Shown: positions 1 through 32,941 of the stretch, one piece after another
Layout of the letters: every line of letters starts with the position of its first letter
Numbering within the stretch: the stretch's first letter is position 1
Origin: an uncultured Myxococcales bacterium
Lineage (GTDB): Bacteria; Myxococcota_A; Polyangia; Fen-1088
Assembly (NCBI GenBank): GCA_937889515.1
Contig: CALAOV010000227.1
Coordinates: 1-32,941 of the forward strand
Direction of reading: 5' to 3'
Length of the DNA: 32,941 nucleotides
Made by a program: the position numbers and the translations under genes
The notes under the pieces: generated by a model
Seen by the model: only the letters and a program-made list of their open reading frames with translations
What the model was told of the DNA's origin: nothing
Databases searched by the model: none

Positions 1-29
1 GCCCGCCCCGCCTGGGGCATCATCGCGGC

Positions 30-554
30 ATGTTCGATTTCGACGTGCTCAAGATCAGCGAGGCGAGCGAGGCCGACGACCACCGGGACGGCGCCGCGCT
101 CGGGCTCGATACCGTGCGACTCGACGTGCGGGTCACCGACATCCCGCGCGGGCCGGCGCTCACGCTATCGCCCGAGGCGGCGGTGACCACCGCGATCGAA
201 GCGATGCGTCGCCGCGCCCGCGGCGCCGCGGTGGTGGTTCAGAACCACCGGCCGGTCGGCGTGGTGACCGATCGGGACATCCTGGCCCAGGCCGGCGCCG
301 AGATCGACGACCTGCGCACCATCCCGATCGCGGACGTCATGTTGCCCTGCACCGAACCGCTGCACGAAGACGACACGGTGGGTACGGCGCTGCGGAGCAT
401 GTGCGCCCAGCGCCAGTGGCACCTGCCGATCGTCTGCAGCCGCGGCCTGTTTCTGGGGGCGCTCGACATCGCCGACATCTCGCTGTGGTTGCGCGATCGC
501 TTGACGTTGATCTCGGTCGACGCCGTATTCGCGGAGGCGCAGGCAACCACCTGA
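30..554 (+). CDS. CBS-domain-pair protein
   Basis: ORF with two CBS-like repeats (GAAVVVQNHRPVGVVTDRDILAQ; QWHLPIVCSRGLFLGALDIADI). Confidence 0.85.
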   Translation: MFDFDVLKISEASEADDHRDGAALGLDTVRLDVRVTDIPRGPALTLSPEAAVTTAIEAMRRRARGAAVVVQNHRPVGVVTDRDILAQAGAEIDDLRTIPIADVMLPCTEPLHEDDTVGTALRSMCAQRQWHLPIVCSRGLFLGALDIADISLWLRDRLTLISVDAVFAEAQATT

Positions 555-662
555 TCGCAGAAGAGCTCAGACAGTGGAGAACCCGGGGGCGGCGCGCGCA
601 GGGTGCAGGCGAAATGGGGCGAGAACGGCGGCGCGTCGCTCCCGGGGGTTGTTGAGGCGGAA

Positions 663-1283
663 CTAACCGCGCTCTTGCCAGGCGCGCTGTTCGGGGACGT
701 CGCCCAGGTTCTCGGCGCAAACGGCCAGCCGCCGGTAGATGGTGGCGCGTTCGGCGGGGCTGAGCGCGCCCTCGCAGTTGTGCAGAATGCTGCGCGACAG
801 CTCGAGACAGTCGCGCCACTCGCCGCGCGCTTCGTGAATCTCGGCGTAGCTGTTCCAGACCCGAAACTGATCGCGCAGCCGCACCCAGCCGGGTGGGAGC
901 TGAAGCTCGACGGGCGTCGCACGCCGCAAGACCGCCCGGAGCCGCAGCACCAGCTCCTGCATGCTGAAAGGTTTGACGATGTAGTCGTCGGCGCCCAGCG
1001 CGAGACCGCCGATGCGGGCGGCCTCGCCTGCGCGGGCCGTCAAGAAGACCACCGGGATGCGTTTGGTGCGCGGGTCGGCCCGCAGGCGGCGGCAGATCTC
1101 GGCGCCGTCGATATCCGGCAGCATCTGATCGAGCAGAACCAGATCGGGGCAACAGCGATCCGTCTCCGCCAGTGCCGCCTCGCCCGTGAGCGCGCCAACG
1201 GGATCGAAGCCAGCCAGCTTCAGCCCCGCCCGCACCGACTCGTTGATGTCGGCGTCATCGTCCACCACCAGCACCCGGAACAT
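663..1283 (-). CDS. Response regulator: N-terminal REC domain, non-DNA-binding-looking helical C-terminus
   Basis: MFRVLVVDDDADINESV...LVLLDQMLPDIDG...VVFLTARA...GADDYIVKPFS is a complete receiver domain. The C-terminus (EIHEARGEWRDCLELSRSILHNCEGALSPAERATIYRRLA) looks TPR-like, with no obvious HTH. Confidence 0.85.
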   Translation of the reverse strand: MFRVLVVDDDADINESVRAGLKLAGFDPVGALTGEAALAETDRCCPDLVLLDQMLPDIDGAEICRRLRADPRTKRIPVVFLTARAGEAARIGGLALGADDYIVKPFSMQELVLRLRAVLRRATPVELQLPPGWVRLRDQFRVWNSYAEIHEARGEWRDCLELSRSILHNCEGALSPAERATIYRRLAVCAENLGDVPEQRAWQERG

Positions 1284-1320
1284 CGGCGCCGAAGCTTAGC
1301 GGCTCCGCGCAGCCCGGATC

Positions 1321-1338
1321 GTGACGGTTCTGTGACGG
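1321..1338 (-). promoter_or_regulatory. Pho-box-like direct repeat, 11-bp period (minus strand GTCAC-AGAACC-GTCAC)
   Basis: Plus strand GTGACGGttctGTGACGG; the two 7-mers are exactly 11 bp apart, 38 nt upstream of the response regulator start at 1283. Confidence 0.5.
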
Positions 1339-1346
1339 CTGCGGAT

Positions 1347-1820
1347 TTACGATGCCGTGCGCCGCTTTGGCGCCGGGGTGCAACAAGCGGTCACGGTCGG
1401 GTCGGCCAACGCCTCGGTGAGCGTTTCGAGCGACGCCACGATCGACGCGCGCCGGTCGGCGGGAATCCGATCGTACAGCTCGGCGAACGTATCGCGCTCG
1501 TCGCAGGCCAGACTCGAAATCGCCGCCCGGCCCTTGCGCGTGAGCTCGATGACGACGGCGCGCGCATCGGCCTCGTCCCGGACCTTCGAGAGATACCCGT
1601 CGCGCTCGAGCCGCACCAGATTCCGACTGGCCGTCGATTGGTCGATGTGCAGCTCCGCGGCCAAGGATGAGAGCGAGACCTTGGACGCACCTGCGACCCT
1701 CCGCATCGTTTCAAACTGCTGAAACGTCAGATCGCCACAGCAGACCTCATCGCGCTCGATGCGAGAGACCACCCGCGCGAGCTGGACCAGCAGAGAACCG
1801 AACGTCGCTCTTTTTCCCAT
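1347..1820 (-). CDS. MarR-family transcriptional regulator, putative arsenical sensor
   Basis: MGKRATFGSLL...SLSSLAAELHIDQSTASRNLVRLERDGYLSKVRDEADARAVVIELTRKG is a MarR winged helix. Vicinal Cys pairs EVCCGDLT and TACCTPAP. Start taken as the ATG at 1820, inside the longer ORF. Confidence 0.85.
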   Translation of the reverse strand: MGKRATFGSLLVQLARVVSRIERDEVCCGDLTFQQFETMRRVAGASKVSLSSLAAELHIDQSTASRNLVRLERDGYLSKVRDEADARAVVIELTRKGRAAISSLACDERDTFAELYDRIPADRRASIVASLETLTEALADPTVTACCTPAPKRRTAS

Positions 1821-1832
1821 TTCGATACTTGT

Positions 1833-1847
1833 ATGTATACCGCATTT
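1833..1847. promoter_or_regulatory. Putative MarR operator, site 1 (ATGTATACCGCATTT)
   Basis: AT-rich motif in the divergent MarR/aquaporin intergenic region; 13 of 14 bases match the motif at 3052-3065. Confidence 0.55.
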
Positions 1848-1853
1848 ATTCGT

Positions 1854-2633
1854 ATGGTGTCCACGCCCATGACGGTGACCTTGCGACCAACCATCGCCCG
1901 ACGCGCGCTGGCCGAGGGGCTCGGCACCGGCTTTCTGGTGGCCACCGTGATCGGCTCCGGGATCATGGGCGAGCGCCTCGCGGGCGGGAACGTCGCGATC
2001 GCGCTGCTCGCGAACACCCTCGCCACGGGGGCGGGGCTCACCGCGCTGATCCTCACCTTCGGCCCGATCTCGGGTGGACACTTCAACCCGGTGGTGACGC
2101 TCGCCGACGCAACGCAGGGCGGAATCCCCTGGCGCGACGTCCTGCCGTACCTCTTCGCCCAGGTGGGCGGCGCCTTCGCGGGAGCCGCGGCGGCCCACCT
2201 CATGTTTGGGGAGGCGGTCTTCTCCCTCTCGCAGCATGCGCGCGCCGGGCTGCCCCAGATCTGGAGCGAGTTCATCGCCACCTTCGGCCTGCTGTCGGTG
2301 ATTTGGGGCTGTAGCCGCGCGCGACCGCAGACCACGCCGTTCGCCGTCGCCGCCTACATCATGGCCGCCTACTGGTTCACGTCCTCGACCTCGTTCGCGA
2401 ATCCGGCGGTGACGCTGGCGCGCGCCGTGAGCGACACCTTCGCGGGGATCCGACCGATCGACGCGCCTGGGTTCATCGCCGCCCAGGTGTGCGGAGCCGC
2501 CGCGGCAACCTGCATTTTTCGCTGGCTCGTTCCCTCTCTTCCACAGGGTGCGGCTCGGGTCGTCGTTCAAACAGAGCTCTCGGAGAAACCAGATGAAGAC
2601 AGTGCTGTTCGCCTGCATCCACAACGCCGGTAG
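1854..2633 (+). CDS. MIP/aquaporin family channel (AqpS-like, in arsenic cluster)
   Basis: Two half-helix motifs GGHFNPVVTLADA and SFANPAVTLARA with hydrophobic TM segments. Start could also be ATG 1869. Confidence 0.88.
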   Translation: MVSTPMTVTLRPTIARRALAEGLGTGFLVATVIGSGIMGERLAGGNVAIALLANTLATGAGLTALILTFGPISGGHFNPVVTLADATQGGIPWRDVLPYLFAQVGGAFAGAAAAHLMFGEAVFSLSQHARAGLPQIWSEFIATFGLLSVIWGCSRARPQTTPFAVAAYIMAAYWFTSSTSFANPAVTLARAVSDTFAGIRPIDAPGFIAAQVCGAAAATCIFRWLVPSLPQGAARVVVQTELSEKPDEDSAVRLHPQRR

Positions 2634-3003
2634 GTCCCAGATGGCCGCCGCTTGGTTCAACCGGCTGACGGACCGACGCCTCGCGCGGGCGATCTCCGCG
2701 GGCACGGCGCCCGGCTCTCGCGTGCATCCGGAGGTTCAGAGCGCCATGGAAGAGGTCGGAATCGACCTGTCGAGCGCGACCCCCACTCTTCTCACCAAAG
2801 ACCTGGCCGAGTCGGCGGCCCTGCTGGTCACGATGGGCTGCGGCGAGGCCTGCCCGGTGGTTCCGGGACTGCGGCGAATGGATTGGCCGCTCGACGATCC
2901 CAAGGGGAAACCGATCTCCGAGGTGCGCCGCATTCGCGAAGAGATCCGGGGTCGGGTCGAAGCGCTGATCGCGGACGAAGGGTGGAACAACCCGTCGGAT
3001 TGA
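2593..3003 (+). CDS. arsC: Arsenate reductase, thioredoxin-coupled LMW-PTPase fold (copy 1)
   Basis: CX5R P-loop ACIHNAGRSQMAAAWF, distal cysteine pair MGCGEACPVVPG and DWPLDDPKGK. Overlaps the aquaporin 3' end by 41 bp. Confidence 0.88.
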   Translation: MKTVLFACIHNAGRSQMAAAWFNRLTDRRLARAISAGTAPGSRVHPEVQSAMEEVGIDLSSATPTLLTKDLAESAALLVTMGCGEACPVVPGLRRMDWPLDDPKGKPISEVRRIREEIRGRVEALIADEGWNNPSD

Positions 3004-3051
3004 TCCGATCAGTCCGATCGTCCGGCGCCTGGTGGGCCGAGCTCGAATTAA

Positions 3052-3080
3052 ATGTATACTGCATTCTATGTGCTATACAT
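3052..3080. promoter_or_regulatory. Putative MarR operator, site 2 (ATGTATACTGCATT...TATACAT)
   Basis: Same motif as 1833-1847. Also contains a 7-bp inverted repeat ATGTATA/TATACAT with 15-bp spacer, and overlaps a TATACT -10-like hexamer just upstream of the lipoprotein start. Confidence 0.55.
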
Positions 3081-3083
3081 ATT

Positions 3084-3545
3084 ATGAGTTCGATGGCTCA
3101 CAGTTCCGCTCCACCCAGGGAGAACAGGTCGCCGCGTCCAGGGCGCCCAAACTGGCGCTCGGGAACGTGGGCTCTGGTCGTGCCGCTTTTATTTCCATCC
3201 GGATGCCGGCTGACCTCGGGCCCGGATCTCGTCGGGCAAGAGCGTCGCAATATCCAGACCTGGACGGTGCCGCCCGGCGCAGCCGTCGTCGACGCCTCCG
3301 AGGTCGATGGGCGCAGACTGACCGGCCGCACCGGGATCGAGATATCAACCAACCTGGGCTGGGATCAATATCTGCGCTGGGTCGACGCCTCGAGCAAACC
3401 CGGGTACGCCGGGAGAGCCTCCGGCAGCACGACGGCGACTTTCGTCCGAATACTTCCCGGCGATGAGCTTCGAGTCGATCTGCAGGTCATCGCTCCGGGT
3501 CCACCGCTGAGTGTACGAATCACCTTCACGGCGACCCCCGATTGA
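3084..3545 (+). CDS. Small predicted lipoprotein/secreted protein of unknown function in ars cluster
   Basis: MSSMAHS... with hydrophobic segment WALVVPLLFPSGCRL resembling a lipobox. Start chosen after the operator; the longer upstream ORF overlaps arsC. Second ATG at 3093. Confidence 0.6.
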   Translation: MSSMAHSSAPPRENRSPRPGRPNWRSGTWALVVPLLFPSGCRLTSGPDLVGQERRNIQTWTVPPGAAVVDASEVDGRRLTGRTGIEISTNLGWDQYLRWVDASSKPGYAGRASGSTTATFVRILPGDELRVDLQVIAPGPPLSVRITFTATPD

Positions 3546-3558
3546 GAAAGGACACATC

Positions 3559-3993
3559 ATGAACAATGTCCACATTCATCTGCACGTAGCCGACCTCGAC
3601 GCGAGTCGCGCGTTCTACGAGCGCTTCCTCGGGACGACGCCGGTCAAGGTCAAGCCGGGGTACGCCAAGTTCCTGCCCGATTTCGCCCCCATCAACCTGG
3701 CACTTTCGTCGGGCCCGAGCGGCCCCGGCCGGACCATCGATCACCTGGGCTTCCAGGTCGAATCTCGACAGACCGTCGACAACCTCCTGGCACGTGCCAA
3801 GGCGGCCGGTCTTCCAGTCCGCGAGGAGATGAACGTGGACTGCTGCTACTCGAACCAGGACAAGTTCTGGGTCCGGGATCCCGACGGGGTCGAATGGGAG
3901 GTCTATCACCTGAACCACGATCTCGAAGACGAAACCTCGGCCGCCGCCAGCACGTGCTGCACGCCGCTCGCCAAGATTGGGCGGCGGCCTTAG
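3559..3993 (+). CDS. arsI: ArsI/CadI-type VOC-fold metalloenzyme (organoarsenical C-As lyase)
   Basis: Glyoxalase-like MNNVHIHLHVADLDASRAFYERFLG...DHLGFQVES with diagnostic NVDCCYSNQDKFWVRDPDGVEWEVYHL and C-terminal TCCTP. Confidence 0.87.
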   Translation: MNNVHIHLHVADLDASRAFYERFLGTTPVKVKPGYAKFLPDFAPINLALSSGPSGPGRTIDHLGFQVESRQTVDNLLARAKAAGLPVREEMNVDCCYSNQDKFWVRDPDGVEWEVYHLNHDLEDETSAAASTCCTPLAKIGRRP

Positions 3994-4033
3994 CGCTATC
4001 GAGCAGGCATTCGCGGTCATAGGGGGAGCAGCC

Positions 4034-4486
4034 ATGCACAAGAAGCGAGTCCTCTTCATCTGCATTCACAATTCGGCGCGGAGCCAGATGGCCGCCGCCT
4101 GGCTGAGGTCACTGGCGGCCGATCGCTTCGAGGTCGAGAGCGCCGGTCTCGAGCCCGGTCGGCTCAATCCGCTGGCCGTCGAGGCTATGCGTCGAGCCGG
4201 TGTCGACATCGGCGGCGCCGGAACGCAGTCGGCCTTCGAGCTGTTCAAGTCGGGCCGGCGGTTTCACTACGTGATCAGCGTCTGCGACGAAGCCTCCGCC
4301 GAGCGCTGTCCGATCTTCCCGGGTGTCACCAAGCGTCTGAACTGGAGCTTTGGCGATCCGTCGAGCTTCGTTGGCACGGACGAGCAGCGCCTCGAACAGA
4401 CGATGCGCGTCCGCGACGAGATCCGAGACAAGGTTCGGCAGTTGATAGACGATGAGCAGATGTCGCCGACCTTCGGTAGGCGCTGA
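4034..4486 (+). CDS. arsC: Arsenate reductase ArsC-type (copy 2)
   Basis: P-loop FICIHNSARSQMAAAWL, VISVCDEASAERCPIFPGVTKRLNWSFGDPSSF. Clearly divergent from copy 1. Confidence 0.87.
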   Translation: MHKKRVLFICIHNSARSQMAAAWLRSLAADRFEVESAGLEPGRLNPLAVEAMRRAGVDIGGAGTQSAFELFKSGRRFHYVISVCDEASAERCPIFPGVTKRLNWSFGDPSSFVGTDEQRLEQTMRVRDEIRDKVRQLIDDEQMSPTFGRR

Positions 4487-4604
4487 GATCCCGCTCCAGA
4501 TCTGAGGCGTCCCGCGTCGCAACTCCGGACGCCGCGGAGCGGCGCGCACCCAGCGCGAGCCCTGCCGTCGTCGGCCCGACGTTGACCGTCCGGACTCGCA
4601 AGCA

Positions 4605-4631
4605 GTAACCAAATCGTCACAAGAGTGTCGA
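4605..4631 (+). promoter_or_regulatory. Pho-box-like repeats (GTAAC-N6-GTCAC-N6-GTCGA), 11-bp period
   Basis: GTAAC 4605, GTCAC 4616, GTCGA 4627, each 11 bp apart, upstream of the PstS-like gene. The first two units plus flank (GTAAC-N4-TCGTCAC) are identical in pattern to 14696-14711. Confidence 0.55.
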
Positions 4632-4747
4632 TGTCGCCACGCCGTCGCAACACTTCGCCGGGAGGTCCGGGTTGCTGTTGACCGTGTTACCTGCGCTGGG
4701 ATACGGGTTCCAACGCGAGCAATGACATTTCAATTTTGGAGGCATCC

Positions 4748-5968
4748 ATGACCCGTCTTACACGCTTTGCTGCCTGCGGCGCCGCGGCCGCGGCATGCCT
4801 GCTGGCGGCCCGAATGGCCGACGCGCAGGTGATGTGCAACGACACGACAACGCTACCGAATCCCATCATCCTGACGGGTTCCAGCGCCTTCGAAGCCACG
4901 GTGAAGCAGTTCGCCGTCAAGCTCTCAGCAGAGACCACGCCCACCACCATCATCTACCAGGTCCCGGGCTCCTGCTCCGGTGTGGCCAACTTCTCCGCCG
5001 CCCTGACCGGAACGGCGCACTACTACACGCTCGACACCACGGTGACCCCAAATGCGGTGGTCACGAACAGCTGCACGTTTGGCACGGGCCAGATGGCCGA
5101 CGTCGCCATCTCGGACGTCTTCTATTCGTCTTGCGCGAACGTCCCCCAGCCTATTCCAAGCACCATGGTGGACATTCCCGGGCCGGTCCAGGCCATGCTC
5201 TTCGTCGTACCGAAGTCGAACACGACTACGCAATACCTCACCGCCGCCGAGGCTGCGGATATCTACGGCTGCGGCGCGTCCGCGAACGTGGCCACGTTTA
5301 CTCAAGCCGGCGGCATCTTCTGCCGCGACCCGAACTCGGGCACGCAGATCACCGTCGCCGTCAACATCGGGGTTCAGCCCTCGGTGATGGTCGCGCCGAT
5401 CTGCGTTCCGTCGACGAACGGCACTGCTGGCGTAATCTCCGGGGTCACGACCTACGCCACGTCGGGATCCGCGATCGGCTTCATCGGTGCAGACGCCTAC
5501 GATCCACAGCGTGCGAACCTGAACTCGCTGGCCTTCCAGGGGTTCGGTCAGACCGAGGCCTACTACTCCGATTCGAGCGCCGCGACCGCGGATCGCCGAA
5601 ACGTCCGGGATGGTCACTACCTGATCTGGGGATACGAGCACATGATCGCGATTGCGGACTCGACCGGCACCCCCACCAACCCGAAGGCCACCAACTTCAT
5701 CGGCTGGATCAACGGCACCAAGACCGACCCCAGCTTCGACTACGTTCAGGTCGAGGGCGCTGCCGGAACGATTCCGGTCTGTGCGATGAAGGTCAAGCGG
5801 TCGTCCGACGGGGGTTTGCTCGACCACTACACGCCGACGGACACCTGCTCGTGTGCCTTCGAAGCCGCCATCACCAAGACGACCCCCGCGAACTGTGCGG
5901 CGTGCACGGGAACCGGAACCAGCACCTGCACCGGTGGCACGGCTTGCCACCACGGCTTCTGCGAGTGA
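4748..5968 (+). CDS. Secreted PstS-like phosphate-type periplasmic binding protein with Cys-rich C-terminal tail
   Basis: Signal peptide MTRLTRFAACGAAAAACLLAARMADAQ; ILTGSSAFEATVKQF, TIIYQVPGSCSGVANF, ADVAISDVF and SGSAIGFIGADAYD resemble PstS-type ligand loops. SD GGAGG precedes ATG 4748. Confidence 0.65.
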   Translation: MTRLTRFAACGAAAAACLLAARMADAQVMCNDTTTLPNPIILTGSSAFEATVKQFAVKLSAETTPTTIIYQVPGSCSGVANFSAALTGTAHYYTLDTTVTPNAVVTNSCTFGTGQMADVAISDVFYSSCANVPQPIPSTMVDIPGPVQAMLFVVPKSNTTTQYLTAAEAADIYGCGASANVATFTQAGGIFCRDPNSGTQITVAVNIGVQPSVMVAPICVPSTNGTAGVISGVTTYATSGSAIGFIGADAYDPQRANLNSLAFQGFGQTEAYYSDSSAATADRRNVRDGHYLIWGYEHMIAIADSTGTPTNPKATNFIGWINGTKTDPSFDYVQVEGAAGTIPVCAMKVKRSSDGGLLDHYTPTDTCSCAFEAAITKTTPANCAACTGTGTSTCTGGTACHHGFCE

Positions 5969-5981
5969 AAGGGATTTGAAA

Positions 5982-6371
5982 ATGCGTAAATACATGACGA
6001 AGTATCTCTTGTTGATGGCGCTCGGTGGGGCGGGCGTGATGGCCTGTTCCTCGTCGAGCACCCCTGCTGGGGGCGGCGGTTCTGGCGGCCACACCGGTGG
6101 TGCTGGCGGTACGGCGGCAGGCGGCGCTGGCGGCTCCTCAGCCGCTGGAGCAGGCGGTTCCTCGGCTGCGGGCGCAGGTGGCTCCTCGGCTGCGGGCGCA
6201 GGTGGCTCCTCGGCTGCGGGCGCTGGCGGCTCCTCAGCCGGCGGCACTGGCGGCGGCGCCACCGGGGGAACCACGGGCGGCGCGGCGGCCGTCAACGCCG
6301 CCATCATCAACGCACCTACCTCGGGCGGCATCACGCCGACGCGAGCCGCGCCACCGACCACCTGCCCCTAG
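5982..6371 (+). CDS. Gly/Ser/Ala-repeat lipoprotein
   Basis: MRKYMTKYLLLMALGGAGVMACSSSSTP signal peptide/lipobox, then GGSSAAGA repeats. Confidence 0.75.
   Translation: MRKYMTKYLLLMALGGAGVMACSSSSTPAGGGGSGGHTGGAGGTAAGGAGGSSAAGAGGSSAAGAGGSSAAGAGGSSAAGAGGSSAGGTGGGATGGTTGGAAAVNAAIINAPTSGGITPTRAAPPTTCP
6129..6224 (+). repeat. 24-bp tandem repeat, four full copies plus partial, encoding GGSSAAGA
   Basis: Direct reading: units start at 6129, 6153, 6177, 6201, with a partial at 6225. Confidence 0.9.
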
Positions 6372-6390
6372 GCCCACCAACGCGCCGATG

Positions 6391-6416
6391 CCCCTCTCCC
6401 GGTTGCGGGTGAGGGG
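6391..6416. terminator. GC-rich hairpin (terminator-like or REP-like element)
   Basis: CCCCTC-t-CCCG-gttg-CGGG-t-GAGGGG: 10 paired bases, one T/T mismatch, 4-nt loop, between the lipoprotein stop and the porin start. Confidence 0.6.
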
Positions 6417-6421
6417 CGGGG

Positions 6422-8032
6422 GTGAGGACCCTCTTCATGTTTCCATCTCCGCATCTGGCAACGGACCGACACAAGGGCACGAGGGGTCGCAGCAACGCAT
6501 TCTTTGGCAGGTGGGGATGGTGGGTAGTGGCGGTTTGGCTCGCATCTGCAACGGCGGCGGCGCAAGAGGGATCGCCGAGGGCGGGGAGTGCCGGCGCAGA
6601 TACGGGCAAACCTCCGGGTGTCATCGCATTGCCAGACGCCGCGACTCCCGAGGCAGCCTCCGTTGCTGCGGCAGCGGCAGCCGCAACGGCTGAACGCGAA
6701 GCCAAGGAGGCCCGTGAGCGCGCGGCGCTGCGCGCGGATCTGGACGCGCTCCGCTCGGAGCTCGCGGTGGAGCGGGCCGCACGCGCGTCCGCCGAGACGG
6801 CGCTGGCCGCGCATCTAGATATGCTGTCGACGGAGGTCAGGCAGGAGCCTCCGGAAGTGCTCACCGCGCGCCTCGGGTTGAGCCTCACTGGCTACGTGCA
6901 GGCCGATTGGGTGGTCAAGAACCAACTGTCTCAGGATCAGCTCAATACCTCGGGCGTCCCCCTCAATCAGGACCAGATCATGATTCGGCGCGCTCGCTTG
7001 CGCGCCTCGTTAGACCGTTGGTGGGTAGCGGGGCTTCTCGAATTCGACGGCAACACGGTGAACGGTGCGCAAGCGCGCCTCATCGGTGCCGAAGCCTCGT
7101 TGAAGTGGCCGCCGGAACGAGGCAACCCATTGCCGATTCTCATGGCGACGGTCGGCCTTTTCAAGATCCCATTCGGATTCGAGGTCGGACAGAGCGATCG
7201 CGAACGGCTCTTTTTGGATCGCTCCACGGCGGAACATGGATTGTTCCCAGGTGAATACGACGCCGGCGTGCGTCTCATGGGTGGCTGGCGGTTCACCCGC
7301 TACGCGCTGGCAGTCATGGACGGCGAACCGATCGGCGAGAGGACCTTTCCGCTTCGCGATCCGAACAGCTCCAAGGATGTGGTCGGTCGGGTCGGAATCG
7401 AAACGCCCATTACGCCCGCGGTATGGGTAGCCGGTGGCTTCTCGGGCCTGAGCGGAAAGGGATTCCACGCCGGTACGCAGGCGACGAAATCGACCGTGCA
7501 ATGGAACGACCTGAATGGCAACGGCGTGCTCGACCCCGGCGAGACCGTGGTCATTCCGGGAGCCTCGGCGGTTGCGTCGCAGAATTTCTCCCGCTTCGGC
7601 TACGGGGGCGACCTGCGCATCGGCGTGAATGAGCCATCGCTGGGAGCCACGGTGCTCTACAGCGAGATCTATTGGGCCAAGAACCTCGACCGGGGCATCC
7701 TTCCGGCCGATCCGGTCAGCTTCGGCCGCGACTACCGCGAGCTCGGCCTCTACGTCGGCATCACGCAGGACGTGGGGCCGCATGCGCAGGCGGGCATTCG
7801 CTACGATTTCTATAATCCGGATGCCGATTCGGTCAATACCGTCATGGGCGCGACCACACCCGCCGCCCTCGCCTATCAGACGCTGGCGTTCGCCGCGGCG
7901 TTGCGCGCGACGTCGGGCCGGTTGATTGCCGAATTCGACCTCAATCGCAATCACAACGGTCGCGACCTTCAGGGAAACCCGACCAATCTGGCCGCGGACG
8001 CATTCATCATTCGCGGCGAGGTGAGCTTCTGA
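6422..8032 (+). CDS. Phosphate-selective porin O/P-like outer membrane beta-barrel with N-terminal coiled coil
   Basis: Signal-like WWVVAVWLASATAAAQ, heptad-rich AEREAKEARERAALRADLDALRSELAVERAA, then OprO/P-like barrel (LSLTGYVQADWVVKNQ, MIRRARLRASL, GLFKIPFGFEVGQSDRERLFLDRS). GTG 6422 or ATG 6437 start. Confidence 0.7.
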   Translation: MRTLFMFPSPHLATDRHKGTRGRSNAFFGRWGWWVVAVWLASATAAAQEGSPRAGSAGADTGKPPGVIALPDAATPEAASVAAAAAAATAEREAKEARERAALRADLDALRSELAVERAARASAETALAAHLDMLSTEVRQEPPEVLTARLGLSLTGYVQADWVVKNQLSQDQLNTSGVPLNQDQIMIRRARLRASLDRWWVAGLLEFDGNTVNGAQARLIGAEASLKWPPERGNPLPILMATVGLFKIPFGFEVGQSDRERLFLDRSTAEHGLFPGEYDAGVRLMGGWRFTRYALAVMDGEPIGERTFPLRDPNSSKDVVGRVGIETPITPAVWVAGGFSGLSGKGFHAGTQATKSTVQWNDLNGNGVLDPGETVVIPGASAVASQNFSRFGYGGDLRIGVNEPSLGATVLYSEIYWAKNLDRGILPADPVSFGRDYRELGLYVGITQDVGPHAQAGIRYDFYNPDADSVNTVMGATTPAALAYQTLAFAAALRATSGRLIAEFDLNRNHNGRDLQGNPTNLAADAFIIRGEVSF

Positions 8033-8976
8033 TGCGGCGCGCGGCGAGTCTCTTGGGGCTGGGCGCCATTGCCTTTGGTTGCGGCGGCGCCAGCTCGCAG
8101 TCGGGCGTTACGGCGTATCTGCAGCTCGCGAATGCGCAGTTCGTCCCGGGCGCCCTCGTCCCCGGGCCCGACGCCGGAGTCGACGCCGGCGCCACGGGGC
8201 CGGCCATCCACGGTGTGAATTTCTTGACCACCAAGATCTATCCGGGAGTCGAGAACCTTCCCCTGTCCGGCGACGTCCAGGAGGGTTCGAGCGTGCTGAT
8301 CGGCCTCGCGAACGATGCCGGCTACTGGATTGTCCCCACGCCCTTCCTCGATCCTCAGACCCCGAACAACTTCGCCTTTCAAACGAAGATGTCGTTTTCG
8401 CCTCTGACACCTATGGGGAATCAGATCCTCATCCTCCGGGGCGTCGACGCCGCCGGGAACATCGGACCGGCGCAGCAGTTTACCCTGGATGTCACGCCGC
8501 CGATCCCGACCGGCACGCTGGTCATAACGCTCGAGTGGGACACCGAGTCCGACATGGACCTGCACGTCGTCGTCCCAAACCCGAACGACGCGACCATGCC
8601 GATCGAGATCTGGTCGAAGGCGCCGGTCGGCCTGCCGCCCCGCGTACCGGGCAATGCGCCGCCGACCAAGGACGAGCTCGCCGCCGAAATCGCCGCCGCC
8701 GGTGCGCTCGACTTCGACTCCAACGCCGCCTGCGTCATCGACGGCCGCCGCCAGGAGAACGTGATCTACACGCAGCCGCCACCGTCGGGGACCTACACCG
8801 TGCGGGTCGACGCCTTTTCGCTCTGCGGCCAGGCCGACGCCCAGTGGCAAGCCGTGGCCACCACGCCGGACGGCCAGATCGTCTCGCCGGCGATCTGGGA
8901 AGCGACCGACGCGGACACCCGCGGCAACCACGGCGTGGGCGCCGGGCGGCTGGCCTTCGAATTTTCGATTCCGTGA
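8032..8976 (+). CDS. Lipoprotein with DUF2135/YfaP-like C-terminal domain
   Basis: Lipobox IAFGCGGASS; VITLEWDTESDMDLHVVVPNP...SGTYTVRVDAFSLCG. TGATG overlap with the porin stop. Confidence 0.65.
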   Translation: MRRAASLLGLGAIAFGCGGASSQSGVTAYLQLANAQFVPGALVPGPDAGVDAGATGPAIHGVNFLTTKIYPGVENLPLSGDVQEGSSVLIGLANDAGYWIVPTPFLDPQTPNNFAFQTKMSFSPLTPMGNQILILRGVDAAGNIGPAQQFTLDVTPPIPTGTLVITLEWDTESDMDLHVVVPNPNDATMPIEIWSKAPVGLPPRVPGNAPPTKDELAAEIAAAGALDFDSNAACVIDGRRQENVIYTQPPPSGTYTVRVDAFSLCGQADAQWQAVATTPDGQIVSPAIWEATDADTRGNHGVGAGRLAFEFSIP

Positions 8977-8997
8977 AACAAGCAGGAAGGGGAAAAA

Positions 8998-9774
8998 ATG
9001 GGTTCCAACATCTTGATGCAGAAGCTGGTGTTCGTGGCGCAGATCGCGAGCCAGGCGGTGCTCTACGTGCTGCTCGCCCTGTCGGTGCTCTCGATCGGCG
9101 TCATCATCGAGCGCTGGTGGTACTTCCGGCGGCGGCGCGACAACCTGGACATCCTGGCGGACCGGCTGCGCAAGGCCTTCGGGCGCGGCGATCTGGCGGC
9201 GGCGCGGCAGCTCCTGGGGAACAGCCCTTCGGTCGAGGCGCAGATCGTCCACGAGGCGCTCGACTGGTACGACGACGGGCCCGACGCCGTCGAGCAGATC
9301 CTCGCCAAGGCCACCCGCCTGCGGCGCAAGACGTTCGAGGGCGGCTTGTTGTTCCTCGGCACGCTCGGCAACAACGCCCCCTTCATCGGCCTCTTCGGAA
9401 CGGTGCTCGGCATCGTGACGGCGTTCCGCGAGCTCGGCAACAACTCGATGGGCGCCATGGGCAACGTCATGGGCGGTATCGCCGAGGCGCTCATCGCGAC
9501 CGCGGTCGGCATCCTCGTCGCGTTGCCGGCGGTCATTTTCTACAACGTCTTCCAGAAGAAGGGCGTCGACATCGAAGAACAGGCGGCGGCGCTGGGCAAC
9601 GTCGTGAGCGCGTCGATGCGTTCGCTGCCCCGCGGCGACACCAAACGGGCTGCGGCCGTCGATGGCCCGGCGGCCGCGACGGGCGCTTCTGCAGCGTCGG
9701 CGGCTTCGGCAGCTTCGGCAGCTTCGGATCGCAAGATCGAGCATGTCGCCCGCACCGTCGAGGTGGAGGCCTAG
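8998..9774 (+). CDS. exbB: MotA/TolQ/ExbB proton channel family protein
   Basis: LGTLGNNAPFIGLFGTVLGIVTAFRELG...GGIAEALIATAVGILVALPAVIFYNVF. Confidence 0.9.
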   Translation: MGSNILMQKLVFVAQIASQAVLYVLLALSVLSIGVIIERWWYFRRRRDNLDILADRLRKAFGRGDLAAARQLLGNSPSVEAQIVHEALDWYDDGPDAVEQILAKATRLRRKTFEGGLLFLGTLGNNAPFIGLFGTVLGIVTAFRELGNNSMGAMGNVMGGIAEALIATAVGILVALPAVIFYNVFQKKGVDIEEQAAALGNVVSASMRSLPRGDTKRAAAVDGPAAATGASAASAASAASAASDRKIEHVARTVEVEA

Positions 9775-10194
9775 ATGGCCGGCACGATGGCGACCGGCCG
9801 GGGCCGGGCGCGAACGATCGCGCAGATCAACGTCACGCCGCTGGTCGACGTGGTGCTGGTGCTGCTGGTCATTCTGATGGTCGCCTCGACCTACATCGTC
9901 GCGCAGACGCTCAAGGTGCAGCTCCCGCGGGCCAAGTCGACCGATGGAACGGCCGACAAGCCGACCAAGGTCGAGATCCTCAAGAACGGCAGCTACCGCT
10001 GGAACGAAGAGCCGGTGGTCGAGTCGGCGCTGGCCGACAAGATGAAGGCCGCCGTGACGGCCGACTCCGAGATGAGCCTGGTGGTGAGCGCCGACAAGGA
10101 GGTCATGCACGGCAACGTGGTGCACATCCTCGACCTGGCCAAGATCGCCGGGATCACGAAGTTCGCCATCAACGTCCAGCAGAGCGGCGAGTAG
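9775..10194 (+). CDS. exbD: ExbD/TolR biopolymer transport protein
   Basis: GRARTIAQINVTPLVDVVLVLLVILMVAS...VQLPRAKS. ATG directly abuts the ExbB stop. Confidence 0.9.
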   Translation: MAGTMATGRGRARTIAQINVTPLVDVVLVLLVILMVASTYIVAQTLKVQLPRAKSTDGTADKPTKVEILKNGSYRWNEEPVVESALADKMKAAVTADSEMSLVVSADKEVMHGNVVHILDLAKIAGITKFAINVQQSGE

Positions 10195-10206
10195 AGGAGT
10201 CGTCGT

Positions 10207-10920
10207 TTGCGGTTAGGGACCGTCGTCCTTTCGGTCGGCTTGCACGTGGGGCTGGCGGTCGGCCTGGTGGCCGTCGCCCAGAAGCGCGAGCTGCGTCGCC
10301 GCGCCATCTCGGTTGCCGTCACCGAGGAGAAGAAGAAGGTCAAGCCGGCCAAGCCGCCCGCACCGCCCAAGCCGATCGCCCGCCCGGCCGCCGCGAAACC
10401 GGTCGCCGTGGCCAAGGCCGACGCGCCCGTCGCGGTCGCGCACGTCGCGGCGGCGCCCATGGTGACCAACCTCAGCATGTCGAACGCCGGTCTCGACATC
10501 GGACCGGGAATTGGCCTCGAAGGGCGGGCCGCCAAGCCGGCCGCCGCGGCGCCCGTCAAGGTGGCCTCCGCGCTCTCCGAGGCCCGCACGCGCCGCACGC
10601 AAGAAGAAGCCGGCGGCGCGGATGCGCCCTGCGAAGAGGAACCGACCAAGGCGGTCGCGATCGTCAAGACGCCCATCGACTACACGCTGTATCCGCAAGC
10701 CCAGGCCGACGGGATCGAAGGCAAGTTCAAGGCCCGCGTGATCGTCGACGTCAACGGCGAGGTCACTTCCGTCGAGGTCGTCTCGGGCGTGGATCCGGGC
10801 CTCGACGCCGCCATCGTTGCGGCGCTGCAGCGCTGGCGCTTCAAGCCCGCGATGGCCTGTGGCAAGGCGGTCGTTGGCGAGCCATTCGTCGTCACGAGAA
10901 CCTTCGAGCTCGGCGACTAG
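10207..10920 (+). CDS. tonB: TonB family energy transducer
   Basis: N-terminal TM, Pro/Lys-rich linker VKPAKPPAPPKPIARP, C-terminal YPQAQADGIEGKFKARVIVDVNGEVTSVEVVSGVDPGLDAAIVAALQRWRFKPA. TTG start. Confidence 0.85.
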   Translation: MRLGTVVLSVGLHVGLAVGLVAVAQKRELRRRAISVAVTEEKKKVKPAKPPAPPKPIARPAAAKPVAVAKADAPVAVAHVAAAPMVTNLSMSNAGLDIGPGIGLEGRAAKPAAAAPVKVASALSEARTRRTQEEAGGADAPCEEEPTKAVAIVKTPIDYTLYPQAQADGIEGKFKARVIVDVNGEVTSVEVVSGVDPGLDAAIVAALQRWRFKPAMACGKAVVGEPFVVTRTFELGD

Positions 10921-10926
10921 AGTGGA

Positions 10927-13623
10927 ATGAAGCGCGCCCTCGTCCTGTCGATGCTGTCGATCTGTCTGTCCGCCTGGCCCGCTCGCGCGCAGGAGAGCGG
11001 CGGCGACTCGGGTCCAGTCGTCACCAAGCCGCCCAAGCTGGTGAAGTTCGTTCCCGCGATCTACCCGCAGGACAAACACGACGCGGGCGTCACCGCCTCG
11101 GTCCTGCTTTCGATCGAGATCGGCGCGGACGGCGGCATCGGCGAGGTCCAGGTGGTCCAGAGCGCCGGGCCCGACTTCGACGCGGCGGCGGTGACCGCCT
11201 GCAAGCAGTTCATCTTCGAGCCGGCCGAGATCGACCACCAGCCCGCGCCGGTCAAGATCACCTACAAGTACGAGTTCACGATCGTCGAGCAAATGGTCAA
11301 GGCGGGGCCGCAGATCAACTTCGACGGGATGGTCCTGGAGCGCTTCAAGAAGCGACCCCTGCCCCGGGTCTCGATCACGCTGCTCGATCTAGGATCGCTC
11401 AGGGCAACCTCCGACGAGGACGGCCACTTCGCCTTTCTCGACGTGCCGCCGGGCAAGCACAAGATCGAGATCTCCAACCCCAGGCTGATGACCGTCACGA
11501 CGGAAGAAACAATCGCGGCGGGCAAGCGGCGCACGGTGAAGTACTACCTGGAGGAAAAGGAAGAGGGCGTCGACGACGCGGCCGTCGTGCGCGCGCCCCG
11601 CATCAAGAAGGAAGCCGTCGAGACCCGCATCCGGACCGAGGAGGCGCGGCGGGTCCCCGGGACCCAGGGCGACACGCTCAAGGTGGTGCAGAACCTCCCC
11701 GGCGTGGCCCGCTCGTCGTTCGGGTCGGGCGAGCTGATCGTGTGGGGGGCGGCGCCCAATGAAACCAAGGTCAACGTCGACGGGGTCGAGATCCCCGCGC
11801 TCTATCACGTGGGCGGCTTCCGCTCGACCATCAACTCGGATCTCGTGCGGTCGATCGATCTGTCGCCCGGATCCTACGGCGCCGAGTACGGCCGCGGCCT
11901 GGGTGGGTTGGTCCGGATTGACCTCGGGTCGCTCCCCAAGGACGGCACCCACGGCTACGTCGCCGCCGATGTCCTCGACACCTCGGCCCTGATCTCGACG
12001 ACGCTCACGCCCCGCCTCCGCCTGGCGATTGCCGGGCGCATCAGCTACCTCGATCGCGAGCTGCCGCTGGTGACCTCGGCCGACGTGGGCGACTTCGTCC
12101 CCATCCCCCGCTACGACGACTACCAGGCGCGCGCGACGCTGGCGCTGCGGCAGGACGAGGAGCTGGCGGTGACCTTCCTGGCGTCCGACGACCACTTGCG
12201 GCGCGCCATCCCCTCCGACGATCCGCTGGAGGTCCGCTCGGAGAACACCGACACCTCCTGGAAGCGCCTCATCGTCCACTACACGCGCCTGCTCCCGGAC
12301 GGTGCGTCGGTCGCCGTGACGCCGTCGATCGGATACGACTCGTCGAGCGACACGGAGCTGTTCGGGAGCACGCCCGTCGATCTCAGGTCCAGCGCCTGGC
12401 AGTACGGGCTGCGCGGGAGCTACCGCCGCAAGGTGGCCACGTCGACCACGCTGTCGTTCGGAGTCGACATGCAGGCGCGCGCCGCCACGCTCGATCGGGT
12501 CGGGTCGCTGACCTTGCCGGCTCGCGAGGGCGACATCACCGTCTTCGGTCTGCGTCCGCGCAACGACATCGCCGCCGACCACTGGAACGTCACCACCATC
12601 GACACGGCCCCCTACGCCAACGCCGAGATCGCGCTGGGGCGCTTCTCGCTGGTCCCGGGGCTGCGCTTCGAGCCGCTGCTCGTCGAGGGGAGCCCGTCGC
12701 TGCCGGCCGGCGGCGCCCCACCGCGCGGGTACGCCAGCTTCTCGCTCCCCGAGAACCCGGTCGACCAGCTGCCGGGCGATCCGGTGTCGCGCGCCGTGCG
12801 GGCGGCCCGGATCTTCGCCTGGCTCCCCAACCCCCGTCTCACCGCCTCCTTCCACGCCAGCAAACGCCTCACGCTGACCGCGGGCGGCGGGGTCTACGCC
12901 CAGCCACCCGATCCCCAGGACATGAGCCCGGTGTTCGGCAACCCGACGGTGTCGCTGTCGCGCGCGGTGCACCTGTCGGGTGGCTTCGGCTACAAGCTGC
13001 GCCCGACCTTGACCCTGGAGGTCATCGGCTTTTACAAGCGGATGTTCGACCTGGTCTCGCGCAACGAGAACCCGTCGCCGCCCGTGGCCGACTCCCTGAC
13101 CCAGGACGAGATCGGCCGGGCCTACGGCGGTCAGCTCTTGCTGCGCCAGGAGCTGCTGCGCGGCTTCTTCGGCTGGATCACCTATTCGCTGACCCGCAGC
13201 GAGCGGCGCGACCACCCCGACACCAACTGGCGGCTGTTCGATTTCGATCAGACGCAAGCGCTGGGGCTGGTGGCCAGCTATCAACTGGGGCACGGCTGGA
13301 CGTTCGGCTCGCGGTTCCGCTACACCACCGGCTTCCCGCGGACGCCGGTGGTCGGGACGTATACGGACGTCGCCAACGGGCAGACCGCTCCGCTTTTCGG
13401 CGCGCAAAACTCGATCCGGATCCCGGCCTTCTATCAGCTCGACGCGCGGGTCGAGCGCTCGATCGTCTACCGCCGCGTGAAGATCAACGTCTTTCTCGAC
13501 GTGCAGAACGTGACCGATCGACAGAACCCGGAGGAGATCATCTACACCTCCGATTTTTCTCGGCGTGCCTACATCACCGGCTTCCCGACGCTGGCGGTGG
13601 TCGGCGCACGATTGGAGTTCTGA
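10927..13623 (+). CDS. TonB-dependent outer membrane receptor with fused N-terminal TonB C-terminal domain and carboxypeptidase-regulatory-like domain
   Basis: TonB-CTD-like KFVPAIYPQDKHDAGVTASVLLSIEIGADGGIGEVQVVQSAGPDFDAAAVTACKQFIFEPAEI; CarboxypepD_reg-like ATSDEDGHFAFLDVPPGKHKIEISNP; plug VQNLPGVARSSFGSGELIVWGAAPNETKVNVDGVEIP; barrel ending in ITGFPTLAVVGARLEF. Confidence 0.88.
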   Translation: MKRALVLSMLSICLSAWPARAQESGGDSGPVVTKPPKLVKFVPAIYPQDKHDAGVTASVLLSIEIGADGGIGEVQVVQSAGPDFDAAAVTACKQFIFEPAEIDHQPAPVKITYKYEFTIVEQMVKAGPQINFDGMVLERFKKRPLPRVSITLLDLGSLRATSDEDGHFAFLDVPPGKHKIEISNPRLMTVTTEETIAAGKRRTVKYYLEEKEEGVDDAAVVRAPRIKKEAVETRIRTEEARRVPGTQGDTLKVVQNLPGVARSSFGSGELIVWGAAPNETKVNVDGVEIPALYHVGGFRSTINSDLVRSIDLSPGSYGAEYGRGLGGLVRIDLGSLPKDGTHGYVAADVLDTSALISTTLTPRLRLAIAGRISYLDRELPLVTSADVGDFVPIPRYDDYQARATLALRQDEELAVTFLASDDHLRRAIPSDDPLEVRSENTDTSWKRLIVHYTRLLPDGASVAVTPSIGYDSSSDTELFGSTPVDLRSSAWQYGLRGSYRRKVATSTTLSFGVDMQARAATLDRVGSLTLPAREGDITVFGLRPRNDIAADHWNVTTIDTAPYANAEIALGRFSLVPGLRFEPLLVEGSPSLPAGGAPPRGYASFSLPENPVDQLPGDPVSRAVRAARIFAWLPNPRLTASFHASKRLTLTAGGGVYAQPPDPQDMSPVFGNPTVSLSRAVHLSGGFGYKLRPTLTLEVIGFYKRMFDLVSRNENPSPPVADSLTQDEIGRAYGGQLLLRQELLRGFFGWITYSLTRSERRDHPDTNWRLFDFDQTQALGLVASYQLGHGWTFGSRFRYTTGFPRTPVVGTYTDVANGQTAPLFGAQNSIRIPAFYQLDARVERSIVYRRVKINVFLDVQNVTDRQNPEEIIYTSDFSRRAYITGFPTLAVVGARLEF

Positions 13624-14630
13624 TGAAGAGCCCCGGCAGCCACATTTCCGAATCGGCGACACCGTCGCTCGCGGTGGCATCGTTCCTGGTCGCCGCGGCG
13701 TTTGCCGCCACCGGGTGCAAGCCCGACCTCGGGGCGCCGACCTCGCTCGTCACCGGGCCGCGCTTGCTGGCGATCCGCGGAACGCCGCCCGAGGCCGCCG
13801 AGAGCGCCGGCGTCGTCTACGACGCGCTGGCCGTGACAGTCGACGGCACCGTCGCGGCGCCCGCGATCACCTGGGCGCAGTGCCTGGCGCCCAACCCGCC
13901 GGCCAACGGCAACGACGTGAGCAGCGCCTGCCTCACGATCCCCGACGACGCCGGACCGGCGCCAACGTTCATGGCCACCGTGCCGGCCAACGCCTGCATG
14001 CTGTTCGGCCCCGAGACGCCGCCGCCCCAGAAAGGCCAGCCGCCCACGCGGCCCGCCGACGCCGATACGACCGGCGGCTACTACCAGCCAATACGCGCTA
14101 CCTGGACCACCGATTCGGGCGACCCGCTGCTCTCGTTCGCGCTCGAGCGCGTCCTCTGCCGGCTCGCCAACGCGCCGGTCGACGTGGCGGGACAGTACGC
14201 CTCCGACTATCTCCCCAACAACAATCCCCAGCTGGCCGACCTCGTGCTCGATCCCGCGGGGATTGCGGCGCCGATCTTCACGGCGGGTCAGACCACGCCG
14301 CCGCCCCCCGGCTCGGTGGGCGCGGGACAGACGGTCCTCTTGCAGGCGGATTGGAGCCCCTCGTCGGCCGAGACCTTCCTGGTGTGGGACGTCGTCTCGC
14401 TGAGCCTGGTGATGCAGCAGGAATCGCTGCGTCTCTCCTGGTACGCCACCGCGGGCAGCTTCGAGCACGACGCGACCGGGCGCAGCGACACCGGGAGCGA
14501 CACCGAGCCCTTCACGCAGAACAGCTGGACCGCCCCCACCACCGCGGGTCCGGTGCACCTCTGGACGGTGCTACGCGACGACCGCGGCGGCATCGACTTC
14601 GCCGAAGCCGAAATCGACGTCACGCCGTAG
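13623..14630 (+). CDS. Predicted lipoprotein, unknown function
   Basis: SFLVAAAFAATGCKPDLGAPTS lipobox. TGATG overlap with the receptor stop. Confidence 0.7.
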   Translation: MKSPGSHISESATPSLAVASFLVAAAFAATGCKPDLGAPTSLVTGPRLLAIRGTPPEAAESAGVVYDALAVTVDGTVAAPAITWAQCLAPNPPANGNDVSSACLTIPDDAGPAPTFMATVPANACMLFGPETPPPQKGQPPTRPADADTTGGYYQPIRATWTTDSGDPLLSFALERVLCRLANAPVDVAGQYASDYLPNNNPQLADLVLDPAGIAAPIFTAGQTTPPPPGSVGAGQTVLLQADWSPSSAETFLVWDVVSLSLVMQQESLRLSWYATAGSFEHDATGRSDTGSDTEPFTQNSWTAPTTAGPVHLWTVLRDDRGGIDFAEAEIDVTP

Positions 14631-14695
14631 CCCGACGCGGGCGCCCAAGCCGAATGCGGGCCGGTCGGGCGAGTTTGCCGGGGGTTTTCTGGACT

Positions 14696-14711
14696 GTAAC
14701 GGGTTCGTCAC
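14696..14711 (+). promoter_or_regulatory. Pho-box-like repeat GTAAC-N6-GTCAC upstream of phoB-like gene
   Basis: GTAACgggttcGTCAC, 11-bp period; followed after 10 bp by TACGCT (-10-like) and ATG 14737. Confidence 0.55.
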
Positions 14712-14736
14712 CCCGGTGGTCTACGCTGCCGCTCGT

Positions 14737-15477
14737 ATGAATCCGGAAACGAACCTCGACCGGCGCATCCTGGTCGTCGAGGACGAGCCCGACCTGAGGG
14801 AGCTGCTGACCTACAACCTGACGGCGGCGGGGTTCACCGTGCAGGCGACGGAGAACGGCGCCGATGGTCTCGATGCGGTGCAACGCTTCGATCCCGACGT
14901 CGTGCTTTTGGACCTCATGCTCCCCGACATTCCGGGCACGGAGGTCTGCCGGCGCATTCGCGGCGACCTCAACGCGCGCCAGCCGGCGGTCATGATGCTC
15001 ACCGCCAAGGGCGAGGAGATCGATCGCGTGGTCGGCTTCGAGCTCGGCGCCGACGACTACGTGGTCAAGCCGTTCAGCGTCCGCGAGCTGATCCTGCGGG
15101 TGGGCGCCATCCTGCGCGCGCGCCGGCCGGTACAATCGAACGCCCCCAACGCGCCCCAGCGCCGCCGCTACGTGGTCGGCCCGCTGGAGCTGGACGTCGA
15201 CGGCTACCACGTGTTCGTGGCCGGTGACGAGGTGCATGTCAGCACCCTCGAGATGCGCCTGCTGGTCTATCTGGTCGAGCACCGCGGGCGCGTCCGCTCG
15301 CGCGAGGATCTGCTGGAGGACGTCTGGGGCTACAAGCCCGGCGTCTCCACCCGGACCATCGACACGCACGTCAAGCGCCTGCGCGACAAGCTGGGCGAGG
15401 CGGGCGCGCTGGTCGAGACCGTGCGCGGCACCGGCTACCGCCTCTCGGCGGACCACCCGGTGGTCGTCAAAGATTAG
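14737..15477 (+). CDS. PhoB/OmpR-family winged-helix response regulator
   Basis: RRILVVEDEPDLRELLTYNLTAAGF...VVLLDLMLPDIPGTEVCRRIR...GADDYVVKPFSVREL...LELDVDGYHVF...RSREDLLEDVWGYKPGVSTRTIDTHVKRLRDKLG. Confidence 0.92.
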   Translation: MNPETNLDRRILVVEDEPDLRELLTYNLTAAGFTVQATENGADGLDAVQRFDPDVVLLDLMLPDIPGTEVCRRIRGDLNARQPAVMMLTAKGEEIDRVVGFELGADDYVVKPFSVRELILRVGAILRARRPVQSNAPNAPQRRRYVVGPLELDVDGYHVFVAGDEVHVSTLEMRLLVYLVEHRGRVRSREDLLEDVWGYKPGVSTRTIDTHVKRLRDKLGEAGALVETVRGTGYRLSADHPVVVKD

Positions 15478-15562
15478 CGTCGTCGTTGCGGCGACGTCGC
15501 GGCGTCGAAGCCGGAGCGTAACCGGCCCGGCCTAGCCTGAACCTCAGCAACGGGAGGTCATC

Positions 15563-16807
15563 ATGGCAGCGTCGTCGCACGTCGTCGCGCTCGCGCTCGC
15601 GGCCGCCGCACTGGTCGGTCTGGCCATCGGCTGGAGTCAACTGCTCGCGCTCGCGCGTCACCTTTGCGGGCCGCGCGCGGTGCCCGTCCGCCGTCCGCCG
15701 ATCTCGATCCTCAAGCCCCTGTGCGGCCTCGACGACGGGCTGGCCGTGAACCTCCGCACGTTCGCGGCGCTCCCCTACCCGGACTACGAGGTGCTCCTCG
15801 GCCTGCGGCACACCGGCGATCCCGCCTATCCCCTGGCGCGGGCCGCCGTTCGCCGCTGGCCCGGACGGTTCCGGGTAGTGCTGCAAGAGGGGAAAAGCGG
15901 GCTCAACCCCAAGGTCAACCAGCTCATGACGCTGGCCCGCCACGCGCACCACGATCTGCTGGTGATCAGCGATTCGAACACCCGTGTTCCGCCCGGCTAT
16001 CTCGACGAGATCGCCGCCGCCCTCGAGGATCCGGCGGTCGGCCTCGTCACCCATCCCCTGGTCGGAGACGGCGACAGGGGCGGCGACGGCGAGACGCGAT
16101 CGTCGGCGCGCCTCGGCTCCGTCGCCGACAATCTGCATCTGTCGGGGGTGATGACACCGTCGATCGTTGCGGCCAAGCTCTTCTGCGGCAAGGACTACGT
16201 CGTCGGAAAATCGATGGCCATGCGCCGCGCGGACATCGACGCGCTGGGCGGATTCGCCTCGGTCAAGGACGTGCTCGCCGAAGACTTCGTGCTCGGTCGC
16301 GCGGTCACCGAACGGCTCCACAAGCGGATCGTCCTCGGGCGCGCGCCTGTCACCTGCATCTCCGAACGCCGCTCGCTGGCCGGATTCGTCCGCCGCTACG
16401 CGCGCTGGAGCGTCATGCAGCATCAATGTGCGGGCCTACCGGCGTATTGCGGCCTGCTGCTGCTCAACCCGGTGCTGCTCGCCACCGCCGCGGCGCTGGC
16501 CGATCCGTCGCGCGTGACCGGGGCGATCTGGGCGGTGACAGCGGCCAGCCGCCTGGCGAGCGACGCCCTGGCCGGGCGGCTCCTGCGGGGGCGCGGGCGG
16601 GGATTCCCGCTGCGCGCCTTGCTGGTGGGACCGCTGGCCGACCTGCTGGCGGGGGCCGCCTGGACGCACGGCCTGCTCAGCCGATCGATCGAATGGCGAT
16701 CGAACCGTCTGACCGTGCTGCGGGGGAGTCGGCTGCGGGTTCGGCCAGCGCGGGGCAGCCATACGCATCCAAAATCCGATACAGGCCCTGCTTCGGCAGC
16801 CGCGTGA
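15563..16807 (+). CDS. GT2/GT21-type glycosyltransferase (ceramide glucosyltransferase / HpnI-like)
   Basis: PPISILKPLCGLDDGLAVNLRTFAALPYPDYEVLLGL...ISDSNTRVPPGYL...GKSMAMRRADIDALGGF...LAEDFVLGRAV...RRYARWSVMQH. Confidence 0.82.
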   Translation: MAASSHVVALALAAAALVGLAIGWSQLLALARHLCGPRAVPVRRPPISILKPLCGLDDGLAVNLRTFAALPYPDYEVLLGLRHTGDPAYPLARAAVRRWPGRFRVVLQEGKSGLNPKVNQLMTLARHAHHDLLVISDSNTRVPPGYLDEIAAALEDPAVGLVTHPLVGDGDRGGDGETRSSARLGSVADNLHLSGVMTPSIVAAKLFCGKDYVVGKSMAMRRADIDALGGFASVKDVLAEDFVLGRAVTERLHKRIVLGRAPVTCISERRSLAGFVRRYARWSVMQHQCAGLPAYCGLLLLNPVLLATAAALADPSRVTGAIWAVTAASRLASDALAGRLLRGRGRGFPLRALLVGPLADLLAGAAWTHGLLSRSIEWRSNRLTVLRGSRLRVRPARGSHTHPKSDTGPASAAA

Positions 16808-18038
16808 AGCCGCCGAAGGCCGCGCCGGCCAGCGTGCCGTCGCGCAGCCACTCCTCGATCCAGGCCGCAGCCAGGTGCGGCTCACGCTGGGCCAGGGCGG
16901 CGCCGTTCTCGATCGCCCAGCGCCGGTTGTAGCGCTCTTGCGCGCCCACCGACGGCGACAACAGCAGTGGCAGGCCCAGGGCGGCGAAGAAAGTCAGCTC
17001 GCTCGGTTTGGTCCAGAGGATGTCGGCCTCGGCGCACAGGGCGTTGAACGCGCGGAAGTAGCGATCGACGTCGGCCTCGACCAGGATCCGCACCGCCGGA
17101 TGATCGGCCAGGCCTTGTCTGCGTAACAGGCGCTCGAAGCGGCGCGCGACGTCGGGGCGGACGCCCGCGACCAGCGTCAAACGGAGCGAGCCTGCCTTGA
17201 TCGCGGAACGCAAGGCCGGGACGAACTTCGCCGGCAGATCGGCCTGCGCGCCCGCCCCGCCCACCGCGAAGACCAGCAGCGGCGGCCGATCCGCGACGGC
17301 GCGCAACACCTCCCCGCCCAGCGTCGCGGCGACCGCCGCGCCCGCGGCCTTCCGGAAGGCGCCCCCGCGGTCGAGACGGACCAGGCGCGCGGCCAGGTTT
17401 GCCCGGGCGGTCGGGGCGTCGGGCCCGCCGACCAGCTCGTGCGGCAGCGGAAAACCGGTCGTGTCGATCTGCGCCGCCGCGACGCCGTAGGCGCGGAGAC
17501 GACGCGCGGCGCGCTCCGTCGGCGCGAAGTAACGAATGCGACTGCCGCCCGGGCGGCGCGGAACCCAGGCGCGCGCCAGATCCGAGTCGGTCACCACGCA
17601 GGCGACCGGGCCCTTTCCAAAACGGTCCGCGACCAGGGCGGGGACGAAGAACGTCGTGAGCAGCGGCACTCCCGAGCGCTCCAGCGACGCCAGCAACCCG
17701 GCGCCCAGCCCCTGGCCCACCGCCCGCTCGAGACCCCGCGTGGTCAGCGATGGACGGGAGAGATCGCGCAGCGGATGAAAGGGCGGGATGCGGGTGATCG
17801 CCTCGAGCAGCAGGCGAAACGGCGTGCCCACCATCGGCAGCTGCGAGACGCGCGAGACCCGCTCGTAAAAGCGGCGGGTCCGCTGCCAGAGGCGCTGCTC
17901 CTCGGGTCCGGCCAGCGGCGCCCGGTCGGCATGGGCGATGGGCACACCGAAGCCGCGCGCCAGCGCGTCCGCCGCGCGCAGATGGCCGAGGCCCATCTCG
18001 ACGGCCGCCACCACGGGAAGGCCCGGTTGCTCGGTCAC
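16677..18038 (-). CDS. GT28/MGDG-synthase-like glycosyltransferase
   Basis: VTEQPGLPVVAAVEMGLGHLRAADAL...FFVPALVADRF...VVTDSDLARAWVPRR...ADILWTKPSELTFFAALGLPLLLSPSVGAQERYNRRWAIENGAA. GTG start 18038, 5 nt after the upstream stop. Confidence 0.6.
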   Translation of the reverse strand: MTEQPGLPVVAAVEMGLGHLRAADALARGFGVPIAHADRAPLAGPEEQRLWQRTRRFYERVSRVSQLPMVGTPFRLLLEAITRIPPFHPLRDLSRPSLTTRGLERAVGQGLGAGLLASLERSGVPLLTTFFVPALVADRFGKGPVACVVTDSDLARAWVPRRPGGSRIRYFAPTERAARRLRAYGVAAAQIDTTGFPLPHELVGGPDAPTARANLAARLVRLDRGGAFRKAAGAAVAATLGGEVLRAVADRPPLLVFAVGGAGAQADLPAKFVPALRSAIKAGSLRLTLVAGVRPDVARRFERLLRRQGLADHPAVRILVEADVDRYFRAFNALCAEADILWTKPSELTFFAALGLPLLLSPSVGAQERYNRRWAIENGAALAQREPHLAAAWIEEWLRDGTLAGAAFGGFTRLPKQGLYRILDAYGCPALAEPAADSPAARSDGSIAIRSIG

Positions 18039-18043
18039 GATGC

Positions 18044-18880
18044 TCAGACGGCCAAGGGGGTGGGAAGACCGGCCTCCGCGCCGAACGCTTCGGCGACGGT
18101 GTCCCAGGGCGCCGGGACGTCCAGCCAGAGCGGCCCGCCCAGCAGCGCGCCGGCGCCGTCGTGGGCAAAGACCCGCACCCGCCCGAGCTCCGTCGAAGAG
18201 CCGGCGTTGAAGACGTACATGGGCCGCGGCGCGCAGAAGAGACGCGCCCCGCGCGGCACGTGGCGGTGGCCGTGCAGCACCAGGTCGCACCGCCCGCGGA
18301 CCCGCGTCAGCAGGTCGCGGCCGCGCGCCAGCTCGGAGGTGAACCCAAAACCCAGCCACGACGACAAGCGCTCCATCGCGTGCTCATCTGGCATCGGAAG
18401 CACGTGGTGGTGTAGCGCGATCACGACCAGGCAGCCGGCCGGCGCCGCGTCCAGCGCGGCGTCGATGGCGTCCAGATCGGCGTCGTCGAGACTGCCGTGA
18501 CCATTGATCCAGGATCGGTTGTGCGCGGCGGTCGAATCGACCCGCACGATGGTGACGCCCGGGCGCGTGGCGGTCTGCACCCGCGGGCCATCCATGAGAT
18601 CGCGCGAGACGTCGTCCCCCAGACAATCGTGGTTGCCGGGAATGACGATCAGGCGACCGGCCGAGAGCAGCGGCGCAAACGTCGACTGGAAGAGCGCCAG
18701 CTCGCGCCCCAGGCCGCGGTGGGTGATGTCGCCGGTCGCGACGATCGTTTCGACGCCAGATTCGATCAGGGCCGCGCACAGGCGGCCGGCGTTGGCGTTG
18801 GTTTCCGCGCTGCGCCCGAAATGCAAATCTGAGATGTGAGCGAGGCGCGCCGGAACGGCGGGTCTGCTGGGGTGCTTCAT
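18044..18880 (-). CDS. Calcineurin-like metallophosphoesterase (PlcP/CpdA-like)
   Basis: LAHISDLHFGR, VATGDITHRGLGRE, VIPGNHD, VIALHHHVLP, LVLHGHRHVPRGAR: complete metallophosphoesterase motif set. Confidence 0.85.
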   Translation of the reverse strand: MKHPSRPAVPARLAHISDLHFGRSAETNANAGRLCAALIESGVETIVATGDITHRGLGRELALFQSTFAPLLSAGRLIVIPGNHDCLGDDVSRDLMDGPRVQTATRPGVTIVRVDSTAAHNRSWINGHGSLDDADLDAIDAALDAAPAGCLVVIALHHHVLPMPDEHAMERLSSWLGFGFTSELARGRDLLTRVRGRCDLVLHGHRHVPRGARLFCAPRPMYVFNAGSSTELGRVRVFAHDGAGALLGGPLWLDVPAPWDTVAEAFGAEAGLPTPLAV

Positions 18881-18926
18881 GCCCCTAGACACTAAGGGGC
18901 GCGGGTGACTCTGCGGCGTCAAACCC

Positions 18927-18942
18927 GTGCCGGCGGTGTGAC
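18927..18942 (-). promoter_or_regulatory. Weak Pho-box-like repeat (minus GTCAC-N6-GGCAC)
   Basis: 11-bp spaced GTCAC/GGCAC about 47 nt upstream of ATG 18880; one mismatch to the motif at 14696. Confidence 0.3.
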
Positions 18943-18977
18943 ATTGGCGGGACGAGTCGATCCTGGGCCGCGGGCGT

Positions 18978-19166
18978 TCAGGGACCGGGCGTTTCGTAAA
19001 ACAGCGTGATCGTGAAGCAGTGGAACTCGGCGTCCGAGCTCTGGGTCACGATCTTGTCCACGATCTGAAGCTGGGGATGCTCGGCGAGCCAGCCGGTCAC
19101 GACTTCGCCCAGTCGCTCTCGATCCCGCGCCTTCGTCGCGGTGAAGACCTTCACGCCAAGACTCAT
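18978..19166 (-). CDS. Small conserved-looking protein, 62 aa, unknown function
   Basis: MSLGVKVFTATKARDRERLGEVVTGWLAEHPQLQIVDKIVTQSSDAEFHCFTITLFYETPGP: coherent alpha/beta composition, plausible ATG at 19166. Confidence 0.6.
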   Translation of the reverse strand: MSLGVKVFTATKARDRERLGEVVTGWLAEHPQLQIVDKIVTQSSDAEFHCFTITLFYETPGP

Positions 19167-19358
19167 TGCCCAGAGCCGATCGGCTTTTCCATCGATGTCC
19201 TTGAGAGCAGCTCGAGATCGACGGTTTCCCGTCGGCGTCGGCGGCGGCCACCGTCGGAACACCGACGCCCAGCCCGGCGGCCGCTCGACGTTCCCAACCA
19301 TCCCGGGGTGTTGGGCCAGCCTCGCCGCTCGGCACCGTTCTCGCATTGCCCGACGGGT

Positions 19359-21230
19359 ATGGCCAAAAACGGCAAGCCAACGATCCCGGGGCAAGACCGT
19401 CTGGACGACATGCGAGCGGCGCTCACCTGGCGGTCCGACTTTCTGAACGACATGCTCAAGGTCACCGCCATCGCCGGCGTGCTCCTGACGGCCATGGTAA
19501 TCACGTTCCGGTCGCGGCCGCGGTTCGACCTTTCGACCTATCTGGTCATGTCGGCCGCCCTGCTGACCCTCGCCCTGCGCTTGCTGCCCCAATTGCCGTT
19601 TCGGCTGCGGGCCACCCTCACGATCGCGGCGATCTACTGCTCCGGGGTTCCGACGATCTTGCGCTCGGGGTTTGCGCTCACCAGCGCGGCCATTCTGATC
19701 TCGGCCATCGTTCTGGCCGTCATCTTGCTCGGGCGTGGCTCGGGTATCCTGCTCCTGGTCGTCACCGCGATCCTCCTGGGCGCGCTCGCCCTGGCGGCCA
19801 AGGGTGGGCATTTCGTCCCCCATCCCATCGAGTCGGATCCTCGAATTCCCCGCAACTGGGTGCGGATGGCGATCGGGTTCGATCTGGTGGCCGTGACCCT
19901 CATGACCGCCGTGCTGTATGCGGTTCGCTACATCGAAAGGAACTATGCGGAGATCTCCTCGGCGCTCGCGCTCCTGAACGGAGAACAGCGACGCCGGGCC
20001 GGTCTCGAGAGCGACCGGCGCCGCAAGGAGAACGACTGGCAGCGGTCCGCCCGCGAGCTGACCGCCCTCGCACAGAACCAAGAGGTGGAGGCCGGAAATG
20101 CCCGGGCGGCCTTCCGCGCGATCGTCGAGGCCGGCGCCCGGGGTCTGGGCGTCGAACGCTGTGGCGTCTGGCTCTTCGACGGGACCCGCAGCGAGATCCG
20201 TTGCCAGGATCTCTATGAAGCCACGCCGGACCGGCACTCGGGCGGCATCGCGCTCAAGGCTTCGGCGGCGCCCGCCTACTTCGCCGCGCTGGCATCGGAA
20301 CGTTCGATCGTCGCCGATCGCGCCCAGAGCGACCCCCGCACGCGCGAGCTCGGTGCCAGCTACCTCGCCTCCCAGCAGATCACCTCGCTGCTCGGTGCGC
20401 CGATCCGCCTGCAGAATCGCCTGGTCGGCGTGGTGTGCAACGAGCACATCGGCGTTCCGATGGCTTGGAGTGAGGCGCAGCAGAGCTTCGCGGGCTCCCT
20501 GGCCGATTTCGCGGCGCATGTCCTTTACGCGGCCGACCGGACCACCAAGGCGCTCGCCCTACACGCCTCCACCGAAGAGCTGGCCGAGATGCTCGACGCG
20601 CTCAAGGTCCGGCTCACCGGGATCCCCTCCGGCCTGGACCCGGCCGAAGATCCGCAGACGCTCGAGGTGGTCGACGGTCTCATCGACCGAGTCCGGCGGC
20701 TGACGGTCGCAGAGCGGCTGCCTTCGCTGGACGAGGTCGGTCTGGTCCCCGCCCTGCGGGCGTATCTCGACGCGCAGTCGGCGGCCTCCGGCGTGAAGAT
20801 GGAGCTGGACGCGACGAAGCTCGACGGGCACGCGGCGCCGGACACCGAGCTTGGCTGCTTCTGGATCGTCCAGGAGGCGGTGACCAACGTCCTCGGCCAT
20901 GGCGGCGCCCACGTCGTCTCGGTTCATCTGGAGCGGGAGAACGGTCAGCTCCGAATTGCCGTCGAGGACGACGGGCGCGGCCTGGCCGCAGCCGATGTCG
21001 CGGCGGCACCCTGGGGAGGGGGGCGCATGGTCCGCATCGGAGAGCGCGCCCGAGCTCTCGGTGGAGACTTCGCGATCGACGCTTGCGAGGGCGCGGGAAC
21101 GGTGGTCCGGGTCACCCTGCCGTCCCAGGTCGAGTCCCCGGACGAACACTGGGGCCGAGCGCTGCACAGCGAGATGGACGGCCTCTTCGCCGAAGGACGG
21201 GCCTCGGTTCAAATGGCGGTGGTGAACTAA
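19359..21230 (+). CDS. Membrane-bound GAF sensor with HATPase_c domain (NarL-family-type kinase, apparently degenerate DHp)
   Basis: Multiple TM segments, GAF (AFRAIVEAGARGLGVERCGVWLFDG...LLGAPIRLQNRLVGVVCNEH), HATPase N/G boxes (IVQEAVTNVLGHGGA, VEDDGRGL). Start ATG 19359. Confidence 0.8.
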   Translation: MAKNGKPTIPGQDRLDDMRAALTWRSDFLNDMLKVTAIAGVLLTAMVITFRSRPRFDLSTYLVMSAALLTLALRLLPQLPFRLRATLTIAAIYCSGVPTILRSGFALTSAAILISAIVLAVILLGRGSGILLLVVTAILLGALALAAKGGHFVPHPIESDPRIPRNWVRMAIGFDLVAVTLMTAVLYAVRYIERNYAEISSALALLNGEQRRRAGLESDRRRKENDWQRSARELTALAQNQEVEAGNARAAFRAIVEAGARGLGVERCGVWLFDGTRSEIRCQDLYEATPDRHSGGIALKASAAPAYFAALASERSIVADRAQSDPRTRELGASYLASQQITSLLGAPIRLQNRLVGVVCNEHIGVPMAWSEAQQSFAGSLADFAAHVLYAADRTTKALALHASTEELAEMLDALKVRLTGIPSGLDPAEDPQTLEVVDGLIDRVRRLTVAERLPSLDEVGLVPALRAYLDAQSAASGVKMELDATKLDGHAAPDTELGCFWIVQEAVTNVLGHGGAHVVSVHLERENGQLRIAVEDDGRGLAAADVAAAPWGGGRMVRIGERARALGGDFAIDACEGAGTVVRVTLPSQVESPDEHWGRALHSEMDGLFAEGRASVQMAVVN

Positions 21231-21259
21231 CTTCTCAAACGGGTGCGGCCAGCCTCGCC

Positions 21260-23263
21260 TCAGCCCAGTGGCTTCCCCCGATCGGGCAATTGAATTCTGG
21301 TCGAGACGTCGTCTCCATCGAGGACCTGCCGGACCTTCCGGGTGAGCAACGCGGGCGTGAGCGGCTTCTGGACGAACGCCACGCCCGTCTCCAGCACGCC
21401 GTGGCGGACGATGCTGTCGTCCGTATATCCCGACATGCAGAGGACCTTCATCTCGGGCCGGGTCTGGGCGAGACGCTTGGCCAACTCCGGACCGCTCATC
21501 TGGGGCATCACGACATCCGTGAGCAGCAGATCGATCCCTCCCGGATGCCGCTCGCAGATGAGGAGCGCCTCGCCCGCGTTCTGCGCGGGGATGACCTGAT
21601 ACCCCTGCCGCCGCAGAATATTCAGGGCGATCGTGCGGACCTGCTCCTCGTCCTCGACGAGCAGGATGGTCTCGGTCCCGCGAAGGCTGGTCGGGGCAGC
21701 CTGCGGCCGCAACACGTCCACCTCCTCATCCACCCTCGGTAAGTAGACCTTGAAGGTCGTTCCTTTGCCGAGCTCGCTGTAGACCCAGATGTTGCCGCAA
21801 CTCTGCTGGACGATCCCGAACACGGTCGACAGTCCCAGGCCGGTCCCCTTCCCCATCTCCTTGGTCGTGAAAAACGGCTCGAAGATGCGTTTCTGGGTCT
21901 CGCGGTCCATCCCGGTCCCGGTGTCGCTCACGGCCAGCATCACGTAGGGACCAGGTTTGGTGGGCAGATGGCTCATGGCGTAGGAGCCGTCGAGGACCAC
22001 GTTGGCGGTCTCGATGGTGAGCTGGCCGCCGGTCGGCATCGCATCGCGCGCGTTCACGACCAGATTCAAGATCACCTGCTCGATATGACTCGGGTCGACC
22101 TTGACCCTGCCCGACACTTTCGGTGGCAGGGACAGGAACGCCACATCTTCACCCAGAATGCGCTGGATCATCTTGTCCATGCCGGTCAACGCCTCGTGCA
22201 GATCGATCACCTTCGGTTCGAAGACCTGCTGTCGGCTGAACATCAGGAGCTGGCGGGTGAGCCCGGCGGCCCGCGTCGCGGCCTTGGAGATCTCCCCCAA
22301 ATCGCTGCACAGCGGATCGGAGGGCTTCAGGTCGGAGAGAATGAAGTCGGCGTAGCTCAAGATGACCGAGAGGACGTTGTTGAAGTCGTGCGCGACGCCG
22401 CCCGCCAACCGGCCGACCGCCTCCATCTTCTGCGCCTGACGGAGCTGCTCCTCGCTCTGCCGCAGGGCCTGCTCCGCCTGCCTCTGTCCGGCCTCCGCTT
22501 GCTTGCGTTTCGTGAGGTCGACAATGAACGCGATGGTCTTGGGATACTCCAGCATCGCGACCCCGACCAGGACCGGTACCCGGCTCCCGTCCTTGCGAAA
22601 CGTCTCCGTCTCCCAGGGGGGGGCGACGCCCGTCGCCTGCAGCTGTTCCACGGAGCGGGCCCCCAGGTCAGCAAGCTCGGGCGGCGTCAGGTCTGCCCAG
22701 CGCACGGCGCCCTGGACCAGCTCTTCGCGTGAGTATCCGACCATCTGCAGATAGGCGTCGTTCGCGTCGGAGATGTTGCCGTGAACGTCGGCGATCACGA
22801 TGCCGATGATTCCAGCCTGGCTGAGCCGGCTGAAGCGAACCTCGCTCGCCCGCAGGGCCTCCTCGGCCCGTCGATGGGCAAGCCGCTCCTTGGCTTCACG
22901 AACCTCGCGCTCGACCGCCGGGGTCAACCGACCGAGCTTGTCCTTGAGGACATAGTCGTGCGCTCCGGCACGCATCGCCTCGACCGCAGCCTCTTCACCG
23001 ATCGTTCCCGACACGATGATGAGGGGCAGGTCGAGCCGACTTTCTTCCAGAATAGCGAGCGCCGCGGGGACGCTGAATTTGGGCATCGACCAGTCCGAGG
23101 TGACCAGATCCCAAGGCTGGCGTTTCAGGGCCGCGCGCATCGCCTCAGGGGTCTCGACACGTTCGAATTCGACGGACCGACCTCCGCGCCGCAACTCTCC
23201 AACGATTAACTTGGCATCGGTCGCCGAATCCTCCGCCATCAGAACGCGCAAGACGGGGCTCAT
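21260..23263 (-). CDS. Hybrid histidine kinase REC-PAS-HisKA-HATPase_c-REC
   Basis: VLMAEDSATDAKLI...TSDWSMPKFS; PAS FSRLSQAGIIGIVIADVHGN; GGVAHDFNNVLSVI; NLVVNARDAMP; GKGTGLGLSTVFGIV; terminal REC ILLVEDEEQVRTIAL...LLTDVVMPQMSG. Confidence 0.93.
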   Translation of the reverse strand: MSPVLRVLMAEDSATDAKLIVGELRRGGRSVEFERVETPEAMRAALKRQPWDLVTSDWSMPKFSVPAALAILEESRLDLPLIIVSGTIGEEAAVEAMRAGAHDYVLKDKLGRLTPAVEREVREAKERLAHRRAEEALRASEVRFSRLSQAGIIGIVIADVHGNISDANDAYLQMVGYSREELVQGAVRWADLTPPELADLGARSVEQLQATGVAPPWETETFRKDGSRVPVLVGVAMLEYPKTIAFIVDLTKRKQAEAGQRQAEQALRQSEEQLRQAQKMEAVGRLAGGVAHDFNNVLSVILSYADFILSDLKPSDPLCSDLGEISKAATRAAGLTRQLLMFSRQQVFEPKVIDLHEALTGMDKMIQRILGEDVAFLSLPPKVSGRVKVDPSHIEQVILNLVVNARDAMPTGGQLTIETANVVLDGSYAMSHLPTKPGPYVMLAVSDTGTGMDRETQKRIFEPFFTTKEMGKGTGLGLSTVFGIVQQSCGNIWVYSELGKGTTFKVYLPRVDEEVDVLRPQAAPTSLRGTETILLVEDEEQVRTIALNILRRQGYQVIPAQNAGEALLICERHPGGIDLLLTDVVMPQMSGPELAKRLAQTRPEMKVLCMSGYTDDSIVRHGVLETGVAFVQKPLTPALLTRKVRQVLDGDDVSTRIQLPDRGKPLG

Positions 23264-23709
23264 GACACACCCGTACGGGTAGGTGGCGGCTCGTTCAAGA
23301 GCAGCCAGAAGAGACCGAGCGTCTTCGCCGCCTCGGCGAACTCGACAAAGTCTACGGGCTTTCGCACATAGGCATTCGCTCCCAGCGAATAGCCACGAAC
23401 GATATCTTCATGTTCCTTGGAGGCGGTCAGGATCACGACGGGAAGACACTTCGTCCGCTCGTCGGCCCGGATCCTTTTCAGGACCTCGAGGCCGTCAATT
23501 CGCGGCAGCTTCAAGTCGAGCAAGACGACGGCCGGCAGCACGGTCATGTCGCGCCCTTCGTACTTGCCCGTTGCGAAAAGGTAGTCGAGGGCCTCGGCAC
23601 CGTCGCGAACGACAACAATGTCGTTGGTGACACCCGACTTCTTGAAGGCCCGGATCGTCAGCTTCTCGTCTGTCGGGTTGTCTTCGACCAATAGTAAGAT
23701 CTTGTTCAC
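23260..23709 (-). CDS. Single-domain response regulator (CheY/Rcp1-like)
   Basis: ILLLVEDNPTDEKLTIRAFKKSG...VVLLDLKLPRIDGLEVLKRIRAD...ILTASKEHEDI...GANAYVRKPVDF. Stop overlaps the hybrid-kinase ATG. Confidence 0.93.
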   Translation of the reverse strand: MNKILLLVEDNPTDEKLTIRAFKKSGVTNDIVVVRDGAEALDYLFATGKYEGRDMTVLPAVVLLDLKLPRIDGLEVLKRIRADERTKCLPVVILTASKEHEDIVRGYSLGANAYVRKPVDFVEFAEAAKTLGLFWLLLNEPPPTRTGVS

Positions 23710-23710
23710 G

Positions 23711-23878
23711 TCACCCTCCCGTCCCCTGATGTGTGTGGTCGATCCAAACCGTATTTTCGACCAGGGCGTTCGTCGACCGGACGCCGAGGGCGAGAACGGT
23801 TCCCAGGATCCCCAGGACGGTCCATGGCCCGAGCAAATCCACGCGCCTCGCCAGAGCGTGCGCCCCGTCGCGCGTCAC
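23711..23878 (-). pseudogene. 55-aa CHASE3-like membrane stub (possible truncated kinase N-terminus)
   Basis: [58 protein letters not shown] start overlaps the upstream kinase stop (GTGA); TM helix followed by CHASE3-like ENTVWIDHTHQ, then abrupt stop. Confidence 0.5.
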
Positions 23879-26800
23879 GTCGCCCCCTGTGAGATGCCGG
23901 GCAGAACGAAATAGAAGACCGCGCCCTCGCCCACCTTCCCCTCGGCCCAGATCCGGCCGCCGTGGCGATTGACGACCCGTTGGACCGTCGCGAGGCCGAT
24001 GCCGGTACCCGGAAACTCCGCCACGGTGTGAAGTCTCTGGAAGGGGGCAAAGAGCTTGCCCGCGTGGGCCATATCGAACCCGGCGCCGTTGTCCTTCAGA
24101 AACAGGGTCGTCGCACCGTTCTTTTCGAGGGCCCCGAACTCGACGCGCGCGGCGGACGCATGCGCGGTGAACTTCCAGGCGTTGCCGATCAGGTTTTCGA
24201 AAAGAGCGCGCATCAGTTGGAGATCGGCCTCGGCCGAGAGGTGGTCTTGGACGACGATCTCGACTGCGCGCTCGGGTTCCCTCCCGGCACTCTCGGCGGC
24301 GACGGTGCGAACGAGCGCCGAGAGATCGATCCGCTGGGGTCTCCAGTCGCCTCTCGTCACCCGAGACAGAGACAGGAGGGCGTCGATGAGATTCCCCATC
24401 TTCCCAGCGTTCTCCTGAATCACCTGCAGACAATCCCGGCCCTCCGCATCGAGCTTGTCCGCGTAATCTTCGAGGAGGATTTGAGCGAACCCGTTCATTC
24501 CGCGCAGAGGCGCGCGCAGATCGTGGGCGACGGAGTAACTGAAGGCTTCGAGCTCTCGGTTCGCCGCCTCGGCGGCGTTCTTGGCGACCGCCAGCGTCTT
24601 TTCGGCCTGTCTCCGTTCGGTGATGTCCCGCACGACCTTCGAGATGCCAACGACGCGCCCGGAGGGATCCCGCACCGGCGAGATCGTCACGGAGACATCG
24701 ATGTCTCGCCCATCCTTCCGCCGCCGTATCGTATCGAGCTGCATTCCCTCCCCCTTGGCGAGAGTCTCGAGAATGGTCCATTCCTCTTCCTCGAATCCGG
24801 GTGGGACGATGACGGAAATGAGCTTTCCGACGATCTCGTCCGCCGCATATCCAAACATCCGCTCCGCGCCCGGGTTCCAGCTGGTGATGGCGCCCTGGAG
24901 CGTCTTACCGACGATCGCATCGTCGGACGAGTCCACAATGGCCGCCAGCCTGGCCCTTTGCCCTTCCGCCCTCTTGCGCTCCGTGATGTCTCGAATCGCG
25001 CCCGACACGAGCAGGCCGTCCTTGGTCTGGAGCGGGCTCAGGCTGATCTCGATCGGGAACTCGGTGCCGTCTTTGCGCCGCCCGTGGAGCTCCAGACCGG
25101 CCCCCATCGGTCGGATGGTCGGCGTCTGAAAATAACGGGTGCGGTGCGCCGGGTGGGCCTGCCGAAAGCGCTCGGGGATGAGGACCTCGATCGGCTTTCC
25201 GATGATTTCGGACCGAGCATACCCAAAAAGCGTTTCGACCTGCCCGTTCACCAGTGAAATGACGCCGTCGCCTCCGGCGATCACCACAGCGTCGGGGGCG
25301 GATTCGAGCAGGCCCCGGAACTTTGCGTCGGCCTCCCGTTCTTCACGCAATTTCTCGATGGCCGCCTGTGCCTGCTTGCGCGCGGTGAGATCGAGGACAA
25401 AGGAGATACAATCCTTGGCGTCGCCCTCCAGCATGGCCGAGCCGATCAGGACGGGGATCCGCGTCCCGTCCTTTCGGAGATACTCCTTCTCGCGAAGTCC
25501 ACCGATCCCCGTCGCCGTCAGTTGCGCCGTAGCTCGGGCGTCGACGCCCCGCCACTCGGGCGGTGTGAGCTCCCGCCAGACGACGGCTCCCGAAACGATC
25601 TCGTGACGCGAATAGCCCAGGAGATTGAGAAGAGCGTCGTTGACCTGCGAGACGTTTCCGGCAAGGTCGCTAGCGATAATGCCGATGATCCCCGAGTCTG
25701 AAAGGCGGGCGAATCGACCTTCCGCCCTTCGGAGGTCGTTCACCGCCTTCTCCGCGACGTCGCGGGCCGCCCGTTCGGCGGCGTACGAGCGGGCGTTGCC
25801 GATGGCCAGGGCCGCGTGGTCGGCGACGCGTTCGACCATTTGGAGATCGTCCTCGCTGAACGGATCGTCGGGATCGCTGCGCATGAGGTTCGCTATCCCG
25901 ACCACCTTGCCCCGGCAGAGCAGCGGCAGCGTGATCGAGCTGGTGACCGCGAGCCGTTCGAGGAAGGGTCGGTATTTCGGCTCGCTCGACGCAGCGAAGT
26001 CGGCCGGGTTGACCCGGGGCGTGAGGAGAGTCTTTCCCGTCGCGGCCACGCGCCCCGAGATTCCCTCGCCGACGCGCTGACGGCCCGACAACATCACCTC
26101 GCGGGTCGCCGCGAGCAGGTTTGGATCTCGGTGGTAGGTCGCTCCCGTCGACTCCAACCATTCCCCATCCTCGGTCACTGCCCGGATCACGCACATGTCA
26201 CCGAAGAGCTGGCCGAGGCGAGTTGCCACGACGTCCAGCAGTCGATTGTCGTCGTAGGTCGCCTCACTGAACTCGCGCGAGGCGTCGGCCAAGATCCGGA
26301 AGCGATCGGTGATTCGCTTGCGCTCGGCGGTCTCGCGCCGGGCGTCGGTGAGAAGACGCGCGTTCGATATGGCAAACGCCGCATAGCCCGCGAGGTTCTG
26401 CGCCAGGTCGAGATCGTGCTCGTCGAAAGCCGGACTGTCCGCGCGAAAACGGGCCAGCGTGAGCTGGCCGATGGATCGATCGTGGACCCGCAGCGGGACG
26501 ATCAACATGCTGTGCATTCCGATCCGCTGCATGAAGTCGAAGTACCGCGCCGTCGTCCGCGGCGGACGCAGCTGTTCGAGATCGAGCTTCGGCGCGAAGA
26601 ATGGTTCCCCCGTTTCGATGACCCGCCGGGTCACCGGGTGCGTTTCGAGGACAAATGGCTCCAGGAACGCATCGCGCACCTGGCGAAGGGCTTCGGGATC
26701 CGGGTCGTATGCGGCGACCGGTGTCAGGGTCCCGCCGTCATCGGACAGAAGCAAAACAATGCAGTAGTCCTTGACGACCTCGGCGACCCGTTGGGCAACG

Positions 26801-26922
26801 GTGTCGAGAAGAAGTTGCGAATCCTCCGTCGCCTCCGTGAAGGCGCGCATCGATTCAGACAGAACCCGGAGGCGCTCCTCGAGGCGGGCACGGGTCGCGT
26901 CGGCGCTCGCCGACGAGCTCAA
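23875..26922 (-). CDS. Multi-sensor histidine kinase GAF-GAF-PAS-PAS-PAS-HisKA-HATPase_c (phytochrome-kinase-like)
   Basis: Two GAF domains, three PAS repeats each ending in DLTARKQAQ / DITERKRAE / [56 protein letters not shown]. Confidence 0.93.
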
Positions 26923-27191
26923 CTGCGCACCCGACGCTGTCGTGCGGCCTGCTGAAGGACCCTCCCGTCCATCCCGCCTCCCGTGTCTCGTGGCAATGGG
27001 TCCGACTCACTCCGAGATCTCGACGACAGCCCACACAGCTAGATGCGCCGAAAATGATGGAACAGCGAATCATCATCATAGACTCATCGAGGAGTCACGC
27101 TTTACTTTATTGACGGTTTGTCTCGCAGACGTCGCGGAGCTCCCGAGGCTCATCGACGCCTCCCTTCGGGCCTCACAACCGATTGCTCAGG

Positions 27192-27560
27192 CTACGGATT
27201 CCCGGCCAGCCGGCCCTCGGTCGCTTCGAGGGCAAGCCGGTGCATCTCCGACCGACGGGCAATCCCGACGGCCAGGTCGGCATCGGACTGCGCGCGCGCC
27301 AGGAGCAGCAGAGCCCGCGCGTCGCCCGAGCGGGCCAGCGTCTTGGCGACCTCGGCCTGGTCGATCGCCAGCTCCAGGTGCATCCGGGCGGTGGACATCC
27401 CGAAGGCACCGTGCTCGCCGGCGGCCGGCTCGGCGAACATCGCGATGGTCTTGGCGCTGCGGACCTTGGCTTCGAAATGCTCCACCTGATCGCGGGGAAG
27501 CTGTACCGACGCGCACCCGACCACCCCGAGAGCTGCGAGAGAGAAAATCAGCTGGTTCAT
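27192..27560 (-). CDS. DUF4398-like lipoprotein
   Basis: MNQLIFSLAALGVVGCASVQLPRDQVEHFEAKVRSAKTIAMFAEPAAGEHGAFGMSTARMHLELAIDQAEVAKTLARSGDARALLLLARAQSDADLAVG. Confidence 0.75.
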   Translation of the reverse strand: MNQLIFSLAALGVVGCASVQLPRDQVEHFEAKVRSAKTIAMFAEPAAGEHGAFGMSTARMHLELAIDQAEVAKTLARSGDARALLLLARAQSDADLAVGIARRSEMHRLALEATEGRLAGNP

Positions 27561-27576
27561 CACGGGGATTCTCAGG

Positions 27577-27592
27577 AGCAACGAACGGGCCA
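27577..27592 (-). promoter_or_regulatory. Sigma54-type -24/-12 promoter (TGGCCCG-TTCG-TTGCT)
   Basis: Reverse complement of 27577-27592; one mismatch to TGGCACG-N4-TTGCW with correct GG/GC spacing, just upstream of ATG 27560. Confidence 0.55.
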
Positions 27593-27674
27593 GCCGGGAC
27601 CGACGCCCAGATCCAGTAACTGCGCGGAGATCCGGGACGTCCGCCCGTCGCTTCTTCGTCGCGCCCGGCGACGC

Positions 27675-27696
27675 GGGTGTCGGCCCGCCGACACCC
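27675..27696. promoter_or_regulatory. Perfect 9-bp inverted repeat GGGTGTCGG-cccg-CCGACACCC, candidate enhancer-binding-protein site
   Basis: Exact dyad in the divergent lipoprotein/NtrC-type intergenic region, about 120 bp upstream of the predicted sigma54 start site. Confidence 0.5.
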
Positions 27697-27779
27697 ACCG
27701 GAAGCTCATCCAGCCGGTCGTATCCGCCGCGGCCTCCGCCGTCCGATTCGCCGGTAGGCCATAGGCGTACAATGCCCCC

Positions 27780-29135
<1,356 letters not shown>

Positions 29136-29137
29136 CT

Positions 29138-30520
29138 TCAATCCCCGGCGGGTTCGGGCTCTCCCAGCCATTTGCGGAGGGTCTTGGGATCGACGCCCAG
29201 CCGCTCGGCCGCCTTGCCGCGATGACCGCCGGTCTGGCCCACCGCCCAGACGGCATAGCGCCGTTCCAGCTCGCGCATGGGAAGGATGTCGCCGTTGAAC
29301 TCGAGCGGCTCGGCGGTCTGGGTCCGTCCAATCCCGTCGGGGAGATCGGCGGCCAGCACCTCGACGTTCTGTCCCAAAAGGGCGATCTTCTCGACGGCGT
29401 GCGCCAGCTCGCGGACGTTGCCGGGCCAGCGGTAGCGGCGCAGGGTGGAAAACGCCTCCGCGGAGAAACGCCGGATCGGCGACTGGGGATACTTCGCGCG
29501 CACCTCCGCCACGAAGTGCTCCACCAGCTCGGGGATGTCTTCCGTGCGATCGCGGAGGGGGGGAATGACGATGCCGACGACGTCGAGCCGATAGAGGAGA
29601 TCCTCGCGAAACCTCTGGTCGCGCACGGCTTGCGCCAGATCGCGGTGGGTCGCGGCGATGATGCGAACGTCGACCTGCCGGACCTTGGTGCCGCCGACCG
29701 GGCGGATCGCGCCGCTCTCGAGGACGTGCAGCAGCTTGGCCTGCAGCCCCGGCGTCATCTCGGCGATCTCGTCGAGGAACAACGACCCTCCATCTGCCTC
29801 GGCGAAGAGCCCCCGTCGGTCGGCGACCGCGCCCGTGAACGCCCCCCGGACGTGTCCAAACAGCTCGCTCTCCAGCAGCGATTCGGGGAGCGCCGCGCAG
29901 TTGACCGAGACGAAAGGGCCCTCGCTGCGGCGGCTGTCGGCGTGCAGCGCGCGGGCGACCAACCCCTTGCCGGTTCCCGTCTCGCCCGTGATGATCGCCG
30001 GCGCGGGCGCGTCGGCCAGACGCTTCACACGCTCGCGGACCGCGCGGATGGCCGCGCTCCCGCCGATCAGGTTGGAGATGGAAAACCGGGTCCGCAGGGC
30101 GGTCTTGAGGATCGAAGCCTCACGCCGGACCCGCAGCTCCTCGAGCGCCCGCCCCAGGAAGATCGCCAGCTCCTCCTGCTTGAACGGCTTGGTCAGGTAG
30201 TGGTAGGCGCCCTGGCGGATCGACTCCACGGCGGTGTCGACGGCGCTGTAAGCCGTCATCACGATCACCGGTCGATCGGGATCCAGCCTGCGGGAGGCCG
30301 ACAGCAGCTCCAGCCCGTCGACGCCGGGCATCCGCAGATCGGTCACCATCGCATCGATGAAAGCCTCCGTGTTCAGGTGATCGAGCGCCTTTTGGCCCGA
30401 GCCGACGGCCACCGCGTCGTATCCCCGGTCGAAAAGCCCGTCCACGATCGTTCGTGCCATCTCGAGGTTGTCGTCGACAACCAGGATTCGGCGGCGTCGT
30501 TCAGGGATTGGGGATGGCAT
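29138..30520 (-). CDS. NtrC-family sigma54-dependent response regulator
   Basis: REC RILVVDDNLEMARTIVDGL...MVTDLRMPGVDG; AAA+ [65 protein letters not shown]. Start ATG 30520. Confidence 0.95.
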   Translation of the reverse strand: MPSPIPERRRRILVVDDNLEMARTIVDGLFDRGYDAVAVGSGQKALDHLNTEAFIDAMVTDLRMPGVDGLELLSASRRLDPDRPVIVMTAYSAVDTAVESIRQGAYHYLTKPFKQEELAIFLGRALEELRVRREASILKTALRTRFSISNLIGGSAAIRAVRERVKRLADAPAPAIITGETGTGKGLVARALHADSRRSEGPFVSVNCAALPESLLESELFGHVRGAFTGAVADRRGLFAEADGGSLFLDEIAEMTPGLQAKLLHVLESGAIRPVGGTKVRQVDVRIIAATHRDLAQAVRDQRFREDLLYRLDVVGIVIPPLRDRTEDIPELVEHFVAEVRAKYPQSPIRRFSAEAFSTLRRYRWPGNVRELAHAVEKIALLGQNVEVLAADLPDGIGRTQTAEPLEFNGDILPMRELERRYAVWAVGQTGGHRGKAAERLGVDPKTLRKWLGEPEPAGD

Positions 30521-30592
30521 CGACGCTGGCCGGTCGCCTGACCCGGAGTCTACCGCCAGACCCGGGCCAGGTCGCAGGAAGTGCAATCGGCC

Positions 30593-31105
30593 CTAGCTTG
30601 CCGATCGGCCATAGCCAGTCGGCGCGTGCGCCGGAACGACCTTGACGGCGCCGATCTGGACCGGCTCCGTTCCCCGGACGACCGCCGAGGGGGACTCGAG
30701 CGTCATCTCTCGATAGCAACTGAGACCGCCGCGGCTCATGAACCGGAGCTGAAAGGTCTGCGTCCGGCCGGGGTCGAGCGCCACGGCCTGGTTCGCGCCC
30801 CAGGTGGAAGTCCGGATCGCGCTTCCATCGGGCGCACCGAGCCGAAAGCCATCGCCGTGGACGGCAATCGGTGTCGACGCTCCGTTGCGAACCTCCACCT
30901 CGAGGGTGGTCTCGACCAGGTCGTTTCCGGGTTGTTCCGTTTCGACCGTCTGGCTACAGCTCTGGCGTAGCACCGCGACCTGGATCCCGTCCTTGACCGC
31001 GGCTCCGCCGTTTTGCACCGGTGGCTGGAGGCCACAGGCGAGCGCCAGCGTCGTGAAGCCGAACGTGGCGGAAAAAAACGTGGCACTCAGTCTCTGTTTG
31101 GTCAT
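30593..31105 (-). CDS. Predicted lipoprotein, unknown function
   Basis: Signal/lipobox FTTLALACGLQPP; SD-like AGGAGGG before ATG 31105; beta-rich remainder. Confidence 0.7.
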   Translation of the reverse strand: MTKQRLSATFFSATFGFTTLALACGLQPPVQNGGAAVKDGIQVAVLRQSCSQTVETEQPGNDLVETTLEVEVRNGASTPIAVHGDGFRLGAPDGSAIRTSTWGANQAVALDPGRTQTFQLRFMSRGGLSCYREMTLESPSAVVRGTEPVQIGAVKVVPAHAPTGYGRSAS

Positions 31106-31129
31106 CGAGAACCCTCCTGGGGCAGATGG

Positions 31130-31145
31130 AGCAGGCCGCGTGCCA
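31130..31145 (-). promoter_or_regulatory. Sigma54-type -24/-12 promoter (TGGCACG-CGGC-CTGCT)
   Basis: Reverse complement of 31130-31145; one mismatch to TGGCACG-N4-TTGCW, correct spacing, 25 nt upstream of ATG 31105 with an SD in between. Confidence 0.6.
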
Positions 31146-31197
31146 AGCCCACGACCGCCCTGGATGCGCGGTTCGCGCCTTGGCTCGGGCGACCCGA

Positions 31198-31231
31198 GGG
31201 AAATTCTCCCGAACGGGACGGAAATTCTCCC
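31198..31231. promoter_or_regulatory. Tandem dyad-symmetric element, candidate upstream activating sequences
   Basis: GGAAATTCTCCC at 31199-31210 and 31220-31231 (exact 12-mer, 21-bp period); first copy is a GGGA-N5-TCCC dyad. Confidence 0.5.
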
Positions 31232-31262
31232 CCGTTGACCCGTTCGCCCGTTCGCCCGTTTG
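31231..31262. repeat. 8-bp tandem repeat, four units (CCCGTTGA CCCGTTCG CCCGTTCG CCCGTTTG)
   Basis: Direct reading. Confidence 0.85.
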
Positions 31263-31274
31263 CCGCTTTCGAGC

Positions 31275-32594
31275 TCAGGGCGGGTCGGCCGGTATCTCGA
31301 CGACGGCGCGCGTCCCGTGCGGGACCAGGGGCGTCAATTCCAAGGTACCCAGGTGGCTCTTGACGATCTCGTTGGCGATGGCGAGGCCGAGCCCGGTTCC
31401 TTCGCCGCTGGGTTTGGTCGTGAAGAAGGGCTCCAGCGCCTTTTGAGCGTGCTGCGGAGAGATTCCGGCGCCATCGTCCTCCACGGCGAAGCGGATCCGC
31501 CCGTCGTGTGCGTCGAGGGAGAAGCGGACCTTCCCGCCGTTCGCGCAGGCGTCGCACGCGTTGAGGAGCAGGTTGGCCAATGCGCTCTCGAGCAGGCGGG
31601 CGTCTCCGCTGAGGGTGGGAAGATCGCTTGCCACCTGCGCCGCGAGATCAACGCCGGCCTTGCTGAAACGATGCTCCACCAGAGCCAGCGCGCCCCGTGC
31701 GATCTGACCGGCCACGAGATGGTCGGCTGAAACGCGATCTCCCCGAGCCAATCCGAGTAGGCCGCGAATCACCTGGTTGATCCGCTGGGTCTGCTCGAGA
31801 ATCGCGTTCAGCGCCGCGGTTCCCTTGTCGTCGTCGCGTAGCTTCGGCAGCAGCAGCTCGGCTCGACCCGCGATCACGCCCAGCGGCGTCGAGACTTCGT
31901 GGGCGACGCCCATGGCGAGGGTACCGAGCGCGGCCGCCCGGGTGGCGACGGCCAGCCGATCGTTCTGTTCGCCACGCATCGCGGCGACGGCGAGCTCACG
32001 TTTGAGCTCCAGCTCCTTCTTCTGGTTCCGCAAGGCGAGGCCACCGAAGGCGAGCAACAACGTCGTCGCGGTGAGGACGCTAAGAATGAGCCGCTTTTGC
32101 GCCCAGCGTTCGCGATCCCGTTCCCGCAGGGCGCTGGCGACCACCGCGATCACCCAACCGGTGAGCGGCCCCCGGCCAACGTGCGCCAGACCAACCAACG
32201 CAGATCGCGCCGGCAATCCCAGGTCGGCCGCCTCGGGGCGCGAGAGGCGAACCACCTCGTCCCCTCGACGCGCCGCCGCGACCACCGGATCCGACGCGAC
32301 GAACCTGCCATCGCTGGCCACCAAGCGGGCGCCGTCGGGCGAAAGCAGGAACAGCTTCAGGCTGCCCTGCCGCTCCGCGGTCGCAAGCCCTTTGGGCGCT
32401 TGGTCGACAAACGCCCGCTGGACGCCTTCCGTCTGAGCGCCGAAGGCGGCCGCGACCCCGCGGGCGAGGTTCACCTGTTCACCGGCGAGGTCGTCCAGCG
32501 CGGCCCGCGATTCCAGCTCCTCATCCCAATAGGCGAGGCCAGCCACCAGACCAATCGCCAGGACCACCGCCAAGAGGAGCGCCGAGGTGCGCAT
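31275..32594 (-). CDS. Membrane sensor histidine kinase
   Basis: Two TM segments flanking an extracytoplasmic sensor; LAMGVAHEVSTPLGVIAGRAELLL; LANLLLNACDAC; GEGTGLGLAIANEIV. Start ATG 32594. Confidence 0.92.
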   Translation of the reverse strand: MRTSALLLAVVLAIGLVAGLAYWDEELESRAALDDLAGEQVNLARGVAAAFGAQTEGVQRAFVDQAPKGLATAERQGSLKLFLLSPDGARLVASDGRFVASDPVVAAARRGDEVVRLSRPEAADLGLPARSALVGLAHVGRGPLTGWVIAVVASALRERDRERWAQKRLILSVLTATTLLLAFGGLALRNQKKELELKRELAVAAMRGEQNDRLAVATRAAALGTLAMGVAHEVSTPLGVIAGRAELLLPKLRDDDKGTAALNAILEQTQRINQVIRGLLGLARGDRVSADHLVAGQIARGALALVEHRFSKAGVDLAAQVASDLPTLSGDARLLESALANLLLNACDACANGGKVRFSLDAHDGRIRFAVEDDGAGISPQHAQKALEPFFTTKPSGEGTGLGLAIANEIVKSHLGTLELTPLVPHGTRAVVEIPADPP

Positions 32595-32900
32595 GCTCGC
32601 GTTCCTATCACCTCTCGCGATCTCTTGCTGCCGAGCTCCTAGAAGCTCCAGCGCGAGCAGATTGGCGGCCATGGGTGGTGTCCAATGTGAACGGTCAGCA
32701 AGGAGCGGGCCGACCATGACCCCCGCGAGGCCCGCGGTCCCATTTCAAGACAATCGGGAGGATTTCCGCCGGGGTGGGGAAAGATTCCGCGGGCGCCGCC
32801 GCGGGCGGAGCCGATCTCTACGTGGTGCAGGCCCCACCAGCGGGCACGGTCGTTGCTAGTTTTGCGCGCAACGATGCGCAGTGAGGTGCTCGGATCCGCG

Positions 32901-32941
32901 AGATCGGAAGAGCGTCGTGTAGGGAAAGAGTGTAGATCTCG
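32901..32941 (+). other. Illumina TruSeq adapter contamination at contig end
   Basis: AGATCGGAAGAGCGTCGTGTAGGGAAAGAGTGTAGATCTCG is the reverse complement of the TruSeq universal adapter; runs to the last base. Confidence 0.97.

Follow-up and report, generated by a model that had tools for sequence, protein, structure and literature searches.

The C-terminal domain (CTD) of TonB normally sits on the inner-membrane protein TonB, where it grips receptors. The TonB box of FoxA is largely concealed as long as the receptor is empty, and it pairs with TonB via beta-augmentation (PMC6699858). Five arrangements were distinguished in a published survey of receptor N-termini, and TonB_C is not among them (PMC6434023). 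The precedents for N-terminal modules are mixed, because the CarboxypepD extension of Oar is dispensable, as the receptor without it still supports PopC secretion (PMC6434023), whereas SusC lacking its CarboxypepD extension gave no detectable growth on levan, for which a biogenesis role was allowed by the authors (PMC7782687). Searches of open-licence main texts yielded no account of a receptor-borne TonB CTD or of its function. At the level of sequence, this kind of receptor is already known, as the curated MxcH family (NF038079, myxochelin receptor) starts with TonB_C.

Organisation of the receptor gene and its operon

A stretch of 32,941 nucleotides from an uncultured Myxococcales bacterium, hereafter the window, was analyzed. 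Its receptor gene (10927-13623, +) is a single unbroken frame of 898 aa, to which the following features were assigned.

10927..13623 (+), TonB-dependent receptor gene, 898 aa (open frame; Pfam domains)
10927..10992 (+), putative signal peptide, residues 1-22 (by eye)
11023..11058 (+), lead-in PPxLxxFVxA, residues 33-44 (column conservation in 95 fused receptors vs 45 free TonBs; short strands in the model)
11059..11280 (+), TonB_C, residues 45-118 (PF03544, E=9.9e-11; TIGR01352; model pLDDT 90.6; Foldseek to TonB CTDs)
11326..11544 (+), CarboxypepD_reg, residues 134-206 (PF13620, E=3.5e-8)
11575..11595 (+), putative TonB box DAAVVRA, residues 217-223 (alignment with relatives)
11668..11907 (+), Plug, residues 248-327 (PF07715, E=4.4e-7)
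11932..13620 (+), barrel region, approximately residues 336-898 (position; family evidence; C-terminal Phe)

The order TonB_C, CarboxypepD_reg and Plug is confirmed, with a putative, degenerate TonB box ahead of the plug and a probable barrel behind it. The earlier note had described a TonB CTD after the signal peptide, followed by a carboxypeptidase-regulatory-like domain, plug and barrel; the first three of these domains were borne out by Pfam, and TonB_C also by NCBIfam, with the signal peptide read by eye. The domain calls that it had called for on residues ~35-120 placed TonB_C at 45-118, above the Pfam cut-off; the corresponding DNA (11059-11280) falls within the stretch 10927-11300 of that note, and the peptide quoted there equals residues 46-102. 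PF03544 scored 42.4 bits (cut-off 24.6, E=9.9e-11, residues 45-118), TIGR01352 (tonB_Cterm) 42.7 bits over residues 45-116 (cut-off 27.1) and the PF07715 plug 30.8 bits (cut-off 23.9). The Pfam scan of the window receptor gave no barrel call, and PF00593 was matched by 11 of 23 aligned relatives. The receptor ends in Phe, which is the usual C-terminal residue of outer-membrane barrels.

The receptor gene lies within a series of closely spaced genes on the same strand.

8998..9774 (+), exbB/tolQ-family gene, 258 aa (PF01618, E=2.2e-30)
9775..10194 (+), exbD/tolR-family gene, 139 aa (PF02472, E=5.3e-28)
10207..10920 (+), tonB, 237 aa, CTD at residues 162-226 (PF03544, E=6.5e-12)
13623..14630 (+), downstream gene with a lipoprotein-like signal (coordinates; signal by eye)

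The TonB that had been proposed to be encoded just upstream of the receptor is indeed specified by an ordinary tonB (10207..10920, +), whose product has, as read from the sequence, an N-terminal hydrophobic helix, a Pro/Ala-rich linker and a CTD. Only 6 bases separate tonB from the receptor gene, and the start of the downstream gene overlaps the receptor stop (TGATG). For this downstream gene (13623..14630), no family was obtained in Pfam or NCBIfam scans. Directly upstream of exbB (window 6422-8976), a 536-aa porin-like protein and a 314-aa lipoprotein-like protein are encoded, neither of which had a Pfam match above cut-off; the two genes may be part of the same operon as exbB. A response regulator gene (14716-15477) is located downstream of the receptor, and the window also holds a cluster of signalling genes (21260-32717).

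21260-23263 (-), hybrid histidine kinase
23875-26922 (-), multi-GAF/PAS kinase
27780-29135 (+), sigma-54 response regulator
31275-32717 (-), histidine kinase

Family and predicted fold of the TonB_C domain

Solved TonB chains were matched by the window domain alone at E=0.0016, and by a profile of 31 receptor-borne domains at E=4.6e-12, which had no receptor chain among its matches. Residues 29-121 were modelled with AlphaFold2 from an alignment of four rows (the window domain, its relative and both neighbouring TonB CTDs), yielding a pLDDT of 90.6, a value obtained with free TonBs within the alignment and by a program trained on solved structures. In Foldseek searches with this model, the best match was 6i97_D, the FoxA-bound TonB CTD (TM 0.84, 1.6 A), and TonB CTDs alone passed a threshold of E<=0.001. 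These results support a TonB CTD fold for the modelled domain. A full-length AlphaFold2 model from two rows had a pLDDT of 26.8 and was discarded. The membrane anchor and the Pro-rich linker of TonB are missing, as read from the sequence, and the domain starts ~20 residues past the putative signal peptide. Since it has no membrane anchor with which to transmit proton motive force, the domain is, judging from its layout, incapable of drawing on this force itself.

In a profile built from 23 full-length receptors, the front part matched solved TonBs, and the region of plug and barrel matched receptors of known structure (FepA, Cir, BtuB). Both chains of the solved receptor-TonB complexes 2gsk and 6i97 were thus matched by a single profile. 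Partners binding in trans elsewhere are joined in one chain here, which suggests that they might make contact in cis.

The fold also bears on the proposal of the earlier note that the domain could signal in a manner comparable to STN, relaying ligand occupancy to an inner-membrane regulator. Its position matches that of STN in other receptors, STN is missing from the window genome and rare in relatives, and FecR domains are common in these genomes. However, the predicted fold is that of a TonB CTD, with no STN among the Foldseek matches listed, and scanned window ORFs (part of those in the window) gave no hit to FecR or to an ECF sigma factor. When 115 ORFs neighbouring fused receptors were grouped, both were likewise missing from the 25 most frequent families, in a rough survey for which ORFs were picked by a simple codon-composition rule and single-member families mostly fall outside the listing. 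STN-like signalling is therefore poorly supported and considered very unlikely. STN had no Pfam match in the receptor; in a count of 39 searched genomes, there were at most 2 STN domains per genome and 0 in the window genome and its two genus mates, while TonB_C receptors were plentiful.

Distribution of TonB_C-bearing receptors

In the window genome, 3 of 7 plug matches are accompanied by a TonB_C domain, and 3 of the 10 TonB_C matches above cut-off are on receptors. The taxonomic survey suggested in the earlier note was performed within the phylum. There, at least 98 of the 191 genomes have the full TonB_C-CarboxypepD-Plug arrangement, according to a hand count of matches spanning TonB_C through Plug among the matches listed. 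The MxcH profile was matched in all 59 genomes searched (the window genome and relatives), many of the matches beginning at TonB_C positions and lying in long frames. The oddity of a TonB CTD on a receptor, as implied beforehand, was overstated: the arrangement is routine in the phylum, and the MxcH family itself begins with such a domain. It is widespread and yet stands outside the five published N-terminal types (PMC6434023).

Receptor-borne TonB_C occurs on several receptor types, namely on those with CarboxypepD, on others that lack CarboxypepD but share the plug type, and on receptors whose plug is of another type. Receptors of the last type (plug motif like HSGGGKANQYFLRGFDADHGTDLALSIDGVPIN) were observed near a free tonB at L051:7045-7491 and L053:6021-6581. 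In some relatives, they adjoin NikR-family genes and are possibly nickel receptors. One further relative carries a tandem pair of long TonB_C-bearing ORFs (L064:2909-5767 and 7178-9955, -).

Age and origin of the fusion

A relative with 86% identity (L028) carries the identical arrangement. The TonB_C-receptor fusion is not an assembly artefact, because the arrangement recurs in this relative and in others phylum-wide. The search of genome contigs returned one close relative. In a plasmid tblastn search, no record covered 80% of the receptor query, and the best matches start at query residue 82 or later, past most of TonB_C.

A comparison set was assembled from 95 different domains borne by receptors and the CTDs of 45 free TonBs, the latter sampled mainly beside receptors. 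In a quick tree of 106 of these domains (95 columns, many unresolved forks), the free TonB group required 2 changes against a shuffled mean of 34. The window domain grouped with the domains of other receptors, and its neighbour TonB with other free TonBs. The main receptor-borne group had a support of 82, and five receptor-borne rows lie outside it at unresolved positions. The identity of the domain to its own neighbour TonB (33%) is close to that with other TonBs (32%). Compared with free TonBs (95 vs 45 sequences), the signature PPxLxxFVxAxYP is stronger in receptor-borne domains, and the final strand and YP motif are retained more strictly. Because receptor-borne domains part almost cleanly from free TonBs in one tree, the fusion is probably old rather than a recent capture of the adjoining tonB, and a single origin of the receptor-borne domain is likely.

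That tonB adjoins the receptor could point to an assembly chimera or to a newly arisen fusion with this gene. However, both ORFs are separate and intact, and at least 98 of the 191 genomes share the arrangement, leaving such an accident a negligible probability. Fresh capture of the adjacent tonB was rejected, as the domain groups with those of receptors and the neighbour TonB is about as close to it as others are.

The TonB box and the possible role of the domain

Residues 217-223 (DAAVVRA) align with [YF]E[ATV]VVR[GA], the predominant motif among 70 aligned relatives. A TonB-box-like motif directly before the plug was detected in 37 of 76 sequences, compared with 2.3% of shuffles; the strict pattern used misses the window's own degenerate DAAVVRA. 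In four receptors lacking CarboxypepD, the TonB box lies only 33-47 residues past TonB_C. These alignments support retention of the TonB box in the receptor family. As the receptor follows exbB-exbD-tonB and its relatives retain the box, it is most likely powered in trans by an ordinary TonB, the adjoining upstream one being the likeliest, and is thus most likely an ordinary TonB client that bears an extra periplasmic module.

We propose that this module would be a stand-in for TonB that acts in cis. In the resting receptor, it would cover, or compete for, the receptor's own TonB box, and only when a ligand-loaded receptor meets the right energised TonB would the stand-in be swapped for TonB. 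As an outcome, transport would be gated, and the choice of TonB would be filtered in cells with several TonBs. This reading, in which the domain controls or screens what reaches the TonB box of its own receptor, is the leading proposal, with a probability of roughly 0.38 that was judged, as were the likelihoods of its rivals, rather than computed. The broader version, in which the TonB CTD would serve many receptors phylum-wide as a cis decoy, gate or partner filter until ligand and the right TonB are present, is doubtful. The identity of the domain, its predicted TonB CTD fold and the receptor-bound FoxA TonB CTD as nearest structure were counted in favor of gating, as were the retained last strand and YP motif, the presence of several TonBs per genome and the tonB close upstream. 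In CarboxypepD-less receptors, moreover, the TonB box would be near enough (33-47 residues) to be reached. Counted against gating were the conserved N-terminal strand, which might cover the box-binding edge, the conserved residues, which may serve the fold only, the degenerate TonB box of the window receptor and, by analogy, the dispensable CarboxypepD of Oar, the N-terminal module of another receptor.

TonB docking is a close rival to gating. Here, the domain would act as a handle that pairs with the CTD of inner-membrane TonB (CTD-CTD) and recruits the cognate TonB before the box is bound. CTD fragments of E. coli TonB can dimerise. In many loci, tonB is immediately upstream on the same strand (within 1.5 kb in 32 collected fused receptors), although other collected loci have no tonB nearby. 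Distances among receptor-borne domains follow those among neighbour TonB CTDs a little more closely than CarboxypepD distances do (partial r 0.42 vs 0.27, plug allowed for), but this correlation is weak, stems from related loci, and the difference carries no significance test. Regulation of TonB docking or pairing with TonB, as put forward in the earlier note, is plausible, while the specific handle described here appears somewhat unlikely.

Alternatively, the domain could be an envelope or biogenesis module that stabilises the receptor, assists in assembling it or anchors it to peptidoglycan, and does not act on TonB coupling. The TonB CTD binds peptidoglycan, which was counted for such a module, as was the loss of growth on levan upon removal of the SusC extension (PMC7782687). 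However, nothing specific points to this role, and a TonB CTD would seem ill-chosen for it on a receptor with a TonB box, so that we regard it as unlikely.

Returning to gating and docking, an action of the domain on TonB or on the TonB box would make it an intrinsic regulator of TonB coupling, which is difficult to study separately by other means. Such a regulator would be relevant to the question of how partners are kept separate among several TonBs and receptors.

Comparison with known systems

Receptors of the STN type (FoxA, FecA) resemble the window receptor in having a small globular domain before the TonB box. The domain itself is a different one, and the FecR/ECF partner of STN receptors was not seen among the ORFs scanned.

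Oar of Myxococcus xanthus likewise has CarboxypepD_reg ahead of TonB box and plug, and a TonB system nearby (PMC6434023). Unlike in the window receptor, CarboxypepD is the described N-terminal extension of Oar, and a TonB CTD is not mentioned (PMC6434023).

In MxcH, as in the window receptor, TonB_C is followed by plug and barrel. Positions 1-91 of NF038079 correspond to TonB_C; they are matched by the window receptor at E=4.8e-18 and also by the upstream TonB. In total, the window receptor scores 64.6 bits where 925 are required of an equivalog, with only the front part matching, and its assignment as MxcH was ruled out by this score. Among the 59 genomes, the sole match above the cut-off (G054:C199:68884-70962, L029) lies in a frame of 716 aa and aligns from profile position 103 onward, so that it may be devoid of the TonB_C part. 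The presence of such a match in one genome of the class suggests that the phylum is Myxococcota.

Finally, the receptor-borne domain shares its domain family (PF03544) and predicted fold with the TonB energy transducer, but differs from it in being part of a receptor of the outer membrane, in lacking both membrane helix and Pro-rich linker, and in having a PPxL lead-in of its own.
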